Part shown: piece by piece, positions 1 through 60,756 of the stretch | Layout of the letters: each line of letters opens with the position of its first letter | Numbering within the stretch: position 1 is the first letter of the stretch | Source: a virus | Strand: one strand, 5' to 3' | Length of the DNA: 60,756 bases | Virus record (IMG/VR): IMGVR_UViG_3300031977_001837 | Span: 1 to 60,756 of that record | Translations under genes and position numbers: made by a program | Notes under the pieces: generated by a model | Database searches by the model: none | Told to the model about the DNA's origin: nothing | The model's input: the letters and a program-made list of their open reading frames with translations, nothing else

Positions 1-1385
1 GGGTCGCTTGCGTCAGCAATACCGACCTTGATTCTGTTGCTTCCGCCAATCTCGCCTTTAGAATAAAGTGGCGCACCAAGAGGAATTGTTGAACCTTCAT
101 CGTTGCGAACATTGAAATGCACTGTGGACTCAACATCTCTATCGCCACGATACAAATGGCCGTCTTCGTTGTTAAGCCAAATAGTATCTTGGGGATTTGT
201 GCTTTCGGGATTCACAGCCTGCGGCGTAAATACCATACCCGTTGGGTCAATTAAACCACTAACTGTTAATTTACCATTAATATTAAAGTCTGAACCATCC
301 CATGTTAAATTAGAAGAATGACTTAATTTTTGTGAATTATTTCCAAAAAGTATTCTATTAGCGGGAATATAATTTAATCCTGTTCCACCAAATGAAACAT
401 TAAGATTGTAAAGTCCTTTGTAATAATATATTCCGTCTGCAATTGGAGTAAAACCCCATGTTCCTTTTATATTTGGTCTATTTACTAAATGAATAGTTGC
501 GCCATATGAGTCGTTTCCTTTTAATGACGAACCACGATTAATTGTTAAATCATTAAGAGAAACAACAGAACCAAAAGGCAAAAAAGCAAAAGAACCGCTA
601 CCATCTGCTGTTGAATCTAATATCCATTTACGCCAAGTAAAAGTCCATGTTCCCATTGTAGTATTTCCGCTAACTGGTAAAGTCCAACCGGAAGTTGTTG
701 TTTGAAAAGTCCATGTCCCATACCCTCCATCAAAAAAATAATTGCTTGTATTGTTAACTAATGAAAATTGCGCAGAAGTCCCAACAAGGTCTGTTGTTCC
801 TTCTATAATAAAATTCATCAATCTATCATCACTTGATGGAGTAGCAGAAGATGGCTCAACATTGACATCGCCAAACTTCATAGATAATACTTTTACATTA
901 TATTTATTATCTGCTAATGTTGGCGCAATATATTCTGGTCTAAAGCCATTTGTAAATTGTAAATGAGGATATGTGCCAGCATCTAAAGTAATGTAATAAG
1001 AACCATCAAACTTAAAAAGTAAATTATTTCTTGCTGAACTTGTTCTAAACATATCTGTTGTATTTATTTGAACATAAGTTTTGTTAGTATTGTATGCAGG
1101 CGCACCAGAAAATGTAATTGTAGTATTAGTTGTCGAATCAATGCAGTTATCAAGACTTACTGATAAACCAGTTTCTATTTCACAATTTGTATCAAATGTA
1201 ACAATACTTGTATAAGTTGAATCTATTTGTATTATTCCAACAGTAGCAATATCCCAATAACAAGCAAATGCGCTTAAATTATTAAATTGCGCAGTATCAC
1301 CAGTAGCGGGAACTCCTGTGGGTTTCCAATTTGCAGAATTATTTGCATTGCTATTAGAAGTAGCAACCCATTCATAAACAGTCAT
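1..1385 (-). CDS. Tail fibre / adhesin protein, N-terminal part (runs off the left edge)
   Basis: Open frame on the minus strand from ATG at 1385 (MTVYEWVATS...), preceded by AGGTG at good spacing, and still open at base 1 (461 codons plus 2 nt). It starts 5 nt after the connector gene 1391-1789. Ser/Thr/Asn/Gly-rich beta-type sequence, no membrane segment. The last residues (VRNDEGSTIPLGAPLYSKGE..., IADASDP) match the repeated 'VRN-G-x-I-G-x-PLY-x-G' motif common in phage tail fibres. The remainder is probably the minus-strand frame that enters at the right end (59510-60756). Role: distal fibre or host-recognition protein (inferred from composition and position in the virion arm). Confidence 0.75.
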   Translation of the reverse strand, partial: MTVYEWVATSNSNANNSANWKPTGVPATGDTAQFNNLSAFACYWDIATVGIIQIDSTYTSIVTFDTNCEIETGLSVSLDNCIDSTTNTTITFSGAPAYNTNKTYVQINTTDMFRTSSARNNLLFKFDGSYYITLDAGTYPHLQFTNGFRPEYIAPTLADNKYNVKVLSMKFGDVNVEPSSATPSSDDRLMNFIIEGTTDLVGTSAQFSLVNNTSNYFFDGGYGTWTFQTTTSGWTLPVSGNTTMGTWTFTWRKWILDSTADGSGSFAFLPFGSVVSLNDLTINRGSSLKGNDSYGATIHLVNRPNIKGTWGFTPIADGIYYYKGLYNLNVSFGGTGLNYIPANRILFGNNSQKLSHSSNLTWDGSDFNINGKLTVSGLIDPTGMVFTPQAVNPESTNPQDTIWLNNEDGHLYRGDRDVESTVHFNVRNDEGSTIPLGAPLYSKGEIGGSNRIKVGIADASD

Positions 1386-1390
1386 TTAAC

Positions 1391-1789
1391 TTACACCTGC
1401 CTTGAGTCGCTACTATTTATGTGAAAAGCAGACCCTTCGGCTTCGGCTATTTGTTTTACTAATCTGTCTGCTTGTGTTTCAAAGGATTTCATCTGAGCAG
1501 TTAATCTTATATCAGTCCTTCTTTGTTCCGGTTCTGGAACATACATAGGGATGGTATCAATCATTACTCTTAGACAATCAACACAAACTAAAAATTTAAT
1601 TGCTGATTCGCACTCTGTATCAGTAACTCCACTACCTTCTGCTACTCCATATAATGAAGAACTTCTGCGCATTCTTGTAATTTGCGCAGAACGAATAGTA
1701 ATGTATTCAGTGATTGTTGCGTCATTCAAACCTCTCGGTCTGTTTAACAAATCACGAATCTGACTTACTGTTGGATTTGTTATTGCCAC
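1391..1789 (-). CDS. Head-tail connector-like protein
   Basis: 132 residues starting MAITNPTVSQIRDLLNRPRG, overlapping the upstream gene by about 38 nt. The N-terminal part (VSQIRDLLNRPRGLNDATITEYI...) is helical and resembles the start of small gp6/gp15-like head-tail adaptor proteins, which form a ring under the portal. It contains a Cys pair around residues 69-72 (VCVDC). Position between capsid genes and fibre supports a virion role. Assignment is by length, helical pattern and location only; a second adaptor-like protein is encoded at 58372-58905. Confidence 0.45.
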   Translation of the reverse strand: MAITNPTVSQIRDLLNRPRGLNDATITEYITIRSAQITRMRRSSSLYGVAEGSGVTDTECESAIKFLVCVDCLRVMIDTIPMYVPEPEQRRTDIRLTAQMKSFETQADRLVKQIAEAEGSAFHINSSDSRQV

Positions 1790-2186
1790 TCTTCTTCACC
1801 TTTTCACTGCTTTTCTTCTTTGGTGTTGATTTCTTTTCAACCTTTGGCTTTTCTGCTTTAGGCTCTGAATAAGTTTCTGTTTTAGGAACATCAATTAAAG
1901 TATGAACATCTTCACTGTAAAAAGCACGACCCATAGGGAACATTGCGCCTGTTTTAATCAAAGTGCGTGCAAAATCACTATTAGGAACAAAGACCACTGT
2001 TCCAAAAGGAATCTCGGCAGGTAAAGACTGCTTTGCATAAAATCGAGTTTTAATTCTGCGAAAAAGATAACCTTTACCTTCTCCCCAAGTGTTAAGTCTG
2101 TGCATCATTGCATCATAAGAATCTTCTTTTGGTAAAGGAATACCTTTATCTTTCAAAGCCTTAGCAACTGATGCTTTACTCTTCAT
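1752..2186 (-). CDS. Virion-arm protein with Lys/Ser-rich tail, function unknown
   Basis: About 144 residues. The ATG at 2186 overlaps the stop of the upstream gene by 11 nt (ATGAAGAGTAA arrangement); a longer frame from 2195 is possible. N-terminal half (KASVAKALKDKGIPLPKEDSYDAM) looks like a small SAP/HeH-type helix-extended-loop-helix; the middle is a compact beta-rich part (residues 55-110). The last 40 residues are almost only Lys, Ser, Pro and Asn, typical of disordered or DNA-contacting tails. It lies between capsid and connector genes. No specific function recognised. Confidence 0.55.
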   Translation of the reverse strand: MKSKASVAKALKDKGIPLPKEDSYDAMMHRLNTWGEGKGYLFRRIKTRFYAKQSLPAEIPFGTVVFVPNSDFARTLIKTGAMFPMGRAFYSEDVHTLIDVPKTETYSEPKAEKPKVEKKSTPKKKSSEKVKKSGNNKSNSKSDS

Positions 2187-2400
2187 CCTTAACAACCTCT
2201 TCGATTATTTTGTCAATAGGCTTGTCTTCTTTTTTAGCCTTAGTCTTTGGTTTAGACTTTGGCTTAGAAAAAGTTGCGCACAAGTCTGCAACTTTGCGTC
2301 TGCTTGTTTCAAGAGAAACTAAGTCGGCTTCATCCTTAGACAAAGCACGACCTAATCTCTTTTCAGCGTATGCTATCAGAAAACTTGCTCTTTCAGACAA
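2176..2400 (-). CDS. Small charged virion-arm protein, unknown
   Basis: 74 residues, MSERASFLIAYAEKRLGRAL..., helical first half followed by a Lys/Pro/Glu-rich end (KPKSKPKTKAKKEDK). It begins 19 nt after the capsid gene and overlaps the next gene by 11 nt, so it is translated from the capsid message. The same Lys-rich type of tail is seen in the next protein. No family recognised. Confidence 0.5.
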   Translation of the reverse strand: MSERASFLIAYAEKRLGRALSKDEADLVSLETSRRKVADLCATFSKPKSKPKTKAKKEDKPIDKIIEEVVKDEE

Positions 2401-2419
2401 CTTAAATCACCGCCTAACT

Positions 2420-3322
2420 TCAAGCGGTAATGTTAGTAATCTTACAAATTCTGTTGTTCTTTCCGCTTGCTGCACCGTCTTGGTGTTCGTGAACAACACA
2501 AGCCATGTAGCCAGTTAGCATCCAATCGTAACCAACGCCCGGAATACGGGTTAGTTCAGTCTCTTGGAAACCATCACCGTTGTATTGAAGGAACTCTGCT
2601 GTTTCTGCACCCGGAATAAGTAGCAAAGCAGTGTCGTCAAGTAGTGAATCACGGCTGTAATAGATAGTTAGGTTAGCCATTCTTGACAAATGCTCTGCAA
2701 GTGACTCAACAACATTTCCGTATAGAGTTGTTTGCATCAAAACGCTTCGGTGCTTTGTTGGAACAATTAGAGCCATTGGCTCGTCACCAGAAACACGACC
2801 AAATTCAAAGATTTTATCCATAGCATCAAGAATGTTTGCTTCTGCGTCACCGCTTCCGCTATCCCATTCTGCACCACCGCCAACTGTCACGCTTTGGCCT
2901 GCACCATCAATAAGAGCAGAAATGATTAGGTTGTCAATAACAGATGCCCTGTTTCTAACAATAGCCATTTGTTGTCTATCCATGTTCTCAAAGGTTTCTC
3001 CACGAAGTAGTGTGGAGTCAAGGAAAATACATCGGCCTTGACCCTTCTTTAAGTGAACTGAGTAGTTTTCTGTTCCAATCTTGGTTGGGTCTGCTACTGC
3101 ATTGTCAGCAAGAGGATAAGTAAATGTTCCTTCTGCGCCAGTATACCATGTGAACTCAAGGTATGGAACAGAGCGAACTCCGACAACCTGTGTTCCTACT
3201 GCGATAGTAGTTGATTGTAGTTCGATAAAGTCTCTTAGAGTCTGCTCAAGAACTGCATCGGCTTGTCCGAATGGCCCTGCTGCTGCTTCAACTGTCAAAA
3301 TCTCTTCTAATGTTTTGTTCAT
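2420..3322 (-). CDS. HK97-fold major capsid protein
   Basis: About 300 residues from ATG at 3322 (MNKTLEEILTVEAAAG). That start is chosen because AGGAG lies 9 nt before it; the in-frame ATG at 3331 would leave no spacing. The order N-arm helix, then VGVRSVPYLEFTWY, then a middle rich in VRNRASVIDNLIISALIDGAG, then a spine-helix region (ILDAMDKIFEFGRVSGDEPMALIVPTKHRS) and a C-terminal P-domain-like part (LLIPGAETAEF...) is typical of HK97-fold capsids of about 300 residues. It follows the protease/scaffold and decoration genes as in most head operons. Function: forms the icosahedral shell. Confidence 0.85.
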   Translation of the reverse strand: MNKTLEEILTVEAAAGPFGQADAVLEQTLRDFIELQSTTIAVGTQVVGVRSVPYLEFTWYTGAEGTFTYPLADNAVADPTKIGTENYSVHLKKGQGRCIFLDSTLLRGETFENMDRQQMAIVRNRASVIDNLIISALIDGAGQSVTVGGGAEWDSGSGDAEANILDAMDKIFEFGRVSGDEPMALIVPTKHRSVLMQTTLYGNVVESLAEHLSRMANLTIYYSRDSLLDDTALLLIPGAETAEFLQYNGDGFQETELTRIPGVGYDWMLTGYMACVVHEHQDGAASGKNNRICKITNITA

Positions 3323-3350
3323 ATTTTTCATCTCCTATTTTTTTTTAATT

Positions 3351-3746
3351 TTAAGCAATCGCTGCCCCTTGTGTGTTAACTGGAATAAGGTCTCCATCAG
3401 CAGAAGTTGTTTCGCCGGAACCTACATAAAGTCCGAGTTTCTTGTTAGAACCAACAGTCTTTGAAGCAAGTCCACTTGCGTCAACATATACTGTGTCTCC
3501 CAAAGCCCATGTTAGACCTGTCTTAGATGCTACCATAAGGACTCCGCCAAGTGGGTAATAAGATACTGTTCCGCCCGATACAAGACCGCTTGCATCACGC
3601 TCTGATTCATCAGCAGATACACCGATACATACTTCGGTGACTGCGCTCAAGTCAAGAGTATTTGTTCCATCTTGTGCAAGCAAGTAGCCAATACCAGTGA
3701 CGGTTGTTCCCGCCTTTAGTGTTCCGTTTCTTGGGTTATTCAACAT
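3351..3746 (-). CDS. Capsid decoration protein (DUF2190-like)
   Basis: 131 residues from ATG at 3746 (MLNNPRNGTLKAGTTVTG). As for the capsid gene, AGGAG sits 9-10 nt upstream while the in-frame ATG at 3755 abuts it. All-beta, Gly/Ser/Thr/Val-rich, with the phrases GYLLAQDGTNT, VCIGVSADE and LGDTVYVDASG, as in small head-stabilising proteins of the DUF2190/gpD-like type. It lies between protease/scaffold and capsid genes, the usual place. Likely binds the outer capsid surface. Confidence 0.65.
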   Translation of the reverse strand: MLNNPRNGTLKAGTTVTGIGYLLAQDGTNTLDLSAVTEVCIGVSADESERDASGLVSGGTVSYYPLGGVLMVASKTGLTWALGDTVYVDASGLASKTVGSNKKLGLYVGSGETTSADGDLIPVNTQGAAIA

Positions 3747-3762
3747 TTTTTTCATCTCCTAA

Positions 3763-4287
3763 TTATAGTTTATTTTGTTCTTTTGCCTGTTCAAAAGTTA
3801 GTGCGCCCATTCTTTCACGCTCAGATGCAGACAAGGTTTGGTTCCAAGCCTTAGCCCATGCGTTATATGCCTTTGCATAAATGTCAACGGGAGTTTCAAG
3901 TCTTTTTCTGTTAAGGAAGTTAGCGACTACTTCTGTTGTCTTTTCGACTCTTTCAGTAGCCTCAACATTTGAAGCAACTGGTGTCATTTCCTTTACTTCT
4001 TCTGTTGGGATTTTTGCTTCAAAGGATGCAATAATTGATTCAATGGTTTCTGCCGGCAAATCATTAACGCCTGCAATTCCCATTTTTGTTGCCTTTTCAA
4101 CAAGAGCAAGTCTTGCTTCTTCGACCTTTGCTTCTTCAGATGCTTTGATTTCAGCCAACTCGCTTTCCTTTTCTGCCAATGAAGCCTTTAGAGCCTCAAT
4201 TTCTGCGGAATAATCAATTTCTTCAGCGATAGGAGTTTCAACAACTTCCTCTTCGCTAATTTCGGATGCAATAATTTCTTCGGACAT
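3763..4287 (-). CDS. Possible nested scaffolding protein from an internal start
   Basis: In frame within the protease gene there is an ATG at 4287 (MSEEIIASEISEEEV) preceded by GGAGAG with 7 nt spacing. It would give a 174-residue product that contains just the acidic coiled-coil scaffold region (repeated Glu-Ala-Ser-Leu heptads) plus the C-terminal YAKAYNAWAKAWNQT segment. This mirrors lambda, where Nu3 is made from an internal start in gene C. Start signal is seen; its use is inference. Confidence 0.4.
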   Translation of the reverse strand: MSEEIIASEISEEEVVETPIAEEIDYSAEIEALKASLAEKESELAEIKASEEAKVEEARLALVEKATKMGIAGVNDLPAETIESIIASFEAKIPTEEVKEMTPVASNVEATERVEKTTEVVANFLNRKRLETPVDIYAKAYNAWAKAWNQTLSASERERMGALTFEQAKEQNKL

Positions 4288-6249
4288 TGGGTTTCTCTCC
4301 GTTGCGATAGAAGGCACAGAATCTATATGATTAATAAAAGATTCTGAAGATTCGGCCATTTTTACCCTTGAAACGCTTTCAATCTTTGCGCCGGAGTAAG
4401 CAGGCTTGTGAACAATAGCAAGATGGTCAAATTGAAAATCGCTTTCAAAGGTCATAATCATTCTGCCATCTTCTGCTTCAACCATATCATCGGGAATGCC
4501 ACTACCACCAATAGATACTCCATACCCTTGTCTTAACCAAAGACCGGATTCAAGAGCCTCAAACAATTCTTTGCGGTGAACTTCTGCTTTGAAGCGAACT
4601 TCCCAAGAGCCTCCAAATTTGTCAACAACAGATGCCTCAGTAACAAATCCAACAACTGCTTCTTCGACTCCGCCATTCATATTACGCTTAAAGCGACCAT
4701 TTTCAGAAGTCGGATGATTTAATGTTAAATCTGCACCAACCATTTGCGCAACTGCTAAATCTGCGCCAGTTCTGGTTATTTCCCAACCATTTTTATTTAC
4801 GCCTTGATGAAATGCAATACCGGATATAGCAATAATATATTCTCCTGTATCTGCTTGTAATACCATATCATCAACAGAAATATCATCAATATCTAATTCA
4901 AATGCTACTTTAACACACATACCATTTTTCTTTTCATATCCGCTTCTGCATTCACCATCTGTATGATAAGATGCTTCTTCTTTGAAATTATGTCCTTCAT
5001 GCGCCTTCATACATTCTTGACTGCTAAAGCCCATTTGTGTGCAACGACTCATAAATTCATCATGAGTTTCATCATTAGAAGGTGCAGGCACAGTATGTTC
5101 GTCTGCTTTTACATCATCACAACTATTACAGCCACAACCACAGCCCATAACTGTATGTGAGTTTTTGGATGATTTATTAAATTCGCTACTTGTATAATCT
5201 GTCACTGACTTGTCTCTTTCCCACATTTTACAAGACCAATATCGGGGAGTAGTCTTATCTTTAGCAGTATCACAAGAATGTCTATCACGGAATGCTTTGC
5301 GTCTTTTTGGGTCATCACGCTTGATTTCCATATTAGGGTCGCCAAACCTTACTATAATGACATTACCTTTTTCATTTTGAACATAAACTGCAAACTTCTT
5401 TTTTTCTTTAGGTGTTCTAAATGGTTTGTTAAGTTTTACTTTGCGACCTTGATATTCTGCGCCTTCAAACTCAACTCCATCCCAATCTTCATAGTCTTCT
5501 CCATCTTCACTTGCTCTGGGGTGAGACTTAGGCAATAAGTCATTGTCTTGCTTGTAATTTGGGTTGCTTGGTCTTCCGTTTCGCAAAAGATAAAGGAAGG
5601 CTTTGACTCTTGCGATTCCCCAACCTGTTCTTGACATGTTTGGTGCATGACTACGGCTAAAAGCACCAGCACCCCTACGAAAGACAGACTTTAACCTACC
5701 CATAGTAGCCTTTGAGCCTTTACCTTTCTTTTCGACTTTTTTGTTATGCTCTTGCATCATTTTGCGCAATCGGGCTTCGGTTTCCTTACTAACTTGAATA
5801 TTTTTGTTAGGTTTTTTAGCAGAACCCGGTTTATTTTTCTTTGACCCTTTTTTGCGCTCACTTGGTTTAGCGGGAGTCTTACGAGGGTCATTTTTACCCG
5901 GCCTTCCATATTGTAGTGCGCTTAATTCTTGTTCAGCATCGGGGTCATTTTTACGATACCATTCGATAAACTCTTTTTCTGTTTTTGCGGGAAAATACAT
6001 AATTGTGCCGTCTGCCATTTTTGACTCATGTATTTCTCCACCAAAACCAATTTCCATAGATTTTTTGCGTGCGCCTTCGGGAGTTGAAAAAATATAGTCT
6101 TCCATTTTTGCTTCAACTCCCTTTTCAAAATAAGAATTGCATACCGCAGCCCTTTGTTGTGGATTACCAAATTCGTCAACCATTTTATTATCTCCCATAC
6201 AACGGGACATAAAGTCATCTTTACTCTCATTAGGTCGAGGGTCGGGCAT
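3763..6249 (-). CDS. Multidomain prohead protease-scaffold polyprotein
   Basis: About 828 residues; ATG at 6249 chosen (a GTG lies 9 nt upstream). Numbering here is from that upstream GTG. Residues 1-50 hold a Cys module (ESKDDFMSRC...AVC) that recurs at about 398-420 (HDEFMSRC...SSQEC). Residues 110-200 are very basic. Residues 215-345 carry a conserved phage segment (RVKAFLYLLRNGRPS; FGDPNMEIKRDDPKRRKAFR; RYWSCKMW), followed by a Cys cluster (CGCGCNSC, 373-380). Residues 450-630 resemble an HK97/U35-type prohead protease with candidate catalytic His515 (LNHP) and Ser582 (YGVSIGG). Residues 655-760 are an acidic Glu/Ala coiled coil like a scaffold. Unusually long: protease-scaffold proteins are normally 300-450 residues. 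Confidence 0.7.
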   Translation of the reverse strand: MPDPRPNESKDDFMSRCMGDNKMVDEFGNPQQRAAVCNSYFEKGVEAKMEDYIFSTPEGARKKSMEIGFGGEIHESKMADGTIMYFPAKTEKEFIEWYRKNDPDAEQELSALQYGRPGKNDPRKTPAKPSERKKGSKKNKPGSAKKPNKNIQVSKETEARLRKMMQEHNKKVEKKGKGSKATMGRLKSVFRRGAGAFSRSHAPNMSRTGWGIARVKAFLYLLRNGRPSNPNYKQDNDLLPKSHPRASEDGEDYEDWDGVEFEGAEYQGRKVKLNKPFRTPKEKKKFAVYVQNEKGNVIIVRFGDPNMEIKRDDPKRRKAFRDRHSCDTAKDKTTPRYWSCKMWERDKSVTDYTSSEFNKSSKNSHTVMGCGCGCNSCDDVKADEHTVPAPSNDETHDEFMSRCTQMGFSSQECMKAHEGHNFKEEASYHTDGECRSGYEKKNGMCVKVAFELDIDDISVDDMVLQADTGEYIIAISGIAFHQGVNKNGWEITRTGADLAVAQMVGADLTLNHPTSENGRFKRNMNGGVEEAVVGFVTEASVVDKFGGSWEVRFKAEVHRKELFEALESGLWLRQGYGVSIGGSGIPDDMVEAEDGRMIMTFESDFQFDHLAIVHKPAYSGAKIESVSRVKMAESSESFINHIDSVPSIATERNPMSEEIIASEISEEEVVETPIAEEIDYSAEIEALKASLAEKESELAEIKASEEAKVEEARLALVEKATKMGIAGVNDLPAETIESIIASFEAKIPTEEVKEMTPVASNVEATERVEKTTEVVANFLNRKRLETPVDIYAKAYNAWAKAWNQTLSASERERMGALTFEQAKEQNKL

Positions 6250-6254
6250 AATAA

Positions 6255-6707
6255 TCACTTAGTTTTTTTAGTATCGCCTTTACACATTTCATGTTCGTGC
6301 GATTGTTGTAAAGTATGGATTTTGTGTTCGTGTTCTTGAGCAAGGCTTTCTAATTTCATTGTATGAGTTTGATGCTGTTGCTCTAATTCTCTTTGATGTT
6401 TTTGTTCAGTTGGTATATTATCAACTTCTTGGGTTTGTTCTGATTCCCACATGCGCAAAACAGTTTGTAGCGCAGGCGCAGCAGTTCCACCAATAATAGC
6501 AATAAGTGCGATAAATCCATCAAGATTCATCAAAACTACATCGGGTTTCCATATACCCATACCAACAACTGCACCACAAGAAAGTAACCAAAGATAAATT
6601 GCAGGCAAAACAGTGCGTTTTACCATTCTATCGTTGAATGACATACTCTTTGAGCGAGAGTTAGCACTACCCATGATTTTTCGACTGTATGTGTGTCTTT
6701 TAATCAT
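6255..6707 (-). CDS. Two-helix membrane protein with His/Glu-rich tail (holin-like?)
   Basis: 150 residues. Basic N-terminus, then two hydrophobic segments (about residues 34-52, VLPAIYLWLLSCGAVVGMG, and 62-80, LDGFIALIAIIGGTAAPAL), followed by a long hydrophilic coiled coil rich in His, Gln and Glu (EQKHQRELEQQHQTH...). Its stop overlaps the start of the protease gene. Two membrane segments plus a charged tail and a place next to the portal would fit a holin or a membrane-associated packaging factor, but this is not diagnostic. An alternative start is the ATG at 6674. Confidence 0.5.
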   Translation of the reverse strand: MIKRHTYSRKIMGSANSRSKSMSFNDRMVKRTVLPAIYLWLLSCGAVVGMGIWKPDVVLMNLDGFIALIAIIGGTAAPALQTVLRMWESEQTQEVDNIPTEQKHQRELEQQHQTHTMKLESLAQEHEHKIHTLQQSHEHEMCKGDTKKTK

Positions 6708-6712
6708 TATTA

Positions 6713-6958
6713 TTAAATTACCATTTGACTACCAGTAATTACTATACTAATAAATCCTATACCTGTTAACATTACTTTTTTAATCAAATCAAAGCCTTCT
6801 TGTAAAACTTTATTCTGAATGCGCAATTCTCCTTCAAGTCCAGCAAGCCTTGCTTCTGCTTTTGATTGCGCTTTTACAATTTGCGCAGAAAGAGTTTTTA
6901 AGTCCTTTACATCTTCTTCAAGACTTTCAACTCTAAACTCTAACACATCGTCAGACAT
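6713..6958 (-). CDS. Small coiled-coil membrane-anchor protein
   Basis: 81 residues from ATG at 6958, which overlaps the portal stop (ATGTGATG). Residues 5-60 are a heptad coiled coil (VESLEEDVKDLKTLSAQIVK...), and the last 20 residues are hydrophobic (VMLTGIGFISIVITG), giving a tail-anchored layout. It is co-transcribed with the portal and the two-helix membrane protein, so the two may act together in the membrane, for example at release. Function not recognised. Confidence 0.5.
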   Translation of the reverse strand: MSDDVLEFRVESLEEDVKDLKTLSAQIVKAQSKAEARLAGLEGELRIQNKVLQEGFDLIKKVMLTGIGFISIVITGSQMVI

Positions 6959-8334
6959 CACATTTCACCTTCTCTCGGCAATTCGCCAGTTGGTGTTCTT
7001 GTTCCGCCTTCTTTTCTGGTATCTGCGCCTTCTTCGACAGGAAGCGCAACAACATCAAGGGCTTGATTTAGCGTTAATACGCCTGCATCATACCCTAATG
7101 TGGCTCGACGCATTTTGTCAAGACGAGTTTCTTCATCAACTGGTTCAAACACAAGGTCAGGTAAGTCAGATTTTACATGGTTAATTTTTAACAAATTTAA
7201 GTGCGCAGAAAATAATTCCATTACAGACTGTCGCAAAATGCTTTGTATGCGTCGAATTGCATTGCTTGCCCATAAGTTTGCAGTATAAGATGCCGCAAAA
7301 GTGCTACCTTTCTCTTGACCGGCTGCTGTGCGTGGCACTTGTAAAACTGCTGCAATGTCTGCATTTACATTGTCAAGGAATGATGTTGTGTCGGGTATTG
7401 CGCTTCTTTGGTCTATATGTTGTATCTTTACATAGTCTGGGAAAATTGGCACTTGGTCGCCACGAAGCGACTCCATTGTGTCAATTACTTGATTCATAAT
7501 GTAAAGCAGTCTATCTCTTTGCTCATCGGGGTTTTGTATGTGCTTTACTGCTTCCATATCAATTGTAATAAATTGTTTTGTCATTGCATCTTCAATAGCA
7601 ATTCTGTTGTTAATACTATTATACTTTGCACGAATGGCTTGCTTTAGTGCTGTAAAACGGGATGAACCCCAAATACCATAAGTTATCCTTGCTTCGTTAT
7701 CTGTGAACCAATTACTTCTGTAATCCATGCGTATGTGCAATATTTCGTCTGATGGAAACTCTTGCATTGTTGTTTCTCCTTCACGCAAAAAATACCTTTG
7801 CGGTTCGATAACAGGGTCATTTTCATCAGCAGTTGCAGTTCTATTTCTATCGTCAAGTATTGTAATTTGACCTATCGGTAAGTTTTGCACATCAGTTATA
7901 CCTTCACGGCTTGTTCCTACAAGTTTATTGACATCATTTCCATAAACCATAAGATTTCTCATAGCATTAATAAGAATATCATCAAAATCTATTTTATCAA
8001 TCATTTCTTGTAAAGCATTTCTAATTCGTGCATTTTTTGCGCTGCGCCAATTGATTGTATAATTGTTAGCAGTTAGCGATACTGCACGCACTGCACCATT
8101 AAGTTCGGGGTCAAGTTTAAGCATTTCGTCAAAAAGATAAAAGTCATTATCAAAGTTAGAGTCATCTCTTAACTGATTTGTTTCATTTACAATATCCGAC
8201 AAACCTGCAATCATAGTGAATGGGCTTCTGTGGCCTACATTATATCGTAAGTCACCTTCAAAGGCCATAACTACTTTTGGTTCCTCATTTTTCGATGGAG
8301 ATTTTTTAGAACCAAAAAAGGGAAATCGTGCCAT
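6958..8334 (-). CDS. Portal protein
   Basis: 458 residues from ATG at 8334. Features typical of portal proteins: N-terminal basic leader (MARFPFFGSKKS), DFYLFDEMLKLDPELNGAVRAVSL, a wing region, the DEILHIRMDYRSNWF segment, a stem-like region (VDTMESLRGDQ, YVKIQHID), and an IAAVLQVPRTAAGQEKGSTFAAS segment near 335-360 matching the 'FGVP...G...' crown/stem motif of siphovirus portals. The C-terminus is acidic and disordered (EEGADTRKEGGTRTP). It forms the dodecameric DNA gate and docks the terminase. First gene of the leftward virion arm after the divergent region. Confidence 0.85.
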   Translation of the reverse strand: MARFPFFGSKKSPSKNEEPKVVMAFEGDLRYNVGHRSPFTMIAGLSDIVNETNQLRDDSNFDNDFYLFDEMLKLDPELNGAVRAVSLTANNYTINWRSAKNARIRNALQEMIDKIDFDDILINAMRNLMVYGNDVNKLVGTSREGITDVQNLPIGQITILDDRNRTATADENDPVIEPQRYFLREGETTMQEFPSDEILHIRMDYRSNWFTDNEARITYGIWGSSRFTALKQAIRAKYNSINNRIAIEDAMTKQFITIDMEAVKHIQNPDEQRDRLLYIMNQVIDTMESLRGDQVPIFPDYVKIQHIDQRSAIPDTTSFLDNVNADIAAVLQVPRTAAGQEKGSTFAASYTANLWASNAIRRIQSILRQSVMELFSAHLNLLKINHVKSDLPDLVFEPVDEETRLDKMRRATLGYDAGVLTLNQALDVVALPVEEGADTRKEGGTRTPTGELPREGEM

Positions 8335-8352
8335 GTTGCGTCTTATGAAGGG

Positions 8353-8366
8353 TTATCTCTTAAAGG
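8353..8366 (-). promoter_or_regulatory. Candidate promoter of the leftward virion arm
   Basis: On the minus strand TTTAAGAGATAA lies about 20-30 nt before the portal start at 8334. It is a weak match to an archaeal TATA box, in the gap between divergent genes (8335-8420), where a leftward promoter is required. Confidence 0.3.
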
Positions 8367-8420
8367 TATTCCCAAAGAACGATAATAAAACACGAAAAAG
8401 CCACATAACATTGATAGCGA

Positions 8421-8600
8421 ATGAATAATTTAATAATCGGAACTGCCACATTAGTAATACTTGAACTTCTTTGGTGGACTTGTGTATTATTTATTCTTTT
8501 TACGAGAAAAAAAGAATTGAGAAAAAATAAATGGAAAGCAGTCATGCTTTTATCGTTTATTCTTTTAATTATTCTAATAGTATTAAAATTATTTAACTAA
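8421..8600 (+). CDS. 59-residue two-helix membrane protein (holin candidate)
   Basis: ATG at 8421 to TAA at 8598-8600. Two strongly hydrophobic stretches (about residues 4-26, LIIGTATLVILELLWWTCVL, and 42-57, VMLLSFILLIILIVLKLF) flank a basic turn (TRKKELRKNKWK). This helical hairpin with a positive loop is the layout of class II holins and other small viral membrane proteins. It is first in the rightward arm, right before the phosphoesterase. No ribosome binding site is visible; an ATAATAAAA sequence about 30 nt upstream could be its TATA box. Function is inference. Confidence 0.5.
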   Translation: MNNLIIGTATLVILELLWWTCVLFILFTRKKELRKNKWKAVMLLSFILLIILIVLKLFN

Positions 8601-8632
8601 GAATAAATAGCGGGCTTTTTTTCTAAATACCT

Positions 8633-8738
8633 AAGAAGAAATAAAAAAATAAATAAAACAGGCTTTTAGTAAGTTGATTATTTCTTTTTTAATTCTTTCA
8701 GAGACCTAAAAAGAATTAATTTGAGGGAACTATTAAAA
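8633..8738 (+). promoter_or_regulatory. Promoter with AT-rich element, 10-bp inverted repeat and TATA box
   Basis: Upstream of the phosphoesterase-terminase genes: AAGAAGAAATAAAAAAATAA (8633-8652), then a perfect inverted repeat TTAATTCTTT / AAAGAATTAA (8689-8698 and 8710-8719, 11-nt loop), then a TATA-like TATTAAAA (8731-8738) about 32 nt before ATG 8763. The same AT element (20 of 20 bases) and an 8-bp version of the inverted repeat occur in the same order upstream of 25337. The repeat sits just upstream of the TATA box, where archaeal activators or repressors bind. Confidence 0.6.
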
Positions 8739-8762
8739 GGTAAATGCTCTTAGGTAATATCA

Positions 8763-9989
8763 ATGAAGTCTGACGAGTATAGGCAGGTAGTAATTGAGCA
8801 AATGGATAACTATGATGGTAATGTTGCTGCATTCGCAAGGCATATGGCCGGCATTATTACAGATATGAACCCAGAAGCACATCGTTGGAGACTACGAATA
8901 CTAAAAGAAGATGAACCAGAAATATTTACAGATATAGAAGTTATTGACTATAATGCGCATATTCCTTTAGAGTTTGAAGGTAGCAAATTAGAATTAGCAA
9001 GACTTATGAACAGAAGGTTTCCAGAAATTTCTTGTGTTGGTTGGGAAAATAGAATTAGACGAGCCTACGAAAGAAATGCTATAACTAAAAAAGAAACTCC
9101 ACACTTTATTGTTGAACACTTGAAAAAAGAGTCCGGTAGTTTAGAAAGTCTTTGGGATGCAGTTGAAAAACAATCTAAAAAGGCTATTTTGGCAACAGAA
9201 GATGCTCGATGGGCTACAATTCATGTAAATGATAGTGATAGATATATTGGTATAGCATTTCAAAGCGACCAACATATCGGCAATCCTTTCTGCGACCATG
9301 AGCGTTTGCGCAAAGATACAGAATTAATTGCTAAAAATCCCGATTGTTATGTTATTCATGCCGGTGACTATATTGATAACTTTGTTATTGACAAACCACG
9401 ACCTGCTATGAAAGCACCAATCCCCCCTTCTATTCAGTGGCAACTTTGCGAACACTATATTAATATGAGTAAAGATTCACTAATGGCTATTGTTGCGGGC
9501 AATCATGACCTTTGGACTGCCGGTATGACAGATTATGACCCACTAAAGAAACTTGCTTCCAGTAATGGAATCTTATATCATCCTTATGAATTAAATATTA
9601 AATTAGTTCACGGCGAAGTAGCATATCATTTATCAATTAGACATAAGCGCAGAGGTAACTCAAATCTTGACCCAAGCCGTGTTGTCAAAAAAATGTGGGA
9701 TGACGGAGAGTGTGATTTTGATATTGGGGTAATAGGACACCACCATACACCTTCTGTTGTGCCATTTACACGACATGCAGTTGAAAGATGGTCTGTAAGA
9801 CCGGGGGCTTATAAAATTGTTGATTCGTTTGGAGAAATGTGTGGTTTCCCAAGAGAAAGACCAACAAGCCCAATAGTAATTCTTTGCTCTAAGACAAGAG
9901 ATATTCAAGCATTTACAGACCTAAGACATGGTTTAAGATTATTAAATACACTTAATGGGAGAGAACCTAATGCCTATATGGATGAGTAA
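8763..9989 (+). CDS. Calcineurin-like metallophosphoesterase
   Basis: 408 residues. Residues 1-140 look like a helical DNA-binding or coiled region (EYRQVVIEQMDNYDGNVAAFARHM). The catalytic domain follows with the canonical metal-ligand blocks in order: SDQHIG (Asp169, His171), AGDYID (200-205), AGNHDLW (245-251), SIRHKRRG (His293) and IGHHHTPS (324-331). Such enzymes are di-metal phosphodiesterases or nucleases; this one could act on DNA (Mre11/SbcD-like fold) or nucleotides. It lies directly upstream of the terminase with a 20-nt gene overlap between them, so a link to packaging or DNA end processing is possible (inference). Start: ATG about 32 nt after the TATA-like box, no Shine-Dalgarno, so possibly leaderless. 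Confidence 0.8.
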   Translation: MKSDEYRQVVIEQMDNYDGNVAAFARHMAGIITDMNPEAHRWRLRILKEDEPEIFTDIEVIDYNAHIPLEFEGSKLELARLMNRRFPEISCVGWENRIRRAYERNAITKKETPHFIVEHLKKESGSLESLWDAVEKQSKKAILATEDARWATIHVNDSDRYIGIAFQSDQHIGNPFCDHERLRKDTELIAKNPDCYVIHAGDYIDNFVIDKPRPAMKAPIPPSIQWQLCEHYINMSKDSLMAIVAGNHDLWTAGMTDYDPLKKLASSNGILYHPYELNIKLVHGEVAYHLSIRHKRRGNSNLDPSRVVKKMWDDGECDFDIGVIGHHHTPSVVPFTRHAVERWSVRPGAYKIVDSFGEMCGFPRERPTSPIVILCSKTRDIQAFTDLRHGLRLLNTLNGREPNAYMDE

Positions 9990-10200
9990 CGACAAAGAGT
10001 TGCGATTTGCAGATATGGGCGAAGATTGCGTAGCAGTAAATATGTTTCTTTCAGATGAAGACTTAATACTCGGCGTTATGCTAACAAGAGATGAAATTGA
10101 AAACTTAGTGTATAAGTTAGCAGAATACTGCGGAATCCCGTTTTTTAATAAAGGAGGGATAAATCTAAATGGTTCGCTTAATGACAACCTTTCATCTTGA
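9970..10200 (+). CDS. Small protein between phosphoesterase and terminase
   Basis: 76 residues from ATG at 9970 (GGGAG 8 nt upstream), starting inside the end of the phosphoesterase gene and ending 32 nt inside the terminase gene. The sequence ELRFADMGEDCVAVNMFLSDEDLILGVMLTRDEIENLVYKLAEYCG suggests a small alpha/beta domain. A ribosome binding site for the terminase (AAGGAGGG) lies within its end. Not recognised; a small-terminase role is not supported by any motif. Confidence 0.55.
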   Translation: MPIWMSNDKELRFADMGEDCVAVNMFLSDEDLILGVMLTRDEIENLVYKLAEYCGIPFFNKGGINLNGSLNDNLSS

Positions 10201-11662
10201 GCGTAGTCGCTATGATATACGCCATTTTTATGAATGGCTTGGCTACAAATGGGGCGACCATATAGGTGAATGGTTAGAATTATATGGAAATACCGAAGGT
10301 AAGCAAGTTCATCGTGTTTGTATTATTGCGCCCAGAGACCATAGTAAGTCAACAACTCTTCGTGTAAAAATACTACACATGTTACTTTTTGAAAAGTGGC
10401 GTGGCAAACCTTTTACTATTTGGTTATTTTCTGCAAATAAAGACCTTGCTATGAATCGTCTTGAAGAAATACGCCAAGACTTAAAAAGGCATCCCGAATT
10501 ATCTAAAAAAATAGATACAACAAAAGGTAATAGATTTGAATTGCGCTTAACAAACGGCGCATGGATTAAGGCTACATCAGTTGGTTCTGGTATTCGTGGT
10601 GAGCATCCGGCAGCAATTGCTCTTGATGATATTATTGACGACCAAAATGATATGTCTTATGACACATACCAACAGTGGTTTAGAAAAAAACTAACACCTA
10701 TGCTGTCACCTAAAACTTGTTTATTCTGTGTCGGAACACCAATGTCTATGAATGACCTTTACCATACTGAAATGTTAAACAACGACGCATGGGAAACATG
10801 GCAAAAAGGCGCAATTGTAAATTATGATGAGTGGCGCAATGACCCAGACAATGAAAAACCTGTTTGTCTATGGCCTTCTGAAAGACCTCTTGAGTTTTTA
10901 CTTGAGCAAAAAGAAGCAATTGGAGAGTTGGCTTTTGCGCAAGAATATCTTTGTAAGGTAGTTGACGACGATAGCGCAGTTTTCCCACAAAGCATTACCA
11001 GAAAAAATCTTAGTATGGATTCTATACTGCAAAAAAATAAATTGCATGAAGGCGATTATGTTGTTGGGTTCGACCCTTCTCACGGCATAGGAAAGGACTA
11101 TACGGTAGCAATGGTGCTAAGACAAGACAAAGACGGCAATGTTCACATAGTAAATATGTGGAGGCGCAACGATTTCCCGCCTGCAAAACAAATTGAAATA
11201 ATTGCAGAGTTAGATGATTCATATAAGCATCCTATTTTTGCTTTTGAAAGCGCAGGGTTTCAGTCTTTGTATCAATCACTAATAAATCAACATGGTTTAA
11301 CGCTAAATATGAAAATGAGCAAAGTATCTAACAAAACTCTCAAGCAAGGACTGTTAAATCGGCTTCGTGTGTGGTTTGAGCAAGAAAAAGTCATTATACC
11401 TTATGGAAACGATGAAACAAGGCGTGTTATGAGCATATTACTTGACGAATTAGAGTCACATGTATGGAAAAACGGCGATATAGTTGACAAAGGTAAGCAT
11501 AACGACACTGTAATGGCACTTGCGCACGCCATAGACCAAATAAAAACGGCCACAAACGGCGGTTTAGCAGTCGTTGGAGGCACTTTAGACGCATCACAGT
11601 GGACTACGGGAAAAAAATCTAAAAAAATAACAAGAAATAGGCGTTTTGTGCCGTTTTTTTAG
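10169..11662 (+). CDS. terL: Terminase large subunit
   Basis: 497 residues. ATG at 10169 follows AAGGAGGG at ideal spacing. ATPase domain: Walker A-like APRDHSKST (54-62, the variant form common in terminases), adenine/motif region FSANKDLA, Walker B AIALDDIIDD (149-158), coupling motif CVGTPMS (187-193). RNase H-like nuclease domain: GFDPSHG (Asp302), FAFESAG and a late acidic site in the HNDTVMALAHAID segment. Length is normal. It packages DNA into proheads through the portal, yet it sits in the rightward arm, separated from the portal by the divergent promoter region. Followed by the 1.3-kb repeat block. Confidence 0.92.
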   Translation: MVRLMTTFHLERSRYDIRHFYEWLGYKWGDHIGEWLELYGNTEGKQVHRVCIIAPRDHSKSTTLRVKILHMLLFEKWRGKPFTIWLFSANKDLAMNRLEEIRQDLKRHPELSKKIDTTKGNRFELRLTNGAWIKATSVGSGIRGEHPAAIALDDIIDDQNDMSYDTYQQWFRKKLTPMLSPKTCLFCVGTPMSMNDLYHTEMLNNDAWETWQKGAIVNYDEWRNDPDNEKPVCLWPSERPLEFLLEQKEAIGELAFAQEYLCKVVDDDSAVFPQSITRKNLSMDSILQKNKLHEGDYVVGFDPSHGIGKDYTVAMVLRQDKDGNVHIVNMWRRNDFPPAKQIEIIAELDDSYKHPIFAFESAGFQSLYQSLINQHGLTLNMKMSKVSNKTLKQGLLNRLRVWFEQEKVIIPYGNDETRRVMSILLDELESHVWKNGDIVDKGKHNDTVMALAHAIDQIKTATNGGLAVVGGTLDASQWTTGKKSKKITRNRRFVPFF

Positions 11663-11754
11663 TTTATAAACGCAATTTGGAAAAAATATGGGTAATTTTT
11701 TGAGGTGGTTGGCGTTGCGTGCGCCGTCAGTGCGCATAGGTTTTGGCGCAAAAA

Positions 11755-12982
11755 AACGCATGACTGCGAGCCTGTTATTACTTTTCAGCGCAATTTTATT
11801 AATTTTGACAAAATCGGTCTTTTCTGAACATTATTGATACTATCTATTCGATGCACTGCAAGCCATTTTGCGCAAATGGAGGTCGTCGGTTGAAAATAGG
11901 CCGTTGTAAAATCGAATGACGGCGAGCCTGTTTTGAGTCATATCTCTGCTGATTTGTTCGATTGTTGGCAAAATTGCGCCGTTTGAAACCGATGGACTGA
12001 GAGCCTACCGTCAAACAATAGGCTTCCAGTGATGCGTTTTTGATAATTCAGTGGTTGATTTTCAAATTGACTTCATTGATTGAAAACCGATAGACTGCGA
12101 CCCTCCCGACTTCCATAATTACCGTATATTTTCATAAATCAGCACCCTTTTTTCTCGATTCCGGTAATTTTTGCGCTGTTATGGTAATTTTACGGAAATG
12201 AGCAAAATGAGCAAAATTGAGTAATATCCACTATTGAAAAACGACGCACTGAAAAATTGACAGTTGAAAAAATCAAAAAAATTGCTCAAAATTTCAGCCT
12301 CGCAGTCTTCATATCTCGCCTTCTTGCATCATCATTTTGCGCCGTGATTTTCAAAACCGTTGCACTGCGTTTTTCAGAGAGACCGAAATCCAAAGTCGAA
12401 ATCCGGTAATTCAAACTCTAAACGATAGACTGAGAAGCCGACAAAATCTCAAACCGTTATACTGCTCTGCATTCGATGGACTGCGAGACCGACGGCCCCT
12501 ATCGGCCTGTTTTTCTCGGACATCATTGGCTTGCAGTGTCCCATTTAGTGAAATCCGGCGAAATTGCCAAAATCGGCGCAATCGGTGACGGAAACCGGAA
12601 AAATGGAAAATTGCTCTTAGTCCTAACAGGCTTGCAGTGTTGCGTTTTCATTTTCTAATCGTGGCACTGAGAGCCTGCTCTGCTCAGAGAATCTCAACAG
12701 GCTTGCAGTCCATCGAATAGCCCGAAATGCGCCGAATTGAGCCGACTCCTAAACGATAGACTGCGAGGCTGTTTTTTCCGGCGCAATTTCAAAACCGTGA
12801 CACTGCGAGGCTGTCAAGATTCTGGAAAAAAACCGTTGCACTGCATCTTGAAAACGATAGACTGAGAGCCTGCTGAAGATGCGCCATTTCGCTGAAACCG
12901 TGATACTGCGAGGCTTATGGCTCTCTATACAACGGTTTTACTCAAAAAAGTGGTGTAAAAAGTAAATCGAGGGACTGCAAGG
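11755..12982. repeat. Non-coding block of about 19 degenerate short repeats (candidate origin or pac region)
   Basis: No credible gene between 11663 and 13085. Instead a degenerate unit of about 20 nt recurs, close to AAACCGT/AACGATA followed by NACTGCGAGSCTG. Clear plus copies begin near 11763, 11855, 11918, 11995, 12093, 12361, 12421, 12454, 12476, 12664, 12752, 12792, 12833, 12853, 12895 and 12971; minus copies (AGGCTTGCAGT form) lie near 12020, 12296, 12538, 12625 and 12696. Spacing is irregular, so this is not a CRISPR. Stray copies occur at 13391-13408 (inside the next gene) and 16277-16297. Location between terminase and early genes fits a replication origin with initiator-binding iterons, a terminase pac site, or a regulator-binding array. 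Confidence 0.75.
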
Positions 12983-12984
12983 AA

Positions 12985-13051
12985 GTTTATATGTAGTTTA
13001 TCCACCCCTGCATCCAATTTTTGCGCCACTTTCAACCGAAATCGGTTATAA
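12985..13051 (+). promoter_or_regulatory. Candidate promoters for the AAA+ ATPase gene
   Basis: Two TATA-like sites: GTTTATAT at 12985-12992 (about 100 nt before the start) and CGGTTATAA at 13043-13051 (about 35 nt before the start). The second lies within a small palindrome (AACCGAAATCGGTT). A GAGGT ribosome site at 13075-13079 precedes the ATG at 13086. Confidence 0.45.
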
Positions 13052-13085
13052 CCTGAAGGAATAAGGAGTAAAGCGAGGTATAGTA

Positions 13086-15188
13086 ATGTTGCAGAACATC
13101 GTAACCAAAATTATGATTGTATTGCTCGCAGTTGGCTTATTTGCGCCAGTTGTAGCAATCGCAATCAATCAGCATGAAGAACGACCGACCCCAGTAATGG
13201 AGACCAGTGAGCCGATGGCAGAACTCCCAGAGTTCAAACCACCAATGAGCAGACATGCGTTTAAGCGAGCAGTTCACCGTTTAGAATTAGCAAGCAAGCG
13301 CAAAAATCTCAAGGGCGCACTTCTTAGAAGGGTGCTAAATGGCACGCAGTCTAACGATTCAACCGAGGAAAATGACACGGTTGAAATCAAAACAGGCTTG
13401 CAGTGTGCCGATTGTGGATGCCTTGAAGAACATGGATATGCAATAGATGAAGAACTAAATCCGGCGCAGTGTGCCGATTGTTACTATTATCCAACCGTTG
13501 AAGAGGTTGAAATTACGACGAGGAAACACGCAAAAAGCCGAGCAGTTGACTGTTTTGCATGTGGGGTTTCAATCCATCAAGGAGAAACTAAGCACATGAT
13601 GAAATACGAAAATATGCACACCAAAAAGGCACACTGCGACCAATGCGCTGATGAAATCATAGGTCTAAAGGCTGATGAAATCATTACCAAACAGGCCCGC
13701 AGTCAATCGTTAAGCGCATTAATTGCGCCGATTTTCCTTGCCCTCGTAGTTTCCATATTTGCGCCTAAACTGGCTTTCAGTGTGCCATTCTTAGCAGTTG
13801 GAAAAATGCACTTGAGCGCAGAATTAGAAGCATGTAAAGCGGAAGGCTACAAAATACGCAGTCATTCAAAGTCAAATCCTGCTAAGTGCATTTCCTGCAA
13901 ATGCGAGATAACCAAAGGTGAATTGAAAGCAATGCTTCCTTACGCCGGATATACTCAAAATAAGGCACATTGCAGAGAATGCGCCCATATTACATGGGTC
14001 AAGATTTCAGCAAATCCAACCCCAAAAGTTGAGCCAAAAACCGACCCCGTTCCAGAGCCAAAACCGGAACCGGCAACCCAACCAAATGAGCCGACTGCGC
14101 CAAAGGTCGCAGAGAAAATTAAGACACAAATCAAAGGAGATAAGGGGTCTCAATTGGTTGAATTAATTGCTCAATTGGGTGGAGTTGATGAAGCGGAAGT
14201 CCGTCGAATTGTCAATGAGGAAACGGCGCAAATTCAAGAGAAGTTTGCCGACCAAATCAACGACCAGTTAAGCAAAATCAGCAAGCCGACACTTCTTGAA
14301 ATCAAGCCTATGAAGGGCGAGAAAATCAAGATTGAAGGAGTCCAACACCACAAGATGACTCAATTGCTGTTCTATATCATGAAGACACGCAATGAGAATA
14401 ATCTGTATCTATGGGGTGACGCCGGAACCGGAAAAACTCGCATTTGTGTGGATTTATTCGGACTATTGAAAGCCGGTGGATGGTTCAAGGAAATGGGCTT
14501 GAAGAAGGCCACAGTTGAGAAGAATGTGTTCATTCTCAGTTGTAACAAAGACATCCAATCTCAAGAGTTGTTAGGCCGTGAAAGTCCGAGATTCTTTGAT
14601 GATGGAAGCGGAAGGCCTGCCGGCGAATGGGACTTCATTCTCGGCGCACTATTGCCCGTTTTCCGTGATGGTGGAATAATTTGTCTTGATGAGATTGACC
14701 GTCTTCATGAATCAACTTTGAGCGCATTGAATGCAATCTTAGCGAATGGGTTCGTATATACTCCAAAAGGCGAGAAAATTGTGCGCCATCCGGCTTGCGT
14801 TATTGTTGGCACTGCTAACACAAAGGGCAACGGTGGAAGCGGAAAATACTCGGCCACAAGACAGCAAGACGGCGCAACTCTTGACCGTTTCACAGGTCGG
14901 AAAATCCACATTGATTATGACCCTGCAATTGAAGATTCAATCGCCGGAAGTGCTGAACTGGCGCAAAAGTTCAGAGACATGAGAAACGCATTTGAGGCAC
15001 ATGGACTTGATGAAGCAATTATCTCATACCGTTCTATAATCGTTGCACGCAATGACATTGAAGCCGGTATATCTCAAGAATATGCGCTGTATAATATCGC
15101 TTCCCAATGGGGAGAGGAAAACGCATTCAAGGCCGGATTTACCGAAGTCCCTACCTTTGACTTTTCAAGTGCGTGGGGTGGCGCATAA
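13086..15188 (+). CDS. Membrane-anchored zinc-finger CobS/MoxR-like AAA+ ATPase
   Basis: 700 residues. N-terminal membrane segment (about 5-27). Zinc modules with CxxC pairs: C107/C110 with C129/C132, C156/C159 with C184/C187. A second membrane segment lies at about 208-238, then a third zinc module C268/C271 with C296/C299. A Pro/Glu/Lys linker (about 310-340) is followed by a short coiled region. The AAA+ domain has Walker A GDAGTGKT (444-451), Walker B IICLDEID (530-537), sensor-1 GTANT (575-579) and an R-finger-like LDRF, as in CobS/MoxR proteins, which remodel protein complexes with a VWA partner. The adjacent gene may be that partner. Soluble viral CobS-like ATPases are usually 300-400 residues, so the zinc and membrane parts are extra. 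Confidence 0.8.
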   Translation: MLQNIVTKIMIVLLAVGLFAPVVAIAINQHEERPTPVMETSEPMAELPEFKPPMSRHAFKRAVHRLELASKRKNLKGALLRRVLNGTQSNDSTEENDTVEIKTGLQCADCGCLEEHGYAIDEELNPAQCADCYYYPTVEEVEITTRKHAKSRAVDCFACGVSIHQGETKHMMKYENMHTKKAHCDQCADEIIGLKADEIITKQARSQSLSALIAPIFLALVVSIFAPKLAFSVPFLAVGKMHLSAELEACKAEGYKIRSHSKSNPAKCISCKCEITKGELKAMLPYAGYTQNKAHCRECAHITWVKISANPTPKVEPKTDPVPEPKPEPATQPNEPTAPKVAEKIKTQIKGDKGSQLVELIAQLGGVDEAEVRRIVNEETAQIQEKFADQINDQLSKISKPTLLEIKPMKGEKIKIEGVQHHKMTQLLFYIMKTRNENNLYLWGDAGTGKTRICVDLFGLLKAGGWFKEMGLKKATVEKNVFILSCNKDIQSQELLGRESPRFFDDGSGRPAGEWDFILGALLPVFRDGGIICLDEIDRLHESTLSALNAILANGFVYTPKGEKIVRHPACVIVGTANTKGNGGSGKYSATRQQDGATLDRFTGRKIHIDYDPAIEDSIAGSAELAQKFRDMRNAFEAHGLDEAIISYRSIIVARNDIEAGISQEYALYNIASQWGEENAFKAGFTEVPTFDFSSAWGGA

Positions 15189-15256
15189 TCGGGACACTGC
15201 GCTAATGAAACAGTTTGAAAATATGCGCAAATTCTGAAATAAAACGAGGTGAAAAA

Positions 15257-16273
15257 ATGTTCAATCCAATCTATGAATATGTCTGGAACGCAGACACAGA
15301 AACTATGGAGAAGGGCAAGAAAGTTGAGGTCTTCCCTAACAAAGTAATGCTTGAGGAAAATCGCAACCCAAAACCGATGAACGGCGTTCAATTCCTTGAG
15401 GTTGAAGGGTGGTCTAAGTTCAACTTCTTTGAAAGCCCACTTCACTTGAACAAATTTTTGCGCAATGAGGTGATTAAGAAGAACCCTCAGAACGGTGAAA
15501 AGAAGATACGCCACGCTGAATGGTTAGGTGTCCCAAAGGAATTGAGAAAGACCTGCGGAACATATCAAGACCTATACGACCAGTTGATTGTTCACCCATC
15601 AAAAGCACCAGAAAAAATCAAGCAGGCTGTTGTTAATGCACTGCCTAATGCAATACGCAATATTTTGGTTGAATCCGAGCGATGGAGTGACATCAAAGGC
15701 GATTTGAACCTTGATAGAATCTTTGCAGGAAAGCGCAAATTTATGAGAGAACAAATCATTCAAAACGAGCCTACCAAAGTTATTGGTATCGGCGTTCAAA
15801 TGAATGCACTGAGCCACATTAACGCAGAGGTTTTGAGCATTAGGGGAGTCGTTGCCAGTATTGCGGTTGAGTGCCTTGAAAAATTAGGCCACTCGGTTGA
15901 ACTGTTTGGATATACTCATTCAAGTGGGACTTACGGAAACGGCGCAAGCACCAATACATTTGTCTGCAAAATCAAGAAGGCAGGCGAGAAAATGGCGACC
16001 AGTGCGCTGATGAACCTAACCTCTTCATGGTGTTTTAGAACTGCGGTTTTCGCAGTCAATAACCACGCAAGCAGGAACAGCAGAAAAGCAGAGGCAAGAG
16101 GTCAAGGCGGTTCATTGAAGATGAACGACACAAGCGCAAAATACCTTGAGCAACTCATACCGTCAATCACCAATTTCGCTATACTGCGCTATGTCCCAGA
16201 GTCTAACGGCTTCATCGGCGAGATTGAAAAGGCAGTGGATGCGCTTCTTGATGTTCTTGAGCCATACATTTGA
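15257..16273 (+). CDS. Probable VWA-like partner of the CobS/MoxR ATPase
   Basis: 338 residues from ATG at 15257, preceded by GAGGTG. An in-frame ATG at 15215 lacks a ribosome site. Residues 170-240 (VIGIGVQMNALSHINAEVLSIRGV..., CLEKLGHSVELFGYTHSSGTYGNG) follow the pattern of the von Willebrand A-like/DUF7192-type proteins that pair with CobS-like ATPases in phages and haloviruses. The classical DxSxS metal site is not seen and is replaced by IGVQMNA, so it would be a degenerate VWA fold. No membrane segment. Directly downstream of the AAA+ gene, supporting a two-component machine. Resemblance is by eye. Confidence 0.5.
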   Translation: MFNPIYEYVWNADTETMEKGKKVEVFPNKVMLEENRNPKPMNGVQFLEVEGWSKFNFFESPLHLNKFLRNEVIKKNPQNGEKKIRHAEWLGVPKELRKTCGTYQDLYDQLIVHPSKAPEKIKQAVVNALPNAIRNILVESERWSDIKGDLNLDRIFAGKRKFMREQIIQNEPTKVIGIGVQMNALSHINAEVLSIRGVVASIAVECLEKLGHSVELFGYTHSSGTYGNGASTNTFVCKIKKAGEKMATSALMNLTSSWCFRTAVFAVNNHASRNSRKAEARGQGGSLKMNDTSAKYLEQLIPSITNFAILRYVPESNGFIGEIEKAVDALLDVLEPYI

Positions 16274-16332
16274 GCAAAACGATAGACTGCGAGCAAGTTG
16301 GAGGTGAAAATAAACTAAAAAAAGGGCATAAC

Positions 16333-16400
16333 GATTTGATGTTGAACCGTGTCAAATCGGCCCACTGAAAGGCATAACGGTTCATTTTTTTATTTTTTTG
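16333..16400 (+). terminator. Terminator-like element with possible pseudoknot
   Basis: GATTTGA (16333-16339) pairs with TCAAATC (16352-16358). The loop between them contains GAACCGT (16344-16350), which pairs with ACGGTTC (16377-16383), an H-type pseudoknot topology. A run of T residues follows at once (16384-16400). Placed after the AAA+/partner pair, it may end transcription or regulate readthrough. The pairings are seen; the function is inference. Confidence 0.45.
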
Positions 16401-16656
16401 CGCTAAATTTTTCTTCATTGGCGCAATTTTTCAAAATCGAATCAGCGCAAGCCTTGAAAATTATCCGAGCAGATTTCCCAGACCAAAAACCCAAACCGAA
16501 AAAAAAGTGCGCTCTGAAAAAAAATTGCTCGGCGCAGAAAAAATCGGTCTCGGTGTGCCTATATGCGCATGAAGTTAATACAGAATTATTTTGATATTTT
16601 ACGGAGTCGAAACCAGTCCTTCAAAATCACCATTTCAACGAGTCAATCAAGTAGGG

Positions 16657-16665
16657 GGTTTATAT
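16657..16665 (+). promoter_or_regulatory. TATA box of the small-gene operon
   Basis: GGTTTATAT about 31 nt before ATG 16689, an archaeal TATA position consistent with a leaderless transcript. It opens the 16.7-24.2 kb cluster. Confidence 0.6.
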
Positions 16666-16688
16666 CCCTCTATATGATAGGGGAGTGC

Positions 16689-16934
16689 ATGGGAGATAGC
16701 AACACCGACCCACCACAGTCCGACGAACAGCCGACCTTATTCAGTGCAGAAATGCAACACTGCGACACTATGGAAGTGTCAACAGTGGTGTATATTATGC
16801 CGGAAGAAACCGAGTTGAATACTGAAACTCTGATGCAATTCGTTGAAGATGTAGCCAACGAAACGCAATCCATGCCATTGACATTCATGGTTTCAAAAGG
16901 CGACACAATCATAGTAAGAGGTGGAACACAATGA
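16689..16934 (+). CDS. Small acidic protein, unknown
   Basis: 81 residues, start MGDSNTDPPQSDEQPTL chosen because the TATA box at 16657-16665 would leave an upstream-extended frame (from 16563) untranscribed. Hydrophilic acidic first 25 residues, then an alpha/beta part (MEVSTVVYIMPEETELNTETLMQFVEDVAN...LTFMVSKGDTIIVRGG). The stop overlaps the next start (ATGA). Not recognised. Confidence 0.55.
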   Translation: MGDSNTDPPQSDEQPTLFSAEMQHCDTMEVSTVVYIMPEETELNTETLMQFVEDVANETQSMPLTFMVSKGDTIIVRGGTQ

Positions 16935-17203
16935 ACGCAAGCGATAGAAGAAAGATAGCAAAATTGGCGAAGACTGCGCAGAATGCTTTGGGAGTTCTCG
17001 AAGACCTTCGCAGTGCAATAGAAGAGATGGTTTCAGACGAGGAATCGAAATACGATAACATGTGCGAGCGTGGGCTTGAATCCTCTCCTATGGGAGAGGC
17101 AATCGAAGAAGCAATGAACGCACTTGAAGAAGCATTCGCAGAAGTTGACGAGGCGCATACCAATCTTGAAAGCGCAATCACTACAATGGAGGAATTACAA
17201 TGA
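16931..17203 (+). CDS. Acidic coiled-coil protein, unknown
   Basis: 90 residues, almost entirely helical with Glu/Ala heptads (LEDLRSAIEEMVSDEE...; AIEEAMNALEEAFAEVDEAH). ATGA overlaps on both sides place it in translational coupling with its neighbours. Might be a DNA-mimic or oligomerisation protein; no family recognised. Confidence 0.55.
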   Translation: MNASDRRKIAKLAKTAQNALGVLEDLRSAIEEMVSDEESKYDNMCERGLESSPMGEAIEEAMNALEEAFAEVDEAHTNLESAITTMEELQ

Positions 17204-17730
17204 GCGCACCACAGGACAACGAAACGATTTACAGCCGAGGCTCTAAGATTGTCAAGCCTAACGGCGAAGACTGGCGCAAGACCGTTCTTCATGTGTGCAG
17301 AACGGGCGAAAAAGAGCAGTTCTATACCTTGTATATCACGCACATAGTAAAAGAATCAAAGTCAAGGTTCCACTATTCCCGATGTTGGTTTCAAAAGAAT
17401 CTATCATTAAAACTCGATAAAGCGTTAGACTGCGCAGTTAATTATGCCCAAACTGTCAATGTGTGCATTAACTCTGATGAGGTCGAGGTCAAGTATCACG
17501 AAGAACCGAGGTTCGTTTATCAAGAAATGGATGCCTTCGGCGCAAAATTCAAGATGGCTAAAAAGCGCACCGTATGGTGGGCAAACGCAACATCAGAGTT
17601 TTGGGATGAATGGAAACAGCGCAAACAGCAAATCAAGGATGCAGGTTATTGGGTCAAGAGAGTTGACGGCGGTAAGTGGCTTGTATTCAAGCGCATAGAG
17701 GACATTGAAAAAGTGTGGGAGAGTGATTGA
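17200..17730 (+). CDS. Unrecognised 176-residue protein
   Basis: Start overlaps the upstream stop (ATGA). Mixed alpha/beta sequence with a Trp-rich C-terminal half (KRTVWWANATSEFWDEWKQRKQQIKDAGYWVKRVDGGKWLVFK). The last part has the look of a small wHTH or beta-hairpin nucleic-acid binding fold. No function assigned. Confidence 0.55.
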   Translation: MSAPQDNETIYSRGSKIVKPNGEDWRKTVLHVCRTGEKEQFYTLYITHIVKESKSRFHYSRCWFQKNLSLKLDKALDCAVNYAQTVNVCINSDEVEVKYHEEPRFVYQEMDAFGAKFKMAKKRTVWWANATSEFWDEWKQRKQQIKDAGYWVKRVDGGKWLVFKRIEDIEKVWESD

Positions 17731-17731
17731 G

Positions 17732-18484
17732 ATGAGTGGAGAACCAAACTGGCTACCAGAGAACCCCGAAGTAAAGCCATGCGCAAACTGCACATGGCGA
17801 TATACCGTTGACGAAATGGCTAAACTGCACTACATGTATAACAACGATAGAGTTCCACTTGCCGAGCCTGCGCACATCTGTCCGGTGTGCTTAGAGTCCA
17901 AAGAGGTTCAAGACAAGTTCCAAATCGAAGTCGCTCGCAGTGGAAAAATCAGAAGAAATGGTGATTGGGAGGCGCATAAGAGTTTCATGAGAGTTCTGCG
18001 CCATACCCATGAGGCCTATATTATGGGTAAGAAAATGAGCAAGCCGATTGAGCCGAAGCACATAACGCAGTCCATAGTGCGCAAAGAGATTGACGGCACT
18101 AAGTTTGATATTGGCTTCGTCATTATACCTAAGCGCAAGTGGGTCAATAAGATAATTCTGCGCTATGCGATTGACGGAAACCCTGCAATCATTTCAAAAT
18201 TGAAAAAGGCAATTGACTTTTACTCTAAGCCTCTCAAGCATACACACCACATATACGGGTTAAAAATCCTAAAGAACGCAGTTCTAAAAGGTATGCCGGA
18301 CATACACAGCAAAGAAATTGAGTTTCACATTATATCGAAACCAGTTGAGGGAGATGTCGCATGGTGTAGCAAAAGCGCAAATGATTTCTTGGGCTTTTTT
18401 GAGAGAATCATCAAAGAAAACATTGACGAGGACAAAATCAAAATCTTTGATATGTTCATTCAATCAAAGGAGTTGGTCGCTTGA
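17732..18484 (+). CDS. Zinc-binding protein, unknown
   Basis: 250 residues from ATG at 17732 just after the upstream stop; GGGAG precedes it. N-terminal zinc site formed by CANC (about 17-20) and CPVC (about 49-52), then a helical basic middle and an alpha/beta C-terminal region (KEIDGTKFDIGFVIIPKRKW..., DEDKIKIFDMFIQS). Likely nucleic-acid binding or regulatory, by analogy with other zinc-knuckle proteins in archaeal viruses (inference). Confidence 0.55.
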   Translation: MSGEPNWLPENPEVKPCANCTWRYTVDEMAKLHYMYNNDRVPLAEPAHICPVCLESKEVQDKFQIEVARSGKIRRNGDWEAHKSFMRVLRHTHEAYIMGKKMSKPIEPKHITQSIVRKEIDGTKFDIGFVIIPKRKWVNKIILRYAIDGNPAIISKLKKAIDFYSKPLKHTHHIYGLKILKNAVLKGMPDIHSKEIEFHIISKPVEGDVAWCSKSANDFLGFFERIIKENIDEDKIKIFDMFIQSKELVA

Positions 18485-18945
18485 TTAGCGCAACTCTTGA
18501 AACTCTGCTCTGCTTGCTGTTCATCATTTGCGTAGCATGGGTATATTCGACACTTACCGAGTTCCTACTCAATAATGCGTCTGTGGCGGTTTCTGACGGC
18601 GTTGACTCCCCTCCTGTCAACAATGTTGCTATACCTGCCGAAAACGAAACACCACAGCGCACCCAATCTCATCAAGACGACTGCCACGCTTGCGCAGGCA
18701 CTTGCAGAGCATCCCACATGAAGTGGGCTAAAGGGAGGGCTTTGGATTATCTGCCCCACGACCCACAGAACGCAGTTGCGTCATTCATTTCAGATATGGG
18801 TAAGCATCCAAAAACGCAAGACCTTGCGCTAATCGCAATCCCTATGGCGCAACTTGCCTTAGTTGATACCCCCGAAGGATTGAAGCGCATGATTGAAGGA
18901 TTCAATGAGCATTCATGCGATTGCTCAAGAGGTGATGCGCAATGA
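18481..18945 (+). CDS. Membrane-anchored Cys-rich protein, unknown
   Basis: 154 residues with TTG start at 18481 overlapping the upstream stop (TTGA). One N-terminal membrane helix (about 5-28, ATLETLLCLLFIICVAWVYS), a Ser/Pro/Asn linker, then CHACAGTC and a C-terminal CDC motif around a helical domain (AVASFISDMGKHPKTQDLALIAIPMAQLAL). Probably a bitopic protein with a soluble zinc-binding or disulfide-containing domain. Confidence 0.55.
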   Translation: MISATLETLLCLLFIICVAWVYSTLTEFLLNNASVAVSDGVDSPPVNNVAIPAENETPQRTQSHQDDCHACAGTCRASHMKWAKGRALDYLPHDPQNAVASFISDMGKHPKTQDLALIAIPMAQLALVDTPEGLKRMIEGFNEHSCDCSRGDAQ

Positions 18946-19088
18946 GTTTCATTCTCTATATTTTGGGCGCATCCATTTACTTGATTATTTTCCCGTTGCT
19001 TATGGCATGGCTAATCGAAGCGGTTGAAACTAAGAATCGCACAAGGGTTATAAACAGGTTAAGCATCGGAAATAACAAGGAGGCATAA
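18942..19088 (+). CDS. 48-residue membrane protein
   Basis: ATG at 18942 overlaps the upstream stop (ATGA), TAA at 19086-19088. One hydrophobic helix (SFILYILGASIYLIIFPLLM) followed by a basic tail (ETKNRTRVINRL). The upstream protein is also membrane-anchored, so the pair may sit together in the membrane. The ribosome site of the next gene (AAGGAGG) lies in its end. Confidence 0.5.
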   Translation: MSFILYILGASIYLIIFPLLMAWLIEAVETKNRTRVINRLSIGNNKEA

Positions 19089-19091
19089 AGT

Positions 19092-19424
19092 ATGGCTACA
19101 CTAAGAACATTTGGCGAAGGACTTTTTATTGACGCATTTGGCGAGCGGTATAAGGTTTTGAAAGGTTGGGAATCAATGACCGGATGGTATTGGTTCGCAA
19201 CAGAATTAAACGACGACGGGGTTCATTTTGGATTCGTTCAAGGATTTGAAGAAGAGTTCGGTTACTTCAGCGAAGAAGAATTGAAATCAAGTCCTATGGT
19301 GTGGGAAATCAAGAAGATAGACCTACCCTACGCAGGGCGCAGAGACAGACCACAAGAGAGATTAGGTAACGACCCCTTCAAGAAGCACTTCAGAAGGCAC
19401 AGCAAAAAGGGGGCATCACAATGA
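19092..19424 (+). CDS. DUF2958-like protein
   Basis: 110 residues, ATG 19092 preceded by AAGGAGG. The central stretch GWYWFATELNDDGVHFGFVQ followed by GFEEEFGYFSEEEL matches the signature of DUF2958, small proteins of phages and plasmids with the pattern 'W-W-ATE-D...FG-V-G-E-E-GYFS--EL'. The C-terminal 25 residues are basic. The biochemical role of DUF2958 is unknown; these genes are usually in accessory clusters. Confidence 0.6.
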   Translation: MATLRTFGEGLFIDAFGERYKVLKGWESMTGWYWFATELNDDGVHFGFVQGFEEEFGYFSEEELKSSPMVWEIKKIDLPYAGRRDRPQERLGNDPFKKHFRRHSKKGASQ

Positions 19425-19852
19425 GCGCAGACTTCTTGAGGAATGTTAGAGAAATCCCTGCGGATTATGAGCCGGTCAAGGTTCTATCCCTTGCAGGTGA
19501 AGACTCCGTAGGAGTTCTATGCAAGAGGCCCGACGGTGGCATTTCTGATATACTGGTTCGCTTGAAAGGCAAAGCCTGCGCAGGCGTATGCCCTGCGTGT
19601 GGCAGAGATATGAAAGAGATTCAAACCGGAACTTTGGTTTGCTCTGTGAATCACATTCTGGTTGTTATGACTAATGCGCAAGCAACCTCAGTTACATTAT
19701 CCCCTTCTTCTAAGAAGAAGGTGCGCATCCTAAACAACAAGAGAAGCGCAGTTATTCCACCATCTAAGAAAACAACAATCAAAGAAAAGCACGACGCAGA
19801 CATTGCTGAAATTGTGCGCAGTGCTATGCAGAGCAGGGGGGTGAACCAATGA
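19421..19852 (+). CDS. Zinc-ribbon protein, unknown
   Basis: 143 residues, ATGA overlap at its start. First half is a beta-rich domain ending in a zinc site (CAGVCPACGRD with a later Cys, about 53-75), then a basic Ser/Lys/Thr-rich linker and a short helix (HDADIAEIVRSAMQSRG). Likely a nucleic-acid-associated regulator (inference). Confidence 0.5.
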   Translation: MSADFLRNVREIPADYEPVKVLSLAGEDSVGVLCKRPDGGISDILVRLKGKACAGVCPACGRDMKEIQTGTLVCSVNHILVVMTNAQATSVTLSPSSKKKVRILNNKRSAVIPPSKKTTIKEKHDADIAEIVRSAMQSRGVNQ

Positions 19853-20121
19853 GCAAACCAAACTTTAGGAGTCGTCTCAATCCGGCGCATGACGCACAAC
19901 AACAATGGGTTGACTCAAACCTTTGGTGTGCTTGCTCAATGTGCGGTAAGGCACTGAACAAACCCTTCGGGAGAGAGCGCAGTCATGCCGAGTATATCAT
20001 AATCGAATCGAGGGCATCCGTCGGTTCGCCATCCACCCACAAAATGCGTGACGCATTGCCACAAAAAATGCACATCGGACTTTGTTGCATAGACAAATTG
20101 ACGCAGGGGGTGAACAACTGA
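19849..20121 (+). CDS. Small Cys/His protein, unknown
   Basis: 90 residues with CACSMC near residue 27, an LCCIDKL segment near the end and several His residues, suggesting one zinc site that holds the fold together. ATGA overlap with the upstream gene and TGATG with the next. No family recognised. Confidence 0.5.
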   Translation: MSKPNFRSRLNPAHDAQQQWVDSNLWCACSMCGKALNKPFGRERSHAEYIIIESRASVGSPSTHKMRDALPQKMHIGLCCIDKLTQGVNN

Positions 20122-20516
20122 TGCGCAGAAACGAATGGGGCGAGCCTGTTGAAGATGTTGACATGTTCGGCAACCCTGCCGGATTGACTGACGGTAGCGG
20201 TGTAATCAATATGCGCAACGGCACTTTCGTCGGAACACATGACTATGACACCATCAGACTGCCCGATGAATTAGGCGGTCAATGGTGCGCAGTTTTACAT
20301 TCAGAAATTGTCAACCTGCCCGACGGCAGAATTGGCAGATACCACACACTTTCCCATGATGAGATTGACTGCATCAGCCTGCTTAACGGCGACGGTGCGC
20401 TATGGGTGCGCAAGGTCAAACCTGCACCCTGCCAACACATCAACTATGTTGAGACTTTAGATGGCGCAGAATGTCTTGATTGCGGAGAAAAATATGAAGG
20501 AGAGGAAGAAGAATGA
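20121..20516 (+). CDS. Unknown protein with C-terminal zinc site
   Basis: 131 residues from ATG 20121 (TGATG coupling). Beta-rich N-terminal region (FGNPAGLTDGSGVINMRNGTF) and a C-terminal CQH...CLDCGEKYE zinc ribbon. The end is poly-acidic (EGEEEE). Function not recognised. Confidence 0.5.
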   Translation: MRRNEWGEPVEDVDMFGNPAGLTDGSGVINMRNGTFVGTHDYDTIRLPDELGGQWCAVLHSEIVNLPDGRIGRYHTLSHDEIDCISLLNGDGALWVRKVKPAPCQHINYVETLDGAECLDCGEKYEGEEEE

Positions 20517-20818
20517 GCGAAGAAACATATAGAGACCCGTCTAAGTTTTATGAAGTTGACAAAGAGCGAGCATCACAAAGAGCGCACATGGTCGGTTTCA
20601 GATTGCGTGATGCGTGGGAAGTATGCGGTTTTGAGAATGAAGATGGAGAAAGATGCACAAAGGAGTATTACCCTCACAGAACTGGAACAAGCCCTCACTG
20701 CGCAGACTGCACACCAAAGGCACAAATCAAGAAATTGAGAAAGGCGCACAGAGAGCAACATGATGAGATAATCAGATTGCGCCGAATGTTAAACGGAATC
20801 AAGGAGTTGATAGAATGA
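20513..20818 (+). CDS. Zinc-finger plus coiled-coil protein, unknown
   Basis: 101 residues. CGFENEDGERC and HCADC provide a zinc site (about 39-70), followed by a basic coiled coil (AQIKKLRKAHREQHDEIIRLRRML). The layout resembles small DNA-binding regulators. ATGA overlaps at both ends. Confidence 0.5.
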   Translation: MSEETYRDPSKFYEVDKERASQRAHMVGFRLRDAWEVCGFENEDGERCTKEYYPHRTGTSPHCADCTPKAQIKKLRKAHREQHDEIIRLRRMLNGIKELIE

Positions 20819-21027
20819 GTGATACAGATGAAGTGAACAAGTCATTGAATTATTTGATTGGATTCAAGGCGGAAATGACTTCCGATAAGAAGCATCATAC
20901 TGAAGTCTTGATAAAAGAAGTTAAGCGACTACGAGCGTTGCTTGAAGAAACGAATCAGCACCTTGACCTAATGGTTGAGCGATTTGGTATTGAAGCGTTG
21001 GTGGAAATGGTAGGTGAACAGGAATGA
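20815..21027 (+). CDS. Small helical protein, unknown
   Basis: 70 residues, largely alpha-helical with a coiled-coil stretch (HHTEVLIKEVKRLRALLEETNQHLDLMVERFG). Its heptads resemble those in the preceding protein, so the two might pair. ATGA-coupled on both sides. Confidence 0.45.
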   Translation: MSDTDEVNKSLNYLIGFKAEMTSDKKHHTEVLIKEVKRLRALLEETNQHLDLMVERFGIEALVEMVGEQE

Positions 21028-21362
21028 GCAAAATATACTGCGGAATCGCAGACGCATACGGAATTGACTCTTTCTTTGAGGTTGAGGAAATAGGCTCTGC
21101 GCCTTCGCCCGTAGCAATGAGAGCAAACTGCAACAGACACAGGCACGCCGTTCTGTATTGGGTCGAGTTGTCAGATGAAAAAGCGCAAACTATGTTTGAA
21201 GAATTAAAGAAGGCAGAGCAGGCGCAAGATTATACAAAGCCGTTGTTGTTGCTCAAAGACCCCGACTTCGTTGAGAACATTTCATTTGAGGCGCAATTCG
21301 CCGGTTCATGGATGCAAATACCTAACCCAAAGTTAGACCCGTATTACGGAGGTGATGAGTGA
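21024..21362 (+). CDS. Unrecognised 112-residue protein
   Basis: Alpha/beta sequence starting MSKIYCGIADAYGIDSFFEVEE, with the motif RANCNRHRHAVLYWVEL. The first 50 residues would fit a small globular fold such as a ferredoxin-like one. ATGA-coupled. No function assigned. Confidence 0.5.
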   Translation: MSKIYCGIADAYGIDSFFEVEEIGSAPSPVAMRANCNRHRHAVLYWVELSDEKAQTMFEELKKAEQAQDYTKPLLLLKDPDFVENISFEAQFAGSWMQIPNPKLDPYYGGDE

Positions 21363-21763
21363 TGGTGCAATTTCCCGCAGTCGTTGTTGATGTTGGAGAT
21401 GGCGCAGACTTCACCATATTCTCATTCGGCACAGTGAACAGACCTTCAACAGTCGCAAGAAATGAGGCTAATGAATACGCAAAGAAATGTTTGCTATCTG
21501 CGCAACCACCAATACCGCATGAAATCTATGTCGTCAATTCGCAAGAAGATTTTGACGCAATTCTTGAGAAGAGAACAGAAGGCTTGAGAAGAAGGGAAGA
21601 GATTCAAGCAAAAATATGGCGACTTGAGAATGAATTGGCGCAGGCTAAGAAGGAATTGAAGCAGGTGAAGGCGGAAGAACACTACGCAAAGATTCAAAGG
21701 GGGTTGCGCAGACAGGTGGCGAGCAGACGATTGGGTGAAAAGACATGGGAGGCGAAACAATGA
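21362..21763 (+). CDS. Unknown protein with basic coiled-coil tail
   Basis: 133 residues from ATG 21362 (GGAGGTG upstream). N-terminal alpha/beta domain (VQFPAVVVDVGDGADFTIFSFGTV), then a long coiled coil (EEIQAKIWRLENELAQAKKELKQVKAEE) and a basic end. Its opening VDVGDG resembles that of the preceding protein only loosely. Function unknown. Confidence 0.5.
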   Translation: MVQFPAVVVDVGDGADFTIFSFGTVNRPSTVARNEANEYAKKCLLSAQPPIPHEIYVVNSQEDFDAILEKRTEGLRRREEIQAKIWRLENELAQAKKELKQVKAEEHYAKIQRGLRRQVASRRLGEKTWEAKQ

Positions 21764-21873
21764 GCAACGCATTCACCGCAGACCGAGAAAGCCCGAAGTC
21801 AAACAGAAGAAATCTTTTGATAAGGTTTATATCACTGGTTTCGATGGGAGTATCAAGGAGAGTAAGAAAATGA
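21760..21873 (+). CDS. Possible 37-residue basic peptide
   Basis: ATG 21760 and stop 21871-21873 both form ATGA overlaps with neighbours, which supports translation. The product is short and Arg/Ser-rich (RRVRK end). The region also contains a TATA box for the next gene, so this may be leader sequence rather than a gene. Confidence 0.3.
   Translation: MSNAFTADRESPKSNRRNLLIRFISLVSMGVSRRVRK
21824..21832 (+). promoter_or_regulatory. Internal TATA box
   Basis: GGTTTATAT about 40 nt before ATG 21870, with AAGGAG (21855-21860) as ribosome site between. Suggests a second transcription start inside the small-gene cluster. Confidence 0.5.
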
Positions 21874-22325
21874 CTCAAACAACATGGATTGAAATTAAGC
21901 CGTCGGGCGAGACTAATGTAATCTCGCATGACGAGGACATAACGATGGAACTACTTCAAGAGAAGGTCGGAGGATATTTTGAGAACTGCAATTTTTCAAG
22001 AGGAACGCCGTTCTTCTTGAGGGTATCAGAAGACACATTCGATTGCTTTGAAGTCGAAGAGTTGTGGTGTGATGAAGATGGGCAGGCCAAACAATTACAA
22101 TTCAACCCTCTGGGAACCTACTGCGCATATAACAAATCACCCGAGCATTCACCTAATTTGATTGTCGGGGTCGTTGTTGCTAAACTGCGCAAACTCGATT
22201 ATCAAGCAAACCAAAGCACAGTTTTTGAAACTATGACGGGACTCAGTATGTTTGAGTTGCGCAAGGAGTATTTTCAAAGTCACATGTTGCCTATCTTCGG
22301 CTATGAAGAGGGGGTGTATGAATGA
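21870..22325 (+). CDS. Unrecognised 151-residue acidic protein
   Basis: Start MTQTTWIEIKPSGETNVI selected because the TATA box and AAGGAG lie directly upstream; the frame open from 21735 is an extension through the previous gene. Alpha/beta, acidic, with FEVEELWCDEDGQAKQLQFNPLG near the middle. It belongs to the same run of coupled genes. Function unknown. Confidence 0.5.
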   Translation: MTQTTWIEIKPSGETNVISHDEDITMELLQEKVGGYFENCNFSRGTPFFLRVSEDTFDCFEVEELWCDEDGQAKQLQFNPLGTYCAYNKSPEHSPNLIVGVVVAKLRKLDYQANQSTVFETMTGLSMFELRKEYFQSHMLPIFGYEEGVYE

Positions 22326-23035
22326 ATAACATGAAAGAAGTAGTCAATGAAGCGGTTGACTTGTTTATGTTTTTCCTTGAGAATAGAATGGTTGTTAATC
22401 CCGATTTGGGAGTTCTCAAATCAGACGGAACCAGTGCATTCAAAGCCCTTTCAGACGAGAATGCGCAGAAGATGCAAGAGTGTATTGATATATGCGTAAC
22501 CATTCTGAAAGAAGATTATGAGATTGATGCGTATGAAATCGCTATGTGGCTCACTGTTCACATGGGGATTGGTCGTCATGTTCAACTTAGGTTAGACGGT
22601 GACGGTGGGGAAGAATCGAGATACTTCAACAGAGAGTATATAGAGAGGATTAGAAGCAACATGTTTGACAATTTCGGAGTCAATGTAATCAAAGATTATG
22701 CCAACGAGAGTGCGCAAACCCGTTCAGAAAGGCGTGCTTCTTACATGATAAAGTTGATTTCAGAAGTCCAAAACCTTCACCCGATTTTTGACGACAGCGA
22801 GCAAACAAGCGCAAGCAGTGGAGGCTTTACAGCGATTGCCTTAGTCACCGACCTTACTCCTTTGGGATGGTCTGACATAGTCACAAAGGCAGTAACAAAG
22901 GACTTAGGGGGCGCATATACCGGACAAATCGAGTCTGCGCCCGAAGATATGAAAGACGAAGTGGTTAGTTGCCTTGATGATTATTTGTTGAAGACCGGAG
23001 ACTATGATGACGACCCGACTAAGGAGTGGGACTAA
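22322..23035 (+). CDS. Unrecognised 237-residue protein
   Basis: ATGA-coupled start. Helical N-terminal region (NEAVDLFMFFLENRMVVNPD), a middle with LTVHMGIGRHVQLRLDGDGG and a Ser/Thr-rich C-terminal part ending in an acidic tail (DDYLLKTGDYDDDPTKEWD). No catalytic pattern visible. One of the larger unknown proteins of the cluster. Confidence 0.5.
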   Translation: MNNMKEVVNEAVDLFMFFLENRMVVNPDLGVLKSDGTSAFKALSDENAQKMQECIDICVTILKEDYEIDAYEIAMWLTVHMGIGRHVQLRLDGDGGEESRYFNREYIERIRSNMFDNFGVNVIKDYANESAQTRSERRASYMIKLISEVQNLHPIFDDSEQTSASSGGFTAIALVTDLTPLGWSDIVTKAVTKDLGGAYTGQIESAPEDMKDEVVSCLDDYLLKTGDYDDDPTKEWD

Positions 23036-23185
23036 ATGAGTGAAGAAAATCTTACAACTATTTGCATGGAAGCGATGAAGAAAATGACAGATAAGCAGTT
23101 AGAATGGATAATCAAATATGGCACAAGTCGTTTGCATGACCGCTTGTATTATCTCAAAAAGAAAACAGAAGGAGGTGAAAAATAA
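23036..23185 (+). CDS. 49-residue helical protein
   Basis: ATG 23036 lies 1 nt after the upstream stop; TAA 23183-23185 directly abuts the next ATG. Sequence MSEENLTTICMEAMKKMTDK then a Trp-containing helix and a basic end. The next gene's GGAGG site lies in its last codons. Confidence 0.45.
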   Translation: MSEENLTTICMEAMKKMTDKQLEWIIKYGTSRLHDRLYYLKKKTEGGEK

Positions 23186-23461
23186 ATGAGCGCAGAAGAT
23201 TTAGATTGGAGAGAATTGAGAGAGAATTTCAAGCGTGCGATAGAGCCGGTTGCAGAAATAGCAGAAAGAAACTTAGTAAAGTTGACAGAGATAACAGACT
23301 TGACAAAGTGCGCAATCTCAGAATTAGCAGAAGTTCTAATATCAATATCACAAACAAGTGACGACCCAGAAATAGCGCAAAAAAGCATGAAGGGTTTGAC
23401 AACTCTGAAAGATTTCGGTTTCAACTTCAAAGAAATCATCACAAGGGAAATAGAGGACTGA
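23186..23461 (+). CDS. Small helical protein, unknown
   Basis: 91 residues preceded by AAGGAGG. Nearly all helix (EDLDWRELRENFKRAIEPVAEIAERNLVKLTEITD...). It resembles helical-bundle regulators or anti-defence proteins only in shape. Not recognised. Confidence 0.5.
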   Translation: MSAEDLDWRELRENFKRAIEPVAEIAERNLVKLTEITDLTKCAISELAEVLISISQTSDDPEIAQKSMKGLTTLKDFGFNFKEIITREIED

Positions 23462-23463
23462 GT

Positions 23464-23652
23464 ATGCGCCGAGTTTTTGAGCGCAAAAATGCGAATCCTA
23501 TCAAGGGGATGCCGAGAAGAAAGCGAAAGCGTTGTCCCGTTTGCGATAAGTGCGTAAAGAAAGCGACACACTTAAACGAAGATATACTCACGACATATTA
23601 CTGCCAAAACATACAGTGCAGAAGGTTCGGTTTTTTGACGGTAATTAATTAG
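23464..23652 (+). CDS. Basic zinc-ribbon protein
   Basis: 62 residues. Very basic N-terminus (MRRVFERKNANPIKGMPRRKRKR) and a CPVC...C...C zinc ribbon (CPVCDKC, then YYCQNIQCRRFG). Likely a small nucleic-acid-binding protein or transcription-factor-like zinc ribbon (inference). Confidence 0.55.
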   Translation: MRRVFERKNANPIKGMPRRKRKRCPVCDKCVKKATHLNEDILTTYYCQNIQCRRFGFLTVIN

Positions 23653-23661
23653 GTGAATAAA

Positions 23662-24237
23662 ATGAATATGTTTCCAACAGAAGAAGATGAGAACGGCAAC
23701 CCCTGCCCGTTTAGGTCTGGGCGCACGCTATGCGACAAGCACATGAAGATACTGGTTGAAGTCTATCAAATGGGTGGCTCTGCGGTGATTAGACACGGTG
23801 CTACACCGGACATGATGCCACTTACAAAAGCGCAAACGCCACTAAGAGGGGGTTATCCACATCACCCGATGACAAAGTGGATAGGTGACTCAAGAGCAAA
23901 TTATCTTTGGGCTATGTATTACGGCGCAACTATCGCCATCGAGTATGAAAAGCGATATGGCAAAGAGCATTTTTGCGCCGAGAAGATAGAAGAATTATTT
24001 GAGTTGGCGCATCTTATTCCCGAAGGCGAAATGACTCCGATGCCTCGTTGTTTTAATCAGAGCAAAGGAGAGAACCTTGACCTTCTTGATGAATCCGTTT
24101 GGCCCAACACCACCAAAGCCTATCGAGAGTTTTACCGCAGAGATAAAAAGAACATAGCGAAATGGGAAAGGGGGCGCAGTGCGCCGTTCTGGTGGACTAA
24201 CGATTTCATGTATGGCGTTCAGTATCATGTATCTTGA
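23662..24237 (+). CDS. Conserved phage protein with HPxTKWxxxSxxNYxW motif
   Basis: 191 residues from ATG 23662 (AGGTG upstream). It carries the succession HHPMTKWIGDSRANYLWAMY, EYEKRYGKEH, YREFYRRDKKNIAKWERGR and PFWW, which I recognise as a widespread uncharacterised phage family of about 150-200 residues found near nucleotide or DNA metabolism genes. The strictly kept His, Lys, Ser, Asn, Tyr and Arg suggest a small-molecule or nucleic-acid enzyme, but the activity is not established. Last gene before a new promoter. Confidence 0.6.
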   Translation: MNMFPTEEDENGNPCPFRSGRTLCDKHMKILVEVYQMGGSAVIRHGATPDMMPLTKAQTPLRGGYPHHPMTKWIGDSRANYLWAMYYGATIAIEYEKRYGKEHFCAEKIEELFELAHLIPEGEMTPMPRCFNQSKGENLDLLDESVWPNTTKAYREFYRRDKKNIAKWERGRSAPFWWTNDFMYGVQYHVS

Positions 24238-24243
24238 TGCGCA

Positions 24244-24252
24244 GATTTATAA
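24244..24252 (+). promoter_or_regulatory. TATA box
   Basis: GATTTATAA about 28-30 nt before ATG 24277. Supports the ATG start over the in-frame TTG at 24265 and a leaderless message. Confidence 0.55.
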
Positions 24253-24276
24253 CAACAAGTTAAGTTGACATTTCCA

Positions 24277-25110
24277 ATGCAACCGTTTAGATACTGCGCA
24301 GAATGGATAGTTTCAAAGACAGAAGATGTTGTTGTTGAGCGTTTTATTGGTTGGCGCAGAGCAGGCAAGCGCAGACTGTTTCAGCCCTTTGCTATTCTGA
24401 AAGTAGGACAATATCGCATTGCTCTCGATGGAAAGAGCGCAGTTTGGGATTTCATTAACGCAATACAACCCAACATGCCAAAGGCAGTAGTCAATCAAGG
24501 TATGAAGGGCGAGTTTGTTCATGAGCAACCGTTTGCTCAAGACCTGCAAGATTTCATAGTGGAATCGCAAACAGACATTTTGGTTTTTCAGTGCGCAATA
24601 CAATCAATCCCCGAACCAAACTCAACTTCGGTTTATTCGGGCTACACCGCTACACACATTAAAGCGCAAACTACCCCCGATGTTGTTTTGATACCGCCTG
24701 TGTCGTGGGGAGAATCTATGTTCGTTTGTTTGCCTATGCGCACGCACGACAAGATAAGTTGGTTGCCTTCACTGGTAGTTGGAGACTACCCTCGGATAGT
24801 CATTGCGCAATCGTTGAGCGAAAGCAAACAGTTTGATTTGGAAACCAGTGTTTTGATTTCAAGTGTAGTGTTAGGAAAAGGTGACTGTGCAGACATGCGC
24901 CCACATACTTCGTTCAAGCGCACAGAACCACAAGCAATTATTTCTTCTATCGCAGAAACTCATCATGCTCTTTGCGACTCCGACTACATGCCTGCGCCTT
25001 GCGCTATGCGTTGGTTCGATGATAGAACGGGAATGCGTTTCAATGAGATTGATGAGATTGAGTTTTCAAGAGCAGGCAATCTATTCTTTTTGGTCGCCGG
25101 AAAGAATTAG
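24277..25110 (+). CDS. Unrecognised 277-residue protein
   Basis: Start MQPFRYCAEWIVSK set by the TATA box. Alpha/beta sequence without clear motifs. Segments of note are FIGWRRAGKRRLFQPFAILKVG near the N-terminus and RYWF-type aromatic stretches near the end (CAMRWFDDRTGMRFNEIDEIEFSRAG). No membrane segment or zinc site. It stands alone between two promoters. Function unknown. Confidence 0.55.
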   Translation: MQPFRYCAEWIVSKTEDVVVERFIGWRRAGKRRLFQPFAILKVGQYRIALDGKSAVWDFINAIQPNMPKAVVNQGMKGEFVHEQPFAQDLQDFIVESQTDILVFQCAIQSIPEPNSTSVYSGYTATHIKAQTTPDVVLIPPVSWGESMFVCLPMRTHDKISWLPSLVVGDYPRIVIAQSLSESKQFDLETSVLISSVVLGKGDCADMRPHTSFKRTEPQAIISSIAETHHALCDSDYMPAPCAMRWFDDRTGMRFNEIDEIEFSRAGNLFFLVAGKN

Positions 25111-25214
25111 GAAAGAAATAAACGGCGCACTGCGTTACGATTTAATTTATTCTTTCAATTATTCTTAGGGTTTTAGAATTAAAGGCGACCTTTATTATTA
25201 ACTTTCAAACATAT

Positions 25215-25312
25215 AAGAAGAAATAAAAAAATAATCCGTGAAAGGGCGACTGCGTGCTATTTATTTTTTCTCAATTCTTTCAGAACCGTAAAAAGAATTA
25301 GGTAGGTTTATA
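25215..25312 (+). promoter_or_regulatory. Second copy of the AT-element / inverted-repeat / TATA promoter
   Basis: AAGAAGAAATAAAAAAATAA at 25215-25234 is identical to 8633-8652. An inverted repeat AATTCTTT / AAAGAATT follows (25273-25280 and 25292-25299), then GGTTTATA (25305-25312) and ATG 25337. The segment between, CTTTCAGAnnC-TAAAAAGAATTA, is also shared with the 8.7-kb copy. Nothing coding is seen in 25111-25336. Confidence 0.65.
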
Positions 25313-25336
25313 CCAAGCACCCACTTAGTCCGTATC

Positions 25337-26143
25337 ATGGCAGATAGTTATATGTTCAGCACAGTCGGAGAAACAGATTTCTATATCAAACCCGAATGCT
25401 TGACTGCTACTCATCTATTGATAATCAACGGCCAGTCACCGAGCAACTTGCCTTCTATCTTAGGTATAGAGTTGGGAAGAGTGATTCATGAAGAGGCTAA
25501 GGTCGGCTTCATTACCTCAAAGCATGTTCTAACGAAACCGCACAGGATATTGAACGAAGGCAACCCAATGTGGTCTATCTTTAGATACAAAGATACATTG
25601 GTTGTAATCATAAATGCGCCTCCCATTGTGAGCCGACAGATGGCAGTTCAGCGTAATGAATGGCTTTTCAATTATCCGCCCATCAGAGATATTGTTATGC
25701 GCTTTAGAAATGTCAAGAAGATAGGGACTCTAACGACATTTGCGTTAAACAGATTATACATTGAAGACACTACATTCCCAGACGAATGCGTAAAAATCAA
25801 AGGCGCAGAGTTGGGACAAGAAGAAACGATTGATGCGCTTCAAGATATGTGGTCGTGGTTGCCGGTTGAGATAGGCACTATGATGGGCATTGATTCTGCA
25901 ATGTATGTTATGCCTCCCGAAACGGCAAAGGCCACAAACGCTAAACAGATTTTGCCTGCAAAATTCAAAGAAATGTGCGACATGCTTCGCAAAGACGGCT
26001 TCGCAATACCTCCTTATTCAGCGAAAAGAGCGCAAGATACTTATACTGAATTAACTTCGGAGGCTTTAGAAGCAATCAAAGAATTGATTGGTGCAAAGAT
26101 TGAGGAATCAAAAATATCGAATGCAGGTGTGATGTTTCAATGA
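25337..26143 (+). CDS. Unknown protein, faint PAC2 proteasome-chaperone resemblance
   Basis: 268 residues, ATG about 31 nt after a TATA box (leaderless). The stretch from about 32 to 120 (LGRVIHEEAKVGFITSKHVL...; NPMWSIFRYKDTLVVIINAPPI; WLFNYPPIRDIVMRF; VKKIGTLTTFAL) follows the strand-helix order of archaeal PAC2-family proteins, whose typical lines are 'VGYI-S...G-P-IY---LVVI-S--PI---W'. The C-terminal 80 residues are helical. Stop overlaps the start of the MCM-like gene, so the two act in one pathway or are co-expressed. PAC2 similarity is tentative; it may instead be a replication accessory protein. Confidence 0.35.
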   Translation: MADSYMFSTVGETDFYIKPECLTATHLLIINGQSPSNLPSILGIELGRVIHEEAKVGFITSKHVLTKPHRILNEGNPMWSIFRYKDTLVVIINAPPIVSRQMAVQRNEWLFNYPPIRDIVMRFRNVKKIGTLTTFALNRLYIEDTTFPDECVKIKGAELGQEETIDALQDMWSWLPVEIGTMMGIDSAMYVMPPETAKATNAKQILPAKFKEMCDMLRKDGFAIPPYSAKRAQDTYTELTSEALEAIKELIGAKIEESKISNAGVMFQ

Positions 26144-27447
26144 CGGAGGATATATTCGACAGAGTGCAAAGGTTTTGCGACATGAACCATCTTGTTGATG
26201 TTGCAGACAAAGTTCCTATATTCATTTGTAGCATCGGCGCACACATGTTCAATTCTGTGAACAAGTGCCACATGTGCGACTTTGACCCGTTGACCGCAGA
26301 CGAAGGCGCATTTGTAATTGACAATTGTCCTTTGCGTCATAGCGACTACCCGATATACATGCCTGCATCCCGCCTTACAGATACAAGAATACACATTTTG
26401 ATGAGAGGCGCAAAGGGTTCTGGTAAGAATGTATTGTTGGATTTGTTTTGCGCTGAACACACTGGACTTTTGTGGAACAGTAAGGCAGACGAAGGAGAGG
26501 GATTCAGAACCATGATTGGCGCAAACAGCATCACAGAAGCAGGTATGTTTGGCTCGGTTAATGATGAGGGGCAGATTATGGGCAACCCGATTGCGAGACA
26601 CATGTGCGGAGGATTTCTTTGCTTTGAAGAGTTTAGTAGTATGTCCGACGCATCCCGTAAAGACCACAGCGTTGACATGAAGAATCAATTGCTCACATCT
26701 TTGGACAGTGGCAGAGTCAACAAATCAATGCGCAGTGGTTGGGTCAGATACAATACTCGTTATACAATGTGGGCCGGAACACAGCCTGCAAGATTTGAAT
26801 TAGAATCCGGTCTCGATAGACGATTCTTCATTATTGACATTGAAATGTCACCGGAAAAGGAATTAGAATACAAGAAGGCGCAGAATGCTCAAGCCAGTAT
26901 AAGCGCAGAAGAAAGGGCTAAATTAATTGAAGAAGGTATTGAGATGCGCAAGTGGTTCATCGAAAGGCAGAAGAAAGTCTTTGCGAATAAGCCACAAGGA
27001 TTATCGTTTTCGGAAGAGTTTGAGCAGTGGGTTTTACAGGAATCGGTGCGCAGTTTTGAGAGTGACTTATTCCGCAGACTGGCTATCGGTTATACTATGA
27101 TGAAGGGCGATTGGGTTGACAAAGAATTGCTTATCATCGAATTGGATGATAGGCTGAAACAGATACTTGAGTCTTCACTGGCTATGCGCAGAAATGTGAT
27201 GGATGAAGACATTCGCTTGATTCGCACTACATTTTGGGAGAAAGACATTCCTCGCTCAACTCTGTTGAAAGAGGTAGCCAAACTGATTACCGGCAACGAC
27301 TACACTTCTGCTAAAAGATGGATTGAAGAGTATCTTGTCGGGCAGGCGTGGTTCAAAGAATTTACTCCTAAGAAGATAGGCAGAGGGCGCAAAGGCGTTA
27401 TGTGCCGATTTGGATTTGATGAGGTGCGTGCGCATGAAAAAGAATAG
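26140..27447 (+). CDS. MCM-like AAA+ ATPase (putative replicative helicase)
   Basis: 435 residues. Short N-terminal region with CHMC (43-46), then an AAA+ core: Walker A GAKGSGKN (90-97), Walker B GGFLCFEEFSSM (157-168), a helix-2-insert-like segment with LLTSLDSGRVNKSM, sensor-1-like WAGTQPARFE and an arginine-containing GLDRRF. This order (Walker B, 'L-ALE-G', 'R--Y--WA--N', 'LDRRF') is that of MCM helicases. The C-terminal 100 residues look like a winged helix (STLLKEVAKLITGNDYTSAKRWIEEYLV). Asn replaces the usual Thr/Ser after the P-loop Lys, and Glu replaces Asp in Walker B. Likely unwinds DNA at the viral origin; the MCM N-terminal domain is much reduced. Confidence 0.65.
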   Translation: MTEDIFDRVQRFCDMNHLVDVADKVPIFICSIGAHMFNSVNKCHMCDFDPLTADEGAFVIDNCPLRHSDYPIYMPASRLTDTRIHILMRGAKGSGKNVLLDLFCAEHTGLLWNSKADEGEGFRTMIGANSITEAGMFGSVNDEGQIMGNPIARHMCGGFLCFEEFSSMSDASRKDHSVDMKNQLLTSLDSGRVNKSMRSGWVRYNTRYTMWAGTQPARFELESGLDRRFFIIDIEMSPEKELEYKKAQNAQASISAEERAKLIEEGIEMRKWFIERQKKVFANKPQGLSFSEEFEQWVLQESVRSFESDLFRRLAIGYTMMKGDWVDKELLIIELDDRLKQILESSLAMRRNVMDEDIRLIRTTFWEKDIPRSTLLKEVAKLITGNDYTSAKRWIEEYLVGQAWFKEFTPKKIGRGRKGVMCRFGFDEVRAHEKE

Positions 27448-27709
27448 AATACATTACATCAGTGGTCGAAAGCACAAGAGGTATCAAGCGTTTTTAGATT
27501 CTTGCGAAAGGCAGATGAAAAGGCATGGCGCAATGCACAAAAAGGACTTGATTGCAGGGGCTACTAACAAAGAAGGTCAACCTATGCGCTGTGGAGTCCC
27601 GATGTCGAGAGCAATTATGTCTTGTCTGAAAAACGACTTGAAGGGAAGGTTCGTCTATCTCGGTGACGGAGTATATGATTTGGCGCAGAGAGGGGTGATT
27701 GAGCAATGA
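27434..27709 (+). CDS. Small winged-helix-like protein
   Basis: 91 residues from ATG 27434 (14-nt overlap with the helicase gene). Basic N-terminal part (KKNRIHYISGRKHKRYQAF), then VPMSRAIMSCLKNDLKGRFVYLGDGVYDLAQRG, which has the recognition-helix and wing pattern of a winged-helix domain. Probably a DNA-binding regulator or replication cofactor. Confidence 0.5.
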   Translation: MKKNRIHYISGRKHKRYQAFLDSCERQMKRHGAMHKKDLIAGATNKEGQPMRCGVPMSRAIMSCLKNDLKGRFVYLGDGVYDLAQRGVIEQ

Positions 27710-27996
27710 GCAGAGTGAGAAAGCCCACAAAACCGAGCGCAAGGAAAAGACGCTATTCTCATTGGGTCGAAAGAGTTGTCGAGTATCTGAAAGAAACAGG
27801 AGAAGAGAGAACTGTGAGGTGGCTGTTGGAAAACTTACCGTATGATAGATATTCTCCCACAAGCGCAACAAGTGGTGCGCAAAAATTAACAAGAGAGCCG
27901 AGAATAGGCTCTGTTATGGGGGTTTCAAGCGACTTACATGGGTATGATTACCCAATAAAATTGTATTTTTACATAGGTGATTGTGATGAAGAGTAA
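27706..27996 (+). CDS. Small basic winged-helix-like protein
   Basis: 96 residues, ATGA overlap. Basic Ser/Arg/Lys N-terminus (SRVRKPTKPSARKRRYS), a helical centre (VVEYLKETGEERTVRWLLENLP) and a beta-wing end. Probable DNA-binding protein, in line with its neighbours. Confidence 0.45.
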   Translation: MSRVRKPTKPSARKRRYSHWVERVVEYLKETGEERTVRWLLENLPYDRYSPTSATSGAQKLTREPRIGSVMGVSSDLHGYDYPIKLYFYIGDCDEE

Positions 27997-28612
27997 ATGG
28001 TTAATCGAACAGAGGCTTGCGCAAGAAGAAGATGCTACGGCTATCGAAGTTTTGAAGTGGATTTTAGAATCCCCCGAATGTCCTCTGTGCGCACATAGAG
28101 ATAGAAGAGATTTAGAAATACAAGTTTTCAACGGCGGAATCACTACTGCTTATCTTGAATCTAAATACAATTGGGAGATAGGAATAGTTGAAGAACACAT
28201 GACTGCGCACATGGACTATGACCCAGAAGAGGCGCAAGATGTCGAAAAGGCTCGCAGTGAAGCGATTACTACTCTTGATATGGCGGAAGATGTATTCTCC
28301 CGTATCACGACATGGCTTGATGAATGGGAAGCGCAGAAATCTAAAGACGGTATTGACGCAGAATGGCTATCCACTGCTACCCGTCTTGTTGCTCAAGCGA
28401 ATACCAACATTAAGTTGATTGGCACATTGAAGAAAGAAATCGGTGTTGATTCGCAGATGCTACTTGCGCATCAGCAGGTCAACGGTGTGATGGGTATTCT
28501 TGTTGATGTGTTGCGCACTGAACCGAAGTTGTTGAACCAAATTGAAATGCGTATAGGCGCACTGAAAGCCCCGACAATTATTGAAGATGCAGAATGGGAG
28601 TTGGTTGACTAA
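27986..28612 (+). CDS. Zinc/helix-turn-helix protein, small-terminase-like
   Basis: 208 residues from ATG 27986, overlapping the upstream stop by 11 nt. Residues 30-70 (ECPLCAHRDRRDLEIQVFNGG..., EHMTAHMD) fit the 'CPLC-H--R--IE--L--G-S---A--Y------L--H---H' motif seen in small terminases and related homing HTH proteins. The C-terminal half is helical (WLSTATRLVAQANTNIKLIGTLKKEIG), again as in small terminases with an oligomerisation core. If so it would recognise the viral packaging site; it is 16 kb from terL. Alternative: a generic transcription regulator. Confidence 0.45.
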   Translation: MKSKWLIEQRLAQEEDATAIEVLKWILESPECPLCAHRDRRDLEIQVFNGGITTAYLESKYNWEIGIVEEHMTAHMDYDPEEAQDVEKARSEAITTLDMAEDVFSRITTWLDEWEAQKSKDGIDAEWLSTATRLVAQANTNIKLIGTLKKEIGVDSQMLLAHQQVNGVMGILVDVLRTEPKLLNQIEMRIGALKAPTIIEDAEWELVD

Positions 28613-28782
28613 TGGGCGTTTCATACAACGGTGGTCGAGATAACTTAGGTTATTCTGTTCGCAGAACTGCTAAAAGAACATGTAACAGTTGCGGTTTTAC
28701 TACTGTTGCCCGATATAATACGCATCACAAATATGTTGATGGTAAAAAGAAATATTGCGGATATATGAGGTTGGTCGAATGA
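28612..28782 (+). CDS. 56-residue zinc-site protein
   Basis: ATG 28612 (TAATG coupling) to TGA 28780-28782. Basic with CNSCGF near the centre and a third Cys near the end (KKYCGY). Gly/Tyr-rich start (MGVSYNGGRDNLGYS). Possibly a small zinc-stabilised nucleic-acid-binding protein. ATGA overlap with the next gene. Confidence 0.45.
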   Translation: MGVSYNGGRDNLGYSVRRTAKRTCNSCGFTTVARYNTHHKYVDGKKKYCGYMRLVE

Positions 28783-29066
28783 GCGCAGGCGAACCTATCC
28801 AATGGCGTGCGCATTTCAATCAAATGATTAGCAGACCAATTCCCGAATCGGAGTTTCCCAGAATCGTTGAGCGCATGTTTAACGATGGTCTAATTGCTAT
28901 TCTTACCAAAGACGGGTTGCGTTGGTTCAGTGGCAGATACCGTGTTAGTGCAACGGTGGTTCGTGAAATGTGGCATCTAAGTGAGCATCAATTTAAGCGT
29001 TTCAGCCGGTGGGTTTATATGAACGACTCATTTATGGATTTATGCGAGAGGGAAGAAGATGAGTAA
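28779..29066 (+). CDS. Unrecognised 95-residue protein
   Basis: Start MSAGEPIQWRAHFNQMISRP at 28779 overlaps the upstream stop. Mixed helices with Trp and Arg (RMFNDGLIAILTKDGLRWFSGRYRVSATVVREMWHLSEHQFKRFSRWV), consistent with a small winged-helix DNA-binding domain. Function unknown. Confidence 0.5.
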   Translation: MSAGEPIQWRAHFNQMISRPIPESEFPRIVERMFNDGLIAILTKDGLRWFSGRYRVSATVVREMWHLSEHQFKRFSRWVYMNDSFMDLCEREEDE

Positions 29067-29274
29067 AGGACTTGTTTGCGTTGTTGATTTCACAAGCATT
29101 GTAGTTTGTGATGATGACTGGTCGCCTAATCATATTGAGCATGTTGGTATCAATACAGTAATTAGTAAAATTAAAACTATTTCAGATGACCCTAAAGCAA
29201 AGGGTTATTTGAGAGTCGAAACTTCTGACGATAGACATTTGATGGTTAACGCAGGCGATTGGGGGCCGAAGTAA
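29059..29274 (+). CDS. Small beta-rich protein, unknown
   Basis: 71 residues, overlapping the upstream gene by 8 nt. Mostly beta (LVCVVDFTSIVVCDDDW...). TAATG coupling to the next gene. Not recognised. Confidence 0.45.
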   Translation: MSKGLVCVVDFTSIVVCDDDWSPNHIEHVGINTVISKIKTISDDPKAKGYLRVETSDDRHLMVNAGDWGPK

Positions 29275-29375
29275 TGGAGTGCAAGAAGTGCAAGCGTCCA
29301 ACCATGAATGACGATAACATAGAAGGAATGTGCGTTGATTGTTATTATGATGAAAAGCATGGGGTGGTATTATGA
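29274..29375 (+). CDS. 33-residue zinc-knuckle peptide
   Basis: ATG 29274 (TAATG) to TGA 29373-29375, ATGA-coupled to the next gene. Two CxxC pairs (CKKC near the start and CVDC near residue 22) make a minimal zinc knuckle. Coupled starts and both Cys pairs argue it is real despite its size. Confidence 0.5.
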   Translation: MECKKCKRPTMNDDNIEGMCVDCYYDEKHGVVL

Positions 29376-29638
29376 GTGGAAAATCATACAGGAAATTCGC
29401 AGTGGAGAGAGCAGTGCAAGATTGGGATGATAGTATTGATTGGTTCAGCGCAGATGCGCTTTTACCCAGAGCAATACAAGCGTTGCCTCAAAACCACTGT
29501 CACATCAGCGTGTTCGCAGTCGGAAAAGCACTTACTATTCTTGAACTGAAAGGCGCATTAGAATCCCGAAAGGTGAACGGCACTAAACAATACAGAAGAT
29601 TGGGTGAATGGGATGGGCGTAGTCATTTTCACGCATGA
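29372..29638 (+). CDS. Small winged-helix-like protein
   Basis: 88 residues. The segment ISVFAVGKALTILELKGALESRKVNGTKQYRRLGE has a helix-turn-helix then wing (Gly-Thr turn, YRRLG). Likely a DNA-binding regulator; similar folds are inferred for the proteins at 27434, 27706 and 30467. Confidence 0.45.
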   Translation: MSGKSYRKFAVERAVQDWDDSIDWFSADALLPRAIQALPQNHCHISVFAVGKALTILELKGALESRKVNGTKQYRRLGEWDGRSHFHA

Positions 29639-30257
29639 TGCGCAAAAATACAGAGTCGGCAATTACATCGAAGGCAATGAGATTACAGCAGACCCTCGAT
29701 GCGAAGGACTGACTGTTATTGTTCACGACAGAAAACCCAAAGCCAAAACTTATCTTGATTGGCTACCTTATGTTGCGCATAGATTAGTGGTTGTTTGCGA
29801 AACCCCACCAAAGGTCAAAAATGAATCAGTGATTTTCGATGGTAAATTTTCCAAAGATGATTACATCAGAGACATAGATGCTACTATGCGTTGGAATGAC
29901 AGAGCAAAAACTCTTGATAGATGCGCAAGAATACCAATCCCGTTGATGTTGTCTTTTCTGCGGGCAAACAACAAAGACATACGCCTTTGGAGAAATCTTG
30001 CTCACGGATTTACTCATGTTCCAGAATCTTTTCAGAGTGCGCTTATCAACTTCGGACACAAGCCGGTGCGCAGAATGAACTACCCGAAGAAAAAGAAAAG
30101 CGCAGAAGAATTGCCCAACGGTATAAGATTGAGCGATATTCACTGGCAGTCAATCATAAAATGCGATACCAAAAGCGCAAACTCACTACGCAACACGAAT
30201 AAGGAACTGCTACCGAATGGTATGAAGAAAACACAGCAAGGTGATGGTTGGTTATGA
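29613..30257 (+). CDS. Unrecognised 214-residue protein
   Basis: ATG 29613 overlaps the upstream gene by 26 nt; a GTG at 29604 is possible. Alpha/beta N-terminal region (GLTVIVHDRKPKAKTYLDWLPYVAHRLVVVCETPP), then helices (CARIPIPLMLSFLRANNKDIRLWRNLA). The strand/helix order vaguely recalls a degenerate clamp-loader or ATPase-lid protein, but no P-loop is present. Basic C-terminal tail. Function not assigned. Confidence 0.5.
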   Translation: MGVVIFTHDAQKYRVGNYIEGNEITADPRCEGLTVIVHDRKPKAKTYLDWLPYVAHRLVVVCETPPKVKNESVIFDGKFSKDDYIRDIDATMRWNDRAKTLDRCARIPIPLMLSFLRANNKDIRLWRNLAHGFTHVPESFQSALINFGHKPVRRMNYPKKKKSAEELPNGIRLSDIHWQSIIKCDTKSANSLRNTNKELLPNGMKKTQQGDGWL

Positions 30258-30439
30258 ATTACGGAACTCTTTTTGGATTATCAGTTGTGTTTTACATTTT
30301 TTGCTATCTTTTATACGCATACTTTGCGCCAATTTACTATACGCAAAAGGCTCTTAGCGAAGGAATAGTTAGTCACGACAACATAAGTGCAGAAGGTATG
30401 ACAAATGCCTCGATGTATATGTCGTTGGGCGATGATTAA
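30254..30439 (+). CDS. 61-residue membrane protein
   Basis: ATG 30254 overlaps the upstream stop (ATGA). One hydrophobic, aromatic-rich helix (LFGLSVVFYIFCYLLYAYFAPIYY) followed by an acidic end. The frame open from 30248 adds two residues only. Single-pass membrane protein of unknown role. Confidence 0.5.
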   Translation: MNYGTLFGLSVVFYIFCYLLYAYFAPIYYTQKALSEGIVSHDNISAEGMTNASMYMSLGDD

Positions 30440-30445
30440 TATACC
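30436..30445 (+). promoter_or_regulatory. TATA box
   Basis: TTAATATACC about 31 nt before the GTG start at 30467, consistent with a leaderless transcript. Confidence 0.45.
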
Positions 30446-30466
30446 TTTTCTAACAGGACATACACC

Positions 30467-30865
30467 GTGACAAAGAATAATGCTAAGTTGCGCAGAACAA
30501 TAGTGCGCATCTTATTCAACAACGGTGAACTAAGTCGTTTTCAAGTCGCAGAAAAACTACACGAACAAGGTCTTTTCAGAGAGGTTCCGAGCGAATCCAG
30601 TCTTTCTGCTCTCATAAGCAAAAATGCGCAAATAGTAAGCGTGGGTTACACAAAGATAGAATTGAGTAACGGAACAACCGTTAGAAACATGCTGTTTGAT
30701 GTTGACAGGAACTTAATACGGACAGAAGAAGATATTCAGTTGACGATGCCATTCTCAAGTATGAGTAATTCTCTGAAGGAAAAGTGCGAAAGATGCCCTA
30801 AGTGCAAACAGATGAGGTATATGCCGGACATGGATGAGTGTTTGGTGTGCATTAGAAAAGGATAG
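30467..30865 (+). CDS. Winged-helix protein with zinc ribbon, putative regulator
   Basis: 132 residues, GTG start set by the TATA box at 30436. N-terminal winged helix (RTIVRILFNNGELSRFQVAEKL...; SALISKNAQIVSVGYTKIELSNG), then a C-terminal zinc ribbon (CERCPKC ... CLVC). The domain pair is usual in archaeal transcription regulators. Own promoter, and another promoter directly behind it. Confidence 0.6.
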   Translation: MTKNNAKLRRTIVRILFNNGELSRFQVAEKLHEQGLFREVPSESSLSALISKNAQIVSVGYTKIELSNGTTVRNMLFDVDRNLIRTEEDIQLTMPFSSMSNSLKEKCERCPKCKQMRYMPDMDECLVCIRKG

Positions 30866-30874
30866 GGTTTATTA
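30864..30874 (+). promoter_or_regulatory. TATA box
   Basis: AGGGTTTATTA about 31 nt before ATG 30898, in the 32-nt gap after the regulator gene. Confidence 0.5.
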
Positions 30875-30897
30875 GAGTATAACCTTTCGTTTGATAC

Positions 30898-31119
30898 ATG
30901 GGAGAAAGATACCTTCACAAATCCAACAAAGATACTGGTTTGGATAAAGCCTCTTTTTATGACTGCGGAGAACCTATTCCGCCTAACCAAAAGATGCTTA
31001 CTAATGAACAGGCTATGGCTTTGAAAACTTGTCCTAAGTGCTTTGCTGAGAATGAAGTTACGCACTTAATATCGCAGAATGGTGCGTCGAAGAAAATAGG
31101 TTCAAAGGGGTGGCTGTGA
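30898..31119 (+). CDS. Small protein with CxxC, unknown
   Basis: 73 residues, ATG about 31 nt after a TATA box. Contains YDCGEPIPP and TCPKC, which may make one zinc site. The stop overlaps the kinase start (TGATG), with the kinase ribosome site in its last codons. Confidence 0.5.
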   Translation: MGERYLHKSNKDTGLDKASFYDCGEPIPPNQKMLTNEQAMALKTCPKCFAENEVTHLISQNGASKKIGSKGWL

Positions 31120-31733
31120 TGTTGATTATCGGAATTGCAGGGAGAATGAGAACGGGTAAGACAACTCTTGCGCTTGAATTGCGAAGAAAAATAAAGAAAG
31201 TTTCTGGTGGTAAAAAGGTAGTCGCCATTGACTCTTTCGCAGAACAACTAAGGGTCGAAGTGTCTAAAGCACTTTGGCCTAAACTTGGAGATTCTTCTTC
31301 AAGATTTTTACTTTTTGAAAAAGAATCTAATGACAAAGAAAGTATTAGACCCTTGTTACAGGCTCTCGGTCAAGCGAAGCGAGATATAATTTCAGTTGAT
31401 TATTGGGTTGATGCTCTTGAGAAGAATTATTCTAATAAGGGTGCGCATGTTCTTATTGTTGATGATGTGCGTCATCAGAATGAAGCAGACTGGATTCTAA
31501 GAAGTGGTGGTATCTTGATTAGACTTAGTGCAAACGAACAGACTCTAAAGGAAAGGGGCGCAAAAGAAGATAGACTTGCGCACTATTCTGAAAACGCAAT
31601 GAAGCAATCTTCTGACGAAGAATTAGCAAAACCACACAGAGTATTAACTCTCGATACTGGCGGGTTATCCCCGTTGGGTATGATAAAGGCGTTATGGCCT
31701 TTTGTTGAAGAAATGATAGGTGATGAACAATGA
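31119..31733 (+). CDS. Deoxynucleoside monophosphate kinase
   Basis: 204 residues from ATG 31119 (MLIIGIAGRMRTGKTTLALEL). P-loop GRMRTGKT near the start; AIDSFAEQLRVEV and a lid/substrate region ALGQAKRDIISVDYWVDAL. The conserved line VLIVDDVRHQNEADWILRSGGILIRL is characteristic of phage dNMP kinases (T4 gp1-like), where 'DDVRF-NE' binds substrate. It phosphorylates dNMPs to dNDPs for viral DNA synthesis. Small coupled genes follow. Confidence 0.8.
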   Translation: MLIIGIAGRMRTGKTTLALELRRKIKKVSGGKKVVAIDSFAEQLRVEVSKALWPKLGDSSSRFLLFEKESNDKESIRPLLQALGQAKRDIISVDYWVDALEKNYSNKGAHVLIVDDVRHQNEADWILRSGGILIRLSANEQTLKERGAKEDRLAHYSENAMKQSSDEELAKPHRVLTLDTGGLSPLGMIKALWPFVEEMIGDEQ

Positions 31734-32002
31734 AATACACAGGATGGAATATAACTACATTTGATGAAGAAGGTAAAGAGCATATCATAACAGATGTGCC
31801 TAAGTTTGTAGCCGAAGCGGTTGATGAATACTTACAGGAACTTGAAGAAGATTGGATTGAGGATAGAATCGAAGAAATACACAATGAAATCAGATACTAT
31901 CGAGAAGTGGAAGCCGTAGCAAGTCTAAGTAAAGCGCAGTTGTTGGATTGGTTGGCGTTAGAGGATGAATTAAACAAATTAGAGGGCGGTGAGGAAGAAT
32001 GA
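31730..32002 (+). CDS. Acidic helical protein, unknown
   Basis: 90 residues, ATGA overlaps on both sides. Beta start (KYTGWNITTFDEEGKEHII) then a long acidic helix (YLQELEEDWIEDRIEEIHNEIRYYREVEAVASL). Strongly negative charge. No family recognised. Confidence 0.5.
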   Translation: MKYTGWNITTFDEEGKEHIITDVPKFVAEAVDEYLQELEEDWIEDRIEEIHNEIRYYREVEAVASLSKAQLLDWLALEDELNKLEGGEEE

Positions 32003-32148
32003 CATTTAAGATTGAAGGTTCGTTTGACGGCGAGACATGGAAACTGTTTGCTTACAAAGGAAATGAGATTGAAGCGAGAGAAGTTGCGCAAAACGCATTT
32101 AGAAAGACAAAGTATTTTCAAATCAGAATCGTGGAGATGAAAGAATGA
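31999..32148 (+). CDS. 49-residue protein, unknown
   Basis: ATG 31999 to TGA 32146-32148, ATGA-coupled to both neighbours. Sequence begins MTFKIEGSFDGETWKLFAYK and ends in RIVEMKE, a small beta/alpha module. Coupling is the main evidence. Confidence 0.45.
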   Translation: MTFKIEGSFDGETWKLFAYKGNEIEAREVAQNAFRKTKYFQIRIVEMKE

Positions 32149-32417
32149 GTGACACGGAAGAAATAGCAAGATGGTGTGGTTACAATACCGCATGGGATAT
32201 GCTTGTATCTCACAAGACGACAGAAGAGTTGTTAGATTTGCTCAAAGACCTTTTGGCAGAAGATACTGATGGTTGGTTCCTTGAAGAAATACAGGAGATT
32301 GCGCATGATGTTTTTGATTGGAATGACCCAGAACAAGCAAGGGCAGACGCAGAGGAAGCGCAATATCAAGCATACCGTGATATGGATGCTGACAATGATG
32401 ATATGGTGGGATGCTGA
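32145..32417 (+). CDS. Acidic helical protein, unknown
   Basis: 90 residues. Starts MSDTEEIARWCGYNTAWDML, then helices with Glu/Asp (LLDLLKDLLAEDTDGWFLEEIQEI) and an Asp-rich end. Opening MSDT-E is shared with the protein at 32585. Possibly DNA-mimic-like by charge; function unknown. Confidence 0.5.
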   Translation: MSDTEEIARWCGYNTAWDMLVSHKTTEELLDLLKDLLAEDTDGWFLEEIQEIAHDVFDWNDPEQARADAEEAQYQAYRDMDADNDDMVGC

Positions 32418-32588
32418 TTGCGCAGAATCATAAGATACATTTTGAAAAAGATGGGGCTACCTATTTGCGAAATGTGTCAAGATGCTCTTGCGACAGAACC
32501 CAAAGATGTTTGTAAAGGATGCGCAGACGAATTACTGGATATTGAAATGCAATACTATCACAGAAATGAAATGGAGAGGATGGCATGA
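32418..32588 (+). CDS. 56-residue zinc-site protein
   Basis: TTG 32418 (TGATTG coupling) or ATG 32451 to TGA 32586-32588. Contains CEMC and CKGC pairs (a treble-clef or zinc-knuckle spacing of about 15) followed by a helix (DELLDIEMQYYHRNEMERM). ATGA overlap with the next gene. Real by coupling and Cys pairs; start uncertain. Confidence 0.45.
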   Translation: MRRIIRYILKKMGLPICEMCQDALATEPKDVCKGCADELLDIEMQYYHRNEMERMA

Positions 32589-32767
32589 GTGATACGAAAG
32601 AGAAAGTAATGAATTGGATTAAACATGAGTGTTTGAATCACTACGGATGGCGTGAAGATTATGCGCTTGAGGTATTGGTTGGAATTATTGCAGGTGCAAT
32701 TGATGGTAATGATGAGCCATACGGCTATGCTTCGTGGGATGAGATTATGGCGGAGGTGACGGCATGA
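32585..32767 (+). CDS. Small acidic protein upstream of clamp loader
   Basis: 60 residues, MSDTKEKVMNWIKHECLNHY, mostly helical and acidic, ending ASWDEIMAEVTA. ATGA overlaps with both neighbours. Not recognised. Confidence 0.45.
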   Translation: MSDTKEKVMNWIKHECLNHYGWREDYALEVLVGIIAGAIDGNDEPYGYASWDEIMAEVTA

Positions 32768-33651
32768 ACATATGGTGGGAAAAACACAGACCTTCTTCTC
32801 TGAATGATTTTGTCGGTCAAGAACATTTGCGCAAAGAAATGTCCGAAATAATATCGGGCGCACCTATGCAACATTTTGTTTTCTATTCACCAGAAGCGGG
32901 AACTGGCAAAACAACTCTTGCTCACATTCTTGCGCAGGGATTAGGTTACACTATCCACACATTCAATGCTTCGTCGAAGAGAACGAGAGGGATTGAGTTC
33001 ATCGAAGAAGAAATTGTTTTCCTTGCGAACAGTGGCTACGGTGAAACGATAATACTACTGGATGAAGCAGACCAACTAACCTTGCCTGCGCAGAGCGCAC
33101 TGAAAGGAGTCATAGAAAACTCCAATGCTTACTTCATATTAACATGCAACGACTTGAGCAAAATAAGCGGGTGGCTTCAATCCCGTTGTCAAGTGCGCAC
33201 TTTCAAAAGGCACAGTCACGAAACTATGGTTGCGAGATTAGAGCAAATAGCAGACCTTGAGGGTTATGTTTGTGATGAAGAGATTGAGTTTATCGCTCAT
33301 TATCATGACGGTGATTTGCGCAATGCAATCGGCGCACTTCAAACAGTCTGTCATTTATCAACCGAAGATGCGTGGAATTTCCTCAACTCTTTAGGAACGG
33401 GTTTTGACGAAAGAAAATATTTGAGATTGGCTTCGACTGAAAAGGAAGTCGAGCAAGCCGTGAAACTTACTGGCGACATGAATATGCGTAGCGTAATCCG
33501 CAAAGTTTTCAACTACGCAATATCCAGTGGCGCAGACCCGAAGTTGATTTACAAAGTGGTCGAAAGCGCAGTTATTTCTGAAAGAGATTTGGTGAACGGC
33601 GTGGATGAAAGCATAGTTAGGTGGGACTTCGCAAGAATGCTTTCTGCATAG
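32764..33651 (+). CDS. rfcS: Clamp loader small subunit (RFC-S-like)
   Basis: 295 residues. WWEKHRPSSLNDFVGQEHLR is the RFC N-terminal signature. AAA+ core: Walker A SPEAGTGKTT (42-51), Walker B IILLDEADQ (96-104), sensor 1 FILTCND (124-130) and the SRC arginine-finger motif (140-142). The C-terminal collar domain is present (about 220-295). Loads the PCNA-like clamp onto primed DNA. No large subunit is seen in the window, so the virus may use a homo-oligomer or the host large subunit. Length about 30 residues shorter than cellular RFC-S. Confidence 0.88.
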   Translation: MNIWWEKHRPSSLNDFVGQEHLRKEMSEIISGAPMQHFVFYSPEAGTGKTTLAHILAQGLGYTIHTFNASSKRTRGIEFIEEEIVFLANSGYGETIILLDEADQLTLPAQSALKGVIENSNAYFILTCNDLSKISGWLQSRCQVRTFKRHSHETMVARLEQIADLEGYVCDEEIEFIAHYHDGDLRNAIGALQTVCHLSTEDAWNFLNSLGTGFDERKYLRLASTEKEVEQAVKLTGDMNMRSVIRKVFNYAISSGADPKLIYKVVESAVISERDLVNGVDESIVRWDFARMLSA

Positions 33652-33655
33652 CGAG

Positions 33656-33665
33656 GGGTTTATAT
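33656..33665 (+). promoter_or_regulatory. TATA box
   Basis: GGGTTTATAT about 45-50 nt before ATG 33708, with a GGAG ribosome site (33694-33697) in the leader. Confidence 0.55.
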
Positions 33666-33707
33666 GAACATCGAGTTTAGGGTAAAATAAGTCGGAGATG
33701 AAGAACG

Positions 33708-34940
33708 ATGGTTGACGCAAATATTATTGAAAGAGTAGCAAAGAATGTTGGATGCCCTGTTGACACACTGTTGGCAAAACACCAATCTGTCTTAGAGGCA
33801 AACCGTTCAAACTTAGAAAAGACTGGTCTTAGCGCAGAAGATATTGATATGAAGTGCTTGAGAATGGCTTCTGCTGAATTAAGAGTCATTAGCGCAAGAC
33901 TGCAAAGAAGCGGTTGTGAAAATATCGAAGGCATGTTCATTAGTGTTCCGAGAACAAAAGACATTGCTCAAGCGCAATACAAGAACATGAGTAATCAATT
34001 GATGAGTCTTAATGAAGAAGCAAGAAAGGCACTGGTTGCGCAAGGCGTATGTGTCCTGTTTGAGCATGACTCTATCAACGGTGGCTTTACTTATACACAC
34101 AATCCTTCTTTGGAAACTAAGAAGCCATTTGAAGTTGCTGTCGCAGAAAAGCACTTAGAACAACTACCAAAGGTTGCTAAAGAGTTAGATGACGGCACAT
34201 TCTTTGCGCTAATTGCTGACAAATCCGCACCTTCATGGCCGTCGGGTAGCCCTAATTACAGATACGGCAGATACAAGCCTCAGAGCGAGCCTATGAGAGA
34301 CTGTTTATTCTTAGGTCGCAGTGCTGACGATGCTACTATCAGACCTATTACTATCAAGTTCAACGGCGCAGATGCAAAGTTGATACACCCGACCTTTACC
34401 ACTGGCCGAATACCTGTAAAGATGGGCAAGAACGGTGATGTTGCTTATACTAAGAGTGGTGTTTCGGTATTCAGCGAGGACTCTTCTCTTGTGAGCCTAT
34501 TCGATGCGCCACCTATGGATGAAGACGGCAAGGGGTTACTGGCAGACCTAACAGATATTGCTTTGTTAACTGGACTTTCAGAGATTGAAACATGGCTCGG
34601 TTCTCTTGACGATAAAGCAAGGTGGAATGCGCTGTGCGCACTACCTCTTGAAGTTGCGCACATTGACCCCAGAGAAAACGGTGGCTTCGTCGTGACTTTA
34701 GCGGATTTGGATATTACTTCTCCTGTTCCTCCTATTGACTTGTGGGTTTCAAAAGAAGAGGCATTCAAGGTTGACTTCGCAGTTGGTTCAATTGTTTTGG
34801 CTTCCGGTGGCGCATGGATTGGTAAGGATGACGGGCTACCACGAATGAGCATCAGTGGTTGGTGGGTCATGGACTCTATCGAAGGCGCAGAAATTGTCGA
34901 AGAAGAAGTTGACGAAGAAGGCGCAGAAATGGGATGGTGA
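33708..34940 (+). CDS. Putative single-stranded DNA-binding protein
   Basis: 410 residues. Helical N-terminal part (residues 1-110), a central beta-rich part with aromatic residues (SGSPNYRYGRYKPQSEPMRDCLFLG), and a late segment (VAHIDPRENGGFVVTLADLDITSPVPPIDLWVSKEEAFKVD..., GSIVLASGGAWIG) with OB-fold-like strand order. It ends in a strongly acidic tail (EIVEEEVDEEGAEMGW), a hallmark of SSB-type proteins. It is followed after 5 nt by a Sak4-like ATPase, and such pairs are common in phages. Function is inference from tail, OB-like pattern and neighbour. Confidence 0.45.
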   Translation: MVDANIIERVAKNVGCPVDTLLAKHQSVLEANRSNLEKTGLSAEDIDMKCLRMASAELRVISARLQRSGCENIEGMFISVPRTKDIAQAQYKNMSNQLMSLNEEARKALVAQGVCVLFEHDSINGGFTYTHNPSLETKKPFEVAVAEKHLEQLPKVAKELDDGTFFALIADKSAPSWPSGSPNYRYGRYKPQSEPMRDCLFLGRSADDATIRPITIKFNGADAKLIHPTFTTGRIPVKMGKNGDVAYTKSGVSVFSEDSSLVSLFDAPPMDEDGKGLLADLTDIALLTGLSEIETWLGSLDDKARWNALCALPLEVAHIDPRENGGFVVTLADLDITSPVPPIDLWVSKEEAFKVDFAVGSIVLASGGAWIGKDDGLPRMSISGWWVMDSIEGAEIVEEEVDEEGAEMGW

Positions 34941-34945
34941 AATAG

Positions 34946-35914
34946 ATGGCAAACGCATGGGCTAAAGCAAAGGGCGCAAACAAGTCTGTTCCGGCAGACG
35001 AACCTCCAATGCGTGACATGAGGGCGCATTACGCAGAGTTATTCAGTCGCCAACGAGAGCGCACACAAGCAATCCGCATGGCTATGGTCGGTAAGGAAAA
35101 TACCGCAAAGACTGGAACCGCAATCTCTCTCGCTTTACAGCACTTAGAGAAGGTAGGCAAGCAAGATTCTAATGTAGTGATTATTGATGTTGATAACAGC
35201 GCAGTCCAAACTGTGTCTGCTAACTATCCCGATAAGGAAAATATTCAAGTCATTCCTCTCTATGATGAATTGGATGACACAATCTTCAACGAAGATAATT
35301 CGACTAACTATACTGCGCTCGTTGACAAGATGGGTTATTTCATTAACATTATTGCGCAAAAATGCCGTGATGGTGAAATCGGCGCAGTGATTATGGATGG
35401 CATGTCAACATTCCTAAAGTGGTGTGAACATGCTATGACCGATGTTCTGATGAATCGCTCTAAGAATCCAGTCAATGTTGAAGACGGAGAGAAGTTTAAT
35501 CAAGCAGAATGGCGCATACGCAATCAATTGTTCAGAGACATTGCTAATCGTGCGCACCAACTACCTGTTGACGCAGTATTCTTTACATTCCATCTAAAGG
35601 ACAAGAAGCAGTTTGCTGATATTGGTAACGGTCAAAAGGGACTTATGAAGATTGGTGAAGAACCGGAATGGGAAAAAGGCACTATGCGCCTATTCTCTCA
35701 ACAACTTTGGATGAGCAGATACACTAAGAAGGGCGATTTAGCCAGTGGTGTGAAGGCCGACTCTGCGCTTGAAGAAGGCGCATGGGAAATCCGATGCTCA
35801 ATTGAAGAAATGAAGGGGTTCAATCAAGAATATCTCGGCACTACTCACACGGTATTGTCGGTGAAAGACGGTAAAGTTGTATGGAATGGCTTACCCTTCT
35901 TGACATGGGGTTGA
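34946..35914 (+). CDS. Sak4-like RecA-fold ATPase (recombination)
   Basis: 322 residues. RecA-type core with P-loop MVGKENTAKTGTA (about 48-60), NVVIIDVDNSAVQTV, Walker B GAVIMDGMSTFL (about 145-156), and AVFFTFHLKDKKQF. These match the AAA_24/Sak4 family of phage single-strand annealing-type recombinases. The P-loop is atypical (GKENTAKTG) but keeps the Lys-Thr. Likely works with the SSB-like protein in strand annealing or recombination-dependent replication. Confidence 0.65.
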   Translation: MANAWAKAKGANKSVPADEPPMRDMRAHYAELFSRQRERTQAIRMAMVGKENTAKTGTAISLALQHLEKVGKQDSNVVIIDVDNSAVQTVSANYPDKENIQVIPLYDELDDTIFNEDNSTNYTALVDKMGYFINIIAQKCRDGEIGAVIMDGMSTFLKWCEHAMTDVLMNRSKNPVNVEDGEKFNQAEWRIRNQLFRDIANRAHQLPVDAVFFTFHLKDKKQFADIGNGQKGLMKIGEEPEWEKGTMRLFSQQLWMSRYTKKGDLASGVKADSALEEGAWEIRCSIEEMKGFNQEYLGTTHTVLSVKDGKVVWNGLPFLTWG

Positions 35915-35917
35915 GGC

Positions 35918-36142
35918 ATGACTTCTAAGGCCGTCAAGACGGTTAGAATACATGGCAGGTCTGAAAAGATACATTACGCTGTCGAATGCACGCCTTCGGG
36001 AGAGTTTTCATACATTCTTTGCCGAGGATTTCCTTCTGTTGGCAAGCATCAACGAGTTGAGGGAGAGCCTTCTTGCGCACAGTGCAAAAAGATTGCTCAA
36101 AAAATGTTCAGAAGAAATAATCAATTTTACCTCAAGCAATAG
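35918..36142 (+). CDS. Small Cys-containing basic protein
   Basis: 74 residues, TSKAVKTVRIHGRSEKIHYAVEC..., with Cys at about 24 and 35 (ECTPS, LCRG) and CAQC near 53-56, which could bind one zinc. Basic C-terminal helix. The TATA box for the next gene lies in its 3' end. Function unknown. Confidence 0.5.
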   Translation: MTSKAVKTVRIHGRSEKIHYAVECTPSGEFSYILCRGFPSVGKHQRVEGEPSCAQCKKIAQKMFRRNNQFYLKQ

Positions 36143-36150
36143 GGTTTATA
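36142..36150 (+). promoter_or_regulatory. TATA box of the clamp gene
   Basis: GGGTTTATA about 30 nt before ATG 36175; no ribosome site follows at normal spacing, so leaderless initiation is likely. Confidence 0.55.
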
Positions 36151-36174
36151 ACTACATGGAGATAAGGGATTAAT

Positions 36175-37011
36175 ATGTGGGAGTTTATCACTATTGACAC
36201 AGCAGATTTGACAAATCTTCTAAAGAGAACACAGAGAATGGCTAACATTAACGGGAAGACTATCCCGCAAGTTGAAGGCACAATCTTGTATATTGAAAAC
36301 GACGAAGTGCGCACATTTGCCATAGTTAGAGATGGTGTGTCGAGCATATCTTCTTTTAGCGCAGACATAGAAACTACTATTGAAAAGGACTGGATTGCTG
36401 TCTCAAATATATCTTCGCTTTTGGGCGCACTTGCTCATCATAAAGCCAAACAGGTAAAGTTACAGTATAATGATAACAAATTAGTTTTGAAGTCGGCAGG
36501 CAAACAGACTACAATTTTGAGCAGTCCAGAAAACCCTGCTTTTGCGCACACTAAAAATACGCTTATGCAGTGGTCGCAAGATAGCAAAGAAAGATTCCTT
36601 CATTCAGTAGGGGCAGGCGCAAAATATACTTTGAGGAATGGTGAAGAAGTTGATGCTTGTTGCGAAGTCTTAGTCAATAGCGACGATTTGCGCAGTGCCA
36701 TTGAGAGTGGTTCGATGAACGGGCAGAAGATACAGGACTATACATTCTATGTTGAAGACGGAAGGTTTTGTGTTGAGATTGGCGCAGAGAGCAAAGGTAA
36801 AACAAAGACCGTCTTAGCAGAAGGGGTAGCAGAAACACTGGAACCATCTAAGATTGCCGGCGGTCTCGATAACATTTTGCGCACAGTGAAAAACGAAAGT
36901 GTTTCTCTGAAATTCTTTGACTTAACTCCTTATGGGGGCGGTATGTCTCTCATGCTTAGTTTCTATGGCGGTTGTGTATTCCAAAGGGAGTGTGCGAAGG
37001 TTGGCAATTGA
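36175..37011 (+). CDS. PCNA-like sliding clamp
   Basis: 278 residues, a normal clamp length. Two clamp halves are suggested: N-terminal DTADLTNLLKRTQRMANI...EGTILYIENDEVRTFAIVRDG and C-terminal VLVNSDDLRSAIESGSM...; SLKFFDLTPYGGGMSLMLSF. The last resembles the clamp end 'V-L-F----P----Y-----' though the usual extreme tail is diverged (CVFQREC). It lies between the recombination pair and the polymerase, near the RFC subunit. Provides processivity to the viral polymerase. Identification by pattern only. Confidence 0.6.
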   Translation: MWEFITIDTADLTNLLKRTQRMANINGKTIPQVEGTILYIENDEVRTFAIVRDGVSSISSFSADIETTIEKDWIAVSNISSLLGALAHHKAKQVKLQYNDNKLVLKSAGKQTTILSSPENPAFAHTKNTLMQWSQDSKERFLHSVGAGAKYTLRNGEEVDACCEVLVNSDDLRSAIESGSMNGQKIQDYTFYVEDGRFCVEIGAESKGKTKTVLAEGVAETLEPSKIAGGLDNILRTVKNESVSLKFFDLTPYGGGMSLMLSFYGGCVFQRECAKVGN

Positions 37012-37411
37012 TTTGATTCAGACTATGCTTGACAATCCGCAATTCTCTAAGTCTCTGCGTAGCAGAACATTTAGGAGAGACCCAGAATCACCAACTAAAG
37101 AGTTGTATGTGTCTCAAGAAGAAGTTGACGACATACTGCGCAAGATGAGCAATGTGATGTCTTTGAGCAAATTGAGCAGAAAAATCGGCATCATGGCCGT
37201 TGTTATGAGAATGGAAATAGGCGCATCTTTGAGCGCAGAACAGATAGCAGAAAGGGTAAATGAAATCATACTTCCACAGCAGAGTCTAAGTGCAACATCG
37301 GTTGGTTCGCTAATGAAACTTGTTTGTAGGTGGGGCTTTATTGAAAGGCGTTTCCATACATCAAGAACCGAAGGACTAAAGGGAAGATATGAATACATAA
37401 GGGTGAAATAA
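37001..37411 (+). CDS. Winged-helix protein, putative regulator
   Basis: About 136 residues. The frame is open from 36932, inside the clamp gene; possible starts are GTG 36992 (GGGAG just upstream), TTG 37001 or ATG 37025. The body LEIGASLSAEQIAERVNEIILPQQSLSATSVGSLMKLVCRWGFIERRF is a typical winged helix of archaeal regulators. The C-terminus is basic (KGRYEYIRVK). Gene-start uncertain. Confidence 0.55.
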   Translation: MAIDLIQTMLDNPQFSKSLRSRTFRRDPESPTKELYVSQEEVDDILRKMSNVMSLSKLSRKIGIMAVVMRMEIGASLSAEQIAERVNEIILPQQSLSATSVGSLMKLVCRWGFIERRFHTSRTEGLKGRYEYIRVK

Positions 37412-37412
37412 A

Positions 37413-37736
37413 ATGAATTACGGAATAACTTTTGATTGTAAAGAATGTGGCGCAGAATTGGTAACGGTAATCAAGATAAAGAATGGAATCGAAGCATCTT
37501 CAAAGGCTATATGCCTTGAGTGTGGCGAACCTCACCATATCTTGCTTGAAATTAGCCATCCTAAATCTTCCTCTCAAACATACAGAAAGGAATCATGGCT
37601 AAAAGACCAGTATGAAACCAATGGTCGAAGTATGGCAAGTATAGCAAAGGAATGCGCAGTTTCTCCGATGACTATTCACAAGTGGTTGAAAACTCACGGA
37701 ATAAAAACAAGACCGACAGGACAGCGCAAGAAGTGA
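37413..37736 (+). CDS. Zinc-ribbon and helix-turn-helix DNA-binding protein
   Basis: 107 residues, GGGTGAAAT ribosome site upstream. N-terminal zinc ribbon CKECGAE ... CLECGE (about 9-36), then a C-terminal HTH (DQYETNGRSMASIAKECAVSPMTIHKWLKTHGI), the sequence type used by small phage and archaeal regulators to read DNA. Probably a transcriptional regulator. Confidence 0.7.
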   Translation: MNYGITFDCKECGAELVTVIKIKNGIEASSKAICLECGEPHHILLEISHPKSSSQTYRKESWLKDQYETNGRSMASIAKECAVSPMTIHKWLKTHGIKTRPTGQRKK

Positions 37737-37740
37737 GAGC

Positions 37741-38220
37741 ATGGATAACAACATGCGCATAGAAGTGATAGAAGGTCATCCCCTTCTTGAAGCGGTTTGG
37801 GGCGGTAATTTACCAAAGGCTTCTCAAAAAGGCTACCCTTCTTTCTATGACGGGATGAAGTTTTGGGTTTTATTTATTGACGAAGAACCAGTTGGTTACA
37901 CAGGCTCATTAGAGATGGAATCAATTGTGTTTGTCGGAAATACATTCGTGCGCAAAGAGTGGCGCAGTAAAGGGTTGCATAGACACATTCTGAAAGTGCG
38001 CAATTCCTCGTTACCTAACAAAACTAAGATAACTATACTAAATCCTTTGAAGGGAACACAAATGAAAAATCTTGAAAGTGTGGTATCTTCTCTCGGATAT
38101 ACAAAGGTCGAGTCCTATGAAGATGTTGAAGACTGTATGCACCAAAGGATTTATGAGGACATAGAGAATCATAATATTTGGAGGCTTGACAGTGATAGTG
38201 GAGAGAACGAAGAAGAATGA
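37741..38220 (+). CDS. GNAT-like N-acetyltransferase
   Basis: 159 residues. The segments FWVLFIDEEPVGYTGSLEM, SIVFVGNTFVRKEWRSKGLHRHIL (the V-R-x-x-x-R-x-x-G acetyl-CoA-binding motif A) and TILNPLKGTQMKNLESVVSSLGYTKVESY are GNAT in order. Substrate unknown; viral GNATs can modify host or viral proteins. The last 15 residues are acidic. It overlaps the polymerase gene start by about 30 nt. Confidence 0.65.
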   Translation: MDNNMRIEVIEGHPLLEAVWGGNLPKASQKGYPSFYDGMKFWVLFIDEEPVGYTGSLEMESIVFVGNTFVRKEWRSKGLHRHILKVRNSSLPNKTKITILNPLKGTQMKNLESVVSSLGYTKVESYEDVEDCMHQRIYEDIENHNIWRLDSDSGENEEE

Positions 38221-40423
38221 TATTTTAGTTCGATACCGAACAGAAGACGGTAAGCGTGCCGAAGAAAGGTATTCGTGTAGCCCATTTTGTTATGTCGAAG
38301 AAAGTAGCATAGGTAAATTGACCCCTCCCTTCGCAGTTTTGCCCGATGAGGACTACACTGGACTTTACGGAGAGAAACTGCGCAGAGTTGTTTTTCAAAA
38401 TACCGATGATTTGTCGAAAGCGTCTAAGAAAGTTAAGACATGGGAGGCAAACATTGCGCACAGCAACAGAGTTCTGGTTGAACACAATGTCAATATCCCG
38501 ATGTATGAACATAGAACATGGTATTTCGACATGGAATGGATGATTAATTCCGGTAAAATAACAATCATAGTAATACATGACTCCTTTGAAGGTGAGTTTG
38601 TGTTGGCGCATCATTCAGACTATGAAGAAGGAATGTATGACGCAATACCTTGTTTGAATCACCCAGAAGGTCTGCAAGAGTGCGCAAAGACGGATAGACC
38701 TTTCAAGTTGTTCAAGGATGAAAAAAGCATGTTGGAGTTTTTTGCGCAACTTATGAGAAGAAAAGACCCAGATATTTTGACAGGGTGGAATGTTGTAAAT
38801 GCTGACATTCAGCAACTATTCAAGAGGTTCAAGGCCAATGGGATTGATATTCGCTCACTATCCCCTATGCGTAAAGTGCGCTTCGACTTCGGAGAATGGG
38901 CGCAACCAATCGCAGGCTACAATACAATTGATTTGATGATTGCTTTCAAGAAACTATGGACTTTGAAGAATGGACAATTACCTGCAATGGGATTAGGCGC
39001 AGTATCAGAATACTGTCTCAAGGAAACTAAGGTTGAGTTAGAAAACGGACACGATACATATTACAGCGACTTCGGCACTTACTTAGATTACGCAAGACAA
39101 GATGTGCGCCTTTTGCCTAAGTTAGATGGTTTGGTTGGCGCACTTGATTACTTTACTGCTATTCAGCACATCGTTCAATGCGACATACGCACGACCCCGT
39201 ATGTGAGCAAAATATTTCCAATTCTTGCGCTTCGTGATAGAGAGTTTGACAAACAGATACCGAGCAAACCGCAATTCGCTAAGGTTGACTACACTGGCGC
39301 AGATATTCAAGACCCCGTTATCGGTGTCTATGAGAACATAGGAATAATGGATATTAAGGCAATGTATCATAGTAATGTGAAACTACACAACATTTGTTGG
39401 ACTACTCTTGACGAAACAGGTTTTGACTGCGGAAATGGTGTCATGTTTAGCAAAAGCAAAACTGGTTTGCTCGGCAGACAGATGGATAACATGACTGTTT
39501 TGCGCAACAAATACAAGAAACTTATGAAGGGTGCAACAACTGATAAAGAGCGCAAGAAATATGATGCGCTACAATATGCGACAAAATCTTTAGTTGCCTC
39601 CATGTATGGTGTAGCGGGAGACAGCAAGTGCGGTTTCTATCATCCCGATATTGCCTCTGCCATTACATACACAAGCAGGCAGACCTTGTTCAAACTTAGA
39701 GATATTGCGAATGAGTTAGGTTGCACAGTGCGCTACGGACATACTGATTCGATTATGTGTGATGTTGATTCTCCCGAAAAAGGGCTTGAATTGTTGGGCG
39801 TAGTGAATCGGCGCATGAGTCCTATTGAAACCGAGTTTGAAAAGTGGTGTGATACCTTCTTAATCATGGCTAAGAACCGATACGCAGGCAGTGTTTCATG
39901 GACTGAGGGCGAGCATCACCCTGCGCAGATTTATGTTAAGGGTATTGAGATGAAACAAGGCAGACTACCACAAGCCTTGAAAAGCGCAATGGGTTCTGTT
40001 ATCGAAGGTATTTTACAGCGCAAAAATGAAAATGAAATCACTTCTTCAATTGAAGAATTGCTTAGAAAGGTTGTGCGCAAAGAAGTCGCAGTTCGTGATT
40101 TGTGTATCAAGGCGAAGTTGAGTAAGAATCTTAACCAGTATAGAGTTCTGGGAGAAGCAAGAGCAGGTGCGCAGTGGGCTAATACCCACTTAGGAAAGGG
40201 CTACCGAAAGGATGATTATTTCTTGACAACTCTAAACGAAGAAGGGGATTACATAGCCTTTGACGACCCATCAGAAATAGAAGGGATTGCGCAAATAGGT
40301 TACTCTAATATCGCTAAGAAGTTTATTTTCGACAAAGTTTTACCATACTATGAAGTCATGGGGTGGGACATTATCAAACTTGAAACCGCTTTGTCGGGAG
40401 AAGATGAAATCGTTTGGCTGTGA
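38192..40423 (+). CDS. polB: Family B DNA polymerase with proofreading domain
   Basis: 743 residues; GTG 38192 lies 7 nt after TTGGAGG, and the TTG at 38186 is possible. Numbering here is from that TTG. Exonuclease: Exo I FDMEW (Asp115, Glu117), Exo II GWNVVNADIQ (Asn205, Asp207), Exo III YARQD (Tyr302, Asp306). Polymerase: motif A IMDIKAMYHS (Asp389), motif B YATKSLVASMYG (465-475), motif C YGHTDS (517-522) with His in place of the usual first Asp but the catalytic second Asp present, then the YVKGIEMKQGR thumb/KxY region. About 740 residues, near the minimum for complete PolB. Replicates the viral genome with the clamp. Confidence 0.95.
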   Translation: MIVERTKKNDILVRYRTEDGKRAEERYSCSPFCYVEESSIGKLTPPFAVLPDEDYTGLYGEKLRRVVFQNTDDLSKASKKVKTWEANIAHSNRVLVEHNVNIPMYEHRTWYFDMEWMINSGKITIIVIHDSFEGEFVLAHHSDYEEGMYDAIPCLNHPEGLQECAKTDRPFKLFKDEKSMLEFFAQLMRRKDPDILTGWNVVNADIQQLFKRFKANGIDIRSLSPMRKVRFDFGEWAQPIAGYNTIDLMIAFKKLWTLKNGQLPAMGLGAVSEYCLKETKVELENGHDTYYSDFGTYLDYARQDVRLLPKLDGLVGALDYFTAIQHIVQCDIRTTPYVSKIFPILALRDREFDKQIPSKPQFAKVDYTGADIQDPVIGVYENIGIMDIKAMYHSNVKLHNICWTTLDETGFDCGNGVMFSKSKTGLLGRQMDNMTVLRNKYKKLMKGATTDKERKKYDALQYATKSLVASMYGVAGDSKCGFYHPDIASAITYTSRQTLFKLRDIANELGCTVRYGHTDSIMCDVDSPEKGLELLGVVNRRMSPIETEFEKWCDTFLIMAKNRYAGSVSWTEGEHHPAQIYVKGIEMKQGRLPQALKSAMGSVIEGILQRKNENEITSSIEELLRKVVRKEVAVRDLCIKAKLSKNLNQYRVLGEARAGAQWANTHLGKGYRKDDYFLTTLNEEGDYIAFDDPSEIEGIAQIGYSNIAKKFIFDKVLPYYEVMGWDIIKLETALSGEDEIVWL

Positions 40424-40426
40424 CGG

Positions 40427-40437
40427 CAGGTTTATAA
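40427..40437 (+). promoter_or_regulatory. TATA box
   Basis: CAGGTTTATAA lies in and just behind the polymerase stop codon (40421-40423), about 30 nt before ATG 40461. Confidence 0.55.
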
Positions 40438-40460
40438 CGATTACAATAGGTGGCAGAGGT

Positions 40461-40745
40461 ATGGCGAGAGATAGTAAGAAGCCGACTGTGAAGCAAATCA
40501 AGAATTTGGTTGAAGCGCAGACTGGAATGATAGAAGAACAGACACAAATGCTAAGAGTTTGTTTTCATGAAATAGACAAGTTGAATATGGTAGTGATTAG
40601 ACTTCTTGATTCTCAAGGAATGCTACACAAGCAAGAATGTCCTAAGTGCGCATTTAAGATTCACACACCTCTTCTTGAAGACATCGAGTTGCCTACACAC
40701 TGCCCTGCTTGTCAAGAGCAACTACCTAATAACGAAGAGGAATAG
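40461..40745 (+). CDS. Helical zinc-finger protein
   Basis: 94 residues, start MARDSKKPTVKQIKNLVEAQTG chosen by the TATA box (the longer frame from 40350 lies within the polymerase). N-terminal coiled coil and C-terminal zinc site CPKCAFK ... CPACQE (about 64-87). Acidic end. Possibly a polymerase or nuclease cofactor by position; otherwise unrecognised. Confidence 0.55.
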   Translation: MARDSKKPTVKQIKNLVEAQTGMIEEQTQMLRVCFHEIDKLNMVVIRLLDSQGMLHKQECPKCAFKIHTPLLEDIELPTHCPACQEQLPNNEEE

Positions 40746-40762
40746 ACGCAGGGTGATTTAGA

Positions 40763-41617
40763 TTGAAAGACCCATCTGAAATGTCAATTGAAGAATTGAA
40801 AGCCAATTCAAGTTATGACCCGACAGAGCATGGGAAACTTCTCAAGTTGAGCAAGTCGTCTTTTATGACCTATTCAAAATGCCCTCGTCAGTTTTGGATG
40901 CAGAAAGTCGTGCTTAAAGATTTAAGAGTCCCTGCTACCGAAGAAATGGAGAGAGGCACACGCATTCACACTGGATTAGAGACTGTTTATGACAATTGGG
41001 ATGGGCAAAGCACGCTTGCGCCTTTGATACCAGTTGAAGCCTATGAAGAAGGTATGGATGAAATGATAAATCTTGAAGAACAGCGCATCGAGTTATGGGG
41101 ATTAGAAAATTTCAAACCCATAGAGTATGAAGAGTATCGTGCGGTTTGGGATGAAGAGAACGGAGTCGTTCTTGTCGGTTTGATAGACGCAATACTTGAG
41201 CATCCCGACGGTGGCCTCTGTATCTATGAATTGAAGACAGGAAATATGAATGACGGCAAATTATCTCGCACACGCAGAGAATTATGCTACTACTCACGAA
41301 TGTTGCGCCTAATGGGTGAAACCCGACCAATCACGCATTTTGCGTATCTTGCGCCGGACTGCGATAACTTAGACTTTGTAATGAAAATGGTTAACGATAC
41401 TAAGCGGGAAGTAATGATGGGCAAGGAAAAGGGTATTCTGATTATCGAAAAGGTAAGTCAGCGCAGTCATAACGCCTTTGAGAAGGCACTGAAAAAGGCG
41501 GTTGAGGGATTAAAGGCGCATGAAAACCCTATGAAGTGGAATGATTACTTCTGCCCTCAGTGGTGCGACTTTTCGCCTGCCTGCGAAGATGAATTGACAG
41601 GAGTTTCGATATTATGA
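40763..41617 (+). CDS. Cas4/RecB-like nuclease with Fe-S cysteines
   Basis: 284 residues, TTG start after GGGTGAT. PD-(D/E)xK motifs in order: LSKSSFMTYSKCPRQFWMQ (Cys about 40), GTRIHTGLE (about 68-76), GLIDAILEHPDG (Asp in motif II), YELKTGNM (ELK motif III) and RELCYYSRMLRL (Q/Y helix). A final Cys group CPQWCDFSPAC with the N-terminal Cys would bind a 4Fe-4S cluster as in Cas4/AddB nucleases. Likely acts as a 5'-3' exonuclease in recombination or end processing. Confidence 0.8.
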   Translation: MKDPSEMSIEELKANSSYDPTEHGKLLKLSKSSFMTYSKCPRQFWMQKVVLKDLRVPATEEMERGTRIHTGLETVYDNWDGQSTLAPLIPVEAYEEGMDEMINLEEQRIELWGLENFKPIEYEEYRAVWDEENGVVLVGLIDAILEHPDGGLCIYELKTGNMNDGKLSRTRRELCYYSRMLRLMGETRPITHFAYLAPDCDNLDFVMKMVNDTKREVMMGKEKGILIIEKVSQRSHNAFEKALKKAVEGLKAHENPMKWNDYFCPQWCDFSPACEDELTGVSIL

Positions 41618-41760
41618 TTTGCGCAGAATGCGACGGTGAAATGACCGTTAGTGACGAAAAGGGCAAACCTATGATGCTACTAACTGGCGACATAGAAACA
41701 GGTAGTGAGAGAATCGCTATCTGTAAAGTGTGCGGTCATAGGCAGGTTATTAAGGACTAA
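41614..41760 (+). CDS. 48-residue zinc-ribbon protein
   Basis: ATG 41614 (ATGA with the nuclease stop) to TAA 41758-41760. CAEC near the start and CKVC near residue 38, a classical short zinc ribbon. The TATA box of the primase lies in its last codons. Function unknown. Confidence 0.55.
   Translation: MICAECDGEMTVSDEKGKPMMLLTGDIETGSERIAICKVCGHRQVIKD
41744..41753 (+). promoter_or_regulatory. TATA box of the primase gene
   Basis: AGGTTATTAA about 30 nt before ATG 41779; supports the ATG over an in-frame TTG at 41770. Confidence 0.45.
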
Positions 41761-41778
41761 TACTTTCGGTTGGTTTGT

Positions 41779-42774
41779 ATGCTAACCTTTCCTCGACAGG
41801 TCGGACTTAAAAGAACATTTTGCTTTTCTAAGAAAGAGTTTGTTGACTATGTGCGCAAACTGAACGGTAAGACATCAATCTATACATCTCTATTTAGTTT
41901 TGATGAAGTCGGCAACTATGATTCTGCCGTCATGGATAGAGCATGGTGGGACTTCGATATGAATGATGATTTCACTATGGATGAAGTAAAGAACGATGTG
42001 GCTACCCTAATTCATCGTTTAGAGGGCGGTGTGAGGCTTGTAGCCACCGGAAGAGGGTTTCATGTGCATCAGTTATTCAAACGGCCAGTAAGGGGCCGAG
42101 AGTGGGCTATACACCTCGATAGGTATGAGCGTAAGATGGCAGAGGGGTTGAGCAGTCTTGATGGGGTAGGTTATCCCGAAAAAATGACAAGAGTAGCGGG
42201 AACATATAATCCAAAAAGAGGGAAGTGGGCAGTTTCCATTCCGGCAGAAGATTTCGCTAAAGACCCTCTGAATTACCGAATACCGGAAAAACCTGCCTCG
42301 GAATACAGACATTTATGCCCGTTTCAAGGCACTTTTGCGGAAACTGATTGCTTTGATTTGGTAAAATGGGCTAAGGATTTCCCAGAACAAGTGCGCAAAA
42401 AAAGCATTTCGTTTGTTGGAAACGAGGAATCCGTTGGTATGATAGACGGAGAATGCGCACTTCCGACTTGTCTTGAAAGAGCAATCAATGTTAGTAACCC
42501 TCCGCACCATGTCCGTGTAGCACTGGTTCAAGAGATGCGCAGACAGTTGGCATTTTACGCACCCCCTTCTGCTTTATCCGATGAAGAAAACTATGAAATT
42601 ACAGACAAAATATGCGTTTTCATAGAAGGTCTTGATTGGCAAGACTACAATGAGGCTATTACAAGAAAATATGTGTCGGGTGCAGTGCGCAAATATGAAC
42701 ATGCGCCTTCTCCGCTTTGGTATAAGAAACACAATTTATGTAACGGACAAGGGTGTTGGTTCTGTGCGCAGTGA
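41779..42774 (+). CDS. Archaeo-eukaryotic primase with PriS- and PriL-like parts
   Basis: 331 residues from ATG 41779. The PriS-like catalytic part has RAWWDFDMND (the DxD metal site, about 55-64) and ATGRGFHVHQLF (the SGxGxHxH-type line, about 88-100). Another basic line is KMTRVAGTYNPKRGKWAV. The C-terminal region (from about 215) looks like a PriL Fe-S domain: CALPTC, then LVQEMRRQLAFYAPP and CNGQGCWFC. It is shorter than separate cellular PriS and PriL but seems to join both in one chain, as in some archaeal plasmid and virus primases. Makes primers for the viral polymerase. Confidence 0.8.
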   Translation: MLTFPRQVGLKRTFCFSKKEFVDYVRKLNGKTSIYTSLFSFDEVGNYDSAVMDRAWWDFDMNDDFTMDEVKNDVATLIHRLEGGVRLVATGRGFHVHQLFKRPVRGREWAIHLDRYERKMAEGLSSLDGVGYPEKMTRVAGTYNPKRGKWAVSIPAEDFAKDPLNYRIPEKPASEYRHLCPFQGTFAETDCFDLVKWAKDFPEQVRKKSISFVGNEESVGMIDGECALPTCLERAINVSNPPHHVRVALVQEMRRQLAFYAPPSALSDEENYEITDKICVFIEGLDWQDYNEAITRKYVSGAVRKYEHAPSPLWYKKHNLCNGQGCWFCAQ

Positions 42775-42967
42775 AGAAGAATTGAAAGAGATGCTAAAAG
42801 AAGCCTCTGCGCTTCGTGATAAATGGTTGCAGTGCCTAACTGACAAGACTTACAGAGATTCAAGGGAACAAATATCAGCGATACGCAATTACAATGCGCT
42901 TCGTGGTGTTATCAAAACTTTGCGTTGGGCTTTGAAACAACCTATGGCAGAGTCTCCGCTTTATTAG
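42764..42967 (+). CDS. Small basic helical protein
   Basis: About 67 residues from GTG 42764, overlapping the primase end by 11 nt; the frame open from 42632 is probably a shadow upstream of this. Helical (SEEELKEMLKEASALRDKWLQCL). Coupled position between primase and nuclease; might be a primase accessory. Start uncertain. Confidence 0.4.
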   Translation: MRSEEELKEMLKEASALRDKWLQCLTDKTYRDSREQISAIRNYNALRGVIKTLRWALKQPMAESPLY

Positions 42968-42970
42968 AAC

Positions 42971-42981
42971 GATTTATTAAA
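42971..42981 (+). promoter_or_regulatory. TATA box of the XPF-like nuclease
   Basis: GATTTATTAAA about 30 nt before ATG 43009, just behind the preceding stop; supports that start and leaderless initiation. Confidence 0.5.
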
Positions 42982-43008
42982 TACTACTTTTGCGCAGAAT
43001 ACATTTTG

Positions 43009-43707
43009 ATGATAGTAGCAGACGACAGGGAGAATGAAAAACTCCTTCATCGTTTGTTTGTCAAGGTCGGAGATAGAAAAACAGACCCTAAAGGACAATG
43101 CTTAGTAAAGCGTTTGTTGACAGGAGACTATATCATAGGAGACTACGGTATAGAGGCAAAGGAGATTAATGACCTATATCGAAGTATTCTGGGTATTGGG
43201 CGCAATGGGCGCACAATCAAACACCAATTAGCAGAACTGTGTGAAGCGGTTGAATACCCGATACTCGCAGTGTATAACACTACTCTGAAGCCTTATTTCA
43301 AAGGGCGCAAACCGAAGCGTCAAGAAGTGGCGAGAGAAATATTGCGCCAACAAAGAGTTATCAAATCATTCAAAATGACTCTTTATTCACAATTCCCCAA
43401 AGTTAGATTGATTGAGTTTAGTGATATGGATGAGTTTGTTGAATGGCTTGCCATACTAAATATGAATAGTCATATGCGCACAAAATTTACTGCGCCTGCC
43501 AAAGAAATACCAGACGACCCACGACTTGCTTGCCTAATGTCTATTCATGGCATAAATGAACCGATAGCAACGGCACTTTTAGAAAGGTATGGCTCTATAC
43601 CGGAAATGCTCAAAGCAAAGACTACTCAAAAGGATTTGATGAAGGTTAAAGGGGTCGGGAGAACGATTGCTCGTAAGATAAAACAACTCCGTCAAGCGTG
43701 GGATTAA
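43009..43707 (+). CDS. XPF/Mus81-type ERCC4 nuclease with HhH domain
   Basis: 232 residues, start MIVADDRENEK set by the TATA box. ERCC4 nuclease domain: VADDRENE (metal site), DYIIGDYGIEAKEINDLYRSI, a diverged (V/I)ERKxxxD motif with Lys-Glu and Asp, and YPILAVYN. C-terminal tandem helix-hairpin-helix (LACLMSIHGINEPIATALLERYGSIPEML; LMKVKGVGRTIARKIKQL), as in archaeal XPF/Hef. Cuts branched or flap DNA. Last gene of the rightward arm. Confidence 0.85.
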   Translation: MIVADDRENEKLLHRLFVKVGDRKTDPKGQCLVKRLLTGDYIIGDYGIEAKEINDLYRSILGIGRNGRTIKHQLAELCEAVEYPILAVYNTTLKPYFKGRKPKRQEVAREILRQQRVIKSFKMTLYSQFPKVRLIEFSDMDEFVEWLAILNMNSHMRTKFTAPAKEIPDDPRLACLMSIHGINEPIATALLERYGSIPEMLKAKTTQKDLMKVKGVGRTIARKIKQLRQAWD

Positions 43708-43733
43708 TAAGAGAGTCCTGTTGTGGTATATTT

Positions 43734-43807
43734 GCGGAGAGGGCTACAAAAAACACTTCTTTTGGTTCTTGTTACTGTGTCTTTCCTCCTTCAGTAGCCC
43801 AATCCGC
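43734..43807. terminator. Symmetric hairpin between convergent arms (bidirectional terminator)
   Basis: GCGGA-ga-GGGCTAC (43734-43747) pairs with GTAGCCC-aa-TCCGC (43794-43807): two stems of 5 and 7 bp around a 2x2 internal loop, 46-nt loop rich in T and C. It fills the 103-nt gap between the two stop codons (43707 and 43811). Confidence 0.6.
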
Positions 43808-43810
43808 ACC

Positions 43811-46800
43811 TCAATATGGTCTCATGCTTAGGCTTTGCGCATTACCTGCATTGCTGTATCTTCTCATTTTAACAGACAAAGAATGGAATGTTATAGAGTC
43901 ATAACCCGAATTATCGTTGCCCTGTGCCGGCTTTCTCTCTATATTTACTTTCAAAGTGTTACCCGATACATTTGCGCCGTTAATAGTGTTAGGACTAAAG
44001 ATAGTCACTTGCTGTCTTGAAGAACTACCATTTATCAAAACGGTTTCCGATTTAGAGTCTCCTGTTTCAGAACAAGAAACGGTAGTTGTTATTTCACAAA
44101 TGTCTGATGATGACTCACCAAATGAAACTTGCGCAATCACACTAACGAATGAACCTGCGCTCACATCATTAGGCACACGGACATTTACAGAGTTGCTATG
44201 ACTTTCTCCCTGCGCACCCGCTTCTGGGTCTGTTATTCCGGCAAGCGCAAAGCCATCGTTTGTAAGAATGCTTGCGCCTTCGCTCGACATGATAGAAGAT
44301 TCAATCCCGTCAATATCTCTGTCGGCAGAAAGCGCAGTTGCCGGTCTGTTTTGACCGATAATGCCAAAGTCGCCAGTTGCCAAACCAACATCTGCTTTGA
44401 AGTCTGCTTTGCCCTTTAGACCTCTGAATGCGCCAACAGAAAGCATGTTATTAGAGAGACCGGCAAAGAAGGAAGATGCGTCACCTCCGCCAGTAATGCC
44501 AGTTGAAGGCAAGAATGGTTGCGCACTTACCCCTCCCCCTCCGCCAACCGGCGGTCTTGGGAAACTTGGGGGTAACGGTGGAACCGGAGATTGTGGTCTT
44601 GGAGGCGAGTTTGGAGAACCGCCGTCTGCGATAGTTTTGAACATACTCGCCAAACCATAACCGAAGTGCTTATCTGTCCTCTGCAAATCTAACTGAACAG
44701 TATCAACATCTCTTGAGTTCTTATTCCAATTTATGCCGTTGATAGTTAGAGTCTCCGAAGTTAAATCAATATGAGTATCTGTAAATGATATTGTGGTTGC
44801 AGGCTGATAGACCAAATCATCAACTATACACAATCTTGGCGCATAGTAAAGACCTCTTGTGTTGTGCGCTTTTGCGCCGGAAAATCCATCTAAACAATAA
44901 CCTAACGGGAATGCGCTGTATTCGTTTGTAGTGGAAAAGGAGTGTCCGAATACACTAACAGAGTTACTAAGTGTATCGTGTGCCGTTCCACTTTCTAACT
45001 CTTCATCCATTCTGCGCAAAAGACCTAATAGGTAATCATAATCAACTGAAAAGGTAATGTATTTATCTGTTGATGAATAAGTGTCTGGGGTTTTGACTCT
45101 GTATAATCCGTTTCCGTCAACTACAATAGAATTGTAATTACTTGCAGAGTAAGAGCCTGCGTCATATTCTGGTGGCAGATTGTTAATAGTATCTTCGACT
45201 TCATCAAAAGGTATGTCAAATAAATGCAGTCTAAATGTAGCAGTATCGTCAACCGGAGAAGTAGCCTGTCCTGTTGAAGCAGAACCTTCAATAGTTATGC
45301 AAAGTCTAATTTCTTGATTTGTGCCTTCGCTTAGTTTCGGTGTATTTTTATCAACATACATTACCTTTAGCGCACTTGTAAGACTTCTTGTTGCGTATTG
45401 AGGGTGGCCTCTGTATCTCGGTAGCCCATACGCATAATGAATGTCAACCGTAGCAGTGGGAACACTAAATCCAGTCTCACAAAATATGCTTATAGAGCCT
45501 CCGTCGGTCACATCGGTAAGGGTTTGCCATCCAGTAGTCAATGTGGTAACTGCGCCATAAACACCATTTCCTGTTGAATCATATCTTGCAGTTCCAGTTC
45601 CGCTTAAAAGGTCTATTACTCCTACTGCGCTTTGCGCAACCCCATCTGCTCTTTTAACAAGTATGCCGTTATTGGCAAGAGTATCATCTTGTGGTATTGC
45701 GTAAAGACCTGCGCCAGTCGTTGAGCCGTTAGTGCTTTGGATAGTAAAGTCTGCGTCAGTAGCAGAAGCATGTCTAAATCGAGTATTATTGCTGTCTCTA
45801 TAATCTTCTATACCCTTGTTAGCAAATCCTCCCCATATGCTACTCCATGAAGCGTTAGTCTTTCTATTATAATCATACAGCCTTACTACTGAATCTTGAA
45901 CATAGCCGTATCTGCCACCAGTAAGCATTTTGCTCTGTTCGTTTGCGCCCAACAAAACTTCTGCGCTAATAGCGACATTGCTATCCTTTTCACGCAAATA
46001 TTCTTGTTTTGCGAGAGCAAGTGCTTCATCTCTATTGAATATGTTTGGGTATTGTAAAGTGCGCCACCTTGTTATTGCGTTTTCCGTTGGTTCTGGGAAA
46101 TCGGCAAAGTTACTATTACCGTTGTAATAAACACGAACATTTGTTATTTGCGAACCTAACTTTGTAGTCATATTACTTTGTAGCAAGTTTGTTCTATCAA
46201 AACTTAGACCCGAAGGTATTCTTTGTCTAATTGTAAAAATATTATCTCTATCCATAAGCCATGAAAAAGTAGTTTGATGCGTGCCTCCGCTACCATCCTT
46301 TTCAGTAATATTCTTTGCTATGTTCATCATTGACATATTTCTTCCATCAAACATAGAACCAAAATCATCTTCATTAGAATCGTTGACTTCTTTTAACATG
46401 TGTCTTGTTTTTGGCATATAGAAAGAGCAAGGCATGTTTGTGTTTGTGGCCCATGTGTCTCCAAACGCAAGAGAAAACATACTGCGCATTTTATCATGCG
46501 AGTAATATGTTCCAATATTTTTACTTTTTACTAATCCTTCAATATTTACAGAAAGACGCAACGGGAATATAGCCGAAGGAGTATTATAGACCAAAACAGT
46601 TTGGAATACACCGTCGGGATTGGTTTCGGTTTTGCGCACAATATTTGCTCTCGATGAAGGAGTTTGCCCATTTCCAGTAATGTTTGACCTTTCAGCAGTT
46701 AGTAATGTGTTTATTGTGTTTATATCAACTATTGATTCTGGGTCAAAAGAAGTAATATAGACTCCTGTTAGTTTATCTCCTAATGTTGCGTCTGTTCCCT

Positions 46801-49800
46801 TTCCAGTCCATGAATAGTAATAAATTAAATCTTCTTGAGAACGACCTTCGCCAGTTTGACAAATAATTGCGCCAGTTCCGCTTGTATCAAATAAAGAATT
46901 ATCATCAACATAAATAGTAGTATCTAAAAGCGAAACATCTTGTGTTAAAATTGTTTTGTCATTTAGCATATACAAAGCGTTTGGATGATTGTCTATACCG
47001 GCAAAGGTATCAATGTTTTTGTAAGAGGAAATTGATGCTTTATAGTAAGCGTCTGTTAAATAAGGGAAACCTTGAATCGCAAGAACATAATCGCCAAAGT
47101 CAACAAGACCACCACTTGAATACCCGCTTCTGCCACCAGTAGCCATTGTATTAAGATTATAAAATCGAGATGCGTCAACTACTAAGAATGAACCTCCTTT
47201 GTTTTCCCAATTGTGGTATCTATCATCTAATTGTTCGTAGTTACTACAACCATCAAGGCTACTCCATGCGCTACCTGTAAATGGTTCTGTGTTTGCGTCA
47301 AACTGCCATAAGTCAACATCTTCGCCTATTTTTAATTCCGTAAATATGTCTGGGTTGCCGTTTTGGTCGAATTGGTCTGCTATTGAAACATTTACTTTGT
47401 AGTTTTTCGATGTAGGTAAAATGATACCAAAATCAGAAACTCTTTCCCCGCCATCAGCATTTGCTGTTCCGTCGTTGCGCATATCAGCCCAAAGAACATA
47501 ACAGTGTTTGTAACCATTACTTTCATTTATTTTGCGCAAAGTGTAAATTGTTTTAGAAGGGTCAAATGTCTTTTTTATTCCTTTTACTCCTGTAATGTCA
47601 ATGCTACCTTTTCTAAAAGTTGCGCCGGTTTGCGATAATGGCTTAAACGCAGAAGAAGAATTAGTAAAATCAACATCAACCCTATTTACCTTTATTGCAT
47701 CTGGGTCATTAAAGTAGTGCGCAGAACCTAAAGTCCACTGAGAGTTTCCTTGATATTGGTTTTTTACATAAGCAAACTCATCAATCATAGGCTCATAGAA
47801 TATTTTTTGCGCAGAATAAACATTGTGCGCAGTTGATGGATTGTTTGAAACTACTTGAAAAACTCCATTTAAGTCAGACTCCTTAAACCCTTCATGTATT
47901 ACAATGTCACCATTTCTAACTGTTGCGCTACCAGTGATTGTAAATAATTCCGTTGTTTTGTCATAATCAACTGTATCTGAAACTGATGGGTCGGTAACAC
48001 CATTGGCTATTACATATTGGCAATCGTTTGTTTCAGTATCTAACAACTCAAGAACAATTCCTGTATCTTCCATGTTATACTTCTTAATGTAATACCATAG
48101 ACCACATTCGTCAAACCGTAAAGTAGTTTGCGTCGAATCAATTTGATTTGAACCGGCTAAAGCATGGTAAGAAGTATCTAATCCTTCCCAACCTATACAT
48201 GTTCCATCTGAATTATATCCTGTTAAACTGGATGGGTGCGCTGTTGCCATATTTGGAGAAATAATATGATTTAGCGCAGAACCTTGACCTGCTCTCCAAT
48301 AAGGAATTGCTTCTATTATACCAAATTGCGCTCTAAAGAAAGGAGACTGAACTAAGTCACGCATCCATCTTGCATGTATTGTTCTATGCTTGACTCTTTC
48401 CATTACTGCGTTTGTTGTTGGGTGAGTTTCATAAATAATTGGTTTTGATTTTGGTATGCGCATTTCTGTTGCGTTTGGATTTGCGTTAAAAATTGAAGTT
48501 TTGGTAATGTAAGTTGAGTCTGCAAGAGTTGATGCGCTTTTTTGGGTTTCAGAAGCACCTAAAATATCATATGGCGCAAGAACTTGAAACTCTGTGTTAT
48601 TTATTGCTGATATAACTTGTAAAGGAACAGAAGCATAATATGTTCTATTATCTGTTGTATCATAGAATCCATCCGGCATAATTATCCAATCGCCCACTTC
48701 TAAACTATGAGTATCTGATGATGCTAATTCTATTTTCATAGACATTGGATTTTCACCGGCACTATTCCATGCGGGAGAAAAAGAACCGTCGTCTGTTAAT
48801 TGAGTAGCGTAAGGAGTTTCCGGTTGAGTATATCCTCTGTATAGTGTATCTATTCTAAATAATTCATCACCTGCAACAGCAGACCATGTAGTAGTTGTAA
48901 TAATTTTAACTGTATAGTCTTCTTCATTTACATTTATGTAATCAGTAGTAGCACTGCCATTTGGTCTGCTCATTCTTCTTTGAACAACTATACTATCAAT
49001 AGTATAAGTTGTGTCATATCCCTGCGAGCCTTCTAAAGTAATTGTATCGCTTGCTGATAATCCATTGTATGAACTAATAGTAACTGTGTTATCAGACGCA
49101 GAAGCCCATGTTGGCTCTGTGTATTTGTCTTTATCGAATTTCAAAAATATTGTAAAGTTACCAGTTGACTGTTCTTTACCTATTGCATAAACTTCATGCA
49201 GACCCCAACTGGTGTTATTCATGCCTTCCCAAAACTTTTCAACATTACTTGGCCCATATTCATCTTCATTTACATACATTTGAATGGTTTGCCCATTATA
49301 CAAATGTGTTCTTGCGTCATTATCTTTTGTGTGCAAGTTTCCACTTTCGTCTTCATTCCAATAATTAAATCCTAAACTATTATTTCCTATTGTTAAATAG
49401 TGCGCACCAAACAACATAGTGTTTAGCAATTCATTTGTGTCATACTGTCTTTTACTATTTGTTGAATCCATTGATATATGTTGATTCAAACTAAAATGCG
49501 CATTTTGTCCTGTTTCCCAAATAGGCAACACTCTATCTAAAATAAATGATGAATCTTGCGCAGTTATTCTGGTTGAAAGTGTTAAGTTTTTACTATCTTG
49601 ATTATGTTGAATAGACTCAAGAAATCCATACCAAATAGGTCTTTCTTCATAATTTCCAATAAATGAAATTAGTCTCCATTCAGAAGCAGAAGAACCAGTA
49701 GTTAAAGCAGACAAACTATATTCATTTAAGTCGTCAAGAATTTCAACAGCCATACTTGAAGTTTTATCTGCGCCACTTGAATAAGTCATGCTTTTTACTG

Positions 49801-51091
49801 GTGGCGGATATGTGCCTCCTAAACGCCAATTCAAAGGAAAACAAACTGCAACTCTGTCAATTAAAGTATCAAGAACTACACAATTTTCTGTTCCATTTGA
49901 AGTCCAAATAGCATCAAGACTCCATCCTTTTGCAGTAGTAAATGTAATTGCGCCATTTATTGCGCCACTATCAAATGCAACTGTGTCGTCATTTGCGTAT
50001 GCTTCCCATGTTAAAGCATCAAAATCAAAATAAACAAATATATCAGCCCACACTAAATTTGCGTCATAATTATTTTCCGTTGCGCCATCCCATTTATCTA
50101 ATACACCTACTAAACCTAAATTAGCAAGTGTTATATCAATAGAAGCAAGAACTCCTGTTGAACTAAAATCATCTGCTGTTGTGTCATATACCGCAGAAGT
50201 GTCATAGCCAATTTTTAATACATATTTATCTAATTGCCAGTCTCCAATTTGATGCGCAGAAATGCGCAAATGAAACATTTCTCCTATGCCTCTAAATCTT
50301 AAATTACCATCATATGTTAGTAATCTTGTTGTTCCGGTTGAGTTAGCATCATTGTATAAACTGTTAACCATAAAGTTTGTTCCCGAAGGTGATTTAACTT
50401 CAAATAAATATTTTTCCGGTCTTGTTAATGTTTTATCATAAGAACTTTGAGGTCTTTCACCAGTATAAACTCCTGTAAAAAAATTATGTTTAATTTCTGT
50501 TTCAAGATTTTCTGTAATCATTCTGCCGTAACTTCCTAAGTATAGGTTTTGTGTGCCTAAATCTGTTTGTGAAGACAATATTCTATCTCCGCCTAAAGTT
50601 GGGTCTATGTCTCCTGTTGGCGCATAATAATTTCCAAATGAATCAAAACTATTTGTAAATCTTAAATATCCTTCTGTTCCACTTCCACCCCATTTGTGTC
50701 TGTTTGCGCAAAAACTTGTTGGTATAGATAAAAATGATTGGTATTCGGGATATGAACCATCAGTATTTCCAATATCAACAGTTATCCATTCGTGAATACC
50801 ACGATTCACTGTAAGTTTATTATTATCTGTTGTAAAATAATCGTGATTTTCAGCAGTAATTAAAGGGTCTGTTGAAGCATGACTAAGTGAGCGCACCCTA
50901 TCAATGTATGAATAATAAAATTTTGGATTGAGATGATTGTAACCACCTAAAACGCTACCAAAATGTGTAATTGTATGGTCTGATGTTCTTGCGCTACCAC
51001 TATTTTTATCATCTGCTACCGCAATAGGCATATGAAAATCATCATAGTAACCTGTTAGCCAATATGTCTGTTCTAAATTAATTGATTTCAT
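43811..51091 (-). CDS. Very large tail hub / tip and receptor-binding protein
   Basis: 2426 residues, starting by an ATGA overlap with the tape measure gene. Ser/Thr/Asn/Asp/Tyr-rich and nearly all beta. The part around 430-520 (SSMAVEILDDLNEYSLSALTTGS; EWRLISFIGNYEERPIWYGFLESIQ) resembles the baseplate-hub/distal-tail lines of long-tailed phages. It is followed by many beta modules with LamG- and Ig-like character. A Pro-rich hinge (about 2155-2185, repeated PP and RPP) and Gly run lead to a C-terminal beta domain (VRVPNDVSAGSFVSVIAQVSFG...), possibly the host-binding tip. Likely the tail-tip organiser after the tape measure. The last virion gene before the convergent terminator. Confidence 0.65.
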   Translation of the reverse strand: MKSINLEQTYWLTGYYDDFHMPIAVADDKNSGSARTSDHTITHFGSVLGGYNHLNPKFYYSYIDRVRSLSHASTDPLITAENHDYFTTDNNKLTVNRGIHEWITVDIGNTDGSYPEYQSFLSIPTSFCANRHKWGGSGTEGYLRFTNSFDSFGNYYAPTGDIDPTLGGDRILSSQTDLGTQNLYLGSYGRMITENLETEIKHNFFTGVYTGERPQSSYDKTLTRPEKYLFEVKSPSGTNFMVNSLYNDANSTGTTRLLTYDGNLRFRGIGEMFHLRISAHQIGDWQLDKYVLKIGYDTSAVYDTTADDFSSTGVLASIDITLANLGLVGVLDKWDGATENNYDANLVWADIFVYFDFDALTWEAYANDDTVAFDSGAINGAITFTTAKGWSLDAIWTSNGTENCVVLDTLIDRVAVCFPLNWRLGGTYPPPVKSMTYSSGADKTSSMAVEILDDLNEYSLSALTTGSSASEWRLISFIGNYEERPIWYGFLESIQHNQDSKNLTLSTRITAQDSSFILDRVLPIWETGQNAHFSLNQHISMDSTNSKRQYDTNELLNTMLFGAHYLTIGNNSLGFNYWNEDESGNLHTKDNDARTHLYNGQTIQMYVNEDEYGPSNVEKFWEGMNNTSWGLHEVYAIGKEQSTGNFTIFLKFDKDKYTEPTWASASDNTVTISSYNGLSASDTITLEGSQGYDTTYTIDSIVVQRRMSRPNGSATTDYINVNEEDYTVKIITTTTWSAVAGDELFRIDTLYRGYTQPETPYATQLTDDGSFSPAWNSAGENPMSMKIELASSDTHSLEVGDWIIMPDGFYDTTDNRTYYASVPLQVISAINNTEFQVLAPYDILGASETQKSASTLADSTYITKTSIFNANPNATEMRIPKSKPIIYETHPTTNAVMERVKHRTIHARWMRDLVQSPFFRAQFGIIEAIPYWRAGQGSALNHIISPNMATAHPSSLTGYNSDGTCIGWEGLDTSYHALAGSNQIDSTQTTLRFDECGLWYYIKKYNMEDTGIVLELLDTETNDCQYVIANGVTDPSVSDTVDYDKTTELFTITGSATVRNGDIVIHEGFKESDLNGVFQVVSNNPSTAHNVYSAQKIFYEPMIDEFAYVKNQYQGNSQWTLGSAHYFNDPDAIKVNRVDVDFTNSSSAFKPLSQTGATFRKGSIDITGVKGIKKTFDPSKTIYTLRKINESNGYKHCYVLWADMRNDGTANADGGERVSDFGIILPTSKNYKVNVSIADQFDQNGNPDIFTELKIGEDVDLWQFDANTEPFTGSAWSSLDGCSNYEQLDDRYHNWENKGGSFLVVDASRFYNLNTMATGGRSGYSSGGLVDFGDYVLAIQGFPYLTDAYYKASISSYKNIDTFAGIDNHPNALYMLNDKTILTQDVSLLDTTIYVDDNSLFDTSGTGAIICQTGEGRSQEDLIYYYSWTGKGTDATLGDKLTGVYITSFDPESIVDINTINTLLTAERSNITGNGQTPSSRANIVRKTETNPDGVFQTVLVYNTPSAIFPLRLSVNIEGLVKSKNIGTYYSHDKMRSMFSLAFGDTWATNTNMPCSFYMPKTRHMLKEVNDSNEDDFGSMFDGRNMSMMNIAKNITEKDGSGGTHQTTFSWLMDRDNIFTIRQRIPSGLSFDRTNLLQSNMTTKLGSQITNVRVYYNGNSNFADFPEPTENAITRWRTLQYPNIFNRDEALALAKQEYLREKDSNVAISAEVLLGANEQSKMLTGGRYGYVQDSVVRLYDYNRKTNASWSSIWGGFANKGIEDYRDSNNTRFRHASATDADFTIQSTNGSTTGAGLYAIPQDDTLANNGILVKRADGVAQSAVGVIDLLSGTGTARYDSTGNGVYGAVTTLTTGWQTLTDVTDGGSISIFCETGFSVPTATVDIHYAYGLPRYRGHPQYATRSLTSALKVMYVDKNTPKLSEGTNQEIRLCITIEGSASTGQATSPVDDTATFRLHLFDIPFDEVEDTINNLPPEYDAGSYSASNYNSIVVDGNGLYRVKTPDTYSSTDKYITFSVDYDYLLGLLRRMDEELESGTAHDTLSNSVSVFGHSFSTTNEYSAFPLGYCLDGFSGAKAHNTRGLYYAPRLCIVDDLVYQPATTISFTDTHIDLTSETLTINGINWNKNSRDVDTVQLDLQRTDKHFGYGLASMFKTIADGGSPNSPPRPQSPVPPLPPSFPRPPVGGGGGVSAQPFLPSTGITGGGDASSFFAGLSNNMLSVGAFRGLKGKADFKADVGLATGDFGIIGQNRPATALSADRDIDGIESSIMSSEGASILTNDGFALAGITDPEAGAQGESHSNSVNVRVPNDVSAGSFVSVIAQVSFGESSSDICEITTTVSCSETGDSKSETVLINGSSSRQQVTIFSPNTINGANVSGNTLKVNIERKPAQGNDNSGYDSITFHSLSVKMRRYSNAGNAQSLSMRPY

Positions 51092-54000
51092 GCTATCGGA
51101 ACTCCACGACTCTTCAACTCACTTACTACTCCATCTGATACTTTACTAACCATTTCTGGTAAAGTCATGCCGTTAAATACATTTGTTTGAATTATTTCTG
51201 TTTTATGCAACAAGTTTTCTATGCCACCTTGAGATACTTGTTTGTAAAGTGCGCCGGTAAAGTTTTGACGCTGACCGAAAAATAATTCTTCTCTTGCATT
51301 AGCAAAATTAAACATTTCTCCCATTGCTTGCTCGTTGCTTTCTGTAAGTAAATTAATAGATTGTTCTTGCGCTTCTTTTTCATTGTTAAGTAATGCGCTA
51401 AGATAGTCTTGTTGCGCATTTAATCCTTGTTCATTATATCTTTGGATTAACTCAGCCCTTCTATTTTCAGCATCATTATAAGTATCATAACTTTCTTCTA
51501 TAAATTCACCTTGTAAATTTGTATATTCAACAAAAAACTTTTCTCCTGTTTTTAGAGCGTTAAATCCTTCTCCTACTATTTCATAGCCAAGTGACCCTCT
51601 TTTTTGTTTCTTAAAAAAATACTCTTCTTCGCTTGTCATTTTAACGCCTGCGTCAAATCCTTTGCCTGCTAAAGCCTCATCAATTTTAGATAAGTTTAAT
51701 CTTGCATCTCTTAAACCTTCAAGATTATGTTGCGCCTTTTCCGCAGCCTCTATATCAGAAGTTAATTGATTGTAAAGTGCGCTATCTTTTGTTGTGCCAC
51801 TTCTCATTGCTGTTAACTCATCAATATGTTGTGATATTGCGGTTATGCCATTATCCATTTCACTTACAGAATTACTAATTTCTCCAAAGGATTTGTCAAC
51901 TACACCAGAAAGAATTGCGTCAGTATCGCTCATTATTCCGGCAAGATTGGATTCAGCAGTAACAAGACCGTCATTAAAGTCATTTAGATTATCAAGTGGT
52001 GATGATAAAAACTTGTCACCAATAAATGCGTCAACTAATAGTGTTGCTGCGAGCATTGCTGCGCCTGCTGCGACTAAAGACATACCCCCACTTACCGCAG
52101 CCTGCAAAACTACTGTTTTTGTCATTGCTATATTTTTTGCTTGAAATGCCATAACTGCTCTCATAACACCCATAGCAAGCATTCCGCCCATCATAACAGC
52201 CATTTGTTTTTCAGAATCAACAAGGAAAGGAACAATCATCATTAAAGGCATCATAGAACTTTGTAATCTTTGCATACTTAATCCTGCTTTCAAAGATGCG
52301 CCAGTAGTTTGCATTAGCGCAACTGTTTGTTGTCTAAAACTTAACGATGATTTTTGCGCAGAAACGGCTGATGCTTCATTTGCAGCCCTTTGTTGTCTGG
52401 AAGCAACAAGACCTTGTTCTAAAGTATTATTTTTTTGCTGTAATGCTTGTATTTCTTGGTCTAAAACTGCAATTTGTTCTTCCATTTCAAGTGTATTAAC
52501 GCCTGCAATTTGCGCTCTTAACATATCACTTCTGAGTAAGCCTTGCTTTATTCTTAGACTGTGCATTTCTGCATTATTAAGTTGAACGGTTTTTTGTAAC
52601 TCTTCTTCTTCTGCAACTGTTAAAGGTTGTAAAATAGCAATATGACTATTTAGTATAGCATGTTCTTGTTGTCTTGTAGTTAAAATTTCTCTTTGTGCTT
52701 GAACATGTTTCATTAAAGTTGGTAGTCCACCCGCCATTAAGTTGTTATAATTTGAAATAAGAACTGGCATTTTTGCTATTCTATTTGAATACAAATCAAT
52801 TGCCATCGAAGCCCTATTTTGTAACTGTTGAAACTTATTTAGTTCTATGTTGGCAAATGCGTGCGCATAAACTGCATCGGTTAAAGCAGCAGTGCTATAT
52901 CTTATTTTTTCACCAGTAATAGAGTGTGTTCTTGCGTTAAACTTACCTCTTTCAGAAAGAATTTCCTGTTGTCGAGTCATTATTTTTATAGTTTCACTAT
53001 GTATGCGCATTTCTTGGTCTAATTGTTTTACTGCGCCAGTAGTCATATTGTATGCGCTTAACGAAGTTTTTAGTTCGTTTGCATAAAAACTTTGATATTT
53101 CATGTTAGAAACAAGATAGTTATTACTTACGCTTAATTCTCCGGCTGCTGCGGCTTGAAGTTTTAATTGCGCAGTTAATTCAATATAACGATTTCTTGTA
53201 TTTACTGCATCTGCGCTCATTGCTCTTTGGACTGCGCCTAAAGTTTTGAATCCAATAATCATATTAAATACTTGAAAACCAACATTAGCAAATGGCGCAA
53301 TAAAGTTTTGATATAATCCTGCAAGATTAATTATATTTGTCATTGCGTTTAGACCAAAATCTGTTTCTGTAAAAGACTTAATAACATTCAAAAAGTTGTA
53401 AGCATGAATATTAGCATCTATGTATGCTTGAGCAAGATTTTCACCAATTTCCACACGAACATTTTCAGTAATAGCCTGCAACTGTTGCATTTGGAAAACA
53501 TTGCTTTCTGCTCTTTTTGTATATTCACCAATAGCATCATATGCACCGGCGTGGGCAGCACTTTGTAACTCAACAAGCCTTTCTTGATTTTCCATTATTT
53601 TAAGGAACTTTACATAGTGGCGGGAACCGGCAATTGCTACTGCAAGATTACGCTTTTGTTCAGCAGTCATTGTTGCATAAGCAGGCGCAATTTCTCTAAT
53701 AATATCAGAAAGTTTCATTTGTGTAACAACAGAGGCTTCAACACCACCCATCAATTCTTGTAAAACTTTAACGGCATCTGTATTAGCATTACCGATGCGC
53801 TGATAAATCATACGCAAACCTGTTCCGGCTCTGCTTACTTCTTCACCAGTTTCAAGTAGTAAAGCAGACATTGCGGCCATTTCACCAATACTTTCACCTG
53901 CAATATTTGCTTGTGAAGAAAACTGGTTAAGAACAAAAGTAATATCTTCCATTGTAGCAACAGAAGAGTTTTCAACAGTGTTTAATTGGTCTAATACACG

Positions 54001-54576
54001 AATTGTATTACCACGAACAACATTTGCTTGTTGTTCTGCGCTAAGAGCATCATATTGCGCTTTAGTTAAATTACCCATCATAAAGCCAGTCTGTTGCGCT
54101 AACTGAATAAGACGGTTCATACCCATTTCAGTTTCCATTTCACCAACGGCAGCCATTAATAGACCGCCTCTTGTGGCTTCAATAATTGCTTCTTGCGATT
54201 CAAGAACTTGTTTTAACTGCGCAGTTTTTGCGCTTGCCTTTAATGCTTCTGCACCACTAAATGCAAACCCTTCACCCAGAGCAATAGAAGATTGCGCAAA
54301 TCTTTCTGCTTCTCCCGCCATTCCACCGTAAAACTTACGGACACGAATCATTTGCGATTCAAACTCAAAAAATGATTCTGTAATTTCTCCTACGGAATCA
54401 AGAATCTGACTTGCCATATCATCAAAGTTTTCCGCTATGCTGTTTGCAGCATCAGCCATAATTGCCTGCTGCGCAGTTGCAGCCGACTGTGTATCTGAAA
54501 TTAGTCTATTGGCTTGAAAAGTTCCAACAATGTCGAAAAAGACTCTTGCTGCACCTGCCCTTGCCACACTACTCAC
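51088..54576 (-). CDS. Tail tape measure protein
   Basis: 1162 residues; GTG start at 54576 overlaps the chaperone stop by 8 nt. The TP901-type core is visible: EFESQMIRVRKFYGG near 75, SSIALGEGFAFSGAEALKASAKTAQ, and RAGTGLRMIYQRIGN near 255. Long helices follow (e.g. QQEILSERGKFNART, EEELQKTVQLNNAEMHSLRIKQ), then a hydrophobic section (about 790-870, MMIVPFLVDSEKQMAVMMGG...; AAVSGGMSLVAAGAAML). Length would set a tail of roughly 170 nm by the usual 1.5 angstrom per residue (inference). Assembles with the G/GT chaperones just upstream. Confidence 0.88.
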   Translation of the reverse strand: MSSVARAGAARVFFDIVGTFQANRLISDTQSAATAQQAIMADAANSIAENFDDMASQILDSVGEITESFFEFESQMIRVRKFYGGMAGEAERFAQSSIALGEGFAFSGAEALKASAKTAQLKQVLESQEAIIEATRGGLLMAAVGEMETEMGMNRLIQLAQQTGFMMGNLTKAQYDALSAEQQANVVRGNTIRVLDQLNTVENSSVATMEDITFVLNQFSSQANIAGESIGEMAAMSALLLETGEEVSRAGTGLRMIYQRIGNANTDAVKVLQELMGGVEASVVTQMKLSDIIREIAPAYATMTAEQKRNLAVAIAGSRHYVKFLKIMENQERLVELQSAAHAGAYDAIGEYTKRAESNVFQMQQLQAITENVRVEIGENLAQAYIDANIHAYNFLNVIKSFTETDFGLNAMTNIINLAGLYQNFIAPFANVGFQVFNMIIGFKTLGAVQRAMSADAVNTRNRYIELTAQLKLQAAAAGELSVSNNYLVSNMKYQSFYANELKTSLSAYNMTTGAVKQLDQEMRIHSETIKIMTRQQEILSERGKFNARTHSITGEKIRYSTAALTDAVYAHAFANIELNKFQQLQNRASMAIDLYSNRIAKMPVLISNYNNLMAGGLPTLMKHVQAQREILTTRQQEHAILNSHIAILQPLTVAEEEELQKTVQLNNAEMHSLRIKQGLLRSDMLRAQIAGVNTLEMEEQIAVLDQEIQALQQKNNTLEQGLVASRQQRAANEASAVSAQKSSLSFRQQTVALMQTTGASLKAGLSMQRLQSSMMPLMMIVPFLVDSEKQMAVMMGGMLAMGVMRAVMAFQAKNIAMTKTVVLQAAVSGGMSLVAAGAAMLAATLLVDAFIGDKFLSSPLDNLNDFNDGLVTAESNLAGIMSDTDAILSGVVDKSFGEISNSVSEMDNGITAISQHIDELTAMRSGTTKDSALYNQLTSDIEAAEKAQHNLEGLRDARLNLSKIDEALAGKGFDAGVKMTSEEEYFFKKQKRGSLGYEIVGEGFNALKTGEKFFVEYTNLQGEFIEESYDTYNDAENRRAELIQRYNEQGLNAQQDYLSALLNNEKEAQEQSINLLTESNEQAMGEMFNFANAREELFFGQRQNFTGALYKQVSQGGIENLLHKTEIIQTNVFNGMTLPEMVSKVSDGVVSELKSRGVPIA

Positions 54577-54859
54577 CTAACCAATTACTTATTTGTGTTG
54601 ATACCTCTTTGCCGGAAACAGTTTCTCTTTGCGCTCTCCTTTGATTTCTTCTTGCTACCGCAGACTTGGCATCAGCCTTGCCTTTGGATTCATTCATCTG
54701 TTCTTTTATTCTTTCGCTGATTTCCCTTGCTATTTCCATATCGAATTGCATCTTTTCGTAGCCATTATCTTCATTATATTTCATGTATAATTCGTGTGGT
54801 AATTGTCCCTTAAATGTGCTACATAGTGATGGCAAAACTTTATGGATTAGCCCAAAGGG
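54569..54859 (-). CDS. T extension of the tail-assembly chaperone (made by -1 frameshift)
   Basis: Frame -1 to the preceding chaperone, ending just within the tape measure gene. Its own first usable start would be a TTG (54835) or a later ATG, and there is no ribosome site. The product is helical and basic (GYEKMQFDMEIAREISERIKEQMNESKGKADAKSA...), as in phage T-domains, which bind the tape measure. Expected product is G fused to T through the slippery heptamer at 54853-54859. Confidence 0.65.
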   Translation of the reverse strand, partial: PFGLIHKVLPSLCSTFKGQLPHELYMKYNEDNGYEKMQFDMEIAREISERIKEQMNESKGKADAKSAVARRNQRRAQRETVSGKEVSTQISNWLGE

Positions 54860-55197
54860 ACTGCGCCCTCTAAGGTATCTCCACGAACAAATTGAAGAAT
54901 ATTTCTAATTTCTTCAGATGTTAATTGATTTATGTCAAAATCAGCAGGTTCAATAACGCAATTAGGAATCCATGCGTTAATTTGGTCTATCATTCCTCCG
55001 CCTGCTTCATCAAGCATATTAGCAAACTCTTCATTTTGCTCGGCAGTCCACTCGGCGGGATTGTCACCAAAATGTCTTGTTTGTCTAAATACTTTGGCTT
55101 GTATATTTTCTATTGGTAGTTTTTCCATACCGGATGCTTGTCGAACCCAAATTTTACTACCGTCATTCAATTCTATTTCTTTTTTCAATACTGGCAT
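54847..55197 (-). CDS. Tail-assembly chaperone (G-type)
   Basis: 116 residues. MPVLKKEIELNDGSKIWVRQASGMEKLPIENIQ..., then WTAEQNEEFANMLDEAGGGMIDQINAWIPNCV and helices at the end; length and layout match gpG-type chaperones. Located between the tail tube and tape measure genes as in siphoviruses. Ends GAVPLG at the slippery site, so most product would be G and a minority G-T. Confidence 0.7.
   Translation of the reverse strand: MPVLKKEIELNDGSKIWVRQASGMEKLPIENIQAKVFRQTRHFGDNPAEWTAEQNEEFANMLDEAGGGMIDQINAWIPNCVIEPADFDINQLTSEEIRNILQFVRGDTLEGAVPLG
54853..54859 (-). promoter_or_regulatory. Slippery heptamer C CCT TTG (-1 frameshift site)
   Basis: On the minus strand CCCTTTG is read as C-CCT-TTG in the chaperone frame, an exact X-XXY-YYZ heptamer, two codons before the G stop (GGC TAA). 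Slipping -1 gives CCC-TTT-GGG-CTA and opens the T frame to its stop at 54569. Confidence 0.6.
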
Positions 55198-55246
55198 ATT
55201 TTTTCACTTCTCTTTACTTTACTTTACTTTTTACTATACTAAACTA

Positions 55247-55444
55247 TCAAGGCGGGGACGGAGGGGCTTCATAAGTTATAACTGCTAAAAAGTTATTACC
55301 TACGCTTTTTCTAACAATGCTAATATCAAATATTTCTGTGTCTGCATCTAATGCTTGCAGAGCAGTTTCTATTTGGCTATGAATAGTTAATTGTGTTCCA
55401 TAAACAACAGTTGTCGCTACACTTGTTGGGTCTGTTATTGGCAT
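55247..55444 (-). CDS. Small protein between tail tube and chaperone
   Basis: 65 residues, MPITDPTSVATTVVYGTQLT then a helix and a Pro-rich end (TYEAPPSPP). It sits in the tail cluster between the tail tube and G genes. No family recognised; perhaps a tail accessory or stability protein. Confidence 0.45.
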   Translation of the reverse strand: MPITDPTSVATTVVYGTQLTIHSQIETALQALDADTEIFDISIVRKSVGNNFLAVITYEAPPSPP

Positions 55445-55461
55445 TTAAACACCACCCAACC

Positions 55462-56499
55462 TCACGCATCATAATCTGCTTGTCCGTCTGATGATTTACA
55501 CACTATTTGAACCATAGCGTTAGCGTCGCCTAAATCATAAAGACCATGAAAGTTAACAGTCATTGTTTGTGAATCACGACCACTAACTGATGTTTCCGGC
55601 ATTTCAAAGTGTATTTTGAAAAAGTCAAATCTAATGTAATGATTTGCGTCAACATAAAATAATGCTGATAAAGCAGGTGTTCCCGAAGCAGGATTAGAAA
55701 GAGCCTGTCCGTTAGTTGAAGTAGCACCCATTAATTCTTCAAAGTAAGGTTCTGCTGACGCTACATCACCAGCAAGAAGTGATTTGTGAAATGTAAGAGA
55801 GCCACTAACTTCTCTTAGTGTGACTGGTGGGACTCTTATACAAGTTTCACTTGACAAACTGTATGAGTTATCTATATCTCTATTTGTTTTAATTTCAAAG
55901 TCAATACTTTGAACAAGAGAAGAATAAGCAGAAGTTGTAGCAGTATCTTCAAACTCAACATAAGTTTTTGCGAAATGCGCAGCATCTCCTGTATAACTTG
56001 GCACAGCAGTAGCAAGAGTTTCTGTTGATGTATTTTGCGCAGCACCAGTAGTATTTACTGTTAGCATTGCATATTCTCCAATACTTGCAGAAACGCTAAT
56101 ACTTTCAATAACTTGACCTGCAAACACATGCTCTTTGTCATCACGACCAATTCTAAAAGTATAAGATGGTAATTGTGTTGCTACTCCAACACCTAATTCG
56201 CTAAATGTTCTTTCATCTGTTGCAGGGGTTGCGCCGGGGGTATCGCTACCCATAATACCGTGAAGCATCATAAAGGTAAAGTCATCGGGCTGTAAAGCCA
56301 TGCTAATAGAGCCTTCGGAAACCTTTTTGCTTACAATTGCTTTTGCAGCACCGTAGTAATTCATGTCGCTTCTTTTCATTACATCATAAGACTGTTGAAA
56401 GGTTTCTGATTCAACTTCACCAACTGCTTCTTCGGTAACAGCAGAATTATAAGTTGTTTCTTTTCCGGCAGCCACATATCGAGTATGGTGTGTTGGCAT
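55462..56499 (-). CDS. Major tail (tube) protein
   Basis: 345 residues. Typical tail-tube features: N-terminal TRYVAAGKETTYNSAVTEEAVGEVESETFQQSYDVMKRSD, ISMALQPDDFTFMMLHGIMG (DFxxM line), IESISVSASIGEYAMLTVNTTG, and a second beta domain (VREVSGSLTFHKSL..., FDFFKIHFEMPETSVSGRDSQTMTVNFHGLYD). Tube proteins often have this 'x-G-Y-A-L-T-x-x-x-x-G' core. Length slightly above normal. Forms the tail tube; upstream gap of 54 nt could hold its promoter. Confidence 0.8.
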   Translation of the reverse strand: MPTHHTRYVAAGKETTYNSAVTEEAVGEVESETFQQSYDVMKRSDMNYYGAAKAIVSKKVSEGSISMALQPDDFTFMMLHGIMGSDTPGATPATDERTFSELGVGVATQLPSYTFRIGRDDKEHVFAGQVIESISVSASIGEYAMLTVNTTGAAQNTSTETLATAVPSYTGDAAHFAKTYVEFEDTATTSAYSSLVQSIDFEIKTNRDIDNSYSLSSETCIRVPPVTLREVSGSLTFHKSLLAGDVASAEPYFEELMGATSTNGQALSNPASGTPALSALFYVDANHYIRFDFFKIHFEMPETSVSGRDSQTMTVNFHGLYDLGDANAMVQIVCKSSDGQADYDA

Positions 56500-56545
56500 G
56501 AATAATACGAAGCAATATATGCTTTATGAAGGTTGTGCTACAAAA

Positions 56546-56553
56546 GTTTATAA
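56546..56553 (-). promoter_or_regulatory. Candidate promoter of the tail tube gene
   Basis: On the minus strand TTATAAAC lies about 47-54 nt before ATG 56499. A tube gene is usually transcribed strongly, and this is the only gap of size in the tail cluster. Weak evidence. Confidence 0.3.
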
Positions 56554-57651
56554 CTATGCTTCTCTTAAAAACATTCTAATCTTTTTCATGTATGTTAAGT
56601 TTAATGTATGTAGGCAAACATGCTCATCTTCATCAACCTTACTATCAAATCTTGCGTTATAAGCAATAATGCTATCAACACCATGTTCTAAACCAGTTTT
56701 TGTATATAGTTCATCAAATACTTCTCCGAGAATACTTGCACCTAATCTATACGCATTTTCATAATTTGTTCCTTTTGTAGTAACAAATATTAAAACTTCA
56801 TATCTTTGGTCGGTTCTTGTGCCTGCTAATGTTAGAAATTCTGGTGAATCTGCTTTTTGAATCATTACATGAACGCATGGAGTTGGAAATCTATTTATCA
56901 TACTTTCACTTGATAAATCATAAGCGTAAATTACACCACTTGGTTTTACATGAGTTTTAAGTAAAAGTCTATTGCTGTTTTGTAATATTTCAACAACCTT
57001 CATTCCTGTGCGCAAAAGACTTTGTGAAATAAAATCTGACATATCCATTTCATCGGGAGAATATGCGCCATGTGGTGTAAAATAAACACTGTAAAAATCT
57101 ATTGTGCCAGTTGTTGTTCCAAAAAATGCGCCTTGCGCAGAAGATGCTTGCGCAGAAACTTCAAGATAATGTTGTGTAGCATCATCATCTTCTATTATTT
57201 CACGAATGTATAATTTTGCATTTCCGCTACTATCAAGAGTTAATCTAAGAATACAAGGAACAGCATCTTCTTCACCCATACCTAAATCAAGACCACTTTT
57301 AGTTGCTGTTGTGGCCCCAACTAATTTTAATTTATTTAGACTACCATCACTTTGCACTTCAATTCTATGTGTGCCATTATCAAGTGCCATCAAAACTTCT
57401 CCATTGTCGGGAGTTGATTCCATGTGAATTGCGCACATTAAAGTTAATTCATTATCATCATTTGCGACTGTTTGTTTCCAAAATTGACCTCCGCTACTTG
57501 ATGATATTCGCCAGTAACCACTTTGAGAAACGCCATCACCTGCGTTGCCACTATCTAAAACCCACGCAGTATTATTATCTCCAACGGGACTTGTAGGGTC
57601 ATGCCCATTTAATCTTGAAGTCCAATAATCTGTTTGTTTTGATACTGTCAT
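56554..57651 (-). CDS. LamG-like lectin domain fused to a tail-terminator-like domain
   Basis: 365 residues. Residues 1-200 form a concanavalin/LamG-like beta-sandwich: GYWRISSSSGGQFWKQTVAND, NELTLMCAIHME, EVLMALDNGTHRIEVQSDG, LRLTLDSSGNAKLYI, TIDFYSVYFTPHG. Residues 205-365 (ISQSLLRTGMKVVEILQNSNRLLLKTHVKP..., DQRYEVLIFVTTKGTNYENAYRLGASIL, HTLNLTYMKKIRMF) follow a tail-terminator/tail-completion pattern, a small protein that ends the tail tube. Such proteins are normally about 130-150 residues, so the lectin is an added domain that could bind carbohydrate near the neck. Confidence 0.55.
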   Translation of the reverse strand: MTVSKQTDYWTSRLNGHDPTSPVGDNNTAWVLDSGNAGDGVSQSGYWRISSSSGGQFWKQTVANDDNELTLMCAIHMESTPDNGEVLMALDNGTHRIEVQSDGSLNKLKLVGATTATKSGLDLGMGEEDAVPCILRLTLDSSGNAKLYIREIIEDDDATQHYLEVSAQASSAQGAFFGTTTGTIDFYSVYFTPHGAYSPDEMDMSDFISQSLLRTGMKVVEILQNSNRLLLKTHVKPSGVIYAYDLSSESMINRFPTPCVHVMIQKADSPEFLTLAGTRTDQRYEVLIFVTTKGTNYENAYRLGASILGEVFDELYTKTGLEHGVDSIIAYNARFDSKVDEDEHVCLHTLNLTYMKKIRMFLREA

Positions 57652-57655
57652 AATA

Positions 57656-58366
57656 CTAACCTCTTGCTGATTTTATTCCTGTTCCACCAACTTTAGTTTT
57701 TGGTAACGAACCTTTACCTGCTGATTGCGCAATATCTTGTATAAAGAAACCTGCTTGTAATGCTGCGGGATATATTACATTTGATGGTGTATTATCTAAC
57801 ATACTTTTAATTCCTTTACTTTGTATTAATCCTATAAAATCAATTGTATCATGAAAACCCGGATGGTATCTTCTCATCATCATACCTGTTGAAATCCAAC
57901 TTCTTGCGCCAGTGTCCTTATACCATCGAGTGCTTGACATAACAAGAGCAGGTAATTTGCTTGCATATCTGAAAGGATTCATACCTTTTGAAATAATATG
58001 TGCTATTCGACCACCTCTTTGTCCTAATACTCCTATTTCTGCATCAGCAATTGTTTCTCCTGTATGAACAGCATACTCTAATTTTTTATACTTATGTATT
58101 TTCAAAGCATCAGCAACTTTTACATAAATATTTTTTGATGCGCCATATTTACCCCATGCAGGCGTTCTAACAGAAGCAAGATTACCTGCTTTTGATTTTA
58201 ATAATTCTTTAACTTTTTCTGTTTCTTCTATTAAGACTTGATTCATAAATCCATCCATTCTTGATTCGCCTTTATCTTGTAAAAACTGTATTGCTTTTTT
58301 TAGGTTTTTATCATCTTTTGTAATTTCAAAAGACGCATATGTTCCTCTTGCAGTTTTTACAGACAT
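57656..58366 (-). CDS. Tail-completion / HK97 gp10-like neck protein
   Basis: 236 residues from ATG 58366 (after GTGAATAAA; the frame from 58375 overlaps the upstream stop). Helical start (LKKAIQFLQDKGESRMDGFMNQVLIEETEKVKELLKSK), then beta parts and the RVADALKIHKYKKLEYAVHTGET line. The Gly/Arg-rich GQRGGRIAHIISKGMNPFRYASK and KDTGARSW segments are usual in HK97 gp10-type neck proteins. Gene order connector - gp10-like - terminator - tube is the canonical siphovirus order. Confidence 0.6.
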   Translation of the reverse strand: MSVKTARGTYASFEITKDDKNLKKAIQFLQDKGESRMDGFMNQVLIEETEKVKELLKSKAGNLASVRTPAWGKYGASKNIYVKVADALKIHKYKKLEYAVHTGETIADAEIGVLGQRGGRIAHIISKGMNPFRYASKLPALVMSSTRWYKDTGARSWISTGMMMRRYHPGFHDTIDFIGLIQSKGIKSMLDNTPSNVIYPAALQAGFFIQDIAQSAGKGSLPKTKVGGTGIKSARG

Positions 58367-58371
58367 TTTAT

Positions 58372-58905
58372 TCACGCTTTACCAGAATGCGCAAGACGAC
58401 GCAAACAGTGTTCGCCTCTCATGCGTAAAGATTTTCCACGCAAACCACCATCTGCGCCAGTTTGATGTGTTCCTTCATCTTCAAGATATTGTGCTGCTGC
58501 CAAATCTGCGCAAACTTCTCTAAGAATATGCGCAAACTCACCTTCATAAACGGGACTTGCGTCATGGTGCGCAAATGAAATACCTGTGCATCCTGTTAAA
58601 TCATTACTTGATTTACCAGTCCAACTAAATGAATCTCCGTCAATACTACCAGAGCCACTTGTTGAAAAACTTGAAGCATCATTAAGTGTAATTGTTGTTG
58701 CATTTGCGCTTATTGCACCATCTAAACTATTGCTTGCTATATCTTCGGTTGGTTCATCACGACCATATTCTGAAAATGTTTGGTCTATGTAAATTGCAGC
58801 CTGTCTAATATGTCTTTCAATCCGAGATTCTGCTCTGGTTCTTTGCGCAGAATCAAGACCAATACGGGAACCAACATCAGCCACACTGCAATACATATCT
58901 GCCAT
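58372..58905 (-). CDS. Head-tail adaptor with beta insertion
   Basis: 177 residues. N- and C-terminal parts match gp6/gp15-like adaptors: MADMYCSVADVGSRIGLDSAQRTRAESRIERHIRQAAIYIDQTF and HILREVCADLAAAQYLEDEGTHQ. Between them (about 60-115) lies a beta insertion rich in Ser/Thr/Gly (GAISANATTITLNDASSFSTSGSGSI) as seen in several phage virion proteins. It would sit between portal and tail. Its stop overlaps the next gene. Confidence 0.65.
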   Translation of the reverse strand: MADMYCSVADVGSRIGLDSAQRTRAESRIERHIRQAAIYIDQTFSEYGRDEPTEDIASNSLDGAISANATTITLNDASSFSTSGSGSIDGDSFSWTGKSSNDLTGCTGISFAHHDASPVYEGEFAHILREVCADLAAAQYLEDEGTHQTGADGGLRGKSLRMRGEHCLRRLAHSGKA

Positions 58906-58906
58906 T

Positions 58907-59218
58907 TTACTTCACCACTTCTTTTAGTTTAGCAATCAATTCATCTTTTGTTCCTTTAGTATCAATTCCATGCTCTGCGCAAAGATTCATAATTTCTGAT
59001 TTGCGCATTTTTTTCATAGCAGAGTATGACGGCAACGACTTTACTTCTTCAACAATTTCTTTAGCCTCTTCAACTATTTCCATTGCTTCTTCAAGAGTTA
59101 ATTGGCCGTCTTCAAGTGCCGCATCAAGTTTTGGTTTTAATTTATTCCAATACTTTAGTGCAAGACCTGCGCCAAACAATCCTATTGCGCCTATAATTCC
59201 TAATGTTTCTATATCCAT
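58907..59218 (-). CDS. Membrane-anchored SAP-like protein
   Basis: 103 residues. N-terminal membrane segment (LGIIGAIGLFGAGLALKYW), acidic coiled coil (EEAMEIVEEAKEIVEEVKS) and a C-terminal SAP/HeH-like helix pair (KKMRKSEIMNLCAEHGIDTKGTKDELIAKLKEV), a DNA-binding fold. Adjoins the adaptor gene. Could tether DNA or capsids to the membrane (inference). Confidence 0.55.
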   Translation of the reverse strand: MDIETLGIIGAIGLFGAGLALKYWNKLKPKLDAALEDGQLTLEEAMEIVEEAKEIVEEVKSLPSYSAMKKMRKSEIMNLCAEHGIDTKGTKDELIAKLKEVVK

Positions 59219-59222
59219 TTTA

Positions 59223-59396
59223 TCAATCTTCCTTGTATTCTATACTTATTGCTTTTGAAGTTGGCACTATCGCAAAATGACGAGTTTCACCATCCCTGTA
59301 TAATCGGTAGCCATGCGCTGTTTCTTCAATCTTTATATTAGTGTAACATTTTTCTGGGGGAATATAGACTATTTTTCCTCTTCTTTTTTCAGTCAT
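59223..59396 (-). CDS. 57-residue basic/beta protein
   Basis: Start MTEKRRGKIVYIPPEKC at ATG 59396 (AGGTG upstream, ATGA-type overlap with the upstream mini-gene); a frame from 59405 is longer by three residues. Beta-rich (YTNIKIEETAHGYRLYRDGETRHFAIVPT). Small virion-arm protein, unrecognised. Confidence 0.45.
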   Translation of the reverse strand: MTEKRRGKIVYIPPEKCYTNIKIEETAHGYRLYRDGETRHFAIVPTSKAISIEYKED

Positions 59397-59499
59397 GCTT
59401 TTCACCTGTAATCAAATCTTTCTTTTGCTCTTTCTCTGCTTTGTCTAAGTCTTTTGACTTTGCGTCAAACCAACTATCTAACATTTTACATCTTGTCAT
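59389..59499 (-). CDS. 36-residue charged peptide
   Basis: ATG 59499 preceded by GAGGTG; stop 59389-59391 overlaps the next start (ATGACTGA). Starts MTRCKMLDSWFDAKSKD and is strongly charged (Lys/Asp/Glu). Ribosome site and coupling favour a real gene. Confidence 0.4.
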   Translation of the reverse strand: MTRCKMLDSWFDAKSKDLDKAEKEQKKDLITGEKHD

Positions 59500-59509
59500 T
59501 TTATTCACC

Positions 59510-60756
59510 TCACGGTATTATTCCGCCCACCAAAGGCGCAAGAGCATTTGCTAATCTTTCTATTGCTTCTTGAATATTAGCAGGGGGAGGAGCCGCCCAT
59601 GAAGGGGCTGAAATGGTTGGTGTAAAAATATCAGTTTCAGCCTGTCCTGCTTGTAAATAAGCAACATCAGCAAGAGTCGAAGCCGCCGTTAAATCTCCGT
59701 TAGCATCAGCAACTAATACTGCGTTTGTCACACCTTGTCTAAATGTTCCGGCTACTCTTGCTGAACCTTGAACCACTAAGCCACCTGTTGTAGCAATTCC
59801 TCCACCGGAATTAGCATCAACAAACCCTATTTCTTCTATGTCTAAAGTTTTCTTAACTGTCATACTTGTAGCAAAATCAACATAAGTGCGACTTGTATCA
59901 CCAAGAAGTGCATCATGACCCGCAGTATCAGAATCAGCGAGCATAGTTGAAAGTAAAGTCCAACCGTCACCTGTTCCTAAGTTAAATATCATGTGCAAAC
60001 TAAGGTCGTTTAGACTATTAGAAATGTAAATCTGCAACGCCGCCCCATCATATGTGCTACCTTCTTTAATTCTAAACTCAGTAAAAGGGATTTCATTACC
60101 ATACCCCGATACCGCAAAACAAGTAAGGGAATTAGAACCATCAACACCAAATTGATGACTTGCTTCTATTCGTGCGGTTCTATGTCTTGATGACCGTTTA
60201 TCTTGAATGTAAAATTGTGACATAGCCCTTTGGCTTGAAGAACCACCTAAAGCATCCCATCCTTTTACTACTGCAAAAGTCCACCATCCGGTAGCGTAAT
60301 CTATGGCTAAGTGTTCAGTTTGTATTATATCTGTATTAACTGTATAACTACCGCTACCTGTTCTTTCCATTAGACCATTAGCAGAAAAATCAGAATCCAT
60401 AATTGCGCCTGCCGAAGCAACATTAGTAGCATCGGTCACATCTGCCCCATCTTCAACATTAATATGACTTCTAAGAGTAGGTGCATCCACGCCAAGAGCG
60501 ATAGTGCCACTTGTTGTAATAGGAGAACCGGAATCAACTTCAATACCATCTGAACCCGATATTGCTACGCTTGTGACTGTTCCACTACCACCGCCACCGC
60601 CTCCACTTGCGGCGATAGTAAGGTCGCCACCCGCCCCACCGTCTGTAAGTGTAATGTTTGTTCCGGCAACAAGCCTTCGGGCTTGTGGGTGTGTGGATTC
60701 TGTGTTCACCATGAGAAATGAGCAGTTTGGACTATCATTCGTTCTGCCAATAGCGG
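59510..60756 (-). CDS. Tail fibre protein, C-terminal part (enters from the right edge)
   Basis: The frame is open to the right end (AIGRTNDSPNCSFLMVNTEST...), so the ATG at 60712 may be internal. Contains GTNITLTDGGAGGDLTIAASGGGGGG, a linker-like Gly run and SDGIEVDSGSPITTSGTIALG, which are common in phage fibres (the 'GTNITL-DGGAGG-LTI' line follows a fibre's N-terminal stalk). The C-terminal beta parts (SRHRTARIEASHQFGVDGS; QIYISNSLNDLSLHM) resemble head or knob regions. The left-end fibre frame ends in the sort of stalk that precedes this. The two would total about 875 residues. Confidence 0.7.
   Translation of the reverse strand, partial: AIGRTNDSPNCSFLMVNTESTHPQARRLVAGTNITLTDGGAGGDLTIAASGGGGGGSGTVTSVAISGSDGIEVDSGSPITTSGTIALGVDAPTLRSHINVEDGADVTDATNVASAGAIMDSDFSANGLMERTGSGSYTVNTDIIQTEHLAIDYATGWWTFAVVKGWDALGGSSSQRAMSQFYIQDKRSSRHRTARIEASHQFGVDGSNSLTCFAVSGYGNEIPFTEFRIKEGSTYDGAALQIYISNSLNDLSLHMIFNLGTGDGWTLLSTMLADSDTAGHDALLGDTSRTYVDFATSMTVKKTLDIEEIGFVDANSGGGIATTGGLVVQGSARVAGTFRQGVTNAVLVADANGDLTAASTLADVAYLQAGQAETDIFTPTISAPSWAAPPPANIQEAIERLANALAPLVGGIIP

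Follow-up and report, generated by a model that had tools for sequence, protein, structure and literature searches.

Machines that pair a MoxR-class AAA+ ATPase with a VWA protein are known in soluble form, as rings whose substrates are other proteins and in some cases membrane complexes. The FtsH-type layout consists of a transmembrane segment, an outside domain, a second transmembrane segment and a cytoplasmic AAA+ domain. In the maturation of nitric oxide reductase, a small AAA+ ring, NorQ, and its VWA partner NorD together act on a membrane protein (PMC13036017). A finger-like part of the VWA domain is inserted into the pore of the ring, and hydrolysis of ATP has been proposed to twist NorD (PMC13036017, PMC9976466). 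Mutants in the NorD MIDAS keep NorQ binding, but the target is not matured (PMC9976466). In tailed viruses cobST genes are reported widely, and hijacking of the host CobN for cobalamin synthesis has been proposed for the haloarchaeal Druskaviridae and Saparoviridae (PMC8651126). HVTV-1, a tailed archaeal virus that also encodes RFC, a Hef nuclease and PolB, has an AAA_5 ATPase near a VWA protein, encoded by genes 59 (CobS) and 57 (CobT), respectively.

The locus described here lies in IMG/VR virus record IMGVR_UViG_3300031977_001837, analysed over its whole stretch of 60,756 bases, hereafter the window. Its left arm carries the portal gene on the minus strand (6958-8334, leftward) and, rightward on the plus strand, a metallophosphoesterase gene (starting at 8763) and terL (starting at 10169). 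A non-coding gap of 1.4 kb (11663-13085) separates terL from the ATPase/DUF7192 pair, which is followed by many small genes and then by the replication genes, all on the plus strand: an RFC-like clamp loader (32764), DNA polymerase B (38186), a PD-(D/E)XK nuclease (40763) and an ERCC4/HHH protein (42925). Leftward genes come next, among them the one for the tail tube protein (55462, minus strand), near which two very large ORFs of 2426 and 1162 aa are located on the same strand (43811-51091 and 51088-54576). Rfam and tRNA scans of the window gave no matches. The best matches of PolB and RFC were to haloarchaeal tailed viruses, and HVTV-1 has a similar replication gene set. Judging from PolB, RFC and the ERCC4/HHH protein, the tailed virus of the window is probably one of archaea, and an archaeal virus had been proposed from the sequence alone; an archaeal host is likely rather than proven.

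The first gene of the pair (13086-15188, plus strand) is preceded by a ribosome-binding-site-like GAGG, read from the sequence (13075-13078), and encodes 700 aa. The protein matched phrog_249 (CobS-like; E 8.5e-35), a family annotated as 'porphyrin biosynthesis' / CobS, and Pfam AAA_5 over residues 440-591 (E 1.4e-13). Motifs, model and fold search delimit an AAA+ core at about residues 416-660 (14331-15065), with Walker A at 444-451 (G444, K450, T451), Walker B at 530-536 (D535, E536), the sensor-1 N578, R601 and R649. Across 47 sequences both Walker motifs, the sensor-1 Asn and Arg601 were invariant and Arg649 was kept in at least 90%; Walker A and B, sensor 1 and the Arg finger are all intact, as in the MoxR/CbbQ-NorQ group. 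The top 21 PDB hits of the structural model were all CbbQ or NorQ chains, the nearest being CbbQ 6l1q and the NorQ of NorQ-NorD complexes, with TM-scores by target mostly of 0.7-0.78; pLDDT was mostly over 90 in the core, 77-84 in the first hydrophobic segment (TM1) and about 30 in the zinc region before the second (TM2). This ORF is an intact MoxR-class (CbbQ/NorQ-like) ATPase of phrog_249 with complete motifs, and the sequence-only reading of it as a CobS/MoxR AAA+ protein was correct. An IMG/VR search with the single ATPase sequence retrieved as close relative only contig L002, in which both proteins are identical to those of the window; more distant relatives needed profiles.

The second ORF (15257-16273, plus strand, 338 aa) starts 68 bases past the stop codon of the ATPase gene. 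Its start is most likely the ATG at 15257, placed behind a ribosome-binding-site-like GAGGTG read from the sequence (15246-15251), rather than a TTG at 15215. Profile matches assign it to DUF7192 (PF23822; E 7.2e-13) and phrog_1909, and no literature on DUF7192 was found. In a Pfam scan no VWA model matched the partner or any of 67 DUF7192 members, a PDB sequence search with the partner profile gave no match, and tblastn in phages with the partner alone gave none. By hhalign, nothing was obtained against single HVTV-1 and cyanophage VWA sequences, and the single phiK7B1 VWA produced a weak match over the MIDAS strand (E 0.002, probability 13%). The structural model (mean pLDDT 81) pointed to a VWA-like C-terminal domain at about residues 171-338 (15767-16270, plus strand), with pLDDT mostly above 84 from residue 171. 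In Foldseek searches VWA proteins made up most of the hits: the VWA domain of NorD was the best PDB hit (E 2e-3, probability 0.92), the MIDAS domains of Rea1 and MDN1 were within the top six, and among viral structures DUF7192 proteins came first (E down to 1e-12), followed by CobT/VWA proteins (E 9e-7 to 8e-4). However, the TM-scores against VWA proteins were low (0.2-0.3), with large rmsd, and given these scores a VWA-like fold is likely but not settled. To this extent the earlier reading of a MoxR-type ATPase with a VWA-like partner is supported.

At the position aligned with the VWA D-x-S-x-S (residues 181-185, 15797-15811, plus strand), the partner reads Q-M-N-A-L. The MIDAS signature had seemed to be missing and it is (Q-x-N-x-L), whereas the VWA protein of HVTV-1, at 743 aa, has an intact DRSSS. 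Yet this is not a peculiarity of the virus, because the loss is nearly family-wide: a strict DxSxS was present in only one of the 67 DUF7192 members, in which the first residue was N (25/67) or D (12/67), the next position most often G, S or T, and the last S (34/67). The counterpart in another virus, L098, has P-x-Q-x-N. From the sequences, the pattern reads as decay from an ancestor with MIDAS.

The two genes form a cassette that is common in phages, and in the window both profiles match and the genes are adjacent. Of 65 environmental loci in which the sequence extended far enough past phrog_249 (a few near-duplicates included), 61 carried DUF7192 immediately behind it; in the remaining four it was 0.7-0.9 kb further downstream (three) or just upstream (one). 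Staphylococcus phage Stab23 (g047c-g046c) and Mycobacterium phage Silverleaf (123-122) also encode the ATPase and then a DUF7192 protein, with the gene order of the window, a partner of the same Pfam family and AAA+ cores about 24-28% identical to that of the window. Mycobacterium phage ATPases have one CxxC..HxC element and N-termini otherwise unlike the one described here. Judged from sequence, the soluble phrog_249 and DUF7192 pair occurs widely among phages. In the mycobacteriophages L008-L013 and in L088 each genome has two DUF7192 genes, one beside the AAA+ gene and the other about 1-3 kb on. The DUF7192 protein of contig L027 (4962-5690) has the complete DxSxS (DFSFS) and so offers a connection between this family and VWA domains that bear a MIDAS. 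The pair as such is not unique; what is special is the membrane and zinc N-terminus of the ATPase, which, by its sequence distribution, marks one virus clade.

This N-terminus contains, ahead of the AAA+ core and all on the plus strand, two putative membrane segments and three CxxC...CxxC modules, in agreement with the original description. TM1 (residues 9-27, 13110-13166; mean Kyte-Doolittle 2.95) falls in a helix at 2-31 of the model and is followed by a basic helix at residues 52-87 (13239-13346; 56-84 in the model) with the core motif RHxxKRAVxR. The six CxxC pairs, at residues 107, 129, 156, 184, 268 and 296, make up module 1 (107-132, 13404-13481), module 2 (156-187, 13551-13646) and module 3 (268-299, 13887-13982), the last two resembling each other (37% identity over 38 residues). 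TM2 (208-226, 13707-13763; mean Kyte-Doolittle 2.42) stands just ahead of module 3, and a Pro/Lys-rich linker joins this module to the core. When 72 environmental homologues were screened for any 19-residue stretch above 1.8 Kyte-Doolittle, a membrane segment was detected in one (L016) and the other 71 lacked it; profile searches added two further members with the same kind of N-terminus, L098 and L112. The four ATPases are 42-55% identical and have in common TM1, an acidic stretch, the basic helix, a CxxC module, TM2, a second CxxC module and the AAA+ core; the four Cys of module 3 are invariant in the window, L016 and L098 and are also found in L112. Since both hydrophobic segments, and a CxxC module before as well as after TM2, are retained in these three diverged viruses, the comparison of sequences indicates a genuine architecture and not a chance reading, and codon-position conservation in TM1 (2 > 1 > 3) fits protein-level constraint.

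In a tree of the four proteins beside 47 other rows, rooted with CobS sequences whose branches were long, the membrane members formed one clade (support 100/99). The metallophosphoesterase and terL genes precede the ATPase gene in the three relatives too, and DUF7192 follows it in L098 and L112, while the L016 sequence stops within the ATPase gene. Two scans of 84,980 bacterial and archaeal genomes returned no relatives of the clade and therefore no provirus or host was identified. Within the clade the ATPases (42-55% identity) are more divergent than terL (83-95%). Rapid divergence of the pair could have pointed to a conflict with the host, but this idea was dropped, as another early gene (19421-19852 in the window; counterpart at 13830 in L098) appeared by eye to be comparably diverged. 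The L098 terL (5144-6490) misses about 48 residues, including the Walker B-like ALDDIIDD, relative to the other three, either by a real deletion or by an assembly fault. Copies of a degenerate repeat, approximately CTAAACGATAGACTGCGAGCCTGTT, are scattered over both strands of the gap between terL and the ATPase gene; in the window the 8-base core of this repeat is present 16 times in the 1.4 kb gap, where 0.5 would be expected, and 36 times in the remaining 59 kb. In all four viruses the gap is rich in repeats (11663-13085 in the window, 2629-3956 in L016, 6491-8000 in L098 and 4675-6000 in L112), and they could be an origin, a packaging site or a regulator array.

Concerning topology, we infer from sequence that TM1 and TM2 cross the membrane and that the CxxC modules bind zinc. 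Flanking charges (positive, negative; window, L016, L098 and L112, in this order) were 1,0 for the N-tail before TM1 in all four proteins; 3,6, 2,7, 1,7 and 0,5 for the 30 residues after TM1; 3,4, 0,3, 1,5 and 1,4 for the 20 residues before TM2; and 5,3, 8,2, 7,1 and 7,2 for the 25 residues starting 12 past the TM2 segment. In the four proteins these values favour a topology with the N-terminus in, the loop out and the AAA+ core in, and agree with the earlier prediction that the first zinc module or modules would lie across the membrane from the ATPase. The sole feature against it is the basic helix, which placed outside fits poorly with the positive-inside rule. That helix, strongly basic, and the Cys-rich modules would suit the cytoplasm, as expected if the ATPase were membrane-bound with all its zinc modules inside, TM1 serving as anchor and TM2 with the next hydrophobic stretch forming a re-entrant hairpin. 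In all four proteins TM2 is followed by a break with Pro and then by another, weaker hydrophobic stretch, which in the window reaches about residue 240 (model helices 209-225 and 227-241). But this stretch is short and less hydrophobic, and in all four the charges flanking TM1 and TM2 agree with two complete passages through the membrane, so we regard the hairpin as rather unlikely. The N-tail is short, with one Lys, a hydrophobic core and then an acidic, Ser/Thr/Pro-rich stretch, and TM1 could be taken for a cleaved signal peptide leaving a single-pass mature ATPase with the zinc domain outside; the four sequences share no conserved cleavage-like motif, and we give this option a low probability. 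It is very improbable that the hydrophobic stretches are the buried core of a soluble zinc domain: homologues without them are probably soluble and the Cys-rich region is poorly modelled, but the stretches average 2.0-2.95 in hydropathy over 19 residues in four diverged proteins, are nearly charge-free and are helical in the model.

With two full crossings, the ATPase would consist of TM1, an extracytoplasmic segment with the basic helix and one or two zinc modules, TM2, a zinc module, the linker and a cytoplasmic AAA+ ring. For the pair, a NorQ-NorD mode of action with the ring bound to the membrane is most likely, in which the DUF7192 protein would dock on the ring and pass on its ATP-driven motion. 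As the NorD MIDAS is needed for the target and not for NorQ binding, a partner without MIDAS could still dock and move; and because this target-binding site is lost, recruitment would probably fall to the membrane and zinc part of the ATPase instead of the partner. By analogy, the pair probably uses ATP to remodel a membrane protein or a complex associated with the membrane, which may belong to host or virus. The roles suggested earlier, in defence evasion, envelope remodelling or egress, are conjectural. We infer complex formation, topology, zinc binding and the membrane target, and hold as somewhat probable the overall reading of a MoxR-class motor integral in the membrane that, with a VWA-like co-chaperone, remodels such a target. 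The fuller scheme, in which a NorQ-like ring evolved an FtsH-like layout and a zinc domain outside the cytoplasm, binding of the target shifted from the partner MIDAS to the membrane and zinc module, and an archaeal virus remodels a membrane complex, is more tentative. A widespread phage pair annotated as 'porphyrin biosynthesis' and 'unknown' could thus be read as a motor of the NorQ kind together with a VWA-like protein in which the MIDAS is mostly gone, which makes its function testable, and the membrane-built version would be one way to aim such a ring.

With respect to known systems, the phrog_249 annotation and the wide occurrence of cobST in tailed viruses (PMC8651126) would suit a viral CobS-CobT pair hijacking host CobN for cobalamin synthesis. 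We consider this extremely unlikely here, and on sequence grounds a cobaltochelatase function unlikely: the ATPase is only weakly similar to the HVTV-1 CobS (E 0.09), which belongs to a different branch and in the tree falls among the CobS outgroups, and membrane helices have no known role in the chelatase reaction. A CobST identity was rejected, as the partner has neither a CobT_C match nor a MIDAS. These findings argue against a simple vitamin B12 role for the branch of the window. Membership in FtsH was likewise rejected, since a Pfam search detected neither peptidase M41 nor any other peptidase domain in the ATPase. Among solved structures, NorQ-NorD comes nearest to the partner and, together with CbbQ, to the ATPase. 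Yet NorQ is soluble and NorD has a MIDAS and a large N-terminal domain, whereas in the window the MIDAS is lost and the membrane part is on the ATPase. The predicted layout of the latter resembles that of FtsH and differs from it in the MoxR-class AAA+ core, the zinc modules and the VWA-like partner.
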